Below, piece after piece: positions 1 to 64,000 of a DNA stretch of 64,000 bases; the stretch's first letter is position 1; every line of letters begins with the position of its first letter. Below the pieces are notes generated by a model, which worked only from the letters and a program-made list of their open reading frames with translations, was not told where the DNA came from and did no database searches. Made by a program: the position numbers and the translations under genes. Source of the DNA: Mucilaginibacter sp. Bleaf8 (GTDB taxonomy: Bacteria; Bacteroidota; Bacteroidia; Sphingobacteriales; Sphingobacteriaceae); the NCBI RefSeq assembly GCF_018390515.1, contig NZ_JAHBBK010000003.1, forward strand, positions 62,001 to 126,000, given 5' to 3'.

Positions 1-395
1 CCGCCGAAACGCTCATTTAGCTTGTTCATGAGCAGGGTGGAAATGTCCTCATGGTCAATGCCCTGCACAATATGCTTTTCAAGCGCGTGCGAGAACGGCC
101 CGTGGCCAATATCGTGCAGCAAAATGGCTACCATTACGGCCTCTTGCTCATCCGTCGTAATATCATGTCCCTTATCGCACAGCGTTTGCATAGCCAGGCT
201 CATGAGGTGCATAGCCCCTAAAGCATGGTGAAAACGGGTATGCAGCGCCCCCGGATATACCAAATGCGTCATGCCCAACTGCTTAATATAACGCAGCCGC
301 TGAAAGTAAGGATGCTCCATCAGATCAAAAACCAGATCTGTGGGTATGGTTATAAATCCGTAAACCGGATCATTAATTATCTTCTTCTTGTTCAA
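1..395 (-). CDS. HD-domain phosphohydrolase, N-terminal part (cut by window edge)
   Basis: The minus-strand frame reads KKKIINDPVYGFITIP near the start, then MEHPYFQRLRYIKQLG and the HD signature HTRFHHALGAMHL ... LLHDIGHGPFSHALE, typical of HD/dGTPase-like phosphohydrolases that bind metal through these His and Asp residues. The reading frame continues off the left edge, so the C-terminal part is missing. No ATG lies between the upstream in-frame stop and the conserved N-terminus; a TTG at 393-395 is the likely start. It is divergent from porX. The substrate cannot be told from this fragment. Confidence 0.85.
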   Translation of the reverse strand, partial: MNKKKIINDPVYGFITIPTDLVFDLMEHPYFQRLRYIKQLGMTHLVYPGALHTRFHHALGAMHLMSLAMQTLCDKGHDITTDEQEAVMVAILLHDIGHGPFSHALEKHIVQGIDHEDISTLLMNKLNERFG

Positions 396-450
396 GCGTT
401 CAGTAAAACTTTACAAATGTGTTAAATTAACGTAAGGTGCGAAGCATATT

Positions 451-470
451 TTTGTTAATATTTGTTAATA
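451..470. repeat. Perfect tandem 10-mer in the HD/porX divergent spacer
   Basis: The decamer TTTGTTAATA occurs twice back to back in the intergenic region between the HD gene and porX, about 60 bases before the porX start. The TTTG cores resemble parts of Bacteroidetes promoter boxes (TTTG and TAnnTTTG), but no clean promoter could be assigned. It may be a regulator site or a chance AT-rich repeat. Confidence 0.4.
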
Positions 471-531
471 TTCTTTCAACTAACAACAAAACACCCGTAT
501 AAAAGTTATATCGGGATAAACTAAGATATAT

Positions 532-2082
532 ATGCAGGAAACCACGATACTTTGGGCCGATGACGAAATCGACTTACTAAAGCCACATATTCTGTTTTTG
601 AACGAAAAGGGTTATAAAGTTAAAACGGTAACCAACGGCACTGATGCCGTTGACGCTTTTAAAAGCGACTATTATGACCTGGTTTTTCTGGACGAGAATA
701 TGCCCGGCTTAACCGGACTGGAAACCCTGTCTGAAATTAAAAGTATCAATAACGACGTTCCTATTGTACTGATCACCAAAAACGAGGAAGAGCCGATGAT
801 GGAAGACGCCATCGGATCGCGCATTGATGATTACCTGATAAAACCGGTAAACCCGAAACAGATACTGCTTACCATTAAAAAGCTGACGGAAAACAAACGC
901 TTGGTAACCGAAAAAACCACCATGGCCTACCAGCAGGATTTCCGCAGCCTGGGCATGACCCTGAACGATAACCTGAGCTACCAGGAGTGGGTTGACGTTT
1001 ATAAAAAACTGATTTACTGGGAACTGGAACTGGAGCGACTGGAAGATGCCGGCATGCACGAAATTTTAACGCTGCAAAAGGCCGAAGCCAACGTACAGTT
1101 CTGCAAGTTTATTGAAAAAAACTATATTGACTGGCTTAAAAACCCGGACACAGCCCCACTGCTTTCGCATCAATTATTTAAAAAGAAGGTATTCCCTAAA
1201 CTGGATACTACACCGGTTTTCTTTATCCTGATCGATAACCTGCGCTATGATCAGTTCCGCATTATTAACCCCATCATTTCCGAATACTTCAGGTTAGAGG
1301 AGGAGGATACTTATTATAGTATTTTACCTACAGCCACGCAGTATGCCCGTAACGCCATTTTTGCCGGCCTGATGCCACTGGATATGGAAAAACGCTTTCC
1401 GGGTATGTGGCAAAACGATGAGGACGAGGGTGGCAAAAACCTGCACGAAGAAGCCTTTTTAGGCGATAACATCAAACGTATGCTTCGCCGCGACTGCAAG
1501 TTCTCTTACCATAAAATTTTGAACATTGACGAGGGCCGTTCACTCAACGAGTCGGTAAACAACCTCATGAACAATGAGCTGAATGTGGTGGTTTACAACT
1601 TTGTGGACATGCTGTCGCACGCACGTACCGATATGCAGATGATACGTGAACTGGCCAGTGATGATGCAGCTTACCGCTCGCTTACTTTATCGTGGTTTGA
1701 ACACTCGCCGCTGCTGGATCTGTTAAAATTCCTGTCGCAAAAGCAAGTGAAGGTGATCATTACTACCGACCACGGTACCATCCGGGTAAAAAATCCGAGC
1801 AAAATTATTGGCGACCGTAATACCAATACCAACCTGCGTTACAAACAGGGCAAAAACCTTAATTTTAACGCTAAAGAGGTATTCCACATCCGTAATCCGC
1901 ATGATGCCATGCTACCCAAGCTGCACGTAAGTTCCAGCTTTGCATTCGCTAAAGAGGATAGCTACTTTGTGTACCCCAACAACTACAACCACTTTGTAAA
2001 CTTCTATAATGAAACCTTCCAGCACGGGGGTATATCGTTAGAAGAGATGATTATACCGGTGGTTACGTATGGCGTAAAATAA
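532..2082 (+). CDS. porX: PorX: response regulator with PglZ domain, type IX secretion control
   Basis: This 516-residue protein has an N-terminal receiver domain (about residues 4-120) with Asp54 in FLDENMPG as phosphoacceptor and the switch Lys in YLIKPV. A C-terminal PglZ domain of the alkaline-phosphatase fold follows, with metal/catalytic motifs IDNLRYDQ, ILPTATQYAR, NFVDMLSHAR, ITTDHGT and QHGGISLEEM. This architecture and length match PorX, which acts with the kinase PorY and an ECF sigma factor to regulate type IX secretion in Bacteroidetes; the PglZ domain of PorX is reported to be a phosphodiesterase. The kinase is not in the window. Identification is by domain order and strong motif match. 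Confidence 0.95.
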   Translation: MQETTILWADDEIDLLKPHILFLNEKGYKVKTVTNGTDAVDAFKSDYYDLVFLDENMPGLTGLETLSEIKSINNDVPIVLITKNEEEPMMEDAIGSRIDDYLIKPVNPKQILLTIKKLTENKRLVTEKTTMAYQQDFRSLGMTLNDNLSYQEWVDVYKKLIYWELELERLEDAGMHEILTLQKAEANVQFCKFIEKNYIDWLKNPDTAPLLSHQLFKKKVFPKLDTTPVFFILIDNLRYDQFRIINPIISEYFRLEEEDTYYSILPTATQYARNAIFAGLMPLDMEKRFPGMWQNDEDEGGKNLHEEAFLGDNIKRMLRRDCKFSYHKILNIDEGRSLNESVNNLMNNELNVVVYNFVDMLSHARTDMQMIRELASDDAAYRSLTLSWFEHSPLLDLLKFLSQKQVKVIITTDHGTIRVKNPSKIIGDRNTNTNLRYKQGKNLNFNAKEVFHIRNPHDAMLPKLHVSSSFAFAKEDSYFVYPNNYNHFVNFYNETFQHGGISLEEMIIPVVTYGVK

Positions 2083-2186
2083 AAGCTATTTTACATCTTT
2101 GCTTTTATTAAGATGATAAGCAACCCGCCATTGCATGGAAAACATTCTGTGCAGTGGCGGTTTTACAATTTGAGGCCATCAGCATC

Positions 2187-2615
2187 ATGAATCCACAACT
2201 TGCACAAACCGTTAATTTGCCGGTTGAACTATCCGACACCGCACAGAACTTGCTTGATTTTGCAGGCGATCAGAAAATATTTTTGTTTTATGGCGAAATG
2301 GGCGCGGGTAAAACCACTTTTATAAAAGCGCTATGTGAGCGCCTGGGCGTGCAGGATGAGGTAAGCAGCCCAACATTTGCTATTGTAAATGAGTATGCCG
2401 GTAAGGATAACAATATTTATCATTTTGATTTTTACCGGTTAAAAAATCAGGAAGAAGCGCTGGATATGGGCTATGAGGAATACTTTTATTCCGGCCACTA
2501 TTGCTTTATTGAATGGCCCGAAAAAACTCCGGATTTATTGCCTCAGCATTATACCAAGGTAAGCATACAAGTACACAATGCCTCGAGCAGGCGCTTTGTG
2601 TTCGAAAACATTTAA
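2187..2615 (+). CDS. tsaE: TsaE, tRNA threonylcarbamoyladenosine biosynthesis ATPase
   Basis: A small P-loop ATPase with Walker A GEMGAGKTT, then SSPTFAIVNEY and HFDFYRL, all hallmarks of TsaE (YjeE), the ATPase that helps the TsaBCD complex make t6A37 in tRNAs read by ANN codons. The frame is open from a GTG at 2154, but the ATG at 2187 fits the family's start and gives 142 residues, the usual size. It lies between porX and ald on the same strand. Confidence 0.93.
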   Translation: MNPQLAQTVNLPVELSDTAQNLLDFAGDQKIFLFYGEMGAGKTTFIKALCERLGVQDEVSSPTFAIVNEYAGKDNNIYHFDFYRLKNQEEALDMGYEEYFYSGHYCFIEWPEKTPDLLPQHYTKVSIQVHNASSRRFVFENI

Positions 2616-2699
2616 AGGCATATATATTTTATATTTGTGTATCTTCAACAAACGCATATTGCAATAACGCAGATTTGATCTGCAACTACGATTTATACT

Positions 2700-3926
2700 A
2701 TGAGTTCAGGGCTATATAGCGGGTTTTCGGACGTGGCCAAGCAGGCCATGATGCAGCCGCAGGAATCGATGCTGGAAGTTAGAAGCAAAAAGAACAAGCT
2801 TTATATAGGCATCCCGAAAGAAATCTCATTCCAGGAAAACCGTATTGCATTAACTCCATTTTCGGTAGCGCTGCTGGTTAACAATGGCCATGATGTATTG
2901 CTGGAAAGCAATGCCGGTAAAGCAGCCAACTTTCTGGACAATCATTACAGTGAGCAAGGTGCCCAGATTATATACGATACCAAAAAGGTTTACGAAGCTG
3001 ATATCATTATCAAAGTAGCACCCCCCATGCTGCATGAGATAGAATTGATGAAACCCGGCCAGATCCTGATCTCCACCCTGCAAATGTCGACGCTGAAAGC
3101 TGAATGCCTGCAGGCCATGCTTAACAAGCGTATCACGGCACTATCATTTGAGCACCTGCGCGATGAAGGTAATGTATTGAGTGTAGTAAGAGCCATGAGC
3201 GAAATTGTAGGCGCTACCTCCATCTCTATTGCGGCCGAATACCTGAGCAATGTATTTGGTGGCAAAGGCCTGATGCTGGGCGGCATTACGGGCGTACCGC
3301 CAACCGAAATTGTGATATTAGGCGCTGGCACAGTAGGCGAGTATGCAGCACGCACAGCTATATCTTTAGGCGCTGAGGTAAAAGTTTTCGACCCGTCTAT
3401 CTATAAGCTGCGCCGTTTGCAGAATAATATTGGTGCGCGGGTATTTACCTCGGTTTTACAGCCCATCGTACTCGAAAAAGCCATTACCACCTGCGATGTG
3501 GTGATAGGCGCATTGCGTGCCGAAGATGGCCGCAGCCCCTGCATTGTGAGCGAGGAAACCGTTAGCCGCATGAAACCAAACTCGGTAATTATTGATGTGA
3601 GTATCGATCAGGGCGGTTGCTTTGAAACATCCGAGGTAACTAATCATACGCATCCGGTATTCCGCAAATATGAGGTAATACACTACTGCGTACCTAATAT
3701 CGCCTCGCGCGTGGCACGTACCGCAACTTATGCCTTAACCAACATTTTTACCCCTATACTGCTTGATATTGGCGAAAAGGGCGGCATTAACAACGTAATA
3801 TGGCAAAAAGCCGGTGTACGTAATGCCGTCTATATTTACAACGGGCAGCTTACCAACAAGCATATAGGCGAGCGTTTTAATATCCCGTGTAAAGATCTGG
3901 ATCTGTTGATCGTATCCAACCGGTAA
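2700..3926 (+). CDS. ald: Alanine dehydrogenase
   Basis: A 408-residue protein of the alanine dehydrogenase / NAD(P) transhydrogenase alpha-subunit family, catalysing reversible oxidative deamination of L-alanine to pyruvate and ammonia with NAD. Visible are the N-terminal substrate-binding part (IGIPKEISFQENRIALTP), the catalytic Lys in IIIKVAPP, SFEHLRDEGN, the Rossmann motif ILGAGTVGEYAA and the C-terminal SIDQGGCFETS. There is an N-terminal extension of about 30 residues before the conserved core, as is common in Bacteroidetes. It is followed by a clear terminator. Confidence 0.93.
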   Translation: MSSGLYSGFSDVAKQAMMQPQESMLEVRSKKNKLYIGIPKEISFQENRIALTPFSVALLVNNGHDVLLESNAGKAANFLDNHYSEQGAQIIYDTKKVYEADIIIKVAPPMLHEIELMKPGQILISTLQMSTLKAECLQAMLNKRITALSFEHLRDEGNVLSVVRAMSEIVGATSISIAAEYLSNVFGGKGLMLGGITGVPPTEIVILGAGTVGEYAARTAISLGAEVKVFDPSIYKLRRLQNNIGARVFTSVLQPIVLEKAITTCDVVIGALRAEDGRSPCIVSEETVSRMKPNSVIIDVSIDQGGCFETSEVTNHTHPVFRKYEVIHYCVPNIASRVARTATYALTNIFTPILLDIGEKGGINNVIWQKAGVRNAVYIYNGQLTNKHIGERFNIPCKDLDLLIVSNR

Positions 3927-3950
3927 TCGTTTACAACATACTACCATACA

Positions 3951-3985
3951 AAAAGGCTGTTCTTTAATTAGAACAGCCTTTTTTG
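3951..3985 (+). terminator. Intrinsic terminator after ald
   Basis: A hairpin AAAAGGCTGTTCT / AGAACAGCCTTTT with a 6-base loop is followed by T residues, 25 bases after the ald stop. Confidence 0.9.
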
Positions 3986-4110
3986 GCCTTAGCGCTCCCT
4001 AAATTCCTACTTATAATAAAAATGCTGCGTATTCCTGAAGGTGGTTAAACAACTACGCTTAAAACAATTAAGCGTTAAACGCATTAATAAAAACTAAACA
4101 GCCTTTACTT

Positions 4111-5100
4111 ATGAAGATCTTTAGCAAAGACTATCTTAAACGATTGTGGAAAGTATTATTAGCCACTTTCAGCAGCTTTTCGAACGATAACGGATTGAAA
4201 TTAAGCGCCTCTCTGGCGTATTACACTATATTCTCTATTGCCCCCCTGCTTATCCTGGTGTTATCATTGGTGGGTATTTTTTGGGGGCAGGATGCAGCTT
4301 CCATGCGGTTGTACCGCCAGATAGATGAGTATGTAGGGCCCGAGGCAGCCAAGCAGATTCAAGACGTAGTCAGGAACCTGCAGTTTTCGGGTAAAAGCGG
4401 TATCGCATTGATATCAGGTATCGTGACGCTGTTATTGGGTGCCAGCAGTTTGTTTCTGGAAATTCAGGACTCATTGAACATGATATGGCGGGTAAAGGCT
4501 AAGCCTAAAAAAGGATGGCTTAAAATGCTGCAAAACCGTTTCCTATCCTTCTCCCTGATTATAAGTCTGGGCTTTTTACTGTTAGCTACCTTACTGGTTA
4601 ATGTGATTGTGAATGCTATAAGCGACAAATTGACCCATTTTTTACCTGCTATTACCGAGCGGTTGATTGAGCTGGTTAATCTGGGCATATCATTCATTGT
4701 GATATCTATCTTGTTCGGCATTGTGTTCAAATTTTTGCCTGATGTGAAGATCAAATTCAAAGATGTGCGTTCGGGTGCCTTTTTTACCGCCGTACTGTTT
4801 ATGATAGGCCAGTTCCTGATCGGGTTATACCTGCGCTATTCGGCCCAGGGTTCGGCTTACGGCGCGGCAGGATCCCTTATCGTTCTGCTGGTGTGGATTT
4901 ATTATACGGCAGCTATTTTATATATAGGTGCTGAGTTTACACAGGTATACGCCGAGGCTAACTGCAGCCACATTGAACCGGCCGACTATGCTGTGCACAT
5001 TCAGCAAACAGAAACGGAAAGAGAAGTGGATAAACTCCCACCACAAAATCCCGAAATAAAAGGTCACTTAAAAACTGACGACGAGGATAAAACCAGCTAA
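4111..5100 (+). CDS. YihY/BrkB-family inner-membrane protein
   Basis: This 329-residue polytopic membrane protein has six or so hydrophobic segments and the family motifs LSASLAYYTIFSIAPLL, NMIWRVKAKPKKGW, YGAAGSLIVLLVWIYY and ILYIGAEFTQVYA. The family (formerly annotated RNase BN or serum-resistance BrkB) has no settled function; a transporter role is suspected. The C-terminal 50 residues are charged and cytosolic. It is a monocistronic unit ending in a strong hairpin. Confidence 0.92.
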   Translation: MKIFSKDYLKRLWKVLLATFSSFSNDNGLKLSASLAYYTIFSIAPLLILVLSLVGIFWGQDAASMRLYRQIDEYVGPEAAKQIQDVVRNLQFSGKSGIALISGIVTLLLGASSLFLEIQDSLNMIWRVKAKPKKGWLKMLQNRFLSFSLIISLGFLLLATLLVNVIVNAISDKLTHFLPAITERLIELVNLGISFIVISILFGIVFKFLPDVKIKFKDVRSGAFFTAVLFMIGQFLIGLYLRYSAQGSAYGAAGSLIVLLVWIYYTAAILYIGAEFTQVYAEANCSHIEPADYAVHIQQTETEREVDKLPPQNPEIKGHLKTDDEDKTS

Positions 5101-5110
5101 TGAATTTAAA

Positions 5111-5148
5111 AAAGAAAGAGCGCCATTATAATGGCGCTCTTTCTTTTT
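5111..5148. terminator. Bidirectional terminator between converging genes
   Basis: A near-perfect hairpin with arms AAAGAAAGAGCGCCAT / ATGGCGCTCTTTCTTT, A-rich before and T-rich after, separates the BrkB-family gene from the minus-strand gene at 5165. It can serve both strands. Confidence 0.88.
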
Positions 5149-5164
5149 GTGTATATATTTATAA

Positions 5165-5437
5165 TTACTTAAGCTGACTGATATTATCGTAAAATGCCTC
5201 TTGCAAATCCAGCAGTGATTTCACTTTTAGTTGTTCGCCATAGGGGTCAAAACACAAAAACTTTGTTTTTCCTGGCTCATCTGCTTTTGCCTTTTCCCAA
5301 AAATTGAAGGTCTCAAAAAAATAGTGATTAATTGTTTCCTTCTTCTTTTCATTCGTTTCAGACGAGTTTAATCTAAAACCCATCGTATCCATCCAATTGT
5401 GCACTTTTGAATGCAAGTTTGCTCTTAAGTTGTTCAT
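5165..5437 (-). CDS. Hypothetical protein, 90 residues
   Basis: A small mostly polar protein with no signal peptide or membrane segment and no motif I recognise. It starts MNNLRANLHSKVHNW and has aromatic-rich middle parts (HYFFETFNFWEKA, FLCFDPYGEQ). It converges on the preceding gene with a shared terminator, and nothing overlaps it, which supports a real gene. Function unknown. Confidence 0.6.
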   Translation of the reverse strand: MNNLRANLHSKVHNWMDTMGFRLNSSETNEKKKETINHYFFETFNFWEKAKADEPGKTKFLCFDPYGEQLKVKSLLDLQEAFYDNISQLK

Positions 5438-6009
5438 AGGTTGTACTGATGTTTAACGAAGCCCCCCTGAGGCATTAACTACTCCTAATTCATTTATCAA
5501 TATTTAACTATCCCGAAAACCACACAAGCAAACAGGTACTTTTATGCGGCTTATTATGGGCGCACATATCGTGCCAGTTAAAAGATGTAATCCTATATTA
5601 TTATTTGATTATCAGCATAATGCTTTGGCCCCTATCAAAAACTCATCTTTAAAAGCGTTGCAGATGCAACTCACAAAAAGTTGGCATATACGTATACTAA
5701 CTGCCTACTACCAGCTACATAGTACTGATAATGAGACAAAAAAGGCTTTTAGTATAAGAGATAATTAAATCAAGCAACAACACCTCAATATTAACCAATA
5801 GTAAACACCGTGTACCTATATTATATATGCTCAGTTTAATTATTGCCTGATAGTTTATGTCAAAAAAGCAGCATAATGCCCTTTATTACAGATATATATG
5901 TAACAATGCTATGATGATTGCTTTTTTGGTTAAACAAATTGAACTTTTGCAGTCTGTTAATGTATAAGTTATACTAATTTATAGGCATTCAGACACGACC
6001 TACAATTTT
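5438..6009. other. AT-rich intergenic region, no supported gene
   Basis: About 570 bases of AT-rich sequence. A 74-codon plus-strand ORF at 5544-5768 has no recognisable features or coding-like composition and I do not call it. The end of the stretch must carry the promoter of the outer-membrane protein gene at 6010, but no clear box could be placed. Confidence 0.6.
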
Positions 6010-9000
6010 ATGAAGCGATTTTTACTCTTTTTAACCGTATTTATTACCGCAGTCACGTGCAGTTACGCACAAACAGCACGTTCTGTTACCGGTATTGTTA
6101 TTGATTCTACCAAGCAAACGCTGGTAGGCAGCACCGTTAAACTGTCAACAGAACAGAATGAAACAGCCAATACCATAGCTGATGCGAATGGCCGCTTTAC
6201 CTTCCAAAACATTAAGGGTAATAATGTTACGTTAACCATTACTTCTATTGGTTATCAGGGCATAATTAAACATTATACCTTAGCTGCTGACGGCAAACCG
6301 GCCAATGTTGGTGTAATTGTTTTAAAGACAGAAGCTACGCAGTTAAATGCGGTAACCATTGTTGGTGCACCAAATCCTGTTTCCATAAAAGAGGATACGG
6401 TACAATATAATGTGGCGGCATTAAATCTGCGCGCCAATTCAACACTGGAAGATGCTTTGAAGAAATCGCCTGGTATTGATGTGGACCCCAGTACCGGTGC
6501 GGTTACTGCTCAAGGGCAACAGGTAACCAAGGTACGTATTAACGGTAAAGACTATATGGGTGGCGATGTAACTTCGTTAACCCGCAACCTGCCGGCCGAT
6601 TTAGCCGAAAACATACAAATTGTTGACGACTATGGCGATCAGGCAAATTTAACCGGTATTAAAACAGGGGAGCCGCAAAAAGTACTGAACATTACCATCC
6701 GTAAGGATAAAAACTATGGCTACTCCCTCCAAACCACCGGCGGTGGCGGGTCCGATTTACTGCCCAAAAACCAGGATAACAATTCCAGCTTCTTACAGCC
6801 GCAGAAAGACCAGGGCCGCTATTTCGGATCGCTGAACCTGTTTAAATTCAAAGGTGATCAGCAAATATCTGTTATGGGTAACCTCAACAATACCAACCTT
6901 AACACCTTTGCTTTTGGTGGCGGCGGTGGTGCTGGCGGTAACTTTGGCGGTGGTGGTGGCGGCGGTGGCCGGGGCAACGCAGCACGTTCTGCAGGCGGTA
7001 CAACCAGTAACCAGAACGGTATTACCAATGCCCGCTCCATAGGCGGTAACTATCGCGATCAGTGGGGTAAGAATTTATCTGCTTACGGTAGCTACAGCTT
7101 TGCGGATAACAATACGTATACGACAAGTAATATCATTCAAAACAACTTTAGCCTGAACAACAACACTACCCAGAACAGTGTACAGAATGATAATAACATC
7201 AATCACCGCTTCAACTTTAATCTGGAATACAAGCCGGATACTTTAAATTATTTGAAAGTTACGCCAACTTTTACTTATAATAAATCGCTTACCACATCAA
7301 ACGAGGATGTATCCCAAATATTTAGCAGAGACTCCTCCCGTAACCAGGCGTATACCAGCAGAACATATGCTAATTCATCATCGCCTACGGCTGGCTTAAC
7401 CGCTTTGTATAACCACCGCTTTAACGGCCGTGGCCGTAACCTGAGTGTTAATGTAACAGCCAACACCAGCAAAAACGACCAGTCGCAGAACCCGGTTTAT
7501 GTATTTACCCAAGGCACGCCCAATGTACCGTTAAATCAACAGATCAATATCAACAGTAAAACCAACTCTATAGGTTCTACTTTTTCTTATATCGAGCCTT
7601 TAAGCCGGGTTACTTTCCTGGAGCTGAACTATGCTTACAACCGTAGCTACACCTCAAGCAATAAAGTAACCGATAGCATACCCAATGGCTCCAGCAATTA
7701 CGTATTTTCCCCTGAGCTGAGCAATAACTTTGACTTTACTTTTACCACACACCGTGCAGGCTTAAGTGTGCGTGTAGTAAAGCCTAAGTACAATTATACC
7801 TTGGGTGTAGGTGTGCAGCCGGCCATATTAAATGGCCATAACGGAAACATCAGGCCTACACCTATCATTATTAATAATACAACCATAACGCCTACCGATA
7901 CACGGCAATCAACCGTTAACTTTGCACCAACGGCCCGGTTTGTTTACAACTTTTCGCGCAGCCAAACTTTTTCGGCCAACTATAACGGTAATAACAACCA
8001 ACCATCTTTTAGCCAGTTGCAGCCCGTGCTTGACCGGTCGAACGCGTTTTATCCAACTGTGGGTAACCCGTTCCTGAAACCGGAGTTTCAAAACAACTTC
8101 TCTATCCGCTATAATAAATTCAGCTTCCAGACCGGCGATCTGATTTTTACCAACCTGTCGTTTACCCAAACCAATAATAAAATTGTAACCAAACTGGTTG
8201 ATGTTCCTAAAGGCGGAAATCTTAAAACTAATCCTTTTTACAGCCAGATACAGGGAAGTAACTTAGCTACCTATCAGAATGCCGATGGTTATTACAGCGG
8301 CAGCGGTATGGTTACCTATGCTAAACCTTGGAAAAACCGTCGCTACACGCTATACCTAAGGGGCATGGTTAACTATACCAACAACATAGGTTATTTAGGA
8401 GCGGTTGACTCGATCACTGCCATTGAAACAGTGCAGAAAAACATTGCTAAGAACTGGCAGTTTACACCCGAAATACGTTTCAGAACAGATATAACCGATA
8501 TTATTGATGCACAGGCAGGCGTTAGCTATGCGGTTAACAGAACCAATAATTCATTGCAGGATAATCGGGCGCAGGCAAATTCCAACTTCCGTACCCTGGC
8601 CTTAACCTTTACCGGTAAGAACTATTTATGGAAAAACTGGACCATAAGCTATGATTACTACCGCAATGTGTTCTATGGTTATGATGTTGATGTAACCAAC
8701 CCTAATATTTTAAACGGCTATGTGGAGCGCCGCTTCCTGAAAAACAATGCGGCTACCATTCGTGCTGCTGTGTTTGATGTGTTTAACGAAAACAGAGGTT
8801 ATACCGTTACTAACTCAGGTACCTCAACAACCCAAAGCAGTGTAAACCGCTTAGGCCGTTATTTCCTGCTGACGTTTACCTTCAGGCTACAAAAGTTTGC
8901 CGGCCGTGCACCTATGCAACAAGGTGAAGGAGAAGGTGGAGGCAGACGTTTCAGAAACGGTGGCGGCCAGGGCGGACCTGGCGGCGGCGGTCCCGGTGCA

Positions 9001-9027
9001 GGACCAAGCGGCCCCGGCATAATGTAA
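6010..9027 (+). CDS. Outer-membrane beta-barrel protein, TonB-receptor-like, with glycine-rich segments
   Basis: This 1005-residue protein has a signal peptide (MKRFLLFLTVFITAVTCSYA), a carboxypeptidase-regulatory-like domain (about 22-110), a plug-like part (LEDALKKSPGIDVD, VRINGKDYMGGDV) and a long Asn/Thr/Tyr-rich beta-barrel region. It resembles the OMP_b-brl group of Bacteroidetes receptors, which lack an obvious SusD partner here. A run rich in Gly lies at about residues 305-335, and after the last barrel strand (YFLLTFTFRLQKF) there is a 45-residue Gly/Pro/Arg tail. The ligand is unknown. A terminator follows. Confidence 0.88.
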   Translation: MKRFLLFLTVFITAVTCSYAQTARSVTGIVIDSTKQTLVGSTVKLSTEQNETANTIADANGRFTFQNIKGNNVTLTITSIGYQGIIKHYTLAADGKPANVGVIVLKTEATQLNAVTIVGAPNPVSIKEDTVQYNVAALNLRANSTLEDALKKSPGIDVDPSTGAVTAQGQQVTKVRINGKDYMGGDVTSLTRNLPADLAENIQIVDDYGDQANLTGIKTGEPQKVLNITIRKDKNYGYSLQTTGGGGSDLLPKNQDNNSSFLQPQKDQGRYFGSLNLFKFKGDQQISVMGNLNNTNLNTFAFGGGGGAGGNFGGGGGGGGRGNAARSAGGTTSNQNGITNARSIGGNYRDQWGKNLSAYGSYSFADNNTYTTSNIIQNNFSLNNNTTQNSVQNDNNINHRFNFNLEYKPDTLNYLKVTPTFTYNKSLTTSNEDVSQIFSRDSSRNQAYTSRTYANSSSPTAGLTALYNHRFNGRGRNLSVNVTANTSKNDQSQNPVYVFTQGTPNVPLNQQININSKTNSIGSTFSYIEPLSRVTFLELNYAYNRSYTSSNKVTDSIPNGSSNYVFSPELSNNFDFTFTTHRAGLSVRVVKPKYNYTLGVGVQPAILNGHNGNIRPTPIIINNTTITPTDTRQSTVNFAPTARFVYNFSRSQTFSANYNGNNNQPSFSQLQPVLDRSNAFYPTVGNPFLKPEFQNNFSIRYNKFSFQTGDLIFTNLSFTQTNNKIVTKLVDVPKGGNLKTNPFYSQIQGSNLATYQNADGYYSGSGMVTYAKPWKNRRYTLYLRGMVNYTNNIGYLGAVDSITAIETVQKNIAKNWQFTPEIRFRTDITDIIDAQAGVSYAVNRTNNSLQDNRAQANSNFRTLALTFTGKNYLWKNWTISYDYYRNVFYGYDVDVTNPNILNGYVERRFLKNNAATIRAAVFDVFNENRGYTVTNSGTSTTQSSVNRLGRYFLLTFTFRLQKFAGRAPMQQGEGEGGGRRFRNGGGQGGPGGGGPGAGPSGPGIM

Positions 9028-9045
9028 TGCCAATACTCCTAAAAG

Positions 9046-9083
9046 AAAAGCCCCGGTTGCGTTATGCAGCCGGGGCTTTTTAT
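9046..9083 (+). terminator. Intrinsic terminator after the outer-membrane protein gene
   Basis: Arms AAAAGCCCCGG and CCGGGGCTTTT with a 13-base loop are followed by T-rich sequence. Confidence 0.9.
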
Positions 9084-9135
9084 AATTGGTTAGTAGGGCT
9101 AATTTGGGTTTATAATGATGATTAATAAAAGCCGT

Positions 9136-9513
9136 TTATGCTTTTTCAAGCACTTCGTTAATTACTTTTTCCAGCTCATCCAGGTCAAAAGGTTTGGCCA
9201 GATAAGTCTCAGCACCGGCATGATCTGCCAGTAACTGAATATCACTGTTTGCCGAAAAATACACTACCGGGATAGTTTTAAGCTCTTCGTTTTGTTTAAG
9301 GGTTTGTGTAGCTACGATACCACCAGCATCAGGAATCCAGTTATCCATCAGGATAACGCTTGGACGGATGGATGATACTTTTTCAACGATATTATTGCAA
9401 TCGGTAAAAGTATGTACTTCCCATCCCTGTTCTTCTAATATGTATGCGCAGATTGATAAGATGTCCTCGTCATCATCAAAAATGACGATCCTTTTTTCAA
9501 CATTATTACTCAT
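9136..9513 (-). CDS. Single-domain response regulator (last gene of the light operon)
   Basis: A 125-residue stand-alone receiver: acidic pocket IFDDDED, phosphoacceptor Asp57 in ILMDNWIPD, switch residues VYFSANS and Lys in YLAKPFD. There is no output domain, so it probably acts by protein contact or in a phosphorelay. It lies 50 bases downstream of the CheB-CheR-kinase gene on the same strand, which makes it the likely phosphate acceptor of that kinase. Confidence 0.93.
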   Translation of the reverse strand: MSNNVEKRIVIFDDDEDILSICAYILEEQGWEVHTFTDCNNIVEKVSSIRPSVILMDNWIPDAGGIVATQTLKQNEELKTIPVVYFSANSDIQLLADHAGAETYLAKPFDLDELEKVINEVLEKA

Positions 9514-9563
9514 AGGTGCGTAGTGGTAGTTACAAACTTACAACTTTATTCGGGAATAAATAT

Positions 9564-12500
9564 TTAATTACTTATAAAATTATTATCTTTTTTCTCGTGT
9601 ACAGGTATGTAAAACCAAAATGTAGAGCCTTTGTTTTCTGCGCTTTCCACACCAATCACACCTTCGTGCCTTCTGATGATTTCGGACGTGATATACAAGC
9701 CTAAACCTAAGCCTGAAAATTTGTGCGACGACTCCTGAACGCGGAAAAACCGGTCAAAAACAAAGTCTTTTTTATCAGCCGGAATACCAATACCAAAGTC
9801 CTGTACGGATACCTTCAGCATGCCATCCTTTACCTCGTTGGTAAATATTACCTGGTCTGCATCGGGCGAGTATTTGATGGCGTTGGTTATCAGATTAGTT
9901 ATTACCTGTTCCAACCGGTGCTTATCAGCATGTATATGTGCCTCGGCATCGCCTTTTATAATGATTTTGTGCGTAGGTATGTGTGATTGAGTATCCTCAA
10001 TACATTCCCTGAACACCTCGCCTGCATTGAACCAGCTATAGTTAAACATCATTTTACCGGCATGTATGCGGGTAACATCCAACAGGTCATCAACCAAAGC
10101 GGTTAAACGGCCGGTTTGTTTGCCGGCTTTTTCAATAAAAGGATAAATGCTTTGCATATTACCGTCTTTAGCAACCAAACGGGTAGCAATTTGCAGTGAA
10201 CCTTTCAGGCTGGTAATAGGCGTTTTAAGTTCATGGCTGGCAATGCTCATAAACTCGTCTTTACGCTGCATTAATTGCTTAGTAGCTTGCTGTGCTTTAA
10301 TCAGGTCGGTTACATCAAACCCAAAAAATGCCAAGCCGTCTATTTTACCATCTACGGCGTATACCGGCGTATAGATAAAATCAAACCAGTTATCAATCAA
10401 CTGCTGGCTTACCTGGTCGGTACGGCGGGTATGAAAAGCCTTGCCTACATACGGCTCGCCGCTTTTCATTACCTGCATGGCAATATCGTGCAACTTGGAA
10501 TTGGCAAAATCAGGGTAAACGTTGGCAGCGGTTTTACCTAAATAGTCTTGCTGTCCGTAAAAGTTCTGGAAAGCTTTATTTACAAATTCATAGGTAAGGT
10601 TTTCGCTGCGGCAAATGGTAATCAGGGCCGGAGCGTTCATAAACACGCTATAAAACTCTTCCTGCTGCTTGTTTACCAATGATTGCAGTTGCTGTTCTTT
10701 TTGTTCCGCATCTTTTTGGTGGGTTACATCAATAATGTAAGCAACCACATCGGCCGTGCTGTCGTCGTCCAAACGGGCAGCGCCCATCAGTACTGACACC
10801 CGGCTGCCATCTTTTTTGATGTACTGCTTTTCAAACGGCGGGCATACGCCATTTTCGCGCAGCTGCTCAACCGACCAGTTGGTCACATCCATAAATTCCG
10901 GCGGCGTAATGATTTTCCAGTTGAGTTTGCCATTCATCAAATCGGCACGTTTGTAACCCAGCATTTTCAGGAAAGCATCGTTAGCATCGATAATTGCACC
11001 TTCAAGGCTCGAGAATAGCATACCGATCATGTTTGATTCAAACACCTTGCGGAAACGCAGCTCGCTGTTGCTTAAGCGCCTTTCGGCCTCAACCAAGCGG
11101 GTAATATCCACAATTGAACCTACCATGCGGTAAGGCGTACCAAAATCGTCCTGCAAAATACTGCCGCGGTCCAAAATGATGGCATAGCGGTTATCCGCTT
11201 TCAGGAACCGGTATTCGGCCGACCATTGCTTTTTGCCCAGGTTAATCGATTCGTACACGCTCTGTTCCACCCGAGAGCGGTCATCAGGATGTATTTTATC
11301 AAACCAGTAAGTAATGCTTTGCGTATCTTCGTTACGGTGATAACCAAACATAGCGGTAAAGTTTTCGCTTCGCCACATGGTATTGTTCACCAGGTTCCAA
11401 TCCCAAATAGTATCATTGGTAGCTTTGGATACCAGCGTAAAGCGCTCTTCGCTCTCAGATAACAGGCGGGTACGTTCCCTTACTTTATCTTCCAGCTCGT
11501 TGTTCAGCTTTTTAAGATTTTCGCGCGTGCTGATGAGCTCATTATAATTTTTGCGCAGCTTTTGCTCCGCATTTCTGCGCTCGGTTATGTTGGTATAGGT
11601 AACGGCAAATCCATCGGCCATTTTAACAGCAAATATCAGGTACCAGCCTTTTTCAAAAGATACTTCTTCTTGCAGTGTTTGCCCGGTTTCTACCACCTTT
11701 ACAAACTTATCGAAGAAATTATGCTCCGTTAAAACCTGTAGCTGCCGGGTTAGCAGGCTTTCGGTAAGCTGCGTTTCTTTGGTATTTAAAAACTCAACCG
11801 CGGCATTGTTAGCTGCAATGCATTTAAAATCACGGATATGACTGTCATTATCGCGCACGGCCGTGAATGCCAGTACCGCACTTATGCTTGCGTTGAATAC
11901 ACCGTTTACAATGTTGTTCAGCTCGGTGATAGCCGATATATCTACAAAAGTGATTACAATACCATCGTGCTGCTTATCTCTGCGTACAAACGGCATAATG
12001 CGCATTAAACTGCGTTTGCCGTCTTTTAGGTGCACTTCTTTTTCAACCACATTGCCGTTTACCAGCACAGCCGATATATCCTGTATAAATGTATCGTGCT
12101 TAATGTTGTGCGATATATGGCTGATAGGCCTGCTAATATCGGCCTCAATAAGGTTAACCATGCTAACCGCAGCGGGGTTAAACTTGCGGATATGCAGGTT
12201 GGCATCCAGAAATATCTGGCCAATTTCAGTACTCTTAAAGTAGTTGTTCAGGTCGTCGTTCAGCTCAATCAGTTCTTTGATTTTAAGCTGATGCTCGGTG
12301 TTGAGTGTATGCAGTTCCTCATTAAGCGATTGCAACTCCTCATTACCCGATTGCAGTTCCTCGTTGGCCGACAGCAACTCCTCATTGCTCGATTGCAACT
12401 CCTCGTTGGTGGTCTCCATCTCTTCGATGGCCAGTTGCAGGTTGTGCCGCGTTTCGTTCAGTTCGCTTTCCAGCTCAATTACATAGTCAGTCTGCTGCCC

Positions 12501-14429
12501 GTCGGTTGCAGGCGGTAGCACCACGCTGTCCTTATCGTGCTCAACGGTATCCACCACATTCTCCCGGAAGGTAATGAGCGTATAGCCATTGGATGACTTT
12601 GCGCCGGGCGGCTTAATAGATATGCCGACGTTGTTTTCGTCAACGCCGTTTTGCTTATAGCGTATATGGTTTAAGCGAACGGTTTTACCTTCTTTCCAGG
12701 CGCGGCGTATAGCGTTGTTCAGGTTGAAGGAAAGTTCCCTGGGCACCATTTTAAGCAGGTTCAGGTCCAGTTTCTTTTCGGGTAACGACAGGTACCTGTT
12801 AAAGTTACCCACCGTTTCTTTCACCTCATAGTTACTGTTGATGAAGATGCCAACAATGCCCAGGTCATCGGTTACAAAATCTCTGAATTCATCTTCGAGC
12901 GATTTGGCACCCAAACCGTTTTTGTTATAAGTAAGCTGCCGGCTGCTTGCTGGCGCTATTGAAGGACTATTAAAGTGCGTATGGTTGGCCGAGTAGCTAA
13001 TGTTACCGCTTTTTTGGTAAACCTTCCACTTGGCATTGATCTCGATAAGACCATCTTTTAAAACCGATGCACTTTCACTTGACCCCAGGAAAAGGTAACC
13101 TTCCTGGTTTAATGAAAAATGCAGCGTGGATAATACCTTTTGCTGCAACAGGTTATTCATGTAAATAAGCATGTTGCGGCAGGTAATCAGATCGTTTTTG
13201 ATAAAAGGCGGTGCCTTAATCACGTTGTGCTTGGCAAAAACGATCTGTTTACGTATGGTGCTGAGTACGGAGTAATAACGCCCTTCTTTTACAAAGTATT
13301 TATCTAACCGCTGCTCATCTATATCCTGCTCAATACTGAGCGGATATAAGTTACGTGAGGCAACCTCCAAACTGGTTTCATCGATATCCGATGCAAATAT
13401 TTTTACTTCAAGGTTTTTACCTTTTTCTTCCAGGCACTCATTAATGAGTATGGCTATAGAGTAAGCTTCCTCGCCGGTGCTGCAGGCGCAAACCCACACT
13501 TTTAATATATCACCATCGGCCTTGCTGTCAACAATGGCCGGAATTACTTTTTCAGATAATATCTGAAATGCCGCCTTATCCCTGAAAAACTTGGTTACAC
13601 CTATTAAAAACTCTTTCCCCAAGGTTTTAACCTCTTCGTGATGCGTATGCAGATAGCTTACATAATCGTCCAGCACTTTGATGTTAAGCTGGTTCATGCG
13701 CCTGCCTATACGGCGTATAATGGTTGGCGTTTTATAAAAATTAAAATCATGACCGCTCTGCTGATGCACGAGGCCAAACAGCTCATTCAGCAAGTTTTCA
13801 TTTATCTTACCGCCTTCCAGCAGCTGCATAGGCTCTTGTTGTATATAATTGTACAACTCCTGATGCATTTTTTTGGTAGGCAAAATAAAATCAGCATTAC
13901 CTGAGGTGATGGCACTGTTAGGCATGCCATCAAATTTAGCTGTAGCCGGTTCCTGAACCATTACCAGGCCGCCATAATCTTTAATAGCTTCAATACCTTT
14001 GGTACCATCAGTACCGGTACCCGACAGGATGATGGCTATCGCTTTATCTTTCTTATCCTGAGCCAGTGTATACAAGAACGTATCAATAGCCGTATTCGGC
14101 ATTTTATCGTGTATCTTATCCTCCAGCTTTAAGCGGCCATTGCGTATGGTCATGAGCTTATTGTTGGGAATAATATATACGCAATCCTGCTGCACCAGCA
14201 TGTTATCACCGGCCTCAAAAACCTTCATGTGGGTATGCTTGGATACCAACTCTACCAAAAGGCTTTTATAATCGGATGATAGGTGCTGAATGACAATAAA
14301 GGCAAAACTGGAGTTGGCCGGCATGTTGTCAAAAAACTCATGGATTGCCTCAAGCCCACCAGCTGATGCGCCGATAGCTACAACATAATTTTGCTTTACG
14401 CCTGTTGCAACTGTTTTTGCCTGACTCAT
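9564..14429 (-). CDS. CheB-CheR-PAS-histidine kinase fusion, 1621 residues
   Basis: Domains in order: CheB methylesterase (about 12-190; AIGASAGGLEAI, VIQHLSSD, LSGTGTDGTKG); CheR methyltransferase (about 210-475; GVTKFFRD, VWVCACSTGEEAYSIAI); a linker; a coiled coil near 665-725 made of repeated NEEL units; several PAS domains to about 1370; HisKA with the phosphoacceptor His in SIASHELKTPIT near 1397; and HATPase (LITNAIKYSPDA, DFGIGIPADKKDFVFDRFF). There is no transmembrane segment and no fused receiver. CheB-CheR-PAS-kinase fusions are widespread, but their methylation targets are mostly unknown. It starts 34 bases after the phytochrome gene, so it is the probable output of that photoreceptor. 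Confidence 0.93.
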   Translation of the reverse strand: MSQAKTVATGVKQNYVVAIGASAGGLEAIHEFFDNMPANSSFAFIVIQHLSSDYKSLLVELVSKHTHMKVFEAGDNMLVQQDCVYIIPNNKLMTIRNGRLKLEDKIHDKMPNTAIDTFLYTLAQDKKDKAIAIILSGTGTDGTKGIEAIKDYGGLVMVQEPATAKFDGMPNSAITSGNADFILPTKKMHQELYNYIQQEPMQLLEGGKINENLLNELFGLVHQQSGHDFNFYKTPTIIRRIGRRMNQLNIKVLDDYVSYLHTHHEEVKTLGKEFLIGVTKFFRDKAAFQILSEKVIPAIVDSKADGDILKVWVCACSTGEEAYSIAILINECLEEKGKNLEVKIFASDIDETSLEVASRNLYPLSIEQDIDEQRLDKYFVKEGRYYSVLSTIRKQIVFAKHNVIKAPPFIKNDLITCRNMLIYMNNLLQQKVLSTLHFSLNQEGYLFLGSSESASVLKDGLIEINAKWKVYQKSGNISYSANHTHFNSPSIAPASSRQLTYNKNGLGAKSLEDEFRDFVTDDLGIVGIFINSNYEVKETVGNFNRYLSLPEKKLDLNLLKMVPRELSFNLNNAIRRAWKEGKTVRLNHIRYKQNGVDENNVGISIKPPGAKSSNGYTLITFRENVVDTVEHDKDSVVLPPATDGQQTDYVIELESELNETRHNLQLAIEEMETTNEELQSSNEELLSANEELQSGNEELQSLNEELHTLNTEHQLKIKELIELNDDLNNYFKSTEIGQIFLDANLHIRKFNPAAVSMVNLIEADISRPISHISHNIKHDTFIQDISAVLVNGNVVEKEVHLKDGKRSLMRIMPFVRRDKQHDGIVITFVDISAITELNNIVNGVFNASISAVLAFTAVRDNDSHIRDFKCIAANNAAVEFLNTKETQLTESLLTRQLQVLTEHNFFDKFVKVVETGQTLQEEVSFEKGWYLIFAVKMADGFAVTYTNITERRNAEQKLRKNYNELISTRENLKKLNNELEDKVRERTRLLSESEERFTLVSKATNDTIWDWNLVNNTMWRSENFTAMFGYHRNEDTQSITYWFDKIHPDDRSRVEQSVYESINLGKKQWSAEYRFLKADNRYAIILDRGSILQDDFGTPYRMVGSIVDITRLVEAERRLSNSELRFRKVFESNMIGMLFSSLEGAIIDANDAFLKMLGYKRADLMNGKLNWKIITPPEFMDVTNWSVEQLRENGVCPPFEKQYIKKDGSRVSVLMGAARLDDDSTADVVAYIIDVTHQKDAEQKEQQLQSLVNKQQEEFYSVFMNAPALITICRSENLTYEFVNKAFQNFYGQQDYLGKTAANVYPDFANSKLHDIAMQVMKSGEPYVGKAFHTRRTDQVSQQLIDNWFDFIYTPVYAVDGKIDGLAFFGFDVTDLIKAQQATKQLMQRKDEFMSIASHELKTPITSLKGSLQIATRLVAKDGNMQSIYPFIEKAGKQTGRLTALVDDLLDVTRIHAGKMMFNYSWFNAGEVFRECIEDTQSHIPTHKIIIKGDAEAHIHADKHRLEQVITNLITNAIKYSPDADQVIFTNEVKDGMLKVSVQDFGIGIPADKKDFVFDRFFRVQESSHKFSGLGLGLYITSEIIRRHEGVIGVESAENKGSTFWFYIPVHEKKDNNFISN

Positions 14430-14463
14430 ATAATTATGTACCGGTTAACAAGCAAGAATGCCG

Positions 14464-15972
14464 TTAAGCTAACTGCCTGGTTTTAAATTCAAAAATAAAG
14501 CTTCGCAGGGTTTCCGCAACATTCAGCTCCTGTTCGTGCCAGGGCAGTGAGGTGTTTTTTACCGTTTCCTGCCACAGTTGGAATGATTTGCGCGGGTGAT
14601 AATTGCGCCCGTCCTGCTCAAAGTTGATGGCCTCGTTAGGATTACCGCCCCAGCTGATAGTATGCAGCCTTTCGGGCCTGAAACAGATAATGTAATCGCC
14701 TAAGGCAGCATCCACAGGAATTACCAGCATACCACTGGCAGTATCACTGTAGGCAGCTGCTTCATCATACACATCAGTTAAATGGTCAGTTGCATAGATT
14801 TTATTTATGCCTTTTCCCTGCAGCCATAACAACATATTTTCCAGGTATTCGGTTTCAGGAACATCACCTATAGTTTCGGTTTTTCCACCCAAAGTAGCCA
14901 CAGCACCCGAGGCTTTAAACAGGTTCAGTATACTTTCATCACCCGAACTGAATAGCCCCTTAATGATATCATTCTGGGCATAGATATGTTCGGTCAATAC
15001 AGCGCGCTGGTTTTGCAGGGTATTTACAAAATCGTATTCTTCTTTGTTGGTGATGGATGTGATTTTATTGGAAATAACGCCCGACAAAAGCTCAAACATC
15101 GAACACAACTCAAAATTAAGGTGGTGTGCTGTTTTATGATGGCAGGAAATGAGCCCCCACAAGCGCTCATTACAAATTACCCTGATTGACATGGATGCAA
15201 CAATGCCCATGCTTTGCATATACTCCAAATGCACGGCTGCTACGCTACGCAAATTACAGTCAGACAAATCGGTAAAAGAATGGCTAAGCGGATTGATAAC
15301 CGGGAAGAGCCTTACCGGGGTATAAGCACGGTCGGGTATAAGCCGGTACGGGTTTTTCAGATATAGCTGACGGGCCTGCTTAGGCACATCAGATGCCGGA
15401 AAAGTTAAGCCCAGATAACGCTCCAAACCCTCTTCCTTTTCTTCGGCAATAACGGTACCGTTCCAGTTCTCATCAAACTTGTACATCATAATCCCGTCAA
15501 AACCCGAGATCTTTTTCAGTTCATGAATGGCGGTGTTACAGGCCTCCTGCACCGAAGATGCCGCATCAATAGCCGACATGCTGTATTTCACTTCCTGAAA
15601 CACATCTACAAATGAGCGTTCAAAGTTTTGTTCGGCTTTTTCGAGCTCAAGTATAATGTAACTGCTTTTGGTGTGCACCAGCACCAATACCCGCTGGCCA
15701 TTCAACGTAAGCGTTAACGGAACTTTATCTTCGGCTATAAATTTACTCTGCAAATGCTTAAGTTCGGCTTCGCTGAGGTAGCTGCTCAATGGTGTATTGA
15801 TCACCTCCGTCGCATTTTTGCCCAGCAGTTCCTGAACATTTTCACTTACCTGAATAATGCTTAGTGTATCGTGGTTTAAAACCAGCATATAACCGTGCGG
15901 CTGTATCATGTTTACATGATGCAACGGCAGGCTGCCGCAAAATTCAGAGTCGTAGTTTTGTTTATTCGCCAT
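14464..15972 (-). CDS. bphP: Bacteriophytochrome photosensory module without output domain
   Basis: This 502-residue protein carries PAS (about 15-125), GAF (about 145-305) and PHY (about 320-500) domains. Cys12 sits where biliverdin is attached in bacteriophytochromes, followed by MIQPHGYML. The GAF domain has PASDVPKQARQLY (the DIP-like motif) and LISCHHKTAHHL; the PHY tongue has the PRxSF motif as HPRKSFQLW. The protein ends right after PHY, with no kinase, GGDEF or HTH. It overlaps the heme-oxygenase gene by 11 bases, so chromophore supply and apoprotein are coupled. The signal presumably passes to the kinase encoded next. Confidence 0.95.
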   Translation of the reverse strand: MANKQNYDSEFCGSLPLHHVNMIQPHGYMLVLNHDTLSIIQVSENVQELLGKNATEVINTPLSSYLSEAELKHLQSKFIAEDKVPLTLTLNGQRVLVLVHTKSSYIILELEKAEQNFERSFVDVFQEVKYSMSAIDAASSVQEACNTAIHELKKISGFDGIMMYKFDENWNGTVIAEEKEEGLERYLGLTFPASDVPKQARQLYLKNPYRLIPDRAYTPVRLFPVINPLSHSFTDLSDCNLRSVAAVHLEYMQSMGIVASMSIRVICNERLWGLISCHHKTAHHLNFELCSMFELLSGVISNKITSITNKEEYDFVNTLQNQRAVLTEHIYAQNDIIKGLFSSGDESILNLFKASGAVATLGGKTETIGDVPETEYLENMLLWLQGKGINKIYATDHLTDVYDEAAAYSDTASGMLVIPVDAALGDYIICFRPERLHTISWGGNPNEAINFEQDGRNYHPRKSFQLWQETVKNTSLPWHEQELNVAETLRSFIFEFKTRQLA

Positions 15973-16531
15973 GTTGTTCTGCCCAGTTTTTAAATTTGGT
16001 AAATGTCTGGTTTGCAGTATTTATAACGTCGTCTTGTACGGTTTTGGTGCCTGCCTGGTTATTTAACGCCTGTTTAAAGGTAGTCCACATGCGGTCGGTA
16101 TCCTCTCCGTAGCCGTTAAAAAACGATAAGCCAAGGCCATCGGAAATGTCCAGCTGGCGTGCCATCATCTGGCTGATGATCTTGCCGCCCAGTGTAGAGC
16201 CTTCAATTACATACAGCGCGGCAAAAGCCTGCGCAGCATTGGTTATTTCGGGTAAATCTGTACCGGTTGCTTTTGCTGCGGGCGTACCGCCCAGCGCACT
16301 TATATCAGCAGCCAGCGCAGCCGATTTGCGGCGCTGCGCATAGTCGGGCAATTCGTTTATTCCTATGTATGGATTGATTTTTTCTTCGAGACCACCAAAG
16401 TAGCCGTAAAAAAGTTGTAGTAGTTCAACGTATTCTAACTTGGAGCGTATGCCTTTCATACGTGATACCAGCATTTTTTCCAATTGCTGGTGGTTAACCA
16501 GAGTATCTGTTTTTAGTTTTTCAGCAAGCAT
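15962..16531 (-). CDS. bphO: Biliverdin-producing heme oxygenase (BphO type)
   Basis: A 189-residue all-helical protein with the probable proximal heme ligand His14 (TLVNHQQLEK) and the distal-helix motif YVIEGSTLGGKII. It would cleave heme to biliverdin IX-alpha, CO and iron, giving the chromophore of the phytochrome encoded directly after it. The 11-base overlap with bphP and the family match to BphO make this assignment firm. It is the first gene of the four-gene light operon. Confidence 0.93.
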   Translation of the reverse strand: MLAEKLKTDTLVNHQQLEKMLVSRMKGIRSKLEYVELLQLFYGYFGGLEEKINPYIGINELPDYAQRRKSAALAADISALGGTPAAKATGTDLPEITNAAQAFAALYVIEGSTLGGKIISQMMARQLDISDGLGLSFFNGYGEDTDRMWTTFKQALNNQAGTKTVQDDVINTANQTFTKFKNWAEQHGE

Positions 16532-16625
16532 TCATTTTTCTATAGGTGTTGGCAGACTATAGAAATGCTAAGGTAGGAGATTTTAAATAAAACAGATAAT
16601 TTATCCCTATTAGGAGTATAAATAA

Positions 16626-16665
16626 TTGCATGTAAAGCAATTTTTACACAGTACTTTACATGCAA
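16626..16665. promoter_or_regulatory. 12-bp perfect inverted repeat upstream of bphO
   Basis: Arms TTGCATGTAAAG and CTTTACATGCAA are separated by 16 bases, about 95 bases before the bphO start and 30 bases after the end of the minus-strand membrane-protein gene. On the minus strand a TAATTTTG, matching the Bacteroidetes TAnnTTTG box, abuts one arm; no good upstream TTTG box was found at the expected distance. It could be an operator for the light operon or a terminator of the preceding gene; there is no T-tract, which favours an operator. Confidence 0.5.
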
Positions 16666-16696
16666 AATTATTACCGGAAAGGTAAGTGTTTACCAG

Positions 16697-17161
16697 TTAA
16701 TCTAAAACGTCGGGGTAATAAATTTTAAGGTCTTCTATCACTTTTGCTTTTTGGGGACGCAAAGAAATCAGGATAAGCAGTAGTACTACAGCCACACCCA
16801 TATTCAGGTACGAACCGCTAAGCAAAACCACCACGATATTCAACAATGTAGATCCTTCCACAAGAGCCGCCCTTACTATAAAGGCCGAAACATAATTAGC
16901 AAACTTTGATTTAACCGGCGATGAAAGATCGATTCGCGAAAGCATGGTTTTGAACAGGAACTGACTTAACAGTACCATCAACACAGCAAAACCGATAGCC
17001 GTATAACTCAATACCGAATTATCGCCGGCACTGGTTTCAGTAGATTGCATATTGCTCCTTAAGAATAATGCAACAGCAAAAAACAAGGTGGCCCCTGTAC
17101 ATAATGCGATATGTACAATTTGAAGCGTTTTGAAGGATAAACTTTGTGTTTGTCGATACAT
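16697..17161 (-). CDS. Hypothetical membrane protein, four predicted membrane segments
   Basis: A 154-residue protein with hydrophobic segments around residues 15-35, 50-68, 88-112 and 115-133, then a cytosolic tail ending LKIYYPDVLD. No family recognised. It is 29 bases downstream of the yifB remnant on the same strand and may be cotranscribed with it in the ancestral locus. Confidence 0.75.
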   Translation of the reverse strand: MYRQTQSLSFKTLQIVHIALCTGATLFFAVALFLRSNMQSTETSAGDNSVLSYTAIGFAVLMVLLSQFLFKTMLSRIDLSSPVKSKFANYVSAFIVRAALVEGSTLLNIVVVLLSGSYLNMGVAVVLLLILISLRPQKAKVIEDLKIYYPDVLD

Positions 17162-17190
17162 GATATAGGTGATAAAGTTGTTGGTGCTGA

Positions 17191-17679
17191 TTATCCTGCC
17201 CAGCCCTCGCGGTCCAAACTACGGAAATGAATGGCCTCTGCCAGATGCTCCAGTTGTATTTCTTCACAACCTGCCAGGTCGGCAATGGTGCGGGCCACTT
17301 TCAGTATACGGTCATAAGCCCGGGCCGAAAGGCCCAGCTTTTCCATAGCTTTTTTCAATAGGTTTTGACCGGCAGCATTGATTTTACATACCTCCCGTAC
17401 CATTTGGGCACTCATTTGTGCATTGGCATGCAAATCGGGCTTGTTACCAAAACGGGCCGACTGTATCTCACGGGCTTTCATAACCCGCTCCCGTATATTC
17501 TCGCTCGTTTCGGCAATACGGTCAGAAGCCAGCGCATCGAAATTTACCGGCGTTACCTCTACATGCAGGTCAATACGATCAAGCAACGGGCCCGATACCT
17601 TGCTTAGATATTTCTGCACAGCGCCGGGCGGGCAGCTGCAATCTTTTTCGGGATGGTTATAATAACCGCAGGGGCATAC
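17191..17679 (-). pseudogene. YifB/ComM Mg-chelatase-like ATPase, C-terminal remnant
   Basis: The frame encodes the C-terminal third of a YifB/ComM AAA+ protein: CPCGYYNHPEKDCSCPP, VSGPLLDRIDLHVEV, LSARAYDRILKVARTIADL and HLAEAIHFRSLDR. Intact family members are about 510 residues and have a LonC-like N-domain and Walker motifs, all missing here. Family similarity stops abruptly just before the first Cys of CPCG, at about 17,676-17,679, where a double-HTH gene on the other strand begins. The upstream codons in this frame are only antisense to that gene. I read it as a gene cut by insertion or rearrangement. Confidence 0.85.
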
Positions 17680-17723
17680 ATGCATTGCCTTGTTTGCGTT
17701 TTGCAAGCCAAACCGCAAGATCA

Positions 17724-18155
17724 ATGCCTGTTGCTTACCCTGCAAACCCAGGTACGATTGGGGAACACATGAAGAGGAAACGGATGGACTCAAAGCTGTT
17801 ACAAAAAGATATAGCAAAGATATTAGGCGTCACTGAAGATTGCATCACTAACTGGGAAAAAAACAGAAGTATTCCGCAGATACAATTCATGCCACTTATC
17901 ATTCAGTTTTTAGGTTACCTGCCGTTTAGCTTTGATCAAACAACATTATCAGGCAAACTGAAGGCCTACAGGCACCTGAAAGGAATGAGTCAAAAAAGGT
18001 TGGGCACGATACTTAATGTGGATGGTGCTACCATTAGCAGTTGGGAACAAAGCGAAAGTCAGCCTTACAAGCGCACACTAGACAAGATCAACAAAATTTT
18101 GAATGAAGTTCCGGAGATTTCATTTAGCATTGATGATTCAGATTTGATAGCTTAA
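17724..18155 (+). CDS. Double helix-turn-helix (XRE-type) DNA-binding protein
   Basis: Two Cro/CI-type HTH units follow each other. The first has GTIGEHMKRKRMDSKLL and LGVTEDCITNWEKNRSIPQI; the second has KLKAYRHLKGMSQKRLG and NVDGATISSWEQSESQPY. The frame is open back to a TTG at 17685; the ATG at 17724 is chosen because it leaves a complete first HTH with its usual YPANPGTIGEH lead-in. Its 5' end abuts the break in yifB, so it marks the junction. Possible roles are regulation of the island or of itself; nothing in the sequence decides this. Confidence 0.75.
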   Translation: MPVAYPANPGTIGEHMKRKRMDSKLLQKDIAKILGVTEDCITNWEKNRSIPQIQFMPLIIQFLGYLPFSFDQTTLSGKLKAYRHLKGMSQKRLGTILNVDGATISSWEQSESQPYKRTLDKINKILNEVPEISFSIDDSDLIA

Positions 18156-18297
18156 TTAGCGGAATAAAAAAAATTAGAGCCGAGGTATGGATACGCCTAG
18201 TTCTACCGATATGCAGATCAACGATCCTCATTAGTCTTTTTGAGAGTTCTTTGATAACATCCGGCCCGGTGAGTTCCCAGCCCGGATGTTAATTCTA

Positions 18298-19179
18298 TTA
18301 GGTAAGCTTCTTAGAATCGTATATGCTTCTTAAAAAATCTTTTAAAGATTTCGGACTTCTGCCTAGTAATTGTTTGACATCACTTCTATTGGTGTCGAAC
18401 TCTCCTCTGGCAATCGCCTCAGCGAACCTTGCCAGATATGCTGCATCATCTTCGGGAAACCCGTCCTGTACAAGCTGCGCAACATATGAACCTACCTCAG
18501 GCTGGTAATAGGCGATCGTTTTTCCTGTAATGTCTGATAGTAGGTCAGCAATATCCGCGAAGGAGAAAGCGGTTTCTGCAGCGATGACATATTCTTTGTT
18601 TTCATGACCCGAAGAAGTCAGTACGACAGCGTTCGCTTCAGCCATTTCTGTTATTGGCAAAAAGGGAGTCTTGCCGTCTCCGCCAGGAATGGAAATCCCA
18701 TTAATTAGTATATCCTTTCCAGAAAGGAAGGGAATCATGTCAGCATACATGGTATTATCCATGAGAGTATAAGGAATGGCTATTTGTTTTAGATAATCAG
18801 CCGTGTCTGCATGATATCGAACCTCTTCACCCATTATACTTTGTTGTAAATTTTTCATGTCAAAGCTCGTATAGATTATATGACTAACACCAGTTTCCCT
18901 GGCAGCATTAATTACGTTTTTATGCTGCTCAAACCTATAGGAAATTTCCGATGAAGACGATATCAGCAGTAGCTTGTCCACATCCTGGAACGCACTCTTT
19001 AACGACTCAAAATTCTGATAGTCGCCAATCCGGACCTGTATGCCTTTTGATTTCAATTCTGCCGATTTGGATTCATCCCTGACCAATGCTGCAATATGGT
19101 TTGCGGGTATGCCTTTAGTCAATAAAGAATTAATGGTGGCCTTGCCTAAATTACCGGTTGCACCAGTTACTAAAATCAT
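18298..19179 (-). CDS. NmrA-like SDR, YtfG/QOR2-type NAD(P)H:quinone oxidoreductase
   Basis: An atypical short-chain reductase: MILVTGATGNLGKATINSLL gives the NAD(P)-binding glycine motif at the very N-terminus, followed by AALVRDESKSAELKSKG, LLLISSSSE and IIYTSFD, as in YtfG (QorB). The ATG at 19179 is chosen over one 27 bases upstream because the glycine motif begins there. It is divergent from an HxlR regulator, the same pairing as E. coli ytfG-ytfH, so quinone or electrophile stress is the probable inducer. Confidence 0.85.
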   Translation of the reverse strand: MILVTGATGNLGKATINSLLTKGIPANHIAALVRDESKSAELKSKGIQVRIGDYQNFESLKSAFQDVDKLLLISSSSEISYRFEQHKNVINAARETGVSHIIYTSFDMKNLQQSIMGEEVRYHADTADYLKQIAIPYTLMDNTMYADMIPFLSGKDILINGISIPGGDGKTPFLPITEMAEANAVVLTSSGHENKEYVIAAETAFSFADIADLLSDITGKTIAYYQPEVGSYVAQLVQDGFPEDDAAYLARFAEAIARGEFDTNRSDVKQLLGRSPKSLKDFLRSIYDSKKLT

Positions 19180-19298
19180 AGTTTTTGTTTTAAGATAATT
19201 TATCAATTACTTTTGTTAGGCAAAGAAACTGAAATCGATACTGTAAAATACCTTATCCCGCTTTCAACAAAATAAATAGTGGTAACCTAAAAGTGACT

Positions 19299-19613
19299 AT
19301 GAAGAATAACACAGACTATGCTGACTGTCCTGTTACGGAAGTTATCGCTTTGTTTGGAGGACGGTGGAAATTAACGATATTACTTGTGCTTTCTAAGCAT
19401 GTCAGGCGATTTGGAGAAATCAGTGTTCGGATACCTGGAATTTCAAAAAAAGTCTTAACTGACCAATTGAAAGAACTTGAAGCTGATGGCTTAATTAGCA
19501 GGAAACAGTTCGAGGGGTTTCCCCCTCGCGTAGAGTATGCGTTAACAGCATATGGAGAAAGCCTTTGCCCATTGTTAGCTCATATAGCAGCATGGAAAAA
19601 AGAAAAAGTTTAA
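19299..19613 (+). CDS. HxlR-family transcriptional regulator (YtfH-like)
   Basis: A 104-residue MarR-like winged-helix protein of the HxlR family: CPVTEVIALFGGRWKLTILL, RFGEISVRIPGISKKVLTDQL, LEADGLISRKQFEGFPPRVEYALT. The Cys in the N-terminal CPV motif is the one used for thiol-based sensing in several HxlR members. Divergent from the YtfG-like reductase with about 120 bases between them, it is probably its repressor. The ATG at 19299 is preferred to a GTG at 19293. Confidence 0.9.
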   Translation: MKNNTDYADCPVTEVIALFGGRWKLTILLVLSKHVRRFGEISVRIPGISKKVLTDQLKELEADGLISRKQFEGFPPRVEYALTAYGESLCPLLAHIAAWKKEKV

Positions 19614-19789
19614 GGTGATTGACTCAAAACATTATTATAGTCTCCGATTAATGCACATTTAGAGTTATGTAAACATTTTGAACGCTTTCTTCCATTAATA
19701 TCACTTGGAAATTAAGTCTCGTTCTGAAAAGAGTCCGGACTGCTTGGTGCTACTTTTTTTATCCATTAGCTTCAAGAACAAGCTGCTAA

Positions 19790-19951
19790 TTAACCGACCT
19801 TGTTATCAACAGGAAACCACTTTTGGACGTAGTCATCAAGACTATCAGCCATGGGTAGTTCGGCCTGGTTCTGCGTCTGAAGGTGTCTCTCAGAAAAGCC
19901 ACATCCTGTTAGCTTCCCTATTACCTGAATTGGTATTGAACAAATGATCAT
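19790..19951 (-). CDS. Possible 53-residue ORF coupled to the upstream SDR
   Basis: The stop of the SDR gene overlaps an ATG as TAATG, and a frame of 53 codons follows, ending MADSLDDYVQKWFPVDNKVG. The overlap suggests translational coupling, but the product matches nothing I know and the ORF may be the remnant of a longer gene. Evidence is limited to the overlap and the open frame. Confidence 0.3.
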   Translation of the reverse strand: MIICSIPIQVIGKLTGCGFSERHLQTQNQAELPMADSLDDYVQKWFPVDNKVG

Positions 19952-20688
19952 TATACAAGGAGGCTACCACCATCGACCACGATAATCTGACCGGTTGTAA
20001 AGCTACCGCACATCAAGTATAAATAAGCCTCGGCAAGATCTTTTGGATCGCCTACTTTCCCCGTCAACAACTTGCTTCCAACCTGGCTAAAGAAAACCTC
20101 TCTGTCAGCCTCAAGCATGCTTGATAAAAGGTTGGTCCTTACCGTTCCGGAACATACCGCATTAACTCTTACAGGTGCAAGTTCAACAGCTAGTGCGCGG
20201 GTCAAACCATCAATAGCACTTGCCATCGCTGCAATTACTACCGTACCTTTTCTCGGCTTTTGTCCGAGTGCGCCGGTTGTTAAAGTGATTGAACCACCCG
20301 TCCTAATGACCCGTGCGGCATGCTTTGCCGCCATAACTGCTCCCCAAAAACGCAAGTTAATGGATTGTTTTGCCTCTTCGATATTCAAACCCGGCAAGTC
20401 GCTAAACTTTAAGGAATCACCTGCTGTAAAAACAAGATGATCAAGTTCTCCTATCTCTTCAAAAAGCTGAGCAATCTGCCTTTCACTTCCAAGGTCAGTT
20501 GCAAAACCTTTACTGCCCTCCGGCAATATGGTCAAAGCTTCATCCACCTTCTGCTGATTGCTAGAAACAACGGTGACCAATGCGCCTGCTTTCGCCGCTG
20601 CTTCTGCTGCAGCTAAGCCAAGACCTGATGTACCACCCAAAACAACGACTATTTTACCAGCCAGAATATTTTCTCTGTTATTTCCCAT
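19951..20688 (-). CDS. SDR-family protein lacking the catalytic Tyr-Lys pair
   Basis: The N-terminal cofactor motif VVLGGTSGLGLAAAEAAAKAG and the C-terminal PVRVNAVCSGTVRT and TGQIIVVDGG identify a classical SDR of 245 residues. Where active members have YxxxK after the Ser-bearing strand (here LTTGALG), this one reads TVVIAAMASAIDGLTRALA, with neither Tyr nor Lys. Either this is a subfamily with a different mechanism, or it is non-catalytic. The ATG at 20688 is chosen to give the usual short lead before the glycine motif. Divergent from an HxlR regulator. Confidence 0.85.
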   Translation of the reverse strand: MGNNRENILAGKIVVVLGGTSGLGLAAAEAAAKAGALVTVVSSNQQKVDEALTILPEGSKGFATDLGSERQIAQLFEEIGELDHLVFTAGDSLKFSDLPGLNIEEAKQSINLRFWGAVMAAKHAARVIRTGGSITLTTGALGQKPRKGTVVIAAMASAIDGLTRALAVELAPVRVNAVCSGTVRTNLLSSMLEADREVFFSQVGSKLLTGKVGDPKDLAEAYLYLMCGSFTTGQIIVVDGGSLLV

Positions 20689-20753
20689 ATCGATGATGAT
20701 TTTTAACAATATTATCTATCTAATACTATACTTTTACTATTCGTTACCTTTAG

Positions 20754-20766
20754 GATAGTGACTATC
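20754..20766. promoter_or_regulatory. Palindrome GATAGTGACTATC next to HxlR start
   Basis: A 6-base-arm palindrome with one central base lies 4 bases before the HxlR start codon in the 82-base SDR/HxlR divergent region. Further ACTAT half-sites occur just upstream. It is a candidate operator of the HxlR protein. Confidence 0.4.
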
Positions 20767-20770
20767 GATT

Positions 20771-21130
20771 ATGGAAATACTGAAGGGTAGGACAAAACCG
20801 ACCATTGAAAGGCAATTGGCGCTAAAAGACGCGATCGAGTTATTGAGCGGCAAATGGAAAATCGTAATTCTTAAAAGTTTATACCTGCATGGAACCATGC
20901 GGTTTAAAGATGTAATGGAAACTTCAGCTGGCATAACCCCAAAAGTTCTTTCAAAAGAATTGCAGCAGTTGGAGGAAAATCTGCTGATTACCCGAACCGT
21001 CAACAATACAAAGCCTGTTTCCGTATCTTATGCGCTTACCGATCATGCCGGCAAAACTTTGCCCGTTATCAACGCTTTAATTGAGTTTGGACTGATACAT
21101 AGAAAGAAGATCAAGTCCCAATTACCCTGA
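20771..21130 (+). CDS. HxlR-family transcriptional regulator
   Basis: A 119-residue winged-helix protein with AIELLSGKWKIVILKSL, GTMRFKDVMETSAGITPKVL and LEENLLITRTVNNTKPVSVSY. It lacks the N-terminal Cys seen in the HxlR protein at 19299, so its signal is probably not thiol oxidation at that site. Divergent from the SDR at 19951 and likely its regulator. Confidence 0.9.
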   Translation: MEILKGRTKPTIERQLALKDAIELLSGKWKIVILKSLYLHGTMRFKDVMETSAGITPKVLSKELQQLEENLLITRTVNNTKPVSVSYALTDHAGKTLPVINALIEFGLIHRKKIKSQLP

Positions 21131-21412
21131 AAGCTTTTGTACTGCATATCCATTGCTGTCAATGGTGCAATGGCCTGAACAGCTTAATTGTTAAATGAAC
21201 TTTGCTAAGCCGTAGTGGCGGGACTTGCTTAATTTCTTTTCATCCAGGAAAATAAGATAGACTTCGCGAAACGGCAATCGATTAAATGGAAGTTAATGGA
21301 TACGGTTCGTCAGGTAAAACGATAACTAAAAAGATGTGGGCAATACCGATTTTGATGTATATCAATGTGCGTGATTGAGCATGGAGTTATCTTTGCGGCA
21401 TATTAATTATTC

Positions 21413-22654
21413 ATGTCAGCAACTTTCAACGATAATGATTCCGGCCTTGAAAACGGCAATGCAGAATCCAACCTGATGAATACCCTGTTAACGGTATTCA
21501 GTATTATTTTTCTTGAATTTTTAGTGATGGGCATATCACTTGGTATTATTCCAGTCTATGTCCATGACACCCTAAAATTCAGCAACTTTGTTGTTGGATT
21601 AGTGATTGGTCTGCAATACGCTGCGACTTTATTAACCCGTCATTTTGCCGGAAAAAGAGCGGACACCAAAGGTGGTAAAAGCGCAGTAATTACCGGCATT
21701 TTCTTATCTGCGTTATCTGGCTTATTCTGTCTTTTTTCCTTTTGGTTGCAAAACAGTCCGCTGATCAGCCTAAGTTCATTGCTTGTTGGAAGGATTTTAC
21801 TGGGCGTGGGCGAAAGCTATCTTGTCATCGGCATCTTTGCCTGGGGCTTCGCGTTGGTTGGTTCTAAGAACATAGGCAAAGTCATGGTTTGGAACGGCAT
21901 GGGTATGTACGGCGGAATGGCTTGCGGCGCACCATTGGCTATCTGGCTTACATCGGCATTTTCGATCTCGGTTGCTTTTGCGGGAATTGTAGTGTTTCCG
22001 GCACTCAGCTATCTGGGTATGTTAATGTTGAAGTCAGTACCTGCACCAGCAAATGTGCCAAGGCTTCCATTTTATAAAGCGGTCCATTTGGTTTGGCAAT
22101 CCGGTGCCGGTCTCGCGTTCGCCAGTATTGGTTTCGGAGGAATTGCCTCTTTTATTACTTTGTTTTTTATCCAGCACACGTGGAGCGGCGCGTCCTTAGC
22201 ATTGACTGCATTTGGTGCAGGTTATATTGTTATGCGCATTTTCTTTGCGCATTATCCCGATAAATTCGGGGGCGCTAAGGTCGCTATGGTGTCTCTGTTC
22301 ATAGAAATCGTAGGGCAGGTACTGATATGGAAAGCGCCTAATGCCTTTGCTGGGATAGCAGGTGCCGGTCTTACAGGAATCGGCATGTCTTTGGTTTTTC
22401 CCTCATTCGGGATCATTGCGGCCAAGAAGGTATCTGCAGAAAACCGGGGCATGGCCATGGCCGCGTATAATGCTTTCTTTGATCTCGGTATGGGACTTAC
22501 CGCGCCCGTTGCAGGCCTGGTGGCAGGTGCTGGAAATTACAGCAATATTTATATACTCGGAGCAACCGCTGCGGCGGTTAGCGCCTCGCTTGCATTTGCT
22601 GAATATCGCAAAGGAAAAATAAAAGAAAACGAAACCACACCGCAACTTGTTTAA
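21413..22654 (+). CDS. MFS transporter, YhhS/UPF0226-like
   Basis: This 413-residue protein has about 12 hydrophobic segments and typical MFS loops: RHFAGKRADTKGGK between helices 2 and 3 and LLVGRILLGVGESYLV in helix 4. The helix pattern LEFLVMGISLGIIPVYVHDTL resembles the YhhS group, which is linked to drug or sugar efflux. It is followed after 9 bases by a Crp/Fnr regulator in the same operon. Substrate unknown. Confidence 0.88.
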   Translation: MSATFNDNDSGLENGNAESNLMNTLLTVFSIIFLEFLVMGISLGIIPVYVHDTLKFSNFVVGLVIGLQYAATLLTRHFAGKRADTKGGKSAVITGIFLSALSGLFCLFSFWLQNSPLISLSSLLVGRILLGVGESYLVIGIFAWGFALVGSKNIGKVMVWNGMGMYGGMACGAPLAIWLTSAFSISVAFAGIVVFPALSYLGMLMLKSVPAPANVPRLPFYKAVHLVWQSGAGLAFASIGFGGIASFITLFFIQHTWSGASLALTAFGAGYIVMRIFFAHYPDKFGGAKVAMVSLFIEIVGQVLIWKAPNAFAGIAGAGLTGIGMSLVFPSFGIIAAKKVSAENRGMAMAAYNAFFDLGMGLTAPVAGLVAGAGNYSNIYILGATAAAVSASLAFAEYRKGKIKENETTPQLV

Positions 22655-22663
22655 ATTTGAAAT

Positions 22664-23233
22664 ATGTTAAAAAAGGCACTTGCCGATTACATTTGTGATA
22701 TTGTGGTTCTTACCGAGGAACAGCTTGCACTCGCCTTGTCCTATTTCAAGCCCTCGTTCCATGCGAAATTTGATTTCTTAGTCAATGAAGGCAAGGTCGG
22801 CGAGCATATGAATTTTGTGGTGAGTGGATGTTTGCGTATTTTCTTCATACGTGAAGATGGACAGGAAGCTACGCGTCACCTGGCATTCGAGAACCAGTTT
22901 GCTACCGGTCTCGCCAGTTTTATAACGGGACTGCCTTCTATAGAGAACATTCAGGTGATGGAGGATAGCGAACTATTACGCATCAGTAGAAAGGATTTTT
23001 ACTATTTGCTGAATATTATACCCGCCTGGGAAAAATTTTACAGATTTTACCTGGAAAATGCCTACATCAATAATCTACAGATATTTCACCGGGAAATTAC
23101 GAAGGACGCAGAATTTCGTTATAAGGAATTACTGGATCGTAACCCGGAAGTCGTTAGGCGCTTATCTAACAAGATCGTTGCTTCTTATCTGAATATGTCT
23201 CCGGAAACACTGAGCCGGATGAAATCTAAGTAA
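22664..23233 (+). CDS. Crp/Fnr-family transcriptional regulator
   Basis: A 189-residue protein with a cyclic-nucleotide-binding-like beta roll (about 20-120; FVVSGCLRIFFIREDGQEATRH) and a short C-terminal helix region ending SYLNMSPETLSRMKSK. This Bacteroidetes subgroup has a weak or degenerate ligand site. It sits in the MFS operon and probably controls it or a nearby gene. Confidence 0.88.
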   Translation: MLKKALADYICDIVVLTEEQLALALSYFKPSFHAKFDFLVNEGKVGEHMNFVVSGCLRIFFIREDGQEATRHLAFENQFATGLASFITGLPSIENIQVMEDSELLRISRKDFYYLLNIIPAWEKFYRFYLENAYINNLQIFHREITKDAEFRYKELLDRNPEVVRRLSNKIVASYLNMSPETLSRMKSK

Positions 23234-23336
23234 CTTCTTTTTTTGCAAAAAGTATCCTGAAATGCGACTAAAAAAAGTTCGTCGCAGCTACTATCAATTC
23301 GTCAAGAAGGACATCACAAGAGCCATGTTATGAAAA

Positions 23337-23356
23337 GCCCCGCATGACTGCGGGGC
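23337..23356. terminator. GC-rich hairpin between converging units
   Basis: Arms GCCCCGCA and TGCGGGGC with a 4-base loop lie between the Crp/Fnr gene and hxlA, which converge. There is no long T-tract, so efficiency is uncertain. Confidence 0.6.
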
Positions 23357-23487
23357 GTAAATAATATCAGCCCTGGCGACAGAGTGAACTTTCAAATCTC
23401 ACTCTCCAAGTATTTAATTAAGATTTGACTTAGATACCGGTGTTCCATGCTCAAACAAATTTATTTCCGGTTCGTTGGCGGAAATAC

Positions 23488-24120
23488 TTAAGCCACATCT
23501 ATTGCTTCGCGTAATGCTTTGGCTGCTGCCGCAGGATCTTCAGCGCCATAAATGGCAGCACCTGCAACCGCTACCTGGGCTCCGGCTTTAATGACATCTG
23601 CAATGTTGCTCAGGTTTACACCCCCTGCGATAGAAACAGGAACACCTGCTCTTGCGGCTTCGTCGATCAGTACCTGGATAGAATAGCCTGCTGTCCATTG
23701 TTCGTCTAATCCGGCGTGCAGTTCCACAAATTCAACACCTAATTCAGTTACTTCCCGGGCACGTTTCACGCGGTCAGGATAACCAATGGTGTCTACCACT
23801 ACCCCTTTACCATGTGCCTTGGCTGCTTTAACTGCGCCAATGATCGTTGCGTTACCGGCAGCGCCCATAACGGTAACCAGATCTGCACCTGCTTTAAAGG
23901 CGATGTCAGCTTCCAGTTCTCCGGCATCAGCCGTTTTCAAATCAGCAAAAACCAGTTTATCCGGATGCGCCTTTTTCATTGCGGTAATTACGGTAGATCC
24001 CATGTTCTTGATCAGCGGGGTACCCAGTTCGATAATGTCTACGTAAGGTGCAACTTTTGCGGCAAGCACTAATGCCTCCTCAGTTGTCAGTAAGTCTATT
24101 GCTACTTGCAATTTTGCCAT
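23488..24120 (-). CDS. hxlA: 3-hexulose-6-phosphate synthase
   Basis: A 210-residue TIM-barrel enzyme of the orotidine-phosphate-decarboxylase superfamily: LQVAIDLLTTEEAL, DIIELGTPLIK, VFADLKTADAGELEADIAF with the DxKxxD metal/catalytic motif, VSIAGGVN and VAVAGAAIYG. It condenses formaldehyde with ribulose 5-phosphate to 3-hexulose 6-phosphate, the first step of the RuMP pathway. hxlB lies 42 bases upstream in the same operon. A KGPDC-type decarboxylase is the main alternative, but the hxlB neighbour argues against it. Confidence 0.92.
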   Translation of the reverse strand: MAKLQVAIDLLTTEEALVLAAKVAPYVDIIELGTPLIKNMGSTVITAMKKAHPDKLVFADLKTADAGELEADIAFKAGADLVTVMGAAGNATIIGAVKAAKAHGKGVVVDTIGYPDRVKRAREVTELGVEFVELHAGLDEQWTAGYSIQVLIDEAARAGVPVSIAGGVNLSNIADVIKAGAQVAVAGAAIYGAEDPAAAAKALREAIDVA

Positions 24121-24162
24121 TGTTTTATTTATTAATTTGAATGGTATGATTGATGAATTTAA

Positions 24163-24777
24163 TTATTCCATGTTCGCATGACGTTTCCAAAGCTCCTCGG
24201 CAGGTGTCCCGTCAATCTTCCATAACGCCATAAATACGGCGTCGCCAATTAATAGAACTGCCTGTTCAAAGAGGCTACCGGCATATTGCGTTGATTTGGC
24301 CCCGTTATGGTCTTCTTTTTCTGCTGCCGGTATCAGGATGTGTACATCCGCTAATTCAGCCAGTCTAGAGGACGTGTTAGTTGTCATTGTCATGACACGG
24401 GCACCCACCTGCTTAGCTTTTTCGGCAGCTTTTACGATGGAACTTGTTGTTCCCGATCCTGAGGCGGCCCACAACAGATCATCTTTTTGTATCGCCGGGG
24501 TGGTCGTTTCCCCAACAAAATATACTTTTAGCCCCAGGTGCATCAGTCGCATCGCTATTGAACGCATCGAAAAGCCGGAACGGCCGGAAGCAAACATGAA
24601 GATGGCCGATGCGTGGTTTAAATTGCTGATCAGTTCTCCAAAATAGCTATAGTCGATTGTCTCTGCCAGGATAGTGTTTTCGTGTAACACCTGCATCAGG
24701 TTCACCTTTATGGTTGTAGCGGTTTCTTTATTATATTGGTCTGTTAATTCCATTTCCAAGCGTTTATTCTTCTGCAA
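24163..24777 (-). CDS. hxlB: 6-phospho-3-hexuloisomerase
   Basis: A 204-residue SIS-fold isomerase: IFMFASGRSGFSMRSIAMRL, GLKVYFVGETTTPAI, WAASGSGTTSSIVKAAEKAK and TTNTSSRLAELAD. It converts 3-hexulose 6-phosphate to fructose 6-phosphate, completing formaldehyde fixation with hxlA. The start may be the ATG at 24777 or one 24 bases inside. It is the first gene of the operon, divergent from an AraC regulator across a region with repeated operator-like sites. Confidence 0.92.
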   Translation of the reverse strand: MQKNKRLEMELTDQYNKETATTIKVNLMQVLHENTILAETIDYSYFGELISNLNHASAIFMFASGRSGFSMRSIAMRLMHLGLKVYFVGETTTPAIQKDDLLWAASGSGTTSSIVKAAEKAKQVGARVMTMTTNTSSRLAELADVHILIPAAEKEDHNGAKSTQYAGSLFEQAVLLIGDAVFMALWKIDGTPAEELWKRHANME

Positions 24778-24824
24778 AAGTATCTACTCTGTCAAGGGGA
24801 AGGGTTATACAAACAGCCCCAATG

Positions 24825-24924
24825 GGTGGACTATTTGGAAATGACATCAGTTAAAAGTCATAAATACTAAAGCTCTTAATCCATTATTTCAGAATAGTCC
24901 ACCATAATTGGCTGATAGTCCACC
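24825..24924. promoter_or_regulatory. Three copies of TAGTCCACC in the hxlB/AraC divergent region
   Basis: The 9-mer TAGTCCACC occurs at 24895-24903 and 24916-24924 as direct repeats 21 bases apart, and as the inverse GGTGGACTA at 24825-24833. The match extends to ATAGTCCACC followed by TTG four or five bases later. A 21-base spacing puts the two direct copies on the same face of DNA, as is typical for AraC-family operators. The likely binder is the AraC protein encoded at 24956. Confidence 0.7.
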
Positions 24925-24955
24925 AAGTTGAATATGTTGTGACTATCTTTACGCA

Positions 24956-25819
24956 ATGACCATTGATACGAAGGACAATCGCCTGGAAAGCGTGATGATC
25001 TACATCAGGAATTTGACTAACTGCCCGCCCAGTTATTTGAATGATCCGGGGAGAAAGGATTTTTTTGAAATCGTATGGTTGAAAAATGAAGATCCTTTAC
25101 ATGCCTTAAAAACAAATGATTTTGAAGTTAAAGGAGACTGGATTTATCTGATTCCGCCTTACCGTGTACACCAGTTAAATAAAGCAGGGAAAAACGGGGA
25201 ATTGATATCTTTTAAAAGAGAGATACTGGAGGAAGAAGACAAAGATTTTTTACTTGATATCTTCAAAATATTTAATGTGCAGGGCGAGTTCTCCTGTCTC
25301 CGTTTAGATAAGGCTGCAGCTGATGATTTGGGTGGCGTTTACAATTTATTGATCGGTGAATATCAGAAGTCGTCCGGGGATCTGATGATTTTGAAAACTT
25401 TGCTGAAGGTGTTTTTGTTAAAACTGATCAAAGTTAAGGAAGAGGAATTTACCGCACATGACATTCACCAGAAAAGGGTGTACGAGTTTTTGATGCTGCT
25501 GGAAGGAAACTACCTGCAGGTTCGGAATATTGACTATTACGCCGCTAAATTGGATATCAGTTCCAAACGTTTAAACCAAATTCTCAAAGATAAATTAGGT
25601 AAAACAGGTACGCAGATCATCCATGACCGGATCATACTGGAAGCCAAACGACTGATCATACACAGCGAGCACACCATTAAAGAGATAGCCTTTGCGCTTG
25701 GATTTTCTGACCGCCCTTACTTCAGCCGCTTCTTTAAAAAACAGACAGACCAAACGCCGGACGAATTTCAAAAACAAGCTCAAAATCATTTGAGATTAAA
25801 AGCCAATACTTTAATCTAA
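24956..25819 (+). CDS. AraC-family transcriptional regulator of hxlBA (inferred)
   Basis: A 287-residue protein with an N-terminal cupin-like sensor region and a C-terminal AraC double HTH (about 185-280): IDYYAAKLDISSKRLNQIL and IKEIAFALGFSDRPYFSRFFKK. It is divergent from hxlB, with repeated sites between, and is followed two bases later by a Crp/Fnr gene. Control of formaldehyde genes is inferred from position only. Confidence 0.9.
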   Translation: MTIDTKDNRLESVMIYIRNLTNCPPSYLNDPGRKDFFEIVWLKNEDPLHALKTNDFEVKGDWIYLIPPYRVHQLNKAGKNGELISFKREILEEEDKDFLLDIFKIFNVQGEFSCLRLDKAAADDLGGVYNLLIGEYQKSSGDLMILKTLLKVFLLKLIKVKEEEFTAHDIHQKRVYEFLMLLEGNYLQVRNIDYYAAKLDISSKRLNQILKDKLGKTGTQIIHDRIILEAKRLIIHSEHTIKEIAFALGFSDRPYFSRFFKKQTDQTPDEFQKQAQNHLRLKANTLI

Positions 25820-25821
25820 CT

Positions 25822-26424
25822 ATGCTGAATATGGAAGATGTATCGATCGCAGCGTTACTGAAGTTCTTTGAACAGTACTTCCCGCTTAACCTGGCAGAAC
25901 GAAAGGAAGTAGCAGCTAGGTTTACTGAACGCAGCGTCAAACGACGTGGTTATATCTTACAGCAAGGAGATGTTGCCAAATATTTCACCTTTGTGGTTTC
26001 CGGTTGTTTCCGGCAATACGTAGTTGATGAGACGGGCAAAGAATTTAACTTACAATTTGCCATCGAGAATGATTGGATCACTGATCTATGCAGTTTTTAT
26101 TCAGAAACGGCAAGCAACACCTATGTAGAGGCACTAGAACCATCAGTTATATTGCAAATTAAACATGATGATTTGTTATATCTGTACACCCATTACCATA
26201 AGTTCGACCGAAATTTTCGAATTATCGTTGAAAAAAAATACATCGATCTCCAAAACCGGGTGATGCAAAACATAAGTATAACGGCGGATAACAGATATTC
26301 GAACTTTATGACCCGTTATCCAAATCTGGCAAACCGCTTACCTAATGTCCATATTGCATCGTACCTGGGAATAACCCCCGAATTCCTGAGCAAAGTCCGG
26401 AAGAAAATGGTGCGGCCGGCCTGA
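25822..26424 (+). CDS. Crp/Fnr-family transcriptional regulator
   Basis: A 200-residue cNMP-binding-like protein: YILQQGDVAKYFTFVVSGCF, YVVDETGKEFNLQFA, and a C-terminal helix-turn-helix-like end NVHIASYLGITPEFLSKVRK. It starts 2 bases after the AraC stop, so the two regulators are cotranscribed. Its end carries a hairpin directly after the stop. Confidence 0.88.
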   Translation: MLNMEDVSIAALLKFFEQYFPLNLAERKEVAARFTERSVKRRGYILQQGDVAKYFTFVVSGCFRQYVVDETGKEFNLQFAIENDWITDLCSFYSETASNTYVEALEPSVILQIKHDDLLYLYTHYHKFDRNFRIIVEKKYIDLQNRVMQNISITADNRYSNFMTRYPNLANRLPNVHIASYLGITPEFLSKVRKKMVRPA

Positions 26425-26449
26425 TTCTTAAACTTGTTTAAGAATTTTT
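26425..26449 (+). terminator. Hairpin immediately after Crp/Fnr stop
   Basis: Perfect arms TTCTTAAAC and GTTTAAGAA with a 2-base loop are followed by TTTTT. It begins right behind the TGA. It is AT-rich but has the shape of an intrinsic terminator. Confidence 0.65.
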
Positions 26450-26516
26450 CTTAACTAAGTTTATTGGCCCGCTAACGTTTGTCTGCTCACCTTTGTATCG
26501 TTAAATAAAGAAAACG

Positions 26517-27110
26517 ATGAGAGGATCAGATAAAATAACAGTTCCCGTTAAATTCAGAAAATTGGCTTTTACAGCCATTTTAATCTTATGCGGCGTTGTT
26601 GCTGCCAAGGCCCAGGAATATGTGTCATTAACCAACCCTGCTAAACTTGGCAGAGCTCCAGGTGCAAAGGTGAAGCTGTTAAGTACCAACGGGAAAACCA
26701 AAACCTACCTCTTGGTGCTGGCAACCGGCGATGAAGTAACCTCAGGCATTGCCGAATTTGCCCAAAAGTACCAGGTAAAAAATGCGCATTATACCGCTTT
26801 CGGCGATGCCACCTCGGCCAAATTTGGCTGGTATGATAAAGATCGCAAAATGTTCAAGCTAACGGATATTAACGAACCATCCGAAGTAACCGGATTGGTA
26901 GGCGATATTTCACTTTATAACGGCAAACCTTTTGCCCATACCCATGGCAGTGTTGCAACAAGTGACGGCATCTGCCACGGTGGACACTTGCTCGAACTGA
27001 TCGTCGGTCCTACCTTCGAATTCTATATAACTGTAGAGCCGACCGCAGTTTATAAAAAGATCAGCCCGGAATTTAACGCCCTGGTTGTAGATCCTGATCT
27101 GGAGAAATAA
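26517..27110 (+). CDS. PPC/DUF296-domain protein with signal peptide
   Basis: The first 40 residues hold a signal peptide (LAFTAILILCGVVAAKA, cleavage before QEYV). The rest is a PPC/DUF296 domain: YLLVLATGDEVTSGIAEFA, HYTAFGDATSAKFGWYD, and the His-rich FAHTHGSVATSDGICHGGHL. PPC proteins in plants bind DNA, but bacterial ones are mostly of unknown function; an exported copy cannot bind chromosomal DNA. The His cluster suggests metal binding. It heads a plus-strand cluster with a secreted hydrolase. Confidence 0.85.
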   Translation: MRGSDKITVPVKFRKLAFTAILILCGVVAAKAQEYVSLTNPAKLGRAPGAKVKLLSTNGKTKTYLLVLATGDEVTSGIAEFAQKYQVKNAHYTAFGDATSAKFGWYDKDRKMFKLTDINEPSEVTGLVGDISLYNGKPFAHTHGSVATSDGICHGGHLLELIVGPTFEFYITVEPTAVYKKISPEFNALVVDPDLEK

Positions 27111-27138
27111 TTATTAGCATTCCAAACAACAAATTAAA

Positions 27139-28023
27139 ATGAAGTTATTTAATAAAAGACCAGCCTTTTTGCTGGTTGTCCTGTCACTGATATTTTCATT
27201 GGGCGTCGATGCCCAGGACCTGAAGCACCTGAGGAGCTTTATGCAGGCTGCTCCGACACCGCCTGATGCTACTCCTTACGGCAATAATCCCAAAGCAGGT
27301 CATTATCTGAATACCGGCAACGCAAAAATTTATTATGAGGTGTATGGTAAAGGCAAACCTTTCGTGATTTTACATGGCGGGGTTTTTGGGTCGACCTATG
27401 AAATGGGAAGGTTCATTGACAGCCTTTCCAAAAGTTACCAAGTGATTGCAATCTCCACCCGCGGTCATGGAAAATCAGAAATGGGATCCTCAGAACCTAC
27501 CTATGAGCAAAAGGCCAATGATGTGAATGCCATCCTAAACACCGTAACAAAAGACAGTGCTATTGCTTTAGGCTTTAGCGACGGGGGTTACACCGGCTAT
27601 TATTTTGCAGGTATATATCCCAATAAAGTGAGAAAGCTGATCACCATAGGCGCAGGCGAATGGTTAAAAGGATCGCGATCATTTAACATTACACGCAAAG
27701 ATGCTTTTGGGCTGGATAGTTTGTACTGGAAACAACAGATGGCCTTAAATCCGCACCCGGAAAAATTTGACGACTGGCTGGTGTCAATCAATCAATATTA
27801 CAATAATGTAAATATCAGCAAAGAGGTATTTGGCAAAGTTCATTGTCCGGTTTTATTGATGGCCGGTGAACTTGATCAGAATGCCACGCTGAAAACGGTG
27901 ATCGCAGCATATTACATGTTTCCTAAAGTTGAACTGGCTATCATCCCAAATGCCCCCCATCCTGCATTTCAGGTGAATTTTCCGGCAGTATGGGCTGACA
28001 TTGTTCCTTTTCTGCAGCAATAA
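27139..28023 (+). CDS. Secreted alpha/beta hydrolase
   Basis: A 294-residue alpha/beta hydrolase with an N-terminal signal peptide (FLLVVLSLIFSLGVDAQ). HGGVFGS is the oxyanion region, GFSDGGYTG carries the nucleophile Ser, LLMAGELDQNA the acid and NAPHPAFQVNFP the His. Substrate unknown. It follows the DUF296 gene by 28 bases and precedes an NTF2-like gene; all look cotranscribed. Confidence 0.9.
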   Translation: MKLFNKRPAFLLVVLSLIFSLGVDAQDLKHLRSFMQAAPTPPDATPYGNNPKAGHYLNTGNAKIYYEVYGKGKPFVILHGGVFGSTYEMGRFIDSLSKSYQVIAISTRGHGKSEMGSSEPTYEQKANDVNAILNTVTKDSAIALGFSDGGYTGYYFAGIYPNKVRKLITIGAGEWLKGSRSFNITRKDAFGLDSLYWKQQMALNPHPEKFDDWLVSINQYYNNVNISKEVFGKVHCPVLLMAGELDQNATLKTVIAAYYMFPKVELAIIPNAPHPAFQVNFPAVWADIVPFLQQ

Positions 28024-28054
28024 TTGAATGAAGCAATATTTAATTTAAATAGAT

Positions 28055-28441
28055 ATGAGCACAACAAATGAAAAATTGGCCGCTGAGCAAGTGTTACATG
28101 CCTATGCGGAAGTGTTGAACAAGGCGGACATCGCGTTAATTTCATCCTTTTACGCTTTTGATGGTTTATTTATGGCACAGGGTTTCAAGACCCTGGCAAA
28201 AAAGGATCTGGATGCAGCAGGGAGCAAATTTCTGAAGGTCGGAAACTTTAAGATCAACTACGCTATACAAAATGTTACCGTAGAAAATGAATTTGCATTC
28301 ATTGATGCCACCGCCCGTACGACAATCACCCGCCGCGGCGGTGAAGAGATCAGCGATAACAGCAGGGACTTTTTTGTGTTAAGGAAAGATGGTACCGACT
28401 GGAAAATCTACCGGTACCTGTTCAACAAAATACGAAATTAA
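28055..28441 (+). CDS. SnoaL/NTF2-like protein
   Basis: A 128-residue cone-fold protein: EQVLHAYAEVLNKADIALI, FYAFDGLFMAQGF, DNSRDFFVLRKDGTDWKIYR. Members bind small hydrophobic molecules or act as isomerases/cyclases. No active-site assignment is possible. It lies in the middle of the 26.5-30.2 kb operon-like cluster. Confidence 0.82.
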   Translation: MSTTNEKLAAEQVLHAYAEVLNKADIALISSFYAFDGLFMAQGFKTLAKKDLDAAGSKFLKVGNFKINYAIQNVTVENEFAFIDATARTTITRRGGEEISDNSRDFFVLRKDGTDWKIYRYLFNKIRN

Positions 28442-28465
28442 TATTTCTTTATCAGCCACAATCCT

Positions 28466-29434
28466 ATGAAAGCAGCGTTAATTTACCAGCCAGGCGGTCC
28501 CGAAAAATTCGTTTTAGCTGATATTCCTTTGCCTGAGCCGAATGAGGGCTGGGTATTGGTTAAGGTCAAAGCTTTTGGACTTAATCGCTCAGAACTGATG
28601 ACCCGGAAAGGTTATTCACCTGACGTCGTTTTTCCGCGGGTGCTGGGTATCGAATGCGTTGGCGAAGTGGCAGACGATCCATCAGAAGAATTTAAACCGG
28701 GACAAAAGGTAGCCGCCTTTATGGGCGGTATGGGCAGGGGTTTCAACGGTAGTTATGCAGAATATGCCTTATTACCCAAGTCCCTGCTCTGTGCCTTTGA
28801 AAGCAAGCTTTCCTGGGACCAGTTAGGTGCGATGCCCGAAATGTTCCAGACGGTATACGGATCATTGCACCTGTCCCTGAAGATTCAGCCGGGAGAAACC
28901 ATTTTAATCCGCGGCGGTACTTCTTCCATTGGTATGCTGGCTACGCAACTTGCGAAAAATAGCGGGCTGACGGTAATAGCAACAACGAGGAATCCGGACA
29001 AAAAAGAGATGCTGCTGAAAAACCGTGTAGATCAGGTACTGATAGAAGACGGCAATTTGGCAGCGCAAATAAAAGCCATATTTCCTGTTGGCGTGAACAA
29101 AGTATTAGAATTGGTAGGCACATCCACACTGAAAGATTCCCTCAGCTGCGCTGCTCCGGGTGGTATCGTTTGTATGACGGGCATGCTGGCCGAGCAATGG
29201 TCGTTTCAAGAATTCACGCCTATGGATTATATCCCGGCTACCGTTTGCCTGACCGTTTATGATAGCGGGCAGATCAGGGTCGATGCGCAAAGTTTTCAGC
29301 AATTCGTCAATGATGTGGAAGCAGGAAAAGTCAACCTCGCGATAGGCCAAACATTTCAACTCTCTGAGATAGCAGACGCTCACCGTTTAATGGATAGCAA
29401 CACTGCAGGCGGAAAGATTGTCGTGGTTATCTGA
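28466..29434 (+). CDS. Quinone-oxidoreductase-like MDR-family reductase
   Basis: A 322-residue medium-chain reductase without zinc ligands: MKAALIYQPGGPEKFVLADI, VKAFGLNRSELMTRKG, FPRVLGIECVGEV and the cofactor motif LIRGGTSSIGMLATQLAK. It is of the quinone oxidoreductase group (NADPH dependent, acting on quinones or enones). Position beside other redox genes fits electrophile detoxification. Confidence 0.9.
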   Translation: MKAALIYQPGGPEKFVLADIPLPEPNEGWVLVKVKAFGLNRSELMTRKGYSPDVVFPRVLGIECVGEVADDPSEEFKPGQKVAAFMGGMGRGFNGSYAEYALLPKSLLCAFESKLSWDQLGAMPEMFQTVYGSLHLSLKIQPGETILIRGGTSSIGMLATQLAKNSGLTVIATTRNPDKKEMLLKNRVDQVLIEDGNLAAQIKAIFPVGVNKVLELVGTSTLKDSLSCAAPGGIVCMTGMLAEQWSFQEFTPMDYIPATVCLTVYDSGQIRVDAQSFQQFVNDVEAGKVNLAIGQTFQLSEIADAHRLMDSNTAGGKIVVVI

Positions 29435-29454
29435 AAATTAATATAACATCAAAC

Positions 29455-29478
29455 AGCTGCTTAAATAGTTAAGCAGCT
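29455..29478 (+). terminator. Hairpin between quinone reductase and SDR
   Basis: Arms AGCTGCTTAA and TTAAGCAGCT with a 4-base loop stand 20 bases after the stop and 22 bases before the next start. There is no T-tract; it may attenuate rather than stop transcription. Confidence 0.5.
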
Positions 29479-29500
29479 CATATTTATATAAAATCATCAA

Positions 29501-30175
29501 ATGAATAATTCAATTAAAAAAGTACTGGTTACCGGGGCAAGCAACGGGATCGGCTTTGATCTGACCAAAAAATTACTGGCTGAAGGCATTGAAGTAATTG
29601 CAGTAACCCGTTCAGGTAAAGTTGGCGATTACACACATGCTAATCTTACTGTTTTCCAGGGAGACATCAGCCATACAGAAAGCATCAATACAGTTGCCCA
29701 ACAGCTCGAAGAAGCAGGCATTAAATTAGATGTTTTAATTAATAATGCAGGCGTAGGCCTTGATCTTGGGGATGAAATACCAACAGCCGATTTACTGAAT
29801 GCCACTTTTGCCACCAATACGACAGGAACGGTGTTGTTTACAGAGGCACTATTAAACAGCTTGAATGATGGCGGACAAGTAGTATTTTTATCTACCGCAA
29901 TGGCTCTGCTGCGTAATGCTGCGCCGAATGCGCCGGCTTACCGGATGTCAAAAGCGGCGATTAACATGTATGCGGTCATGTTGGGCCAAAGGCTTGCCGA
30001 AAGAAAAATCAGGGTAACTCCATTGCACCCGGGATGGGTTCAAACCAGGATGGGCGGCGACACAGCACCGGTTACTGTTGAAAAATCAGTGAACGGGATT
30101 TTTAAAGCAATCACCGAAAATACCGAAAGCGGTAAATTCTGGAATATTGAATTAGGCGGGCTGGAAGAGTATTAA
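29501..30175 (+). CDS. SDR-family oxidoreductase
   Basis: A 224-residue classical SDR: VLVTGASNGIGFDLTKKLL, DVLINNAGVGLDLG, the Ser strand VVFLSTAMALL and the active-site YRMSKAA. It ends convergent with a second SDR gene across a bidirectional terminator. Substrate unknown. Confidence 0.9.
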   Translation: MNNSIKKVLVTGASNGIGFDLTKKLLAEGIEVIAVTRSGKVGDYTHANLTVFQGDISHTESINTVAQQLEEAGIKLDVLINNAGVGLDLGDEIPTADLLNATFATNTTGTVLFTEALLNSLNDGGQVVFLSTAMALLRNAAPNAPAYRMSKAAINMYAVMLGQRLAERKIRVTPLHPGWVQTRMGGDTAPVTVEKSVNGIFKAITENTESGKFWNIELGGLEEY

Positions 30176-30192
30176 TCACAAATAAACAAGTC

Positions 30193-30229
30193 AAAAAATA
30201 GGCGGGCAACAAATGTCCGCCTATTTTTT
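30193..30229. terminator. Bidirectional terminator between converging SDR genes
   Basis: Arms AAAAAATAGGCGG and CCGCCTATTTTTT with an 11-base loop, A-rich on one side and T-rich on the other. Confidence 0.9.
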
Positions 30230-30244
30230 TAAGCTCCAAAATTA

Positions 30245-31024
30245 TTACATGGTAATTCCGCCGTCTACCGCGATTGCCTGACCGGTAATCCTCGGCGATT
30301 TCGAAATAAAGACGACCGCTTCGGCGATATCTTCAGGCGTTTGGTCAACGCCTTGTGGAATGATCGCTTTTTTATTCCTTTCCCAGGATTGTTCTTCGGT
30401 TTCACCTTCCAGTTTCCAACGATCAGCTACACCGCCTTCACCGCGCCACATGCCTGTGCCAACGATGCCCGGACATATCGCATTAACAGTAATGCCATCC
30501 AATGCAACTTCTTTAGCAATACTGTTGGTAAAACCAATGACCGCAAATTTCGAGGCTACATAATGGGAAAGATGAGCCATACCCATTTTTCCGGCGATGG
30601 ATGCTGTATTGATAATGGCACCCGATTTCTTGCGCTTTAAAATTTCCAGTTCTGCTTTGGTACAGACGAAGATACCTTTAGCGTTAACCCCTAAGACACG
30701 ATCCCACTCATCCGGAGTTATTTCTTCTATACTGCCAATTCCAACGACCCCTGCATTGTTGACCGCGATATCCAGTGTCCCAAAAGTTTCGACGACCTCC
30801 TGTAAGGCTGCTTTTACCGAGTCGTAATTGGTAACATCCACAGTTACGCCCAATACGTCGGCACCTTGATCCTCCAGCGCCTTGACTGTACTCGCAACGA
30901 AATCCTTTTTGATATCACCAACAACTACCTTTGCACCTTCTTTAGCGAAAGCAAAGGCGATTGCTTTTCCTATTCCGCCACCAGCCCCGGTGATAAAAAT
31001 TACTTTCTCTTTTAAGTCATTCAT
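30245..31024 (-). CDS. SDR-family oxidoreductase (last gene of the panB operon)
   Basis: A 259-residue classical SDR: VIFITGAGGGIGKAIAFAFA, DIAVNNAGVVGIGSIEE, NTASIAGKMGM and active-site YVASK, then ITVNAICPGIVGTGMW. The acidic residue after the second strand (VVGDIKKD) suggests NAD preference. It lies 48 bases after the NDH-2 gene on the same strand, so it is probably in one operon with panB, the PanD-like gene and NDH-2. Confidence 0.9.
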   Translation of the reverse strand: MNDLKEKVIFITGAGGGIGKAIAFAFAKEGAKVVVGDIKKDFVASTVKALEDQGADVLGVTVDVTNYDSVKAALQEVVETFGTLDIAVNNAGVVGIGSIEEITPDEWDRVLGVNAKGIFVCTKAELEILKRKKSGAIINTASIAGKMGMAHLSHYVASKFAVIGFTNSIAKEVALDGITVNAICPGIVGTGMWRGEGGVADRWKLEGETEEQSWERNKKAIIPQGVDQTPEDIAEAVVFISKSPRITGQAIAVDGGITM

Positions 31025-31072
31025 AATAATTAATATTTAAGATGTAAAAAATGAATTTGTAATTGGTAAGGT

Positions 31073-32377
31073 TCATTTGATGACGGGGTTCGAAAGACCG
31101 CCTTCTTTCGTAGCAGGACGAACGATCATTCGCAAGTATTGATCCTTTGAGATATATGCCGCACTCCAACTAAACAGCGTTTTGAGTTTGTTTCTGAAGT
31201 TGACCAGCGACAGCAGGTGGACGAACAGCCACATTAACCAGGCAAAGAACCCCTGGAAATGCAGCGCTGGCTTAGGCAGATCCGTTACAGCTTTATTCCT
31301 GCCGATGATGGCCATGGATCCTTTATCATGATAACGGAATGGCTTTAAGGGGTGGCCGGTCTGTTCTGCATGGATATTATAAGCCAGGTTTTTACCCTGC
31401 TGGATGGCGACCTGTGCCAGTTGCGGATGGCCGTTCGGAAAACCCTTATCCAGCGTTTGCAGACAACTGTCTCCAATTGCAAAAATATTGGTCGTTCCTT
31501 TTACTTTATTACAAGCATCAACCAGCAACCGTTTACCGCGTCCGTAATACTCTGCCGGTAAGCCTGCAAAGGTCTGCCCGGTCACCCCGGCGGTCCAGAT
31601 CAGGTTTTTGGTTTCGATCCGTGATCCGTCACCAAGCAGCACACTTTCGCCGTCATAGTCTTTCACCAACTGATTTAAATTGATGATCGCACCCATGGAT
31701 TCAAGCGATTTTAACGCATAATCCTGTGATTTCTTTGTCATTGGTGCCAGCAGCGTTGGTAAGCCGTCCAGTACATAAATATCGAACGGCAGGGCTGCCA
31801 GTTCAGGATAATCCTTTTTGAAAACGTTCTGTTTCAGTTCGGATAGCATCCCTGCTATCTCCACGCCTGTAGGTCCGCCACCTGCAATGACGACATTGGT
31901 GAGTTTTTTTTGCTCAGCCGGGTTTTTGGATAGTGTAGCTTCCTCCAGCCTGGTCAGAAGTGTATTTTTTAGCAAAAGCGCATCCGCAACCGTTTTCATA
32001 GGAAGGGCGTATTTCCGGACATTTTCGTTTCCGAAAAAATTGCTTTCCGTACCGGTTGCGAGGATCAATCTGGAATACCGCAGTTCCCCTGAAGAAAGTA
32101 GAATGAGGTTATCTTCAGGTTTGATCTCCAACAACTCACCCATCCGGAAGGTGAAGTTGGGATGATCTCTAAACAGCTTTCTGTACGGGTAGCTGATGTT
32201 GGATACATCTAAAAAGCCTGTCGCTACCTGATAAAGCAGAGGAGGGAAAAAATTATAATTATTCCGGTCTACTAACGTAATATGTAGGTTCTTTTCCTTC
32301 TTTAATAAATTTTGGGCGACATTAATGCCGGCAAATCCGCCGCCAACAATGACGATATTATTTCCATATGGTGTCAT
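31073..32377 (-). CDS. Type II NADH dehydrogenase-like FAD oxidoreductase
   Basis: From the ATG at 32377 this is a 434-residue flavoprotein with two dinucleotide motifs, IVIVGGGFAGINVA and VVIAGGGPTGVEIAG, the WTAGVTG and IFAIGDSC motifs, and a hydrophobic C-terminal stretch (FFAWLMWLFVHLLSLVNF) that would anchor it to the membrane. It would oxidise NADH and reduce quinone without proton pumping. An open frame runs 74 codons further upstream, but it overlaps the PanD-like gene and lacks family features, so the later start is used. Confidence 0.9.
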   Translation of the reverse strand: MTPYGNNIVIVGGGFAGINVAQNLLKKEKNLHITLVDRNNYNFFPPLLYQVATGFLDVSNISYPYRKLFRDHPNFTFRMGELLEIKPEDNLILLSSGELRYSRLILATGTESNFFGNENVRKYALPMKTVADALLLKNTLLTRLEEATLSKNPAEQKKLTNVVIAGGGPTGVEIAGMLSELKQNVFKKDYPELAALPFDIYVLDGLPTLLAPMTKKSQDYALKSLESMGAIINLNQLVKDYDGESVLLGDGSRIETKNLIWTAGVTGQTFAGLPAEYYGRGKRLLVDACNKVKGTTNIFAIGDSCLQTLDKGFPNGHPQLAQVAIQQGKNLAYNIHAEQTGHPLKPFRYHDKGSMAIIGRNKAVTDLPKPALHFQGFFAWLMWLFVHLLSLVNFRNKLKTLFSWSAAYISKDQYLRMIVRPATKEGGLSNPVIK

Positions 32378-32390
32378 GATGTTTATAAAT

Positions 32391-32741
32391 TTAATGCTGT
32401 TTCTTAGCTGATTCTTTACATTTAGCCAGGATGACCGGGTAACCGGCGGGAATTTGACCTGTAAGCCATCTGGCATAAGTTGTAATACTGATAGGATCCC
32501 CGAAGTGAACAAGTCTTGCCGCCGGACCGCAGATAAAACACGCCTGACTATTTTTGCCCGCCTTAAGCACGTAGGTTTCAAACCTTGCGCCGTTCGCATG
32601 ATTACATATCAGTACCTTTTCGTTCTCCTGAATTTTTGCCGCCTTTAAAATGGCTTCGTCGAGCAGCAGATAATCTTCGCCATCGGGATACACCCTTTTA
32701 ACCAGGATATGCTGTATTTCGGATTTGAGGACTAATGTCAT
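32391..32741 (-). CDS. PanD-like protein lacking the self-processing site
   Basis: A 116-residue homologue of aspartate 1-decarboxylase: LKSEIQHILVKRV, DEAILKAAKIQENEKVLI, NGARFETYV and GPAARLVHFGD align without gaps to PanD. At the positions of Gly24-Ser25, where PanD cleaves itself to make the pyruvoyl group, it has Asp23-Tyr24. Lys9 is Glu and Asn72 is Cys; Arg54 and Tyr58 are kept. It probably cannot form the cofactor, so beta-alanine production is unlikely. It lies between panB and NDH-2 with short gaps. Another role, such as binding a PanD-type ligand, is only a guess. Confidence 0.82.
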   Translation of the reverse strand: MTLVLKSEIQHILVKRVYPDGEDYLLLDEAILKAAKIQENEKVLICNHANGARFETYVLKAGKNSQACFICGPAARLVHFGDPISITTYARWLTGQIPAGYPVILAKCKESAKKQH

Positions 32742-32758
32742 GTAACCGATATTAAAAT

Positions 32759-33580
32759 TTAGTACTGTTCTTTATCACTCGGAAATTTGCGCGACTTGAC
32801 GTCTGATACATAGGCATTCGTAGCGTTTGCGATTTGACTGTACAGATCTAAATATCTGCGCAGGAAACGTGGAGCGAAATCCTTTGATATACCTAACAGA
32901 TCGTGCATGACCAGCACCTGTCCGTCAACATGTTTGCCTGCACCAATACCTATGATGGGTATGGTTAAAGATTCAGCTACCTTTTTTCCTACAGTTGCAG
33001 GGATTTTTTCCAACACGATACTAAAGCAACCGGCATCCTGTAAAACCTGTGCGTTGCGTATTAAAGTCTTTGCCTCATTCTCTTCCTTCGCACGAACCGT
33101 GTAACTACCAAATTTATAGATAGACTGCGGGGTGAGCCCGAGGTGACCCATCACTGGAATACCCGCCTGAATGAGCCGGGTGACTGATTCAATGATCTCT
33201 TCACCGCCCTCGACCTTGAGCGCATGAGCCCCGGCTTCTTTCATCAGTCGTATTCCGGAACTGAGCGCTTGTTTACTGTCGCCCTGATAAGAACCGAAAG
33301 GAAGGTCAGTGACGATCATGGCTCTTTTAACCGCTCTGGCTACGCTCTGCGTATGGTAGATCATGTGTTCAAGCGTTATCGGCAACGTAGTGTCATAACC
33401 TGCCATCACATTAGCAGCAGAATCACCGACCAGGAGCACATCGACACCTGCTTCATCAAATATCCTGGCCATTGAAAAATCATAGGCGGTCAGCATGCTG
33501 ATCTTTTCGCCTGAATTCTTCATATCCTGCAAAACTTTGCTGGTAATTTTGGGGAATGCTGTTTTTACTTCCATTGCCAT
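32759..33580 (-). CDS. panB: 3-methyl-2-oxobutanoate hydroxymethyltransferase
   Basis: A 273-residue TIM-barrel: [60 protein letters not shown] and [22 protein letters not shown]. It transfers a hydroxymethyl group from methylenetetrahydrofolate to ketoisovalerate, the first step to pantothenate. Start at 33580 or an ATG two codons on. It is the first gene of a four-gene minus-strand operon and divergent from an AraC gene; it may be a second copy of a housekeeping panB. Confidence 0.93.
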
Positions 33581-33764
33581 GAACTGCTAATTCCAGTCAA
33601 TACTTAACCGGTATAATTGTCCATGCAATAGTAGTGGTCAATTTAAATCGATTTTCGTCGAAATAGCTTCATAGTTCGTTCAAATGGAGCAAATGGCCAT
33701 GAATTTGGCATTGAAACTGGCGAAAAAGAATTTTCAGTGGAATTAAAGTATTAACTTCACGTCG

Positions 33765-34637
33765 ATGGAGGAGATCAAAACCTTTTCACTTTCCAGGCAT
33801 AGCCGCCTTTTTGCCGTTGCGGATACCAGCAGGGAATATTTATTCATCGCTGCGAATGGGCATCCCTATCCGGAAGAACCTTACCGCGCGGAAAGTTACG
33901 CTATTGCTTATCTTAATGAAGGCAGTATATACTTACAGGCAGGTCTTAATAGTTATGAAATTGAGGCACCATCCCTCATTTCTATTGCACCATCGGTGAT
34001 CCGCAGCTTTCGTAAACGAAGTGACCGATTGAAAATGGACATCATTTTTTTTAAGGACACGTATTTACTTGAAAATTCTGCTGACCTGCTGTTTTTAAAT
34101 AAATATGATTTTTTCGAGAACAGTGATCTGCATGTATTGTCCATCAAGGAAACTTATCAGCTTAAATTCAGCAAGATATTTGAGATCATTAAAATAACGC
34201 AGGCGGCGGCAAACTACCATCAGGCCGAAATCATCCGAAATTATATTTTGGCTTTGATCTATGAAATTGACGCATATCATAAGCAGTACACAGAAGGCGT
34301 TCAGTCTCCGCTAACCGGCTATACACTTTTTGCGAAGTTTAAACAATTACTCAACCGTAATTACATGCATGAGCGTAAACTGGAGTTCTATGCCAATCAT
34401 TTGCATGTCATGCCCAAATCGCTTTCTGCGGCTGTAAAAAAACAGACCGGGAAATCTGCCGGGAAGTGGATTGACGAAACCATCGCACTCGAAGCCAAAG
34501 TACTCTTGCAGAATAAATCCTTAACAGTCTCCCAAATCAGCGGTATGCTTAATTTCTCGGATCAATCGGTATTCGGAAAATTTTTCAGGGCCAACTCCGG
34601 GCTTTCTCCGGTAGCTTACCGTAAAATGTTCCTTTAA
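33765..34637 (+). CDS. AraC-family transcriptional regulator
   Basis: A 290-residue protein with an N-terminal cupin-like region (YRAESYAIAYLNEGSIYL, IEAPSLISIAPSVIRSF) and a C-terminal AraC HTH: LEFYANHLHVMPKSLSAAVK and LTVSQISGMLNFSDQSVFGKF. Divergent from panB across about 185 bases, it is the likely regulator of that operon. No clear repeat was seen in the spacer. Confidence 0.9.
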   Translation: MEEIKTFSLSRHSRLFAVADTSREYLFIAANGHPYPEEPYRAESYAIAYLNEGSIYLQAGLNSYEIEAPSLISIAPSVIRSFRKRSDRLKMDIIFFKDTYLLENSADLLFLNKYDFFENSDLHVLSIKETYQLKFSKIFEIIKITQAAANYHQAEIIRNYILALIYEIDAYHKQYTEGVQSPLTGYTLFAKFKQLLNRNYMHERKLEFYANHLHVMPKSLSAAVKKQTGKSAGKWIDETIALEAKVLLQNKSLTVSQISGMLNFSDQSVFGKFFRANSGLSPVAYRKMFL

Positions 34638-34772
34638 TCAATTGCTATTCATCAGGTGAAAAGCCTAATTATTTATCCGAATAAGCCATTTCGACGAACA
34701 ATGAGGTAATATAGCCGAGTTATGCCGCTGTTTTAGACGGAAATTTGTCCTATCAAAGAAGATAGACAGGAC

Positions 34773-35411
34773 ATGGCCGGACAAGCAAATCATTCATCGC
34801 AAGATAGCAAGCAACTTTTATTAAAGGGTGCTGAAGAGCTATTTGCCAGGCATGGCTTCGACGGGACTTCCATACGGCTCATTGCAAAAGAACTGAACAT
34901 TAATTCGGGTATGATCAGTTACTATTTTGGCTCGAAAGAAGCCCTTTATCTCGAAATATTCAAGAATAGACTGATCGAAATTACGGCCGAGATCAACGGG
35001 TTTGATCAGTTGGACCTTGATGCCGAACAAAAACTGAGAGGTTATTTACAGCTCTATATCAACAGGATCTCTTCCAACAAAAATTTTCACCGCCTGCTGT
35101 ATAACCAATTGGCTACCCGTCGCCATCCGGCCGTGATTGCCATGGTAACCGAAGCCCGCGTTCAAATCTACCAGTTCTTGCTGAAGATCATTCAAAGTGG
35201 CATCGATACCAGGCATTTCAAAGCTATCGATGCCGAAATATTAGCCCTCAACATCCTGTCATTCATCCCCTCGGTCTTTACAGGTAACCTTTCTTCGTTG
35301 ATGCATTTGAATGGGCCGGTCAGGGATGACCTTACCTCGCGGATGATCGATCACATACTCCTCATGGTCATTCCCGATAAACTACAATTAAAACTTTCCT
35401 GCAATGTGTAA
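34773..35411 (+). CDS. TetR-family regulator of the efflux operon
   Basis: A 212-residue protein with an N-terminal HTH: LFARHGFDGTSIRLIAKELN and INSGMISYYFGSKEALYLEIF, then a helical ligand domain. Its stop overlaps the TolC gene start by 8 bases, so it is the first gene of the TetR-TolC-HlyD-MFS operon and is likely its local repressor. Confidence 0.93.
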   Translation: MAGQANHSSQDSKQLLLKGAEELFARHGFDGTSIRLIAKELNINSGMISYYFGSKEALYLEIFKNRLIEITAEINGFDQLDLDAEQKLRGYLQLYINRISSNKNFHRLLYNQLATRRHPAVIAMVTEARVQIYQFLLKIIQSGIDTRHFKAIDAEILALNILSFIPSVFTGNLSSLMHLNGPVRDDLTSRMIDHILLMVIPDKLQLKLSCNV

Positions 35412-36765
35412 TTCTCGTTCCTGTTATCATAATACCTGCCTTGCTGTTGCTGCGTTAATGGTCTTGCTTTTATCAGGCCACACCAATCGTGCAATGGCAC
35501 AGGTAACGGATCATCCGGGGTTTAACGTATCGCTATCTGAAGCCATTCAGTTTGCCAAAAGCCAAAATAAATCAGTTCAGGCGGTAAGGATCGAGGAAAG
35601 TGCATCTGGCGAAGACCGGAAGGACGCTTACCGGGCAGCGCTGCCAACCGTTAATGTGAGCGCGTCTTACCAGCGTTTTTCCGATCTGACCTTATTTACG
35701 GAAGGCCTGAGTCATTCCGCAACCGGTCCTCGAAAACCAACCCCAAATGCTGCTGCCCTGGGCGTCGATGCCTTATTCAATATTTACAGTGGCGGACGTC
35801 AGCGGGCTTTCCAAAAAGAACAGACCTCAAGGCTGGATCTGGCTAAAGTAAATGCCGAGGATCAATCAGGCAATATCGCCCTGCAGACTGCCGGTCAGTA
35901 TCTCGATCTGGTTCGGCTGGCCGATCTTAAAAAATATATTCTGGATCAGTTAAAAAGGGCGCAAACCCGTTTGAAGAATATCAACACCCTTTATAAAAAC
36001 CAAAAAGTTACCAAAAGCGATGTGTTGCGTGCGGAGGTGATGCTTTCTAACGTGGAACTTTCTTTAGCGCAAACCGAAAACGATATCAGTATTGCGAATC
36101 AAAGGCTGGATGTACTGATGAATGTGCCGGACAGCGTACGTCTGAATCCTACCGATTCCGCCGCCATGCCAAAGCCAGGGCCTGATTCCCTTCTCCAACT
36201 GATTGAACGGGCAGGCATATCTTCTTTCAGCATCCGTAATGCCGCGGAAAATGTGGAAATACAGCGTGCGCGGGTCAATGGCATCCAAAGCGCCAACATG
36301 CCATCTCTGGCTTTTTATACGGCGTACGGTTTAAACTACCCAAATTACCTGTTTTTCCCCTCCGTAAACCAAGCGTACGCAGTTGGTTTTGTAGGCCTGA
36401 AAGCGCAATACAGCATCTCCTCTCTATACCAAAATAAAAGCAAAGTAGCTGCCGGTAAATTGCGGGTGAAAGAATTAGAACTGCAACAGCAGGCCATCAG
36501 TGATAATATCGTTACTGATGTTAAATCTTACTACATCAAATACATAGAGGCGCTGAACCGTATTTCGGTTAATCAGCGCTCCGTGGAACAATCGCAGGTC
36601 AATTACCGCATCGTCACCACCAAATATTTCAACCAACTGGCTTTGCTCACAGATCTGCTGGATGCCGACAATCTGCTTCAGGAATCGAGGTTCAACCTGA
36701 TCAAAGCCCAAACGGACGCACTCACCATTTACTATCACCTCTTATACACCAGCGGCAATTTGTAA
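35404..36765 (+). CDS. TolC-family outer-membrane efflux channel
   Basis: A 453-residue TolC-like protein with a signal peptide (CLAVAALMVLLLSGHTNRAMA) and two long coiled-coil hairpins, including LRAEVMLSNVELSLAQTEND and LLDADNLLQESRFNLIKAQTD. It would form the outer-membrane exit duct for the MFS/HlyD pump encoded next. Confidence 0.92.
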   Translation: MCNSRSCYHNTCLAVAALMVLLLSGHTNRAMAQVTDHPGFNVSLSEAIQFAKSQNKSVQAVRIEESASGEDRKDAYRAALPTVNVSASYQRFSDLTLFTEGLSHSATGPRKPTPNAAALGVDALFNIYSGGRQRAFQKEQTSRLDLAKVNAEDQSGNIALQTAGQYLDLVRLADLKKYILDQLKRAQTRLKNINTLYKNQKVTKSDVLRAEVMLSNVELSLAQTENDISIANQRLDVLMNVPDSVRLNPTDSAAMPKPGPDSLLQLIERAGISSFSIRNAAENVEIQRARVNGIQSANMPSLAFYTAYGLNYPNYLFFPSVNQAYAVGFVGLKAQYSISSLYQNKSKVAAGKLRVKELELQQQAISDNIVTDVKSYYIKYIEALNRISVNQRSVEQSQVNYRIVTTKYFNQLALLTDLLDADNLLQESRFNLIKAQTDALTIYYHLLYTSGNL

Positions 36766-36778
36766 AAACGCCTTTGAC

Positions 36779-37824
36779 ATGAAAAAAGAAAATCAAAAAA
36801 TTCATCCCGGAAATATCGTGATCACGATCATTGCTATTATTGTTGTTCTTACCGGCATATTTTACTTTGTTCAGTACTGGGGTTTTAGCCAGCATTACGA
36901 GGAGACTAATGATGCCCAGGTGGATTCTTATATCAATCCTGTTTCTGCACGGGCAGGTGGCTACATTGAACAGGTTAAGTTCGAGGAGCATCAACTGGTT
37001 AAACGCGGAGATACCCTGGTTATTTTGGATAACAGGGAATACAAAGCGCAACTCGAAGCAGCGGAAGCAGCCATGGAAGATGCACAAGCCCAGCTTACCG
37101 TGCTGTCAGCAGGAATTCATTCATCCCAGTTAGGCACTGATGTCAATAAGGATCAGATTAAAGGCGCTCAGGCCAGGTATATCCAGCAGCAGCAGGATAT
37201 CAGGCGTTATAAAAATCTCGTCAAAGAAGAAGCCGCCACGGGTTCCGATCTGGAACAGGTACAGGCACGTTACGATGTGGCAGCGAGTGACTACAGCGCC
37301 GCGCAAAACAGTTTAAAAACAAATCAGGCGCGCGTGGGGGAGTTAAAAACACATTTCGCCCTGCTGAAAGCGGATATCAAACGCAAACAAGCCGCTTTGG
37401 AACTTGCCAGGCTAAATTTGTCTTATACGGTCATCAGGGCACCTTACTCCGGGCGATTAGGCCGGAAAAATATACTGGAAGGACAGCAGATACAACCTGG
37501 CCAGCCTTTGGTCAGCATCATTAATGAAAATCAAAAGTGGATCACGGCAAACTTTAAAGAAACGCAGGTAGAGGGTATGTATGTCGGCCAGCCCGTCGAA
37601 ATCAGGGTTGATGCTATCAGTGGAAAGGTATTTAAAGGCAGGATCGAAGCGATAGCCGGCTAGACCGGTTCCCGGTTTTCCCTTTTACCCGCGGATAATT
37701 CTACCGGCAACTTTGTCAAGATCATTCAACGGGTTCCCGTAAAAATTGTCTTTGATGCTAAGGACACCAATCAGTTCATACCCGGAATGAATGTGACCGT
37801 ATCTGTTAAAAAGAAAGCGTCATG
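36779..37824 (+). pseudogene. HlyD/EmrA membrane-fusion protein gene with in-frame amber stop
   Basis: The frame encodes an N-terminal membrane segment (IVITIIAIIVVLTGIFYFV), the lipoyl half motif NDAQVDSYINPVSARAGG, a coiled coil and the second lipoyl half LNLSYTVIRAPYSGRLGR. At 37661-37663 a TAG follows RIEAIAG, and the same frame continues with TGSRFSLLPADNSTGNFVKI and IPGMNVTVSVKKKA up to a TGA that overlaps the next gene's ATG as ATGA. The continuation matches the conserved C-terminus of EmrA-type proteins. So the full gene is 348 codons with one nonsense codon; the product would lack its last beta domain. A sequencing error is the main alternative. Confidence 0.88.
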
Positions 37825-39426
37825 AGCAAGCCTGTCTATTTTAAGGATTGGATCAATGACTGGCAATGGGGCGTTCGAATCGCCTTGTTCCTCATCCTGC
37901 TCGTGTCGCTGATGCAGTTCGGTATGTTTTCACTAACCCAAAATTACATGGTCGCCTACCTCGGGGCACAGCCTGAAGATATTTCGTTTGCGCTGTTATT
38001 GTGCTATGCCGGTATTATCTCGATACTGCCTGTTCAGTTTAGATTTCTGAAATATTTTGAAATAAGAAGCTACCTGATCACCAATATTGTGCTGGCTGTA
38101 TTGCTGAACTGCTTATGCCTGAACTGCCAGGACATTCATATCTTTTTCATTCTCCGGTTTTTACAAGGCATCTTAGTCGGCAATACTGCTGCCTGTGCGC
38201 TTATTCTCATATTCACCCGACTAGAAAGCGAACGTGCGCAAGCCATAGGTTCGGCAGTCTTTTATGGTACTATCCTGGCCAATACCGTATTGATAGGATT
38301 GGTAGCAGCAGTTGTGGTGGTTTCGGCAGATTGGAAAGTTACCTACTATTATCTAATCGGCTTTCAAATATTCACGCTCCTGATCTGTTTGCTGGCGCTA
38401 CGGCGAAAATCGGGTCATAAACCCTATCCTTTGTACCAGATCGACTGGGCCGGATTTGCGATATTTTCGTGCGCTGCTGTAGCCTTTGTCTATACCATCG
38501 TCTACGGTTCAAAATACTATTGGTTAGCAGACCCGCGAATCTGCAGGAGTACGATACTGACGGTTTGTGGCGTAGTACTCTTTTTTTACAGGCAGTCGAT
38601 CATCAAAAGACCATTGATCCATATCAAAGCCTTTACCTACCCCAATTTTTTGATCGGGTTATGCCTGCTGGCCATCTATTACGGCAGCAAAGACAGCATT
38701 AACCTGGTTTACAATTATGCCGGAGGAGTGCTCAAATGGAGCACCTTACAGGTCCTGACTTTAGGCTTGTGTAATGTAGCTGCGATAGTAGTCTCACTTG
38801 TCGTGTCAACCCAGCTCACCCTGGGCAAACGCCATTCCACCAAGGGCTTTTTAGTAACCGGTTTCCTGCTGATGGTTGGTTATAATCTCTGGATGTGTTT
38901 TGTGATGACACCTGATCTGTCTTTTGCAGACCTGCTCTTTCCTGTCATATTACAGGGAACAGCATCGGGATTTTTGTTTGTGCCCATCATCATTTTCACG
39001 GTTTCCTCATTACCTCCGGAAACTGGTACTACTGGTCTTGTAGTGGCAGCCTATGCCCGGTTCACGGCATCTTCTAACTCAGTTGCCGGATATTATAATC
39101 TCCAGTTATATTTCAATCAGCATTTTAAGGAAGGCTTTTTAGGGTACCTGACCGCAGATAATATAATTACTGCCGACAAGATCAGGGAATTTAAAGCCTT
39201 ATATACCGCTAAAGGATTTTCAGCAGATCAGGCATCGGCCCTGGCTAATGCAGCGCTTGGTCAAAGTGTTACCCAGCAAACACAGCTACTCACTAACCGG
39301 GCGGTATTCCTGACCATTGCCATACTGCTTTTTAGCGTGGCCATGCTCATCCTGATGATACCGGCAATCAACAAGACTTTTTTACACTGGAACCGGCGCA
39401 TGGTGGTGCCGACAGGAAACCTTTAG
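37822..39426 (+). CDS. MFS drug transporter, DHA2/EmrB-like
   Basis: A 534-residue protein with about 14 hydrophobic segments; RFLQGILVGNTAACALILIF is the helix-4 motif region. With the HlyD and TolC genes it would form a three-part drug exporter. Its start overlaps the end of the full-length HlyD frame by 4 bases. Two long charged loops near the C-terminus are usual for this group in Bacteroidetes. Confidence 0.88.
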   Translation: MSKPVYFKDWINDWQWGVRIALFLILLVSLMQFGMFSLTQNYMVAYLGAQPEDISFALLLCYAGIISILPVQFRFLKYFEIRSYLITNIVLAVLLNCLCLNCQDIHIFFILRFLQGILVGNTAACALILIFTRLESERAQAIGSAVFYGTILANTVLIGLVAAVVVVSADWKVTYYYLIGFQIFTLLICLLALRRKSGHKPYPLYQIDWAGFAIFSCAAVAFVYTIVYGSKYYWLADPRICRSTILTVCGVVLFFYRQSIIKRPLIHIKAFTYPNFLIGLCLLAIYYGSKDSINLVYNYAGGVLKWSTLQVLTLGLCNVAAIVVSLVVSTQLTLGKRHSTKGFLVTGFLLMVGYNLWMCFVMTPDLSFADLLFPVILQGTASGFLFVPIIIFTVSSLPPETGTTGLVVAAYARFTASSNSVAGYYNLQLYFNQHFKEGFLGYLTADNIITADKIREFKALYTAKGFSADQASALANAALGQSVTQQTQLLTNRAVFLTIAILLFSVAMLILMIPAINKTFLHWNRRMVVPTGNL

Positions 39427-39489
39427 CGTATTTAAAAAATATTACAGCAATATCAATTAATCACATTATTCAAATTTAATTTAATCAAT

Positions 39490-40602
39490 ATGGAAATCAC
39501 AGCAGCTGTTGTAAAAGCACAAGGCAGCGAATTTGAACTGGCAAAAGTAATTTTAGATCAACCCAAGTCCGATGAGGTATTGGTCAGGATCGTCGCAACC
39601 GGTATTTGCCATACCGATATGGTGGCGCGCGATTTTGTGATGGGCTCACCCAATTTTCCGGTGATCCTGGGTCATGAAGGATCAGGTGTAATCGAAAGCA
39701 TTGGTGAAGATGTTCATCACCTGAACGTTGGCGACCATGTGGTACTGACCTATGGCTATTGCGGAGAGTGCGAGATCTGCCGCTCAGGTACGCCTGCTTA
39801 TTGCTACGAGTTTTTTCCACGGAACTTCTCGGGAGCACGGGTAGACGGCACGCATAACCACCATTACCCTGATGGCAAGGTGATCAATGATAATTTCTTT
39901 TCACAATCCTCCTTTGCGACTTATGCTGTTGCCCATAAGAACAACGTAATTGCGGTACCTAAAGATGCCCCGTTGGAAATATTGGGCCCTCTGGGCTGCG
40001 GTATCCAGACAGGTGCAGGAGCTGTAATCAATTCGTTGAAAGTTAAAGTAGGCAGCACTATTGTCATTACCGGTACCGGCGCTGTCGGCTTAGCCGCATT
40101 AATGGCAGCAAAGGCTTCTTCAGCCACTGTAATCATTGCCGTTGACATCAACGAAGAGCGCCTGAACTTCTCTAAAGAACTGGGTGCAACGCATACCATC
40201 AACAGTTTGACCGAAGATGTGCAAAAACGCATCCGGGAGATCTTACCGAATGGCGTACAATATGGTATCGATACCACCGGCAGAAACGAAGTGATCAACA
40301 ATGTATTGGCAAGCCTGGCACCGGTAGGTGAGATGGTTTGCATAGGCGTGGCCCGTAAACCATTAGAGCTTGAAACGAATATCTTTTTGACCAAAGGATA
40401 TAAGATCAGGTGGATCAACCAGGGGGACAGCGTTCCGCAGGAATTCATTCCTAAACTGATCCACATGTATCAGTTAGGCCAGTTTCCTTTTGACAAACTG
40501 ATCAAAAAATACGCGTTTCAGGATATTAATGAAGCTGTTGAAGATTCGGAAAAAGGGAAGACGATCAAATCAGTATTATTGATCGGCGAATACAAACAAT
40601 AG
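39490..40602 (+). CDS. Zinc-dependent alcohol dehydrogenase, aryl-alcohol type
   Basis: A 370-residue MDR enzyme with both zinc sites: catalytic GICHTDMV and GHEGSGVIE, structural Cys in YGYCGECEICRSGTPAYC. The cofactor motif is ITGTGAVGLAALMAAK, with VDINEERL indicating NAD. Sequence style resembles benzyl/aryl-alcohol dehydrogenases (AreB/XylB). It is followed by a long palindrome. Confidence 0.92.
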   Translation: MEITAAVVKAQGSEFELAKVILDQPKSDEVLVRIVATGICHTDMVARDFVMGSPNFPVILGHEGSGVIESIGEDVHHLNVGDHVVLTYGYCGECEICRSGTPAYCYEFFPRNFSGARVDGTHNHHYPDGKVINDNFFSQSSFATYAVAHKNNVIAVPKDAPLEILGPLGCGIQTGAGAVINSLKVKVGSTIVITGTGAVGLAALMAAKASSATVIIAVDINEERLNFSKELGATHTINSLTEDVQKRIREILPNGVQYGIDTTGRNEVINNVLASLAPVGEMVCIGVARKPLELETNIFLTKGYKIRWINQGDSVPQEFIPKLIHMYQLGQFPFDKLIKKYAFQDINEAVEDSEKGKTIKSVLLIGEYKQ

Positions 40603-40615
40603 GCTCATTAACCGT

Positions 40616-40650
40616 TACTTACATACCCGGTGTCACCGGGTATGTAAGTA
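40616..40650. repeat. 35-base near-perfect palindrome
   Basis: Two 17-base arms, TACTTACATACCCGGTG and its exact complement, flank a single T. It lies 14 bases after the alcohol-dehydrogenase stop and 19 before the FMN-reductase start. No T-tract follows, so it is either a strong transcript hairpin or a symmetrical protein site. Confidence 0.85.
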
Positions 40651-40669
40651 TAATTTAAAAATAGAAATC

Positions 40670-41233
40670 ATGAGTAAAATAATAGGTATCCTCGCAGGGA
40701 GTCTGCGCAAAGAGTCTTTTTCAAAAAAATTAGCGAAGGCCGTGCTTGGTATGGCACCAGAAGGCTATGCGTTTAAAATCATTTCATTAGCCGACCTTCC
40801 GATCTATAATCAGGATTTCGATGACCACAATGACATTCCCCAGGCCATCACGGATTTCAGGAACGAGATGGAGACCGTTGACGGCGTTATTTTCATTACA
40901 CCTGAATATAACAGGTCAGTGCCGGCCGTTTTGAAAAATGCTCTGGATGTAGGCTCAAGGCCGTATGGCAAAAGTGTATGGGATGCAAAGCCGGCAGCGG
41001 TATTCAGCAATTCACCTGGGAATCTTTCTGCTTTTGGCGCCAATCACCATTTAAGGCAAAGCCTGGTGTTTTTAAACGTTCCGACCATGCAACAGCCGGA
41101 AGTTTACCTTCCGAACGTTAGTGAGTTGTTTGATGAAAACGGGGTTTTGAAGGAAGGAAGTACGAAGGACTTTTTGCAGAAAGCAGTGAATGCTTATATC
41201 ATTTGGTTCTCGAAAAATACTGAAAAGATTTAG
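40670..41233 (+). CDS. NAD(P)H-dependent FMN reductase
   Basis: A 187-residue flavodoxin-like protein: IIGILAGSLRKESFSKKLAK (phosphate-binding loop) and FITPEYNRSVPAVLKNALD. It is of the ChrR/azoreductase-like group that reduces quinones, chromate or azo compounds. It fits the redox-detoxification theme of the block. Confidence 0.92.
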   Translation: MSKIIGILAGSLRKESFSKKLAKAVLGMAPEGYAFKIISLADLPIYNQDFDDHNDIPQAITDFRNEMETVDGVIFITPEYNRSVPAVLKNALDVGSRPYGKSVWDAKPAAVFSNSPGNLSAFGANHHLRQSLVFLNVPTMQQPEVYLPNVSELFDENGVLKEGSTKDFLQKAVNAYIIWFSKNTEKI

Positions 41234-41312
41234 TACCAGGTTATTTATAAATCAATCCCTGCGTAATTAACTCACGGTTATTGCAATGAAAGCAGCTCAC
41301 TGCATAGCTTAT

Positions 41313-41891
41313 TTAGTGAAGGAGTTGCTTTCTGATTCTGCTTAAGCTTTCCGGGGTAATTCCTAAGTACGAGGCAATGTAAATTAATGGTATACGGGCC
41401 GCGATTTGTGGAAAATCGCTGACCAAGAGCCGGTAACGTTCCTCTGCATTTTGGCTGACCGTGGAACTAAGGCGTTGCTGAAGGCTCACATACGCGCGCT
41501 GGAACAACTGTCGAAAATATCTTTCCAGCGCGGGTACTTGTACATAAAGGAGCTCAAGTTCATGGTGCGGCAAAAGTAATATCTCGCTATCTTCAATAGC
41601 TTCAATACTGACATTTCCATGCGCCTGCGTAATGAAGCTGGAAAGATCTCCTATCCAATGATCTTCAAGACCAAGCTGAATAATATGTTCCACTCCATCT
41701 TTATCGACCGTAAAGGACCGGAGTGCACCCTTTTCGATAAAATAAATGTACCGGCTTATATCGCCCTCGGTCAGTAAACTTCTTCGTTTTTTAACAAATC
41801 TTTTAGCCAATACTTTTTCGATCAGTTCAAAATCAGTATCCGTTATCCGGGCATATTTGTTAAAATTGTCGAAAAGGAGCGTAGAGAGCAT
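41313..41891 (-). CDS. Crp/Fnr-family transcriptional regulator
   Basis: A 192-residue protein: KRRSLLTEGDISRYIYFIEKG, FTVDKDGVEHIIQLGLED and the C-terminal IYIASYLGITPESLSRIRKQ. It ends convergent with the FMN reductase. The esterase gene lies 21 bases upstream on the same strand. Confidence 0.88.
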   Translation of the reverse strand: MLSTLLFDNFNKYARITDTDFELIEKVLAKRFVKKRRSLLTEGDISRYIYFIEKGALRSFTVDKDGVEHIIQLGLEDHWIGDLSSFITQAHGNVSIEAIEDSEILLLPHHELELLYVQVPALERYFRQLFQRAYVSLQQRLSSTVSQNAEERYRLLVSDFPQIAARIPLIYIASYLGITPESLSRIRKQLLH

Positions 41892-41912
41892 AGTGATGAA
41901 TTACACCGCAAT

Positions 41913-42593
41913 TTATAGACTTTTGGCTGATATCCAATCAACCAGGTCAGCCAGCTCTTTTTCACCTACAGTGTGCACCATATCGTATTCTTTGTAGGTA
42001 ATATTATCGGTCAGCGGCTGTAAGTAAGCAAGCGCATCATGAGCATAGGTTAATGGAAGAACAGGGTCCTGTTTCCCGTGGGCAATAAAGATCGGTAAGC
42101 TCTGCAATTCTTCTTTTGATTTGATCAATGGCTTCACCTCGGGTAATAACCTGCTGCTTAAGATAAATATACCTGCTAATTTCTTAGGAAAAGTAAGGCC
42201 TACACTATAGGACATGATACCGCCCTGGCTGAAACCTCCCAAAAATACTTTATGGGAATCGAGGTCATATTTATCAATTAACTGGCTGATGAAGGCATTG
42301 ATCACCAACCGGCTTTTTTCAGCTTGTTCAGCGTTAACTACCCGCACTCCGTTACTGAAGCCTAATTCAAACCAGGTATATTTTCCGGGCGAGATCGTGT
42401 ATGGCGCTCTGGCCGAAACAATAACAAAACCAGTTGGAAATTTAATGGCCAATCTGAAAAGGTCTTCTTCATTACTTCCAATACCATGCAACAGCAGAAT
42501 CAAACCCGGCTTTCTTTCTGAAGTAACGGGTTGATGTACTTTATATACGAGCATCAGCTCTTCACCCTTGAGGGCATTTGTTTTATGTTCCAT
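41913..42593 (-). CDS. Phospholipase/carboxylesterase-type alpha/beta hydrolase
   Basis: A 226-residue small serine esterase: LLHGIGSNEEDLFRLA, FLGGFSQGGIMSY with the nucleophile Ser, AHGKQDPVLP with the Asp, and MVHTVGE with the His. It has no signal peptide. It forms a run with the DOPA-dioxygenase-like gene upstream and the Crp/Fnr gene downstream. Confidence 0.9.
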   Translation of the reverse strand: MEHKTNALKGEELMLVYKVHQPVTSERKPGLILLLHGIGSNEEDLFRLAIKFPTGFVIVSARAPYTISPGKYTWFELGFSNGVRVVNAEQAEKSRLVINAFISQLIDKYDLDSHKVFLGGFSQGGIMSYSVGLTFPKKLAGIFILSSRLLPEVKPLIKSKEELQSLPIFIAHGKQDPVLPLTYAHDALAYLQPLTDNITYKEYDMVHTVGEKELADLVDWISAKSL

Positions 42594-42613
42594 TATGTAA
42601 TTTTCTAAATAAG

Positions 42614-43438
42614 TTATCCGGCCTGAAAGCAGCGCATACTTAAACTGCCGAACTGGTAGCCTTCATAAATGTGTTTAATCTCTTCGTTCCTGCTGATCAG
42701 GCCCAGCGCATACATCAGCGGCAGGTAATGGTCATTGGTCGGAATAGACAGGCGTGCAGCCGATCCAGCTTTTTCATAATTGATCAAAGATTCGAAATTG
42801 CGGTTCTCCAACTGATCCTTAACGAACTGGTCGAACTCTACATTCCAATCGTATGGTTTGGCATCGATATCCCGCCAGTCGATCATGCGTAGGTTATGCA
42901 CGATGTTTCCGCTGCATAGGATCAATACGCCTTTACGGCGCAGTTCTTTCAGTTGTTCGCCTAATTGATAATGGAAGGCCGCCGGTCTGGAATAGTTCAT
43001 GCTCATTTCAAAAACCGGCACATCGGCATCCGGCCAGATAAACTTCAATACGGTCCAGGCTCCATGGTCAAGACCCATGTCGTGGTCTTCTATGACATCG
43101 GTAACGGAAACCATTGATTTTAATTCACGTGCCAGTTCCGGATGGCCCTTTGGTTCATATTTCACTTCAAACAGTTCCCTGTCGAAACCGCCAAAGTCAT
43201 AGATTGTACGCGGAAAGGGGTTTACGCTGACATAGGTGCCGATCGTTTCCCAGTGTGCTGAGATCACCAATACTGCGCTCGGCTTATCGATAGTTTTGCC
43301 CAGCTTGGTCAGCATTTGCGTAAAATCGTTATGCCACAAAGCATTCATGGGGTGGCCGTGTCCAATAAACAGCATCGGCATCGTTTTTTCCCTAAGCGGA
43401 AAATTTCCGGCGATGTTCGCCAGTTCCTGCAGTTTCAT
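42614..43438 (-). CDS. ygiD: 4,5-DOPA-extradiol-dioxygenase-like protein (YgiD)
   Basis: A 274-residue LigB-superfamily protein: PMLFIGHGHPMNALWHNDF, VLVISAHWETIG, DHGAWTVLKFIWPDADVPV and LCSGNIVHNLR supply the His metal ligands. YgiD-type enzymes open the ring of catechols such as DOPA. The ATG at 43438 is chosen; an upstream ATG at 43465 lies inside a hairpin. Confidence 0.9.
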   Translation of the reverse strand: MKLQELANIAGNFPLREKTMPMLFIGHGHPMNALWHNDFTQMLTKLGKTIDKPSAVLVISAHWETIGTYVSVNPFPRTIYDFGGFDRELFEVKYEPKGHPELARELKSMVSVTDVIEDHDMGLDHGAWTVLKFIWPDADVPVFEMSMNYSRPAAFHYQLGEQLKELRRKGVLILCSGNIVHNLRMIDWRDIDAKPYDWNVEFDQFVKDQLENRNFESLINYEKAGSAARLSIPTNDHYLPLMYALGLISRNEEIKHIYEGYQFGSLSMRCFQAG

Positions 43439-43452
43439 TTTTGATCCTTTCA

Positions 43453-43479
43453 GCAGGCATACCATTGAAGTATGCCTGC
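43453..43479. promoter_or_regulatory. Hairpin between ester-cyclase gene and ygiD
   Basis: Arms GCAGGCATAC and GTATGCCTGC with a 7-base loop. The T-tract is on the plus-strand side, opposite to the direction of the flanking genes, so for the minus-strand transcript this is a hairpin without U-tail, perhaps controlling ygiD. Confidence 0.5.
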
Positions 43480-43492
43480 GTTTTTTATTGAT

Positions 43493-44056
43493 TTATTTAC
43501 CTAAACCGATTTGGTCCATAAAGGTCTTATTATCCCAGAATAAGTGTTCTTCGATCATCACACCATCTTTCCAGATACCAATAGTCGCCATTGGAAAATC
43601 GAATTTTTTACCGGTTGGCTGGATGAACTTGCCATTACCAATAGGCATCGGTTTGGTGAAAGTACCCTGAAACACACCGGTTACGGCTGTAAAATTACCT
43701 GATCCGAAACGGATAGGGTGCTGTTTGATTCGGGTATCAGGCGCATATATAAATAAGGCCTTCATGTCTTCAATATGTTTGGCCAGACCTACGGTAATGT
43801 GACCATCCGGCCAGTATACTTTAATGTCCTTACCATGGCTCTCATGAAAACGTGCCCATTGCTGGCCGCTAAATACCGTAAAATCTAAGGTGTCAAAAGT
43901 TTTCAGGTGTTTTTGTACCAACGCATCGGCTGCTGTCAGCTGTTTAAGCTGCTGCTGCATTTTAGCGATTTCTTGTTTGGTTTGTGCTTTTACAGATAAA
44001 GTGCCTGTACCAATCATGACCAAGAGTACGATGGTCAATTTTGTGAAGTTTTTCAT
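43493..44056 (-). CDS. Exported SnoaL-like/ester-cyclase-family protein
   Basis: A 187-residue protein with a signal peptide (LTIVLLVMIGTGTLSVKAQ) followed by a SnoaL-like cone-fold domain: WARFHESHGKDIKVYWPDG, GVFQGTFTKPMPIGNGKFI and MIEEHLFWDN. These proteins bind or cyclise small molecules; the exported form has no known function. Confidence 0.82.
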   Translation of the reverse strand: MKNFTKLTIVLLVMIGTGTLSVKAQTKQEIAKMQQQLKQLTAADALVQKHLKTFDTLDFTVFSGQQWARFHESHGKDIKVYWPDGHITVGLAKHIEDMKALFIYAPDTRIKQHPIRFGSGNFTAVTGVFQGTFTKPMPIGNGKFIQPTGKKFDFPMATIGIWKDGVMIEEHLFWDNKTFMDQIGLGK

Positions 44057-44062
44057 TTTTTT

Positions 44063-44112
44063 AAGTGTTTATTAACACCACAAAGTTGCCGTTTGATGAA
44101 TAATAAACACTT
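44063..44112. promoter_or_regulatory. 12-bp inverted repeat upstream of the exported SnoaL-like gene
   Basis: Arms AAGTGTTTATTA and TAATAAACACTT are separated by 26 bases, just in front of the gene's start. A second small palindrome (CTTAAC, 4 bases, GTTAAG) lies at 44133-44148. Both are candidate operator sites. Confidence 0.45.
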
Positions 44113-44171
44113 GACGTGGGGTAAGAAATAGACTTAACCTTTGTTAAGATGATCACACATTTACTTTAGAT

Positions 44172-44340
44172 TTAATTTTTATGGAAAGCTATATACCATT
44201 CGCAATCCATTGCGGTAATACTACCGCTTGACATTTTTTTAATGAACTCCATTGGTTTCATGCCGGTATAACGTCAACATACGCTGCTGAATGCGGAAAA
44301 GCTTCCCTGTGATACACTTCTTTCACAGTATTTACTGCTT
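44172..44340 (-). pseudogene. Degenerate AraC-family C-terminal remnant
   Basis: A minus-strand frame reads SVSQGSFSAFSSVC, a stop, then RYTGMKPMEFIKKM, the same pattern as the second helix-turn-helix end of AraC proteins (QxSFSxxFxRYTGMxPxEF). It holds an internal TGA and has no N-terminal part, so it is at best a decayed piece. It fills most of the gap between the SnoaL-like gene and the P-ATPase. Confidence 0.35.
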
Positions 44341-44377
44341 TTCTTATACCATTTACGGTTACGGAGGTTGTAGACCA

Positions 44378-46411
44378 TTAATCAAGCTTCATTTTCTGTA
44401 TGCGTACCGCATTTAAAATAGCAAGCAATGCCACCCCCACGTCCGCAATCACCGCTTCCCAAAGATTGGCTACCCCGCCTGCACCCAGTACCAGCACAAT
44501 CACTTTGACGATCATGGCAATGGCGATATTCTGCCACACGACTCGGCTGGTGATCTTGCCTACCTGAATAGCAGTAGTAATTTTAGAAGGCTGATCGTTC
44601 TGGATGACAATATCAGCTGTTTCAATGGTCGCGTCACTACCTAAACCGCCCATTGCAATACCCGCATCAGCCAGGGCAACTACCGGCGCATCATTCACCC
44701 CATCGCCCACAAAGGCGATCCGGCTACCCGCATCTTTAAACCCTTGCACCTTCTGAACTTTCCCATCCGGCAGCAAATCACCAAAGGCTTTATCAATGCC
44801 CAAGGTTTTGGCAACCTTATCGACTACCGCCTGCTTGTCACCTGATAACATGACTGTTTGCAGCTTTAAGTTGTGCATCCGCTCAATGGCTTCTTTTGCA
44901 TCTTCTTTGATTTCGTCAGCAATGGTAATATACCCTGCATACCGGTTATCTACCGCCAGTACCACCACTGTATCTACCAAACTATCAACCGCAGAAGGAT
45001 AGGCCACATCGAACTTCTCCAGCAACTTGGCATTCCCTGCCAGTACGGTTTTCTCGTTAACCGTTCCTTTCAAGCCATGTCCCGAAATTTCCTCGACGTT
45101 TTCCGCTTTTAGGTCGCTCGCCCCGTTGCCTGCATATTCGACTACCGCTTTGGCAATCGGGTGGGTAGAGTTCGCTTCGATCGCGGCGGCGGTTCTTACT
45201 AGTTCATTTTTATCAAAGTTATCCGTCACTACTTCCTGCAATTTGAACACCCCTTTGGTAAGTGTCCCGGTTTTATCCATGATGACGGTATTGATCTTAG
45301 TCATCACGTCCAAAAAGTTAGAACCTTTAAACAGGATGCCGTTCCGTGAGGCAAGCCCGATACCGCCAAAGTAGCCCAGTGGAATGGATACCACCAGCGC
45401 ACAAGGGCAGCTGATGACCAGGAACACCAAAGCCCGATAAAACCACTGGTGAAAGTTATAGGCGTCCACAAAGAAGTAAGGCGCAAAGCAAACCAGTACG
45501 GCCAGGGCAAAAACGATAGGCGTATAGATTTTCGCAAACCGGCTGATAAAAAGTTGTGTTTGTGATTTCCGCGCGGTGGCATCCTGCACCATTTCCAGTA
45601 TCTGGCTCAGCTTACTGTCTTTAAACAGTGCTTTGACCTGCACCTCGCTCACTTTATCCAGGTTAATCATCCCGGCCAGCGCCTTTTCGCCTTTGCGTTT
45701 GGTATCGGGCTTGCTCTCACCGGTCAGGGCTGCGGTATTGAACGTGGCTGCATCCGAATACAGCTCACCATCCAGCGCAACCTTTTCACCCGCTTTCACT
45801 TGTATGATCTCGTCTACCTGAACGGTTTTCGGGTCTACGTCCGTAGCTTTTCCATCACGCATCACCGTTACCTTGTCCGGCCTGATATCCAACAATGCCT
45901 TGATGCTTTTCTTCGCGCGGTTAACGGCTGCATCCTGGAACCACTCGCCAATCGAATAAAATACCATCACGGCCACGCCCTCGCTATATGAACCGATGCT
46001 GAAAGCCCCGACGGTGGCCACGCTCATCAGGAAAAACTCATTAAAGAAATCAAAGTGCTTGGCCTTGCGCCAGGCCATGGCCAAGACGTTATACCCCGAA
46101 AGCCCGAAAGCAATCAAAAAGATAATCAGGTTGATGGGAAATGGAGGCTGAAACTTAAAACCGTATTCCAGCGTTAGCATCACCGCCAGTATCAAAAGCG
46201 CAGTGAGCAGCGGCCAGTGTCTCAGCCAGCTTTCCGCTTCCTCGGGTGCTGCGGTCAGATTCAGCGTTTCATCTTCCTCATCATGGTCATGGCCGCCTGC
46301 TGCATGCTGGTCGGCCTCGTGTGCCCGCTCATTATTCACGGCAGTAGGGCTTTCTTCGGAAGGCTTCCCGGTAAGCTTTTTATCTTCTGCCTGATGTTGG
46401 GTGTTTTCCAT
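44378..46411 (-). CDS. Zn/Cd/Pb-type P1B ATPase
   Basis: A 677-residue heavy-metal ATPase: CPC in ISCPCALVVSIPLGY near residue 333, phosphorylated Asp in DKTGTLT near 376, STHPIAKAVV and GDGVNDAPVVALADAGIAMG. The last helix carries IADVGVALLAILNA with an Asp, the pattern of zinc/cadmium/lead exporters (ZntA). There is no N-terminal HMA domain; the N-terminus is instead His/Asp-rich (ADQHAAGGHDHDEEDE). It is the last gene of the metal operon. Confidence 0.93.
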   Translation of the reverse strand: MENTQHQAEDKKLTGKPSEESPTAVNNERAHEADQHAAGGHDHDEEDETLNLTAAPEEAESWLRHWPLLTALLILAVMLTLEYGFKFQPPFPINLIIFLIAFGLSGYNVLAMAWRKAKHFDFFNEFFLMSVATVGAFSIGSYSEGVAVMVFYSIGEWFQDAAVNRAKKSIKALLDIRPDKVTVMRDGKATDVDPKTVQVDEIIQVKAGEKVALDGELYSDAATFNTAALTGESKPDTKRKGEKALAGMINLDKVSEVQVKALFKDSKLSQILEMVQDATARKSQTQLFISRFAKIYTPIVFALAVLVCFAPYFFVDAYNFHQWFYRALVFLVISCPCALVVSIPLGYFGGIGLASRNGILFKGSNFLDVMTKINTVIMDKTGTLTKGVFKLQEVVTDNFDKNELVRTAAAIEANSTHPIAKAVVEYAGNGASDLKAENVEEISGHGLKGTVNEKTVLAGNAKLLEKFDVAYPSAVDSLVDTVVVLAVDNRYAGYITIADEIKEDAKEAIERMHNLKLQTVMLSGDKQAVVDKVAKTLGIDKAFGDLLPDGKVQKVQGFKDAGSRIAFVGDGVNDAPVVALADAGIAMGGLGSDATIETADIVIQNDQPSKITTAIQVGKITSRVVWQNIAIAMIVKVIVLVLGAGGVANLWEAVIADVGVALLAILNAVRIQKMKLD

Positions 46412-46459
46412 TATTTTGTTTTAAGTAGTTGTGGGTGTAATTTGTTTCGTATCCTGCAA

Positions 46460-47788
46460 TCAGATGAGGCTGCGGATGTCATTATATAATACAAAAGCGA
46501 CAATGCCCATCAGCAGGCAAAAGCCTGTGACCTGGATGAGTTGCAGCGTTTCGGGTTTAATCGGCTTACCTCGTACCCCTTCGATGGCTACCAAAAAAAT
46601 CTGTCCGCCATCCAGAGAAGGTATGGGTAACACATTAATAAAGCCAATGCCGATCGACAGCAGGGCAATCAGGCTCCAAAACCGTTTCCATTCCAGATGC
46701 TCACCAAACATGGTGGCGATCTTGACCGGCCCGTTCAGCGCTTCTTGCATCTTGACCTCACCCGAAAGCATCTGTCCGAAACCTTTTACGTTATCAGATA
46801 TGGAGTTTAAGGTACGCTCCGTACCGGTAGCAATAGAACTGCCAACCGTTACTGGTACCGGCCGGTAAGCTGGCTTTTTGCTGCGTAAACTAAAGCCGAT
46901 ATGACCATCCTTGTCCCAGTGTGCCCTGAGCCGCATGGCCTGACCATCATGAATAACGGTGACATATAATTCACGTGCTTTGTTTTCCTGCAGCTTGACC
47001 TGGAACTCTTCAAAGGAATGTATGGAATCCCCATTTAGGGTGAATATGCCGGTCTGCTTGAATTCCTTGGTACCATACAAATTCAGATTGCTTAAAACCG
47101 AATCGGCTTTATAGTCGGCATTGACCGAAAAGAAATCCGTCATGCCCTGATCAGCAATGGTCTGCATCACTTGTGGTGGTACGGCAATATGCAGGTGCAC
47201 GCGTTCTTTTCCTTTCGACCGCACAACAGATAAAACTGTCTTACCCCTTATCAGGCGGCTGCTGGTAAGTTCTTCTTCGTCCACCATCGGTTCGTCGTCA
47301 ACCGCGATGAGCTGATCGCCCGCCTCGAGGCCAGCGAGCTTACCCAGTTTGCCTGGGTCAATACGGTATTCCTGTCCCAATGAAGCAACATAACCTTTTC
47401 CATACCTGAGCGTCAGACCAGTAAACAGGATGATGGCCAGTAAGACGTTCATCAGAATGCCGCTCAGCATGACAATAATCCGTTGCCATACCGGTTTGTT
47501 ATGGTATCTGCGGTGGGCAAAGGTACCCTCACTGGCTTCTTCATCCTCGTGGTTGGAGAGCATACCCGCCATTTTTACATACCCCCCCAGCGGCAGCCAG
47601 CCTATGCCGTATTCCGTTCCTTTATAATGGAACTTGAATAACCGCAAACCCCACGCATCAAAAAACAGGTAAAACTTCCTGACCCGTATACCGAATGCCT
47701 TCGCCGCCACAAAGTGCCCGAACTCGTGTACCAATACCAGCAGTGACATTCCGGCCACAAATTGTAATATCATGATGAGTAACCGCAT
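46460..47788 (-). CDS. Site-2 (RseP-like) intramembrane metalloprotease
   Basis: A 442-residue polytopic protease: zinc motif HEFGHFVAAKAFGI near residue 21, a PDZ-like domain (KLAGLEAGDQLIAVDDEPM), a second soluble part and the C-terminal NVLPIPSLDGGQIF. Site-2 proteases cut anti-sigma factors. It begins one base after the end of the sigma-factor gene, so a functional link is likely; no anti-sigma gene is visible. Confidence 0.92.
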   Translation of the reverse strand: MRLLIMILQFVAGMSLLVLVHEFGHFVAAKAFGIRVRKFYLFFDAWGLRLFKFHYKGTEYGIGWLPLGGYVKMAGMLSNHEDEEASEGTFAHRRYHNKPVWQRIIVMLSGILMNVLLAIILFTGLTLRYGKGYVASLGQEYRIDPGKLGKLAGLEAGDQLIAVDDEPMVDEEELTSSRLIRGKTVLSVVRSKGKERVHLHIAVPPQVMQTIADQGMTDFFSVNADYKADSVLSNLNLYGTKEFKQTGIFTLNGDSIHSFEEFQVKLQENKARELYVTVIHDGQAMRLRAHWDKDGHIGFSLRSKKPAYRPVPVTVGSSIATGTERTLNSISDNVKGFGQMLSGEVKMQEALNGPVKIATMFGEHLEWKRFWSLIALLSIGIGFINVLPIPSLDGGQIFLVAIEGVRGKPIKPETLQLIQVTGFCLLMGIVAFVLYNDIRSLI

Positions 47789-47789
47789 A

Positions 47790-48212
47790 TTATTTCTGAC
47801 TTTGGCTTAAATTGGACTGATAGGCCGCTTTCACTTCATTCACCGCTATATTGAGCATCCCTGCAAACTCGCGAAAACTAAAAGATTGCGGTTTGAGCAG
47901 TAAGATCAAACGAGGCAGCCAGGCGCTTTTCGGCTGCGCCTTAAAATGCTGCTGAATGCTTTCCGCGGCCAGGCCGTAAACGACCTGTTCCAAATCGTCT
48001 GTATCATTCAAGCCGCCCATATGTCGGTAGAATCTGACAAACACATCCTGTACAAGTTCATCAGTATCCTCATGGTCTAAGCCCTGATGACGGATAAAAA
48101 AGTAGATGCGCTGCTGATATCGGGCCAGCAGCTGACTGAATGCCTGCTGGCGTGTTTCGGCTTTTAACAAGCCTTCGAGTATGATTTGATTATTGATGAT
48201 TATCGTTTCCAT
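47790..48212 (-). CDS. Small ECF-like sigma factor in the metal operon
   Basis: From the ATG at 48212 this is a 140-residue protein with a region-2 match (YQQRIYFFIRHQGLDHEDTD, ELVQDVFVRFYRHMGGL) and a diverged region-4-like HTH at the end (FREFAGMLNIAVNEVKAAYQ). It is shorter than most ECF sigmas. It lies between czcB and the site-2 protease gene. Confidence 0.75.
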   Translation of the reverse strand: METIIINNQIILEGLLKAETRQQAFSQLLARYQQRIYFFIRHQGLDHEDTDELVQDVFVRFYRHMGGLNDTDDLEQVVYGLAAESIQQHFKAQPKSAWLPRLILLLKPQSFSFREFAGMLNIAVNEVKAAYQSNLSQSQK

Positions 48213-48265
48213 GATCTTTTTTCTCCTTTGCAGGCACTGAGGCCCTGCACTTACCATTTTATTGG

Positions 48266-49516
48266 CTATTCGTCCTCGTCACCTGTGGCGTTTTCCGATG
48301 ACAGAATGTAAAACGCTCCTTTGGTGACAATCTTCATATCTTTCGGCAAACCCTTGACCAATTTGATTTCGGTATACCCCAGATCGCTGACACCGGTTAC
48401 GACCTCGGCTTTTTCAAATACATAAGCTTTGCCGGATGAATTATCTTCATCTTTTTCGCCTTTGGCTTTAGAAGCAGCTTGGTCAGCCACGCGAGTCAGG
48501 TAGTAGATATATTCTTTGCCACCTGATTTGACGATGGCTTCAGTAGGAACCGCTGTGGCCTCCTGCCTGCCCACATCAATTAACGCGGATACATACATGC
48601 CCTGAATGAGGTTGTTCTTCGTCGCCTGCTCAATCACAGCATGGGCAATAATGGCTTTGCTTTCATTTTCAAAAGATTGGTTCACCCCATAAATTTTACC
48701 GGTGATCTCGCGGTTATTCTGGTTGGTTAGGATAAAGCTTACCTGCTGGCCTGCTTTCACCTTGAACAGATCTTTTTCATAGACCACCAGATCACAATGC
48801 ACCTTGGAGTTATCGATAATGTTCATCAGCGCCCTTGCCGGTTCTGCATAGGAGCCGGTCTGAATTACAATCTTGCCGATGGTGCCGCTGATCGGGGCAT
48901 ATACCGGAATCTGCGTGATAAACCTGCCATGCGCTGCACTTTCCGGGCTAACGCCTACCTGCCGCAGCTGGCGGCTCAGGGCAGATACTTTAGCCTGCTC
49001 GCTGCGTAATGCCGTTTGCGACTGCTCATAGATTTTGCCCGTACCGGCATTGGCCTCGTTCAGTTCCCGCTGGCGTTCGTATTCTTTGGTGGCATAGGCC
49101 AGATTGGATAAAGCCGACATATAATCCTGCTGCAACTGAATGAGCTGGTTATTTTCAATGGTGGCTAGTTTTTGCCCTTTAGCCACGTGCTGACCCTCCA
49201 GTACGAATACCTGATTAACTACGCCGCCCATGAGCAGGGTTACTTCGGCCTTATTCTGTGGTGGTACTTCGAGCTGGCCGCTGGCCTTGACCACCGATTT
49301 CAGGTTTTTTTGTTCAACGCTGCCCATACGAATACCTACCGCGTCTAGCTGGTTTTGACTCAGCGTAACCCCTTCATTCGGGGCTTTCGGCTTTTCCGTT
49401 TGGGCTTCTTCTTTTTCCCCAGTTTTGGGGTGCGGCGAGCAGGATGCCAGTAGTACCGATGCGGCCCATAAGCAGGCAAAAGCTGTTTTATATAAATTTA
49501 AATGGAATCGTTTCAT
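48266..49516 (-). CDS. CzcB/CusB-type periplasmic adaptor of metal RND pump
   Basis: A 416-residue lipoprotein (lipobox LLASC) with lipoyl halves (VEQKNLKSVVKASGQLEVP, APISGTIGKIVIQTGSYAE), a coiled-coil hairpin and a C-terminal barrel region. Its start overlaps the end of the CzcA-CzcC fusion gene by 4 bases. It links the inner-membrane pump to the outer-membrane channel. Confidence 0.92.
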   Translation of the reverse strand: MKRFHLNLYKTAFACLWAASVLLASCSPHPKTGEKEEAQTEKPKAPNEGVTLSQNQLDAVGIRMGSVEQKNLKSVVKASGQLEVPPQNKAEVTLLMGGVVNQVFVLEGQHVAKGQKLATIENNQLIQLQQDYMSALSNLAYATKEYERQRELNEANAGTGKIYEQSQTALRSEQAKVSALSRQLRQVGVSPESAAHGRFITQIPVYAPISGTIGKIVIQTGSYAEPARALMNIIDNSKVHCDLVVYEKDLFKVKAGQQVSFILTNQNNREITGKIYGVNQSFENESKAIIAHAVIEQATKNNLIQGMYVSALIDVGRQEATAVPTEAIVKSGGKEYIYYLTRVADQAASKAKGEKDEDNSSGKAYVFEKAEVVTGVSDLGYTEIKLVKGLPKDMKIVTKGAFYILSSENATGDEDE

Positions 49517-52500
49517 TTTTGGTTTCCTGGTGCGGTTAAGTAATGAAGTTGAATAACGGTTTGGTTGTAGTCGCGCAGGGCAGCCAGGTAACTCAGGCGA
49601 ATATTCATTGCTTGGGTCATGTTCTGAATGAACTCCACATAACCGATCTCGCCTTTGCTGTAGGCAAACTGGGCAATCCGGGTCTGTTCATCTGCTTGCT
49701 TTAATCCGGCTTCCCCATAGTAGCGGAGCGCCTCATCATATTTGGCTAATTCCTGCAAGCCCTGGTTATATTGCTTACTGAGTAATCGGGCTGCATTCTG
49801 CTGCTCTGCCTGAGCGATCTGCTGGCCGACTTGCGCTGCTTTCACCCTGCTTTTCTGCGCCCCAAAGAACAGGGGAACGGCCAGACCAACTTCAATACCG
49901 CCAATTCGGGTGCCCGGATAATAATTTCGGTTAATGTTAGCCGGGTTGAATGCTGCGACCAAGAGCTGCTGCCGGTAACCCAAAGTAAGGTCAGGCAGAT
50001 ACCTGTTTTTCTCGGCTTTCAGTTGTGCACCGGCCAGGGCACTTCGCTGCTCATAATAAGCCACCTGCGGATGCCTGCTGATCGCTGCACTGTCCTCTAC
50101 CGAAAAGGTTAATTTCTCCAAAGGAGCTTCGAATATAGAAGGCAGATAATCTACGCTTAAAAGCTGCTGTAATTCCTGCCTGGCGATCAGTACATCGGCT
50201 TCGGCCTGCTTTTTCGTTACCCCGATTTCCCGGTAGGCATTTACGGCGGACAGTTGTTCAAGGTAAGAAGTCTCCCCGGTTTTGTAGCGCAAGGCAGCCC
50301 GCTCGGAAAAGCGCTTATATAAGCTGTCCTGGCTGCTGAGCTGCCGGAGCTTGTTTTGGGCATACAGCAGCTGGTAATAAGCGGCTTTCACCTCTTTGAC
50401 CAGTTCGTTTTCGGTAATGGCTCTTGCGCTTTCGCTCAATGCGGTTTGTGCTTTGAGCACTTTACCTTGCGCACGATAGACGGTTGGAAAAGCAAAGCTT
50501 TGGGTAATGCCCAGACTATTGTCGATGTTACCGCCCGATGTCGGATCCTGTGTCAGCGTGATATCGGTTTTGGCAGGGTCAAAGGCCGTTCCCTGCAAGG
50601 CTTTGTTCTGGCTCACTTCGAGCGCTGACTTTCTCAGATTCGGATTATTACGGATAGCCGTTTGGATGCTTTCCGCTATAGTAAGCGGCCCGGTATCCTG
50701 TGCCTTTAAGGTCTGGCTAGCAAATATACCGCAAGTCAGCAGCAATAAGATGGTTACTACTTTGGGTGATAATGGCATCGCCTTATCGGGTTTAGGGGGA
50801 TGATTTTTAGTGAATAGAATATAGAGTACTGGGAGTACGAGTAAGGTCAGCAGCGTAGCAGAGATGAGCCCGCCAATGACTACCGTTGCCAGCGGCCTTT
50901 GCACTTCGGCACCCGCGGTGGTGGATATCGCCATGGGTAAAAAGCCCAGTGAGGCGACCGATGCGGTCATCATGACCGGCCTTAAGCGGACGTGCGTTCC
51001 TTTTTTGACACGCTCCACGATATCCCAGATGCCTTCGGCCTGAAGCTGGTTAAAGTACCCGATCAGTACGATGCCATTGAGTACGGCAACGCCAAAGAGC
51101 GCAATGAAGCCTACACCTGCACTGATACTGAACGGCATGCCTCGCAGATACAAAGCCGCTACACCGCCTATGGCAGATAAAGGCACTGCGGAGAAAATCA
51201 GCAGCGTCTCTCTTACGGAACGAAAAGTAAAAAACAGCAGTACCAAAATCAGCAGCAGGGCAACCGGTACGGCAACCTCCAAACGGCCTTTGGCTTCCTG
51301 CAGGTTCTGGAACTGGCCGCCATAGGTGGTATAATATCCGGCAGGCATTTTAAGCCTTTGGTTTAACAGTTGTTGAATATCCTTCACGGTACTTTCTACG
51401 TCACGGCCTCTCACGTTAAAGCCAACGTAAATCCTACGCTTGCCGTCCTCCCGGCTGATCTGTGATGGTGCGTCCTCAATTTTGATGGAAGCCACCTGGC
51501 TCAGCGGCACCTTACTGCCGCTCGGCAATGGGATATACAGGTTTTCAATGTTCACGATGTCGGAACGGAGTTCCCGGCTTAAGCGCAGAACGATTTCAAA
51601 CCGCTTTTCGCCCTCGAACACCACGCCAGCCACTCTGCCGGCAAAGGCGGTGCTTAAAGCGGTATTCACATCTTCAATGTTCAGCCCGTACTGGGCAATT
51701 TTATGACGGTCGTAGGTAACGGCCACCTGCGGCAGGCCGCTGACCTTTTCTACGATAGGTTCGCTTACACCCTTCACACCGGCAATCAGTTTGGCTGTCT
51801 TTTCTGCCTGCGCGGAAAGCACGTCCAGGTCGTCGCCAAAAATCTTGATGGCAACATCCTGACGAATACCGGTCATTAGCTCGTTGAAGCGCATCTGCAT
51901 GGGCTGGGTAACCTCCACGTTAATCCCGGGAATATTTTTTAGCGTCTGCTCAATCTTTTCCATCATTTCCGCGCGGTCACTGGCCGACGTCCACTCGTCT
52001 TTCGGCTTCATGGAAAGCATCATATCGCCCCGCTCAAAGGGCATGGGGTCGGTCGGTACTTCCGCGCTGCCGATGCGGGTTACGGCCTGTTTGATCTCCG
52101 GGAACTTCTGCTTTAAAAGCTTTTCTGCTTTGCCGAAGGTTTCCACCACCTGGCTGAGCGAAGTGCCCTGCATCATGGCGATCTCGACCGTCAGATCGCC
52201 TTCTTCCAGCGTAGGGATAAACTCACCGCCCATTTTAGAAAATGCCCAGATGGCAATGGCTAATAATACGGCAGAAAGAAAAACGGTCAGCTTCTTGAAT
52301 TTCAGAACGGCGTTCAAAACAGGCGTGTACATGCGGTGTAAACCGTCTATGATACGGTCGGATATATTGCGCTTATGGTGTGTTTTCTTGCTCAGGAACA
52401 AGGCGCTCGCCATCGGCACATAAGTCAGCGAAAGGATAAAAGCACCCAGGATAGCAAAAGCTACCGTTTCTGCCATTGGCCGGAACATCTTGCCCTCAAT

Positions 52501-53910
52501 GCCCACCAGGGCAAACAGCGGCAGGTAGACGATCAGGATGATGATTTCGCCAAAAGCCGCGCTGTGCCGGATTTGGGATGCGGCATTATAGACTTCTTTA
52601 TCCATTTCCGCCTGGTTCAAGACTTCCTTATCCGCAAAGCGGTTTGATTCGGTAATGCGGTGAATCATCGCTTCGACGATGATCACGGCACCGTCGACAA
52701 TCAAGCCAAAGTCAATCGCGCCCAGGCTCATCAGGTTGCCGGATACGCCAAACAGGTACATGAGCGTTACGGCAAAGAGCATCGCCAGCGGGATAACGGA
52801 AGCCACAACCAAACCAGCTCGCCAGTTGCCCAGCAGCAAAACCAGTACAAACACGACAATCAGGCCGCCCTCAATCAGGTTGCGTTCGACGGTGCCGATA
52901 GCTCTGCCCACCAGTTCGGTACGGTCAATAAACGGTTCAATGACGACACCTTCCGGCAAAGATTTTTGCACCTGTGCCATGCGCTCTTTTACGCGCTTGA
53001 TGACCTCGTTGAAGTTTTCACCTTTGAGCATCAGGGCAACGCCCGCCACGACTTCGCCCTGGCCGTTACGGGTAACGGCACCATAACGATTCGCACTACC
53101 ATACTGAACTTTGGCAATATCCCCGATCACAACGGGTGCATCCTCCCGGTTCTTAACCACAATATGTTCCAGATCGTCCAGCGTTTGAACCTGCCCCAAT
53201 CCCCTGATAAAATAAGCATTGCTGCGCTGCTCGATATAAGAGCCGCCCGTATTCTGGTTGTTCTTTTCCAGGGCGGTATAGATGTCGCTGATCGTAATGT
53301 TCAGGCTGTTCAGCCTTTCGTTGTCGATCGCAATCTCGTATTGCTTGACGTAGCCGCCCCAGCCACTGATCTCGGCAATGCCTGGCGTTCCGGCCAGCTG
53401 CCTGCGGACAATCCAGTCCTGCATGGTGCGCAGGTCGGTAGCACTGTACTTATGCGCATAACCTGGCTTGGTATGAATGACATACTGATAAATCTCACCC
53501 AAACCGGTCGTGATGGGTGCCAACGTGGGTTCCCCGGTATCTTTAGGTATCTGCGCCTCGGCTTCTTTCAGCCCTTCGCTGATCTGCTGACGCGCCCAGT
53601 AAATATCGGCATCATCTTCAAAAACAACGGTGATGACCGAAAGCCCGGAACGGGAAATGGACCGCTTTTCAATAACTTTCGGCACGTTGGCAATGGCCAG
53701 CTCGATAGGCGCGGTAATATACTGCTCCACTTCCTGGGCACCCAAGGTAGGTGCCTGGGTAATGATCTGCACCTGGTTATTGGTGATATCGGGCTGGGCA
53801 TCGATGGGTAGCCGCGCAAGGGAATAAATACCTCCGGCTACCAGTAGGCATATAAATGCGCCTACCAACAGCTTATTGCTGATGGAGAACGCAATGATCT
53901 TATCAAACAT
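49513..53910 (-). CDS. CzcA/CusA heavy-metal RND pump fused to TolC-type channel
   Basis: A 1465-residue protein. Residues 1-1040 are an HME-RND pump (NKLLVGAFICLLVAGGIYSL; helix-4 motif DFGLIVDGAVIIVE, the class exporting divalent cations; final LLVLPVLYILF). From Met1045 a TolC/CzcC domain follows, beginning with a signal-peptide-like stretch (KVVTILLLLTCGIFASQTLKA, here residues about 1050-1070) and then LTIAESIQTAIRNNPNL. Such fusions are known in Bacteroidetes. The internal signal-like segment suggests the two parts are separated by signal peptidase. It follows the DUF6660 gene. Confidence 0.93.
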   Translation of the reverse strand: MFDKIIAFSISNKLLVGAFICLLVAGGIYSLARLPIDAQPDITNNQVQIITQAPTLGAQEVEQYITAPIELAIANVPKVIEKRSISRSGLSVITVVFEDDADIYWARQQISEGLKEAEAQIPKDTGEPTLAPITTGLGEIYQYVIHTKPGYAHKYSATDLRTMQDWIVRRQLAGTPGIAEISGWGGYVKQYEIAIDNERLNSLNITISDIYTALEKNNQNTGGSYIEQRSNAYFIRGLGQVQTLDDLEHIVVKNREDAPVVIGDIAKVQYGSANRYGAVTRNGQGEVVAGVALMLKGENFNEVIKRVKERMAQVQKSLPEGVVIEPFIDRTELVGRAIGTVERNLIEGGLIVVFVLVLLLGNWRAGLVVASVIPLAMLFAVTLMYLFGVSGNLMSLGAIDFGLIVDGAVIIVEAMIHRITESNRFADKEVLNQAEMDKEVYNAASQIRHSAAFGEIIILIVYLPLFALVGIEGKMFRPMAETVAFAILGAFILSLTYVPMASALFLSKKTHHKRNISDRIIDGLHRMYTPVLNAVLKFKKLTVFLSAVLLAIAIWAFSKMGGEFIPTLEEGDLTVEIAMMQGTSLSQVVETFGKAEKLLKQKFPEIKQAVTRIGSAEVPTDPMPFERGDMMLSMKPKDEWTSASDRAEMMEKIEQTLKNIPGINVEVTQPMQMRFNELMTGIRQDVAIKIFGDDLDVLSAQAEKTAKLIAGVKGVSEPIVEKVSGLPQVAVTYDRHKIAQYGLNIEDVNTALSTAFAGRVAGVVFEGEKRFEIVLRLSRELRSDIVNIENLYIPLPSGSKVPLSQVASIKIEDAPSQISREDGKRRIYVGFNVRGRDVESTVKDIQQLLNQRLKMPAGYYTTYGGQFQNLQEAKGRLEVAVPVALLLILVLLFFTFRSVRETLLIFSAVPLSAIGGVAALYLRGMPFSISAGVGFIALFGVAVLNGIVLIGYFNQLQAEGIWDIVERVKKGTHVRLRPVMMTASVASLGFLPMAISTTAGAEVQRPLATVVIGGLISATLLTLLVLPVLYILFTKNHPPKPDKAMPLSPKVVTILLLLTCGIFASQTLKAQDTGPLTIAESIQTAIRNNPNLRKSALEVSQNKALQGTAFDPAKTDITLTQDPTSGGNIDNSLGITQSFAFPTVYRAQGKVLKAQTALSESARAITENELVKEVKAAYYQLLYAQNKLRQLSSQDSLYKRFSERAALRYKTGETSYLEQLSAVNAYREIGVTKKQAEADVLIARQELQQLLSVDYLPSIFEAPLEKLTFSVEDSAAISRHPQVAYYEQRSALAGAQLKAEKNRYLPDLTLGYRQQLLVAAFNPANINRNYYPGTRIGGIEVGLAVPLFFGAQKSRVKAAQVGQQIAQAEQQNAARLLSKQYNQGLQELAKYDEALRYYGEAGLKQADEQTRIAQFAYSKGEIGYVEFIQNMTQAMNIRLSYLAALRDYNQTVIQLHYLTAPGNQK

Positions 53911-53994
53911 GAAATAGTAAGATGAATACAGAATACTTCATTGCAGAAAAGACATAACTACCTTAAGCAATGATTGAATTAAAAAGTAAGTGTA

Positions 53995-54315
53995 TTAACC
54001 GAGCCGGGGCGGTTGCCAGATGGATATGCTCTGTTCCCTTAAAGCCGGCACAAGGGCCTCGCCATAGATTCGGGATACAGGCTTAATGAATATAGTCGTT
54101 GTGGAAAGCAGCGGGGTGAGGGTTCTCACTGTGGAGCAGCAGGCACATGTGCAAAAGGGCGTACAGGTTTCCTGTCCTGCCTTTTCATTTGCGGTGTGGC
54201 TATTTTGAATAGAAGTATAAGACCTTGCCACATCCGCAAAATCATCCTTGTCCCTGCATGGCAGCACCGCCAGTAGGGTCATATAGACGCTGAATATGAA
54301 CACTAAATACTTCAT
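53995..54315 (-). CDS. DUF6660-family Cys-rich exported protein
   Basis: A 106-residue protein with a signal peptide (MKYLVFIFSVYMTLLAVLPC) and a Cys-dense motif CTPFCTCACCS near residue 53, the mark of small proteins that precede CusA/CzcA operons in Bacteroidetes (DUF6660). Metal binding in the periplasm is plausible. It is the first gene of the metal operon. Confidence 0.8.
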   Translation of the reverse strand: MKYLVFIFSVYMTLLAVLPCRDKDDFADVARSYTSIQNSHTANEKAGQETCTPFCTCACCSTVRTLTPLLSTTTIFIKPVSRIYGEALVPALREQSISIWQPPRLG

Positions 54316-54695
54316 TCAGTAGCAAAAGTATGGTTTTAACGAGTGAATGCAATAAATGTTATAGATTATGACCAAAAGCTTGCAGTCATCACGTTATAGT
54401 TCCAAGCCAAAAGTAGAATTGCCCCATTTTACATCTAGCACTTTATTGGACTGATTTGAGTGACGGAATAATTGCTCAAATTACGGTAACTACTACATAA
54501 TTAAAATATATAGAAAGATACCGATCTGCCTTGATAGAATGATGTGCTTTACATCTTCCATTAATTGGTTTCGAGTCTTGATGGGGCTTTTAAAAGCTGT
54601 AAGACGCTTGAGCCGGCAAGGTCAGTTACAGCCAGGCATGATAAATGTCGTCGTACGGTCCAGCTTAAACCGGCACTTTTATTCTTCCGTCGACT
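54316..54695. other. Intergenic, nothing recognised
   Basis: About 380 bases, holding the promoter region of the metal operon on one side and the end of a minus-strand gene on the other. A 64-codon plus-strand ORF at 54539 has no support. Confidence 0.5.
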
Positions 54696-55136
54696 TTAAA
54701 GACGGTCGATCATATCCTGATCCTCATCCTTGAATTTTACGTGCTTGGCCAGATTCTTGACCATCTTTCTTGCGAAGACCGCACCCTCTCCATTACTCGT
54801 CATCACATCATCGTCCCCCAGATCAACGTCTTTACCATAGATGGCCTGTTTTAATTCCCGTCGTTGGTTCAATTCATCCATTTTATCCCGCACCCGTTCT
54901 ATCATCTTAAAATCCGGCTTACCGTTCTGCAGCAGGTCGGCGAAATTCCTATAAGGGGCCAGGTTGACCTTTACTGCCTGCTGCATGACCTCGCCCCACT
55001 GCAGCATTTCGGTTACGGAATAAGCCTTGTTGTTCCGCGATTGCAGCTCCATGACCATGGCCAGGAACATTTCCGGTGTCCCGTTGAAGCCGGGTTTGAA
55101 CTTAAAAAGTTTGAGCACAAGTCGAAGTAATCCCAT
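54696..55136 (-). CDS. Hypothetical protein, 146 residues
   Basis: From the ATG at 55136 (MGLLRLVLKLFKFKPGF) the protein is basic at the start and rich in charged helices after (FARKMVKNLAKHVKFKDED). A frame open to 55175 offers an earlier start. No family recognised. It lies on the opposite strand from the ssb-PRTRC block that begins 500 bases on. Confidence 0.6.
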   Translation of the reverse strand: MGLLRLVLKLFKFKPGFNGTPEMFLAMVMELQSRNNKAYSVTEMLQWGEVMQQAVKVNLAPYRNFADLLQNGKPDFKMIERVRDKMDELNQRRELKQAIYGKDVDLGDDDVMTSNGEGAVFARKMVKNLAKHVKFKDEDQDMIDRL

Positions 55137-55175
55137 GACTTTGAATGAAGTAAAACCTTCCTGTAAATATAGCAT

Positions 55176-55640
55176 TTGCAGCGTGGTTATTCATGCTCCA
55201 TGGCATCTCCTCCGGTCCGGCTTTCCGCTTTATCTTCTGCCGAAGGATGCCGCTGCAATCCGTGATGCGGAAAAGTGGATGGCCGTTGTTTTTGAAGACT
55301 GAATTTAATGGATATCTGTTGCCTGCCATGTCCAGCCTTTTGAACCTGCTGATCGCCCATGGCTCCAATGGCATTTTTTTAATCCTATGAATATTTTTAG
55401 GCGAAACGGGTAAAAAGGGCAGCCAATATCCTGCCGGAGCTGCTGTTGGGTTTGCAAAAGATGTCCGGCATAAACGGCTGCCTCCCCAAAGGGTCCCCTC
55501 CAATTATTCCATTTCCTTTTGCCTGCTTTCCGGCACTTCTTATTGCTTTCTTTTTTCCCTTTTTCTTTTAAAAATAATCAATTGAGGCATCGGGGCGAGA
55601 GAAGAGCAACCAACAAATTATTCATTAAAAAATCAAAAGC
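55176..55640. other. Intergenic before the ssb-PRTRC block, nothing recognised
   Basis: This 465-base spacer holds a 133-codon minus-strand ORF (55102-55503) with Pro/Cys/Trp-rich content and no family signs, which I do not call. A long pyrimidine-rich stretch (55490-55570) precedes the ssb gene and may contain its promoter. Confidence 0.5.
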
Positions 55641-56036
55641 ATGTTATTCACAGGAAGATTGACCGGAAAAGCAGAAGTTAAAACGGTTAAAGACAAATCT
55701 CTTATCAATTTCACCGTAGCCATTAACGAGAAATGGAAGAACAAAGCGGGCGAAAAAAAGGAAAAAACCGTATTCGTGGATTGCACCTACTGGCGCAATA
55801 CAGGCCTTGCCGAATACCTCAGCAAAGGTGCAGTAGTCGAGATTTTAGGATGGGTAGAAGCGCAGGCCTACCAAAGCCCAACCAAGGGTTTGCAGTCAAG
55901 GCTGATTTGTACCTGCGACACCATTAAGCTGTTTAGCCCGATGGCTAAAAGCGCAGAGCCTGCCAACAGTAAGGAAATGCAGGCAGTAACCGCAGGAACA
56001 AGTACAAATGCAGACGATGACGATCTGCCATTTTAA
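55641..56036 (+). CDS. ssb: Single-stranded DNA-binding protein
   Basis: A 131-residue OB-fold SSB: FTGRLTGKAEVKTVKDKSLI, NFTVAINEKWK, TVFVDCTYWRN, AVVEILGWVEAQAYQ, and the acidic C-terminal tip DDDDLPF that contacts partner proteins. It is a plasmid/ICE-type copy heading the DUF932-PRTRC block. Confidence 0.93.
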   Translation: MLFTGRLTGKAEVKTVKDKSLINFTVAINEKWKNKAGEKKEKTVFVDCTYWRNTGLAEYLSKGAVVEILGWVEAQAYQSPTKGLQSRLICTCDTIKLFSPMAKSAEPANSKEMQAVTAGTSTNADDDDLPF

Positions 56037-56077
56037 ACTAATCCATTCATTTTTTAACGAAAGCAAAGCTTAAAATC

Positions 56078-57142
56078 ATGGCACACCATTTAAATTTCAA
56101 CGAAGCCCGTCAGGAATACAGCTTTTTCAGCGTCAAAGAACGGGCATGGCACGGCTTGGGCAAAATCGTAGAACACTACCCTACCAGCGCAGAGGCGATC
56201 AAATTCGCCGGACTGGACTACACCGTAGAAAAGCGCCCTTTATTTACCATCGACAGCAACACGCATTGCTGGAACAACGAAGAAGCCGTTCCAGATATAG
56301 CCGTTCCGAATTATTTTGCGACCATCCGCAGCGATACCGAGCAGGTTTTAGGGGTAGTCGGTAAAGATTATGAAGTTGTACAGAATGTAAACGCATTCGA
56401 GTTTTTCGATGCGATTGTCGGCGGTGGCGATGGTGTCCTGTATGAAACCGCAGGCGCATTAGGTAAAGGCGAACGCATATTCATTACCGCTAAACTGCCT
56501 GGCTATATCCGTGTCGGCAAAGACGATTTCATCGAAAAGTACCTGTTCCTGACCACCTCTCACGATGGTTTCGGCAGCATTACCGCAGCCTTTACCCCGG
56601 TAAGAATTGTCTGTAACAATACGCTTAACGCGGCCATGCGTAACCACACAAATGCCGTTAAAATCCGCCATACCGCATCGGCTGGCGACCGGCTGAAGCA
56701 GGCGCATACCCTGATGGGTATCAGTAACACAATGGCTGATGAAATGCAGGACATCTTTAACCATTGGTCTACCATCCGCATTACGGATAAGGAGGTGAAG
56801 AAATTGATACAGGTGGCGATGGTGCCCAATAAAGAGGTGCTCAATAACCTGATGGCCGGAAAAACCGATGAATTGTCAACGACCTACACCAATATGGTTG
56901 ACAAGGTTTATGAGTATGCCATGAGCAGTCCCACGCAGCAAATGGAAACGACTGCGGGAACCTTATTCGGGGCTTATAATTCGGTCACCGGATATTTCCA
57001 GAATGTACGGAACTACAAGGACGGTGAAGCCAAATTCAAATCAATTACGGAGGGAACAGCCAAACAAAGAGCGCAAACCGCCTTTGACCTTTGCCTGAAT
57101 TTCTCCAAACAGGTAAACGATAATTTCCTGCAATTTAATTAA
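56078..57142 (+). CDS. DUF932 protein of plasmid/phage type
   Basis: A 354-residue DUF932 protein: ERAWHGLGKIVEHYPTSAEA, TEQVLGVVGKDYEVVQNVNA, SHDGFGSITAAFTPVRIVCN and NTLNAAMRN. These occur on plasmids, phages and integrative elements; function unknown. Position between ssb and the PRTRC genes is usual. Confidence 0.9.
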   Translation: MAHHLNFNEARQEYSFFSVKERAWHGLGKIVEHYPTSAEAIKFAGLDYTVEKRPLFTIDSNTHCWNNEEAVPDIAVPNYFATIRSDTEQVLGVVGKDYEVVQNVNAFEFFDAIVGGGDGVLYETAGALGKGERIFITAKLPGYIRVGKDDFIEKYLFLTTSHDGFGSITAAFTPVRIVCNNTLNAAMRNHTNAVKIRHTASAGDRLKQAHTLMGISNTMADEMQDIFNHWSTIRITDKEVKKLIQVAMVPNKEVLNNLMAGKTDELSTTYTNMVDKVYEYAMSSPTQQMETTAGTLFGAYNSVTGYFQNVRNYKDGEAKFKSITEGTAKQRAQTAFDLCLNFSKQVNDNFLQFN

Positions 57143-57185
57143 ACCTACCAAAGGGGGAGTAATCCCCCTTTCTTAAAAAAGCAAC

Positions 57186-57713
57186 ATGACACGTTCAAAT
57201 CTTCATATCACTTTAAGCAACGGCGAGCCTATTCGATGTGTTGCCGACAGCAGCAGCGCACCCGAACAGGGCTACATTGTGGAGCAGCTTTTATTACCGT
57301 TACTATCCCTTAAAAATGCGGAAAAGGAACTAACGCTCCTTCAGGAACATTGCACCATGCAGGAACAGCGGAGCAACGCCACCTATCGTTATGAAATTAA
57401 TTTACCCGCACAAAACATTACCCTTTACGAGGAAAATTATATTTCCGCTAAGGGCGCATTCAAAAGGGGCTTAGACCTGACCGGGCGCTACCTGTCTTAT
57501 CTCAAGAAGATAGAAAGCGAAGCCGAAAGAAATACCAAACGGAAATTTAAGCACCTGACCAATCAAGAACTTATTGCACGGGCAAACAGCCTGCCTTACT
57601 TCAAACAGGAAGAAGAAAGTACGGAACTTACCCGCAGGAGCCTGCTATCCAATGGTGCATTCCTCTACCACAGGAAAGGCAATACCCTCCTAATCCTAAA
57701 AGACGAACAGTAA
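57186..57713 (+). CDS. Hypothetical protein in the PRTRC block
   Basis: A 175-residue protein, hydrophilic, with a Lys/Glu-rich helical middle (SYLKKIESEAERNTKRKFK). No motif recognised. It sits between DUF932 and PRTRC-E with short spacers, so it is probably part of the operon. Confidence 0.8.
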   Translation: MTRSNLHITLSNGEPIRCVADSSSAPEQGYIVEQLLLPLLSLKNAEKELTLLQEHCTMQEQRSNATYRYEINLPAQNITLYEENYISAKGAFKRGLDLTGRYLSYLKKIESEAERNTKRKFKHLTNQELIARANSLPYFKQEEESTELTRRSLLSNGAFLYHRKGNTLLILKDEQ

Positions 57714-57737
57714 TTATCCACCTTAAGAACCTTCAAA

Positions 57738-58328
57738 ATGACAACGAACTTTTTTCAAAACATAGCCAGCCTGAACCTGAAAGGGGTTTGGAAACTGGCC
57801 ATTACCACCGACGACAAAGGCCATTTTATCGTATCTCAATTATTTCATACCACCTGCGGAGATAAGGCCGTCAACCTTATTGTACCCCTGACCCTTTCCG
57901 GTACTGCCAAAGATTTGGACGAGGGCTTTTTTGACAAGGTAACTGAACCGACCCTCAAAAGCGCAGGCTTACAGGTCAATATGGAAGCCCATTTAAAAAG
58001 CGTTGAACAGGCTAAAGCCGCCTCCAAACTGGAGCAGGATAAAAAGAACCGGGAAAAGGCGCAAGCAACTGCAACCGCTGCCAAAAATATGGATGATGTG
58101 GAATTGCCTGAACCCAAAATCAGCAAAGAGGAAAAGAAGAAAATCTATGAGGAAGCGATGGAGCGGGTTACGGAACTGATTAAAAAGTTGAAATTTTCTG
58201 AGGCCCTGACCAAACTGCCAAGTATCGAGGAACACCCCAACAAGGAAAATGAACTGAAAAAGAAACGGCAATTTCTGGAACAGCAGGCCAACCTCTACGA
58301 AAAAGCACTATTAAACTTTAAAGCTTAA
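57738..58328 (+). CDS. PRTRC system protein E
   Basis: A 196-residue protein starting MTTNFFQNIASLNLKGVWKL, with VSQLFHTTCGDKAVNLIVPL and LSGTAKDLDEGFF, followed by a Lys/Glu-rich coiled helix (LEQDKKNREKAQATATA). It matches PRTRC-E in sequence style and in its place directly before PRTRC-C. Biochemical function unknown. Confidence 0.82.
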   Translation: MTTNFFQNIASLNLKGVWKLAITTDDKGHFIVSQLFHTTCGDKAVNLIVPLTLSGTAKDLDEGFFDKVTEPTLKSAGLQVNMEAHLKSVEQAKAASKLEQDKKNREKAQATATAAKNMDDVELPEPKISKEEKKKIYEEAMERVTELIKKLKFSEALTKLPSIEEHPNKENELKKKRQFLEQQANLYEKALLNFKA

Positions 58329-58339
58329 TCCTTACCACT

Positions 58340-58558
58340 ATGATACAGACAAAATTATTACCCCGGGTTTTTATCCATACGGAGAACGGGCAAAAAATAC
58401 GCCTCACCGACCCGAACGAGGACTTCAGCCCCGAAGCGGTTTGCAATCATTACGCCAACCTCTATGCCATCCTGACCACCGCCAAAATTGTCGGGCCCGA
58501 GTTCAAAGACGATTTCAGGGAATACGAATTTGTATCGACCATCGGCACGAAAGGTTAA
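58340..58558 (+). CDS. PRTRC system protein C, ubiquitin-like
   Basis: A 72-residue protein: LPRVFIHTENGQKIRLTDP, then EAVCNHYANLYAILTTAKIV, and the C-terminal end EYEFVSTIGTKG. The family is the prokaryotic ubiquitin-like group found in PRTRC clusters. This copy ends in a free Gly, as needed for E1-type activation. Neighbours include E2-like (B) and E1-like (ThiF) genes. Confidence 0.85.
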   Translation: MIQTKLLPRVFIHTENGQKIRLTDPNEDFSPEAVCNHYANLYAILTTAKIVGPEFKDDFREYEFVSTIGTKG

Positions 58559-58560
58559 CC

Positions 58561-58734
58561 ATGAAAAAGCAAAACGAAGACAGACTCATACAGAAACGAA
58601 ACCCACCGCAATGGAAACTACATCAGCAAATCGCACACTTTACCAAAGACCTCGACAGGCTGCCCGATGCGCAGGAAGTCCGGCAAAATCCGCCACGCTC
58701 CGCGCCCCGGCACCTGCTGCCGATGGTTTTTTAA
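58561..58734 (+). CDS. Possible 57-residue ORF between PRTRC-C and PRTRC-F
   Basis: It starts two bases after the PRTRC-C stop, with AAAGG eight bases upstream, and runs MKKQNEDRLIQKRNPPQWKL to HLLPMVF. Its codons (GAC CTC GAC CTG GAT GCG GAA GTC) look like those of the neighbouring genes, whereas the overlapping frame from PRTRC-F uses rarer Arg codons. This supports a real small gene and a later start for PRTRC-F. No family recognised. Confidence 0.5.
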   Translation: MKKQNEDRLIQKRNPPQWKLHQQIAHFTKDLDRLPDAQEVRQNPPRSAPRHLLPMVF

Positions 58735-58751
58735 GGCATAGCTTTACACCG

Positions 58752-59711
58752 ATGTACGCTCCTGCGCCTGAGTTGCCCAGTCGTTCGGCCACAGAACGGG
58801 ATTTTTTTAAATCCCGTTCTTACCTCGGGAACCATTACGGGTTGGAACTGACTGATTTCCGTTCCTTGCCGTATCCCTATAATGTGCTGATGGCTGAAAG
58901 GGAATTGCATTGCAAACTGCGGGTGAAAGACAAGTACCGCCACCTGACCATTACAGCGCAGGAGAACGGTGAAGTATGCCTGACCATCGCAGAAACATTC
59001 GACGAGGATTTTTGCCTGTACTATATTCCTGTCATGCCCATTTACCAGTTATGGCAAAATGAAGCGCATGTACCCTGCGCCGAACTGCTGACCGCCGTTT
59101 GCGCTTACCTCTATGCCGGGGCGGGTATCAGCTATTACCGGGACGAAGACACGTATATGTATTCCAATTACGAGGTCATGGAAGATTGGATAAACGATGA
59201 TTGGAACGATGGCGAGGAAGATGAATACGCCCTTGAAAAGGCAGACCTTGAAAATGCGAAGCTACAGGGTGATTTTATGCAAGCTAAAATGATGGAGCCC
59301 CGTTTTCGCCAAAGTTTGGACTGCCTGATAACCCATTTCAACGCTGTAAGTGAATTTGAAAAGGATTGCCTTGCCGTTGCGCACACTTGTCTGCAATTAG
59401 GAAAGGATTTCCCTGACGCTAACCTGTTTCAGCATGCCAGTTTGCAGGATTACGAGGTGGAGGATTATCAAGACAATTACGTAGGCATGCAGGAATATAT
59501 CTCCTTTATCGGTAGCGTGAACGACCACTTGAGTGAACGTTTGAAAAGTATGGTCAACGATGATTTTAATGAGCGCGCCCGTTATCAGGAACCCGAAACA
59601 ATTACCTGTTTTAACAGAGTCCAGTCCGCCTATACCGATGAATTAGCCTATGAGCAGCGGGCGTTCGGACTGATAGACGATTTATGTACCCTTTTATACC
59701 GTAAGCCATGA
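58752..59711 (+). CDS. PRTRC system protein F
   Basis: From the ATG at 58752 this is a 319-residue protein: LGNHYGLELTDFRSLPYPYN, VMPIYQLWQNEAHVPCAELL and an acidic middle (DWINDDWNDGEEDEYALEKA). Starts at 58488 or 58611 are in frame, but the former overlaps PRTRC-C and the latter overlaps the small ORF at 58561. Its place between C and B fits PRTRC-F. Its stop overlaps the next start by 4 bases. Function unknown. Confidence 0.78.
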   Translation: MYAPAPELPSRSATERDFFKSRSYLGNHYGLELTDFRSLPYPYNVLMAERELHCKLRVKDKYRHLTITAQENGEVCLTIAETFDEDFCLYYIPVMPIYQLWQNEAHVPCAELLTAVCAYLYAGAGISYYRDEDTYMYSNYEVMEDWINDDWNDGEEDEYALEKADLENAKLQGDFMQAKMMEPRFRQSLDCLITHFNAVSEFEKDCLAVAHTCLQLGKDFPDANLFQHASLQDYEVEDYQDNYVGMQEYISFIGSVNDHLSERLKSMVNDDFNERARYQEPETITCFNRVQSAYTDELAYEQRAFGLIDDLCTLLYRKP

Positions 59712-60427
59712 AAGAATTAACCGGCACGTTTGGCAATCTATACGAACCTGTAAAAGCTTTAATTATCCTGCGCAAGACAGAAGAACAACACCCATCCGAT
59801 TACTACATCGAAAGTTACGACATGGACGACAAAGGCTGCCCCATCAACGGGCATCCCTTATCCGTCAGGGAAAGCAACAGCTTAGCGAAAGCCTTGCAGT
59901 CGGGTGAAAAGAAAGCACAGGGATTTTTAACCCCTAAAGGCTTAATGCCGGCCAACGTTTTGCACCTCAACAGCGGTGCGGAGGGTTACGTGGTATGGTA
60001 TACGCCGCCGCAACCCGTTAAATTATTGTTTACCGAAAATTTAGGCATTCCCCCGGGAATGGCCCATATCCCCGCATTGGTTTGGAAAGCCGGGAAAGGC
60101 TGCTTGCAGGTATTCGCAGTAACCGTATCAAAATTCAAGGAAACCACACCGCTGTATTATGCGCCTTTTTTCAACCTGTATAAGGACGGCAGGGTATGCA
60201 TGGGTAACGTGCGCATCCGCATCCCGGACGATTGTGGTCTTGAACAATTTATGAAACTGTGGCAGGCGTACTTTTTTAACAGCTATTTCAGCCACCTGAT
60301 CGGAGGCCATGAACCTGTTAAAGGCAATATCGTGCAGTTATGGCAACAACTGACGGCCACCGCAGAACCGTTCCCGACCGAAGTACTGAATCCGACCCCA
60401 TACCAACTCAAAAACTTAATCCGATGA
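59708..60427 (+). CDS. PRTRC system protein B, E2-like
   Basis: A 239-residue protein of the prokaryotic E2-like D family (PRTRC-B). The segment APFFNLYKDGRVCMGNVRI around Cys164 resembles the active-site flap of ubiquitin-conjugating enzymes (PNiyxxGxxCL), making Cys164 the likely thioester residue. It overlaps PRTRC-F before it and ThiF after it, both by ATGA. Function in a conjugation pathway is inferred from family and context. Confidence 0.85.
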   Translation: MKELTGTFGNLYEPVKALIILRKTEEQHPSDYYIESYDMDDKGCPINGHPLSVRESNSLAKALQSGEKKAQGFLTPKGLMPANVLHLNSGAEGYVVWYTPPQPVKLLFTENLGIPPGMAHIPALVWKAGKGCLQVFAVTVSKFKETTPLYYAPFFNLYKDGRVCMGNVRIRIPDDCGLEQFMKLWQAYFFNSYFSHLIGGHEPVKGNIVQLWQQLTATAEPFPTEVLNPTPYQLKNLIR

Positions 60428-61230
60428 ATACTTTAACCGCCGTACATTTCACCGATAGTTATTTAGTCAGCCCTACCAATCCGATTACTGTTAATCTCAT
60501 CGGCGCAGGGGGAACGGGAAGTCAAATGCTGACGAGTCTTGCCCGGATGAACCAGGCCATGCTTGCATTGGATTATCCCGGCCTGATGGTTACCGTTTAT
60601 GACGATGATACCGTCAGCCCTGCCAACCTCGGCAGGCAACTTTTTGCGGAGGCAGAAATAGGCTTACCTAAAAGTGTCGCCCTTGTTAACCGCATCAACC
60701 GTTTTTTCGGAACGAACTGGAAAGCGGTCGCCAAACGGTACGATACTGAAATCCTTCGCTACCTGCCCGACTACGGCAAGGCCAACCTGTATATTACCTG
60801 TGTGGATCATGCCGCCGCGCGATTTGAGATTGCTGAAATGTTAGGGCAATACCGGTCAGGTTATCGCTATGACCGTAACAGGCCGCTTTACTGGATGGAT
60901 TTTGGCAACAGTAAGGATACGGGGCAGGTGGTACTATCCACTATCGGAGAACTGAAACAACCCGCCTCCGAAAAGTTCGCTCCGGTGGGTAACCTGCCTT
61001 TTGTGACGGAGACTTTTAAAGAATTACTGGCAACCGCGGACGCCACCGACGATACCCCAAGCTGTTCTTTAGCGGAAGCCCTGACCAAACAGGACTTGTT
61101 TATCAATTCCACCTTAGCCAATATGGGCGCTTCGCTCTTGTGGCAATTGTTCCGGGAAGGGATTTTAATGAACCGGGGGTTCTTTCTGAACCTGCACGAT
61201 TTCAGGACACAGCCTATCAAATTAACTTAA
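60424..61230 (+). CDS. PRTRC system ThiF/E1-like protein
   Basis: A 268-residue E1-like adenylating enzyme: nucleotide-binding NLIGAGGTGSQ at about 24-34, VYDDDTVSPANLGRQLF with Asp and Arg71, LYITCVDHAAARF, and TPSCSLAEALTKQD with Cys214. The ATG at 60424, overlapping the PRTRC-B stop, is used; an upstream start would run inside that gene. It would adenylate the C-terminal Gly of the ubiquitin-like PRTRC-C. Confidence 0.9.
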   Translation: MNTLTAVHFTDSYLVSPTNPITVNLIGAGGTGSQMLTSLARMNQAMLALDYPGLMVTVYDDDTVSPANLGRQLFAEAEIGLPKSVALVNRINRFFGTNWKAVAKRYDTEILRYLPDYGKANLYITCVDHAAARFEIAEMLGQYRSGYRYDRNRPLYWMDFGNSKDTGQVVLSTIGELKQPASEKFAPVGNLPFVTETFKELLATADATDDTPSCSLAEALTKQDLFINSTLANMGASLLWQLFREGILMNRGFFLNLHDFRTQPIKLT

Positions 61231-61240
61231 CGAAATCGCT

Positions 61241-61420
61241 ATGGAAATTACAGATTTGAAAGGTCAGCGCATTAACGTGCCGGATTTGGAATTGGCGATT
61301 TTACAGGCCGACGATTACCGGCATTACCGTCATGCCGATCCGGCTTATGCCGCTTCCGATCAAAAATTACAGGCCTATTGGGAAGACATGTACCAAAAGC
61401 TGCTGGCGCTGCGGGCGTGA
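61241..61420 (+). CDS. 59-residue hypothetical protein after ThiF
   Basis: The ORF starts 10 bases after the ThiF stop: MEITDLKGQRINVPDLELAI, then DDYRHYRHADPAYAASDQ and YWEDMYQKLLALRA. Codons and spacing fit the operon. No family recognised; probably a small conserved companion of PRTRC clusters. Confidence 0.7.
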   Translation: MEITDLKGQRINVPDLELAILQADDYRHYRHADPAYAASDQKLQAYWEDMYQKLLALRA

Positions 61421-61657
61421 AAAAAAGTGCGCCACCCTGCCACTTGCTGCTTTCATCCGCAACAGGCAGGGCGGCGGATGGTGCACCTGACTTCCCCAAA
61501 ATCAATTCTCAGCGATGCCTCTCCCTGACTTCCGGGAATACAGGCGCTATTGCTATTGAGTGCAGGATGAATTTCCCATCGAGCAGACAGGGTTTACCGC
61601 TACCGGCATAGAGCCATTTCGTTTGATAAATTGCTAAATAGATTAGTATATTTGAGG

Positions 61658-61960
61658 ATGGAAGATCCGAAAGTATTTGATGTGGAGCTGAATGGACAGT
61701 CCGTCCGGGTGAGCGAGCATACCATCAAGTTTGCTCGTGTTTTTCATTTGGTCTATCCCGGCAGTCCTCCTCCTTTAAATATTACGATAGCAGAAAATAC
61801 GGACGGGGTGAAATTCTGGACGTCCATACCCGAAGGGCGGCAGGAAGAAGCGGAACTTGCAGGCAAGGTAATTGCTGCGTATATTCGTGAATACAGGAGA
61901 AATCAGTTATGTGCTACTACAACGGACAAAAAGTTACCCGCGCCGAATCTATTCGGTTGA
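61658..61960 (+). CDS. Hypothetical protein, 100 residues
   Basis: From the ATG at 61658: MEDPKVFDVELNGQSVRVSE, RVFHLVYPGSPPPLNITIAE, then a helical end (AELAGKVIAAYIREYRRNQ). A TTG at 61631 is an alternative start. Its last 52 bases overlap the SRAP gene in another frame, so they are likely cotranscribed and coupled. Function unknown. Confidence 0.7.
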   Translation: MEDPKVFDVELNGQSVRVSEHTIKFARVFHLVYPGSPPPLNITIAENTDGVKFWTSIPEGRQEEAELAGKVIAAYIREYRRNQLCATTTDKKLPAPNLFG

Positions 61961-62835
61961 AAGGCATTGAAAAAGCGATCCGGAATTACAAGTTCCTGAA
62001 TGTTGGGGTACATAACGGGTTCAATTATGCACCCTGCGCCATCCTGATCCCTTCTGCAAACGGTAAAGACTTCGACATCGTACAGGCGGAATGGGGCTAT
62101 GTACCGGGCTTTGTGAAAACCCGGACAGAAGCCAATATCTTCCGGGCGAAATACACGACGCTGAACTTTAAATCGGAAAACCTATTTGTGAAAGAAAATG
62201 GCGAGCGCTCCATGTGGGCAGACGCCGCCAAGAACCGCCGATGCCTGGTTTTATCGACGGGTATCGTCGAATCCCGCCATGTGCCGAAAATCGGCAAAAA
62301 GGGCCAGGAACTGAAGGAAACCATCAAGTATCCGTATCAGGTAAGCTTAAAGGGCCAGGAGTATTTCTTTCTGCCGGGGCTGTACAACGAGTGGCTGGAT
62401 CCGGAAATCAGCCAGTTCGTAAACACCGTCGCTTTTGCGATCACCGAGGCTAATGCGGTCATGTCGCAGATCCACAATTCCAAGAAAAGAATGCCGTCCA
62501 TATTGACAGAAGAACTGGCATGGGAGTGGCTGATGGAAAAGCCAGGTGAAGAGCGTCTCTCCCAAATTGCCCGTACCCAGATCCCATCCAGATTGCTGGA
62601 TTTTTGTACGGTCGACCGGAATTATCGCAGGACGCTGGAAGCTACACCATTGGAATACCCGGAACTTGCACGTATCGATACGAGTTTTGTGGACACGGAA
62701 GAATTGCAGTTCAATCATTGGCCGGCAGCATCCGAAGCAGCCGCACAGGAGACAGAAGAATTGGTAACGGTTGAAGATGCTGAAAGAACAGCTTATAACC
62801 GTGAAATAGGTCGCCAGGGTGATCTGTTCAGCTAA
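61909..62835 (+). CDS. SRAP-family (HMCES/YedK-like) abasic-site protein
   Basis: A 308-residue SOS response-associated peptidase-like protein. Cys2 after the start Met is the residue that links to abasic sites in ssDNA; CLVLSTGIVESRHVPK gives the Glu and MSQIHNSKKRMPSIL the His of the site. It protects single-stranded DNA during repair or transfer. The C-terminal 50 residues are acidic and extra. It ends convergent with DinB, overlapping by 8 bases. Confidence 0.9.
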   Translation: MCYYNGQKVTRAESIRLKGIEKAIRNYKFLNVGVHNGFNYAPCAILIPSANGKDFDIVQAEWGYVPGFVKTRTEANIFRAKYTTLNFKSENLFVKENGERSMWADAAKNRRCLVLSTGIVESRHVPKIGKKGQELKETIKYPYQVSLKGQEYFFLPGLYNEWLDPEISQFVNTVAFAITEANAVMSQIHNSKKRMPSILTEELAWEWLMEKPGEERLSQIARTQIPSRLLDFCTVDRNYRRTLEATPLEYPELARIDTSFVDTEELQFNHWPAASEAAAQETEELVTVEDAERTAYNREIGRQGDLFS

Positions 62836-63334
62836 TCACTGATTGCTGAATGTAGTAAGTAGCCAGGTCAATAGATGAAAATTTATTGTATCCGGCCTGC
62901 CGCAACAAAGTCACCAGTTGACCGCGATGATACGTGGAATGGTTAATACTATGCGCAAAGGTGTGATCGTACTGCATCCTGCCTGTTCTGCCGTTTGGGT
63001 AAGTGAAACTGACTAATTCCGTAAGCCTGTCCTCAGGATGGCTTTTAACAAATTCTGCCAGGCTGCCAGATGCTTCTTTCCAAATCAATAATAACTCCTC
63101 ATTGGTCCCCGTAAATTCCGCGGAAAGGTATACAGGATCATTTGCCTTCATCCAAAAGTCCACCCAAATCTTTTCGGCACTGGCGATGTGCAGGGCGGTT
63201 TGTCTAAGGCTGGGAAAGCTGCTGACATTAGCCCGTTTCCATTGTTCCTCGTCAACCCGGCTTAGCCAGTCAATGACCTTCTGATCTGCCCAGCAATTGT
63301 AAGCTGCCAGGTCAGTAAAATATTGCTTCAACAT
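62828..63334 (-). CDS. DinB-family protein
   Basis: A 168-residue four-helix protein: YNCWADQKVIDWLSRVDEEQ, LHIASAEKIWVDFWM and the His-rich FAHSINHSTYHRGQLVTLLR. The three His that bind metal in DinB-type proteins are present. Members include thiol S-transferases; the substrate is not known. It is next to an ester-cyclase gene on the same strand. Confidence 0.9.
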   Translation of the reverse strand: MLKQYFTDLAAYNCWADQKVIDWLSRVDEEQWKRANVSSFPSLRQTALHIASAEKIWVDFWMKANDPVYLSAEFTGTNEELLLIWKEASGSLAEFVKSHPEDRLTELVSFTYPNGRTGRMQYDHTFAHSINHSTYHRGQLVTLLRQAGYNKFSSIDLATYYIQQSVIS

Positions 63335-63345
63335 AACTGGTTTTA

Positions 63346-63765
63346 TTACGCCCGCGCTAAAGTGGCAAGAAGTTCAGGCAGTGTGGTGATTCCCCAGTGC
63401 TCCATATATTTGCCGTCTTTAACCAGTACAATATCGATCACATCGATGCTGATTGCTTTGCCGGTCGCCGGGACACCTAACAATGCTCCTGTTTGCGTGC
63501 CGCTGATACTTTTACGGGTAGTGACCAGGTCACCTTCTGCGACCTGCTGGTGAATCGTTACTTTCACATCGGGCATGGCCGGGCGTAAGATCTCATTGAA
63601 GAAGTAGATCATTCCCTGTGGCCCGTTGTCCATACCGGCCGGAGCCGACCGGTTCACAAAACTTTCATCCATGAGTGCGTTAAAGCTGTCCACATTTCCC
63701 TGTTCGATCACTTCCTGGTTAAAGCGACACACTACCGCTTTGTTGTCTTCGATCATTGTTTCCAT
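63346..63765 (-). CDS. SnoaL-like ester-cyclase-family protein
   Basis: A 139-residue SnoaL-like protein: CRFNQEVIEQGNVDSFNALM, GPQGMIYFFNEILRPAMPDV and the C-terminal VDIVLVKDGKYMEHWG. The ATG at 63765 is used; an in-frame one at 63789 lies 8 codons upstream. It lies downstream of an AraC gene and upstream of DinB. Confidence 0.88.
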   Translation of the reverse strand: METMIEDNKAVVCRFNQEVIEQGNVDSFNALMDESFVNRSAPAGMDNGPQGMIYFFNEILRPAMPDVKVTIHQQVAEGDLVTTRKSISGTQTGALLGVPATGKAISIDVIDIVLVKDGKYMEHWGITTLPELLATLARA

Positions 63766-63836
63766 TATATAGCTGTTTTGATGATACAAAGGTACCGGCT
63801 AACAGGGGGTGCCTAATAGGGCCGGACGTTCAGGTA

Positions 63837-64000
63837 TTACGGCGCAACGTTCAATTGTTGCTCCTGATAATCGCTCGGCGTATGACCGAAATGGTTACGG
63901 AAAGCCTCGGAAAAGCTGGAATGATTTTGATAGCCCACTTTCAGGTACACGCCGGACGGGCTTTCTTCCGCAGATCTTAGCAGTTCGGCAGCCCTTTCCA
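63837..64000 (-). CDS. AraC-family regulator, C-terminal part (cut by window edge)
   Basis: The minus-strand frame encodes the end of an AraC HTH: AAELLRSAEESPSGVYLKVG and YQNHSSFSEAFRNHFGHTPS, ending in QLNVAP. Its N-terminus is beyond the right edge. It reads toward the ester-cyclase gene 70 bases downstream and may regulate it. Confidence 0.88.
   Translation of the reverse strand, partial: ERAAELLRSAEESPSGVYLKVGYQNHSSFSEAFRNHFGHTPSDYQEQQLNVAP

Follow-up and report, generated by a model that had tools for sequence, protein, structure and literature searches.

Ubiquitin-like conjugation has been predicted for the PRTRC genes since 2006, when Iyer, Burroughs and Aravind described them as operon type 6d (PMC1779556). 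This operon type encodes a ubiquitin-like protein (C), an E2-like protein (B), an E1-like protein (ThiF), a JAB peptidase (A) and an alpha-helical protein (F). PRTRC cassettes occur on hundreds of plasmids and other elements, multidrug-resistance megaplasmids among them. Type II CBASS is similar in that E1-E2 chemistry acts on a single C-terminal Gly. However, Cap2 is one fused E1-E2 protein that conjugates cGAS, Cap3 is a JAB deconjugase, and there is no ubiquitin-like C protein.

The 64,000-nucleotide stretch of DNA analyzed here (the window), from the soil bacterium Mucilaginibacter, contains a genuine PRTRC cassette, with curated PRTRC or Pfam models recognizing its E, C, B and ThiF proteins. 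The gene coordinates are as a preliminary description of this DNA gave them, and the F/B and B/ThiF junctions are both ATGA overlaps. The cassette and its flanking genes are arranged as follows.

55641..56036, + strand: SSB (single-stranded DNA-binding protein), PF00436 E 7e-13; opens the co-directional run
56078..57142, + strand: DUF932 / TIGR03299 plasmid-like protein, PF06067 E 1e-67, TIGR03299
57186..57713, + strand: 175-aa protein, no family match above cut-off
57738..58328, + strand: PRTRC-E, PF19556 E 5e-44
58340..58558, + strand: PRTRC-C, ubiquitin-like, PF14454 and TIGR03738; 72 aa, last residue Gly72 (GTKG, then stop)
58561..58734, + strand: S, small unannotated gene; 57 aa, C-terminus LLPMVF, then stop
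58726..58734, + strand: candidate -1 frameshift site GTT_TTT_TAA, with a T_TT.T tetramer immediately 5' of the S stop
58731..59711, + strand: 'F' by position, read -1 relative to S; 326 aa counted from the junction
59708..60427, + strand: PRTRC-B, E2-like (Prok-E2_D), PF14460 E 5e-34; N156, Cys164, Gly166, His196
60424..61230, + strand: PRTRC-ThiF, E1-like, TIGR03736; D60, N68, R71, K83, D128, R133, Cys214
61241..61420, + strand: 59-aa ORF immediately 3' of ThiF, no family match

The gene order E-C-F-B-ThiF is that of operon type 6d, and shared features include the terminal Gly of C, a Cys with a downstream His in B, ThiF and E. PRTRC-E far exceeds the PF19556 cut-off (150.6 bits versus 26) and falls just below that of TIGR03741 (37.3 versus 37.95). 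In contrast to the described operon, the window lacks JAB (A) and encodes C in its mature form, its F is not recognizably related to PRTRC-F, and it carries S and a -1 junction that are undescribed for type 6d. New here, and missed in the preliminary description, are the lack of JAB, the presence of S and the junction at which coding moves to the -1 frame.

The ubiquitin-like protein C matches PF14454 (E 1e-20) and TIGR03738 (52.6 bits, cut-off 45.95). It ends in a free Gly, as had been noted from its STIGTKG terminus, and this last residue of the 72 is conserved: the Gly72 column contains Gly in 185/187 cassettes. The AlphaFold model appears beta-grasp-like, with a beta-beta-alpha-beta-beta order and the final seven residues outside the strands. 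Its Foldseek list consists mostly of ubiquitin and Ubls (best E 0.047, none at E<=0.001), and the rows of a VIA fold comparison include protein G, PB1 and ubiquitins (best Z 4.9). A search of the C and B profiles against PDB sequences returned nothing useful.

PRTRC-B passes the cut-off of PF14460, Prok-E2_D (118 bits versus 25), and scores under that of TIGR03737 (108.8 bits, cut-off 131.45). Cys164, which sits in NLYKDGRVCMGN, had been placed in a flap-like segment resembling E2 enzymes. Its setting is better described as an E2 active-site pattern, N156-x4-G-x2-C164, in which N156 corresponds to the oxyanion Asn, with a downstream His196. E2 enzymes have an HPN-x7-C active-site spacing, and the eight residues from N156 to C164 match it. 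The Cys is present in all 167 aligned proteins, N156 in 165/168 and H196 in 154/168. The AlphaFold model of B (pLDDT 91) bears a weak likeness to E2 folds; most of 50 VIA rows are E2s, the best with Z 4.9 and an rmsd of 4.4 over 119, and Foldseek gives no match at E<=0.001.

ThiF scores 253.8 bits against the TIGR03736 cut-off of 144.75, and its profile aligns with Uba1, Uba5, ThiF, MoeB and Cap2. The adenylation motif, G-x-GG-x-G with D60, N68, R71, K83 and D128, is invariant in 175 proteins and aligns with Uba1. The adenylation residues and Cys214, which had been described as intact-looking, are conserved throughout: D60, N68, R71, K83, D128, R133 and Cys214 are all found in 175/175. The last of these is probably the thioester-forming Cys. 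The catalytic residues of C, B and ThiF are essentially invariant over several phyla, which is conservation far beyond chance. The preliminary description had named variation of Gly72 and Cys164 in family alignments as a refuting outcome, and the alignments show the opposite.

At the level of sequence, these matches and residues give good support to the earlier view that the cassette is a set for ubiquitin-like conjugation whose key residues are intact, a reading that is not itself new. ThiF, as the E1, would adenylate the free Gly72 of C. From this adenylate C would move, probably first onto Cys214 of ThiF and then onto Cys164 of B (E2), and B would transfer it onto a target protein. The substrates that had been suggested (E, F, SSB and DUF932) found no support. 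It is quite probable that the whole is a JAB-less PRTRC conjugation cassette of this kind, carried on a mobile or accessory element, that also makes S and, by a -1 slip, S-F.

Two other roles for these proteins are less compatible with the cassette. C could be a sulfur carrier of the ThiS/MoaD type, in which case ThiF would form a thiocarboxylate at its C-terminus that serves a reaction on a small molecule or tRNA instead of protein conjugation. The matches of ThiF do include bacterial ThiF and MoeB besides eukaryotic E1s, and a free terminal Gly and JAB tail removal have been proposed for sulfur carriers too (PMC1779556). This is quite unlikely, however, for in nearly all cassettes the gene beside ThiF codes for an E2-like protein whose Cys is invariant, and family searches found neither a sulfur-transfer enzyme nor a rhodanese domain in the cassette. 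An anti-phage defense system of the CBASS/Bil kind is very unlikely. The case for it is that ThiF weakly matches PADLOC E1-E2 defense models and that Cap2 is a bacterial E1-E2 protein conjugating via one C-terminal Gly (PMC10097602), but none of the other cassette proteins matches a defense model. The neighbors also speak against it: they are SSB and DUF932 and, on the large plasmids of Proteobacteria, ParB, helicases and dnaN. Some cassettes lie in prophage contigs.

The JAB peptidase PRTRC-A was found neither in the cassette nor in the host genome, which also lacks any Prok-JAB, nor in 251 genomes of the host's family; control genomes were positive in these searches. Across 187 cassettes, the presence of JAB predicts how C ends (96 without JAB and Gly-ended, 1 without JAB and tailed, 6 with JAB and Gly-ended, 84 with JAB and tailed). 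C stops exactly at the Gly in 96/97 JAB-less cassettes, whereas in 84/90 JAB-bearing ones it carries 3-97 extra residues. The lone JAB-less C with a 'tail' (L046) was set aside; it reads on into the F frame and is likely a frameshift. C is therefore made mature here, and because its coding sequence already stops after the Gly, no processing peptidase would be required. In JAB-bearing cassettes, JAB would have to cut off the tail or the fused S.

The tails differ in sequence, being 3-5 aa, 13 aa, a 60-97 aa extra domain or a fused S. We rejected the idea that every long tail is a fused S, because the S profile matches only L093, L218, L210, L111, L035 and, weakly, L220; Burkholderiales prophage C tails are a different domain, after which a separate S gene follows. 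In-frame C-S fusions are found exclusively in JAB-bearing cassettes. Eukaryotes encode fusions of ubiquitin to ribosomal proteins, and the C-S fusions resemble these in that they would be cut after the Gly. In the window, by contrast, C and S are separate and there is no JAB.

The rule could be an accident of ancestry, with one lineage having both JAB and tails and another having neither. Two clades, Bacteroidota and Burkholderiales, dominate the counts, and with few independent changes on the phylogeny (5 for A, 7 for the tail) the pair test is underpowered and significance is out of its reach. We nevertheless regard this explanation as unlikely. The tails share no sequence relationship and are spread over several separate lineages with JAB, the lineages without it (Bacteroidota, Pseudomonas, Vibrionaceae, Marinobacter, Deinococcus, Massilia and Desulfovibrio) all have a Gly-ended C, and no independent pair runs in the wrong direction. 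The rule links the Gly of C to processing and shows which cassettes are workable without the protease. A JAB-free cassette such as this one offers a simple test bed, in that C is usable as encoded and JAB should not cut adducts back. The host searches turned up no JAB deconjugase, so this way of taking the mark off again may be closed.

The S gene is located at the same place, between C and F, in 167/187 cassettes. It has no Pfam, NCBIfam, PHROG or PADLOC match, and it is under purifying selection as judged from dN/dS in its own frame (0.08-0.42, 17 pairs). F lies in the -1 frame relative to S in 164/167 of these cassettes. The label F, which had been given to the gene upstream of B, is positional only: the window protein matches neither TIGR03742 (PRTRC-F) nor PF14456. 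An attempted sequence link to PRTRC-F/alpha-hel2 failed, with a profile comparison probability of 3.5%.

In three groups, the frame that is coding changes from that of S to -1 precisely at the S stop, and 20/23 and 22/23 disjoint pairs show this as well. The F frame is constrained from the first codon past this stop and not upstream of it; an F start within S was rejected, the frame there being unconstrained (dN/dS 1.2-1.7). The switch is also present in many cassettes that have no start codon for at least 20 codons past the junction, which makes a programmed -1 frameshift to S-F likely. A T_TTY slippery tetramer occurs in the window and in 83/96 unique junctions (it is missing in 13/96), and the T before TTY is strongly selected, with the penultimate codon T-ended in 24/24 Ile, 31/33 Val and 13/13 Leu cases. 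The tetramers U_UU.C and U_UU.U rank among the most shift-prone in E. coli (PMC4066793). A ribosome slipping by -1 at T_TTT just 5' of the S stop would make S-F (383 aa) beside S in a set ratio, and this product may act as a scaffold or target adaptor. The IS1/IS3 frameshift genes (Z_ZZN) are similar in having a T_TTY tetramer and a -1 frame conserved over many copies. Here, however, the candidate slip is immediately 5' of a stop, the gene is not a transposase and there is no clear stimulator: the junction has no SD-like element upstream, and folding is weak (z -0.7 and -0.2). With a T run of only 4-6, slippage during transcription is unlikely.

Alternatively, S and F could be separate proteins, with re-initiation at or just past the S stop, on CTG or on a downstream ATG, and no frameshift. 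In Burkholderiales prophage-type cassettes the start ATG of F overlaps with the S stop (ATGA in 32/34), CTG is the junction codon in 64/96 other junctions, and in the window F could start at the ATG at 58752, 18 nt past the S stop. Yet 30 unique junctions have CTA or TTA, neither of which is a start codon, and the F frame is conserved right after them (dN/dS 0.11-0.27), as it is in cassettes without ATG, GTG or TTG for 20 codons (0.17-0.20). Re-initiation also leaves the selection for T_TTY unexplained, and a natural in-frame S-F fusion exists in M. psychrotolerans. Overall we consider re-initiation unlikely. It is moderately probable, from the sequence comparisons, that a -1 frameshift joins the never-annotated S to F in this ubiquitin-like operon over Bacteroidota and Burkholderiales plasmid-type cassettes, and that C has two processing states, either mature without JAB or tailed or S-fused and cut by JAB.

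The natural in-frame S-F (L061/L045) bears only indirectly on a fusion product. The 5' end of F is misread because S overlaps the open frame there. In Cupriavidus, the NCBI PRTRC_F model starts at the junction, which favors the -1 reading. Given S and its -1 junction, the annotated F start is wrong in the public Cupriavidus pMOL28 record and probably in many others, so that expression work using the annotated start would miss the real product.

The PRTRC cassette was confirmed on re-check, and the gene calls and coordinates of the preliminary description are correct, including the overlaps of F with B and of B with ThiF, both of which take the form ATGA. The genes lie in a co-directional run with short gaps (55641-61420) that comprises SSB, DUF932, a 175-aa protein, E, C, F, B, ThiF, and a 59-aa ORF. 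C, E, and ThiF each reach a curated PRTRC or Pfam cut-off, B scores over the Pfam Prok-E2_D cut-off and under the stricter PRTRC_B cut-off, and the window gene called F by position matches no family model searched. The host genome is 5.03 Mb, and the closest named relatives of its cassette ThiF are from Mucilaginibacter (85-88% identity). Among 251 same-family genomes, 61 have this ThiF at a score over its cut-off, some of them in several copies.

The proposal that the cassette is a ubiquitin-like conjugation set is partly supported, through its conserved residues, but as a novelty it was largely anticipated in 2006. Operon type 6d of Iyer and colleagues encodes an E1, a JAB protein, and an alpha-helical protein together with an E2-like protein, in which a Cys is followed downstream by a His, and a small ubiquitin-like protein whose C-terminal Gly is conserved (PMC1779556), so that a ubiquitin-like reading as such is not novel. 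What is new here is a born-mature C without a JAB peptidase, a rule relating JAB to C tails, a small gene (S), and a conserved -1 frame switch.

The comparison set was 187 cassettes that contain C, B, and ThiF, drawn from genomes, named plasmids, and viral contigs. Gly72 of C and Cys164 of B, on whose conservation the earlier proposal depended, are both maintained. The former position is Gly in 185/187 cassettes, with one exception that continues into the F frame and one that terminates in Ala, and the latter is kept in 167/167 aligned sequences. B also retains N156 (165/168) and H196 (154/168), and its Asn-to-Cys spacing is that of the HPN-x7-Cys active-site pattern of E2 enzymes. In ThiF, C214, D60, N68, R71, K83, D128, and R133 are identical in 175/175 family sequences, and a profile alignment matches its D-x-D, N, R, K, and D to the Uba1, Uba5, ThiF, MoeB, and Cap2 structures. 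The AlphaFold model of B is confident (pLDDT 91), and its closest solved folds are mostly E2s with low scores. C is modeled as beta-beta-alpha-beta-beta, with the last seven residues outside strands and the last three at low confidence. Ubiquitins predominate in its Foldseek list, none below E 0.001, and its VIA rows are a mixture of protein G, PB1, and ubiquitins.

By homology, it is very likely that ThiF activates C at Gly72. C would then be handed to Cys164 of B, a likely step, and passed to a putative target that is itself likely to be a protein. The CBASS Cap2 proteins, bacterial E1-E2 proteins able to act via a single terminal Gly, are a precedent for such chemistry (PMC10097602). The main chemical rival, in which C would be a sulfur carrier, is disfavoured because B has an invariant Cys.

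PRTRC-A, the JAB peptidase, is absent from the window, Prok-JAB has no match across the whole host genome, and PRTRC-A is missing from 251/251 same-family genomes in a search that recovers it in Cupriavidus and Xanthomonas. C ends exactly at Gly in 96/97 cassettes without A, and it has residues beyond this Gly in 84/90 cassettes with A. After thinning at 80% identity, the counts are 74 (no A, Gly end), 1 (no A, tail), 6 (A, Gly end), and 24 (A, tail). By parsimony, A changed at least 5 times and the tail at least 7 times; no independent pair contradicts the rule, but the pairs are too few for significance. The JAMM motif is intact in 89/91 A hits, and the other two are fragments. JAB-less lineages with C ending at Gly include Bacteroidota, Pseudomonas, Vibrio, Photobacterium, Aeromonas, Marinobacter, Alteromonas, Deinococcus, Massilia, and Desulfovibrio. 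The tails of JAB-bearing cassettes are mutually unrelated: most plasmid-type cassettes of Burkholderiales have 3-5 residues, some Caballeronia have 9-13, prophages of Burkholderiales have an additional domain of 60-97 residues, and others carry a fused S. This rule gives good support to a predicted scheme in which C must expose its Gly and A would trim the tails. The window C is born mature, encoded ending at Gly.

One Cupriavidus basilensis cassette (L112) has PRTRC-A split over two frames and a tailless C, and its near relatives have an intact A and a five-residue tail, possibly reflecting recent loss of both. JAB-bearing cassettes also occur in phage BgVeeders33 and Burkholderiales prophage-like contigs (L189-L216; IMG/VR, many ~38-48 kb), where the extra C-terminal domain of C ends DEEVxFINALHARY... 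and is followed by a separate S.

Directly 3' of C, 167/187 cassettes have an ORF of 38-80 aa, S, which in the window is:

58561-58734, S, ending ..LLPMVF and stop, at the conserved position after C

S has a dN/dS of 0.08-0.42 in its own frame (17 scorable pairs) and no match in any family library searched. It is fused in frame to C in some JAB-bearing cassettes: along its entire length, the free-standing S of Trinickia L102 matches the tail of C in cassette L093 (E 6e-12). The PLSDB/RefSeq gene table of Cupriavidus metallidurans pMOL28 (L034) omits S (5337-5552) and places the start of PRTRC-F (5441-6580) inside it, in a frame without coding constraint. The cassettes of viral contigs L180-L184 may be arranged differently: the small ORF after C has a Lys-rich end in place of MVF, and the -1 ORF that follows is short.

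Relative to S, F is read in the -1 frame in 164/167 cassettes. With the S stop as anchor, dN/dS in three groups shows constraint on the S frame 5' of the stop (0.22, 0.35, 0.15) and none on the F frame (1.16, 1.56, 1.68). Over the first 12 codons past the stop, constraint is confined to the F frame (0.15, 0.21, 0.10), with values of 1.3-3.7 in the other frames. When only disjoint pairs are counted, the S frame is favoured before the stop in 20/23 and the F frame past the stop in 22/23. In Burkholderiales prophage types, F starts with an ATG overlapping the S stop. The plasmid type and Bacteroidota have no ATG at this junction, which reads T TTY TGA or TAA, and in 30 unique junctions the F-frame codon is CTA or TTA, neither a start. 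Even in cassettes whose F frame has no ATG, GTG, or TTG within the first 20 codons or more, constraint persists over this stretch (0.20 and 0.17). The codon preceding the last Phe of S ends in T well above codon-usage expectation, with p-values indicative only because the sequences are related: T is the last base in 24/24 Ile codons of the plasmid type versus 27% expected, and in Bacteroidota in 31/33 Val codons versus 24% and 13/13 Leu codons versus 18%. In E. coli, T_TT.C and T_TT.T are second to A_AA.G in shift-proneness, though only given a strong stimulator (PMC4066793). No Shine-Dalgarno-like stimulator was found at the junction, and RNA structure there is only weak. A small deletion in M. 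psychrotolerans puts S and F into a single open frame of 381 aa, and the start of the NCBI PRTRC_F model falls on residue 36 of F as annotated in Cupriavidus, which is the junction.

Re-initiation, with F translated separately from S, accounts for only part of these data. Taken together, the frame switch, T_TTY selection, non-start junction codons, S-F open frame, and PRTRC_F model start favour a programmed -1 frameshift that would produce a putative S-F protein. In the window copy, F may have a separate start, since an ATG lies 18 nt past the S stop. S and S-F would be additional products of the transcript that encodes ThiF, B, and C.

The 175-aa protein between DUF932 and PRTRC-E (57186-57713) belongs to no known family. 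Heavy-metal efflux genes lie directly upstream of the cassette (44378-53910; P-type ATPase, HlyD/CusB, and a CusA-type RND fused to an outer-membrane factor domain in a single 1465-aa ORF), and such genes are likewise near the cassette of a Sphingomonas plasmid (L221). Downstream, the cassette adjoins a DNA-damage gene group (window 61909-62835; L236 3319-8021 and 9894-10481) whose members are SRAP (HMCES-like), a DnaE-type polymerase with an ImuB/DinB-like protein, and an AlkB-like oxygenase.
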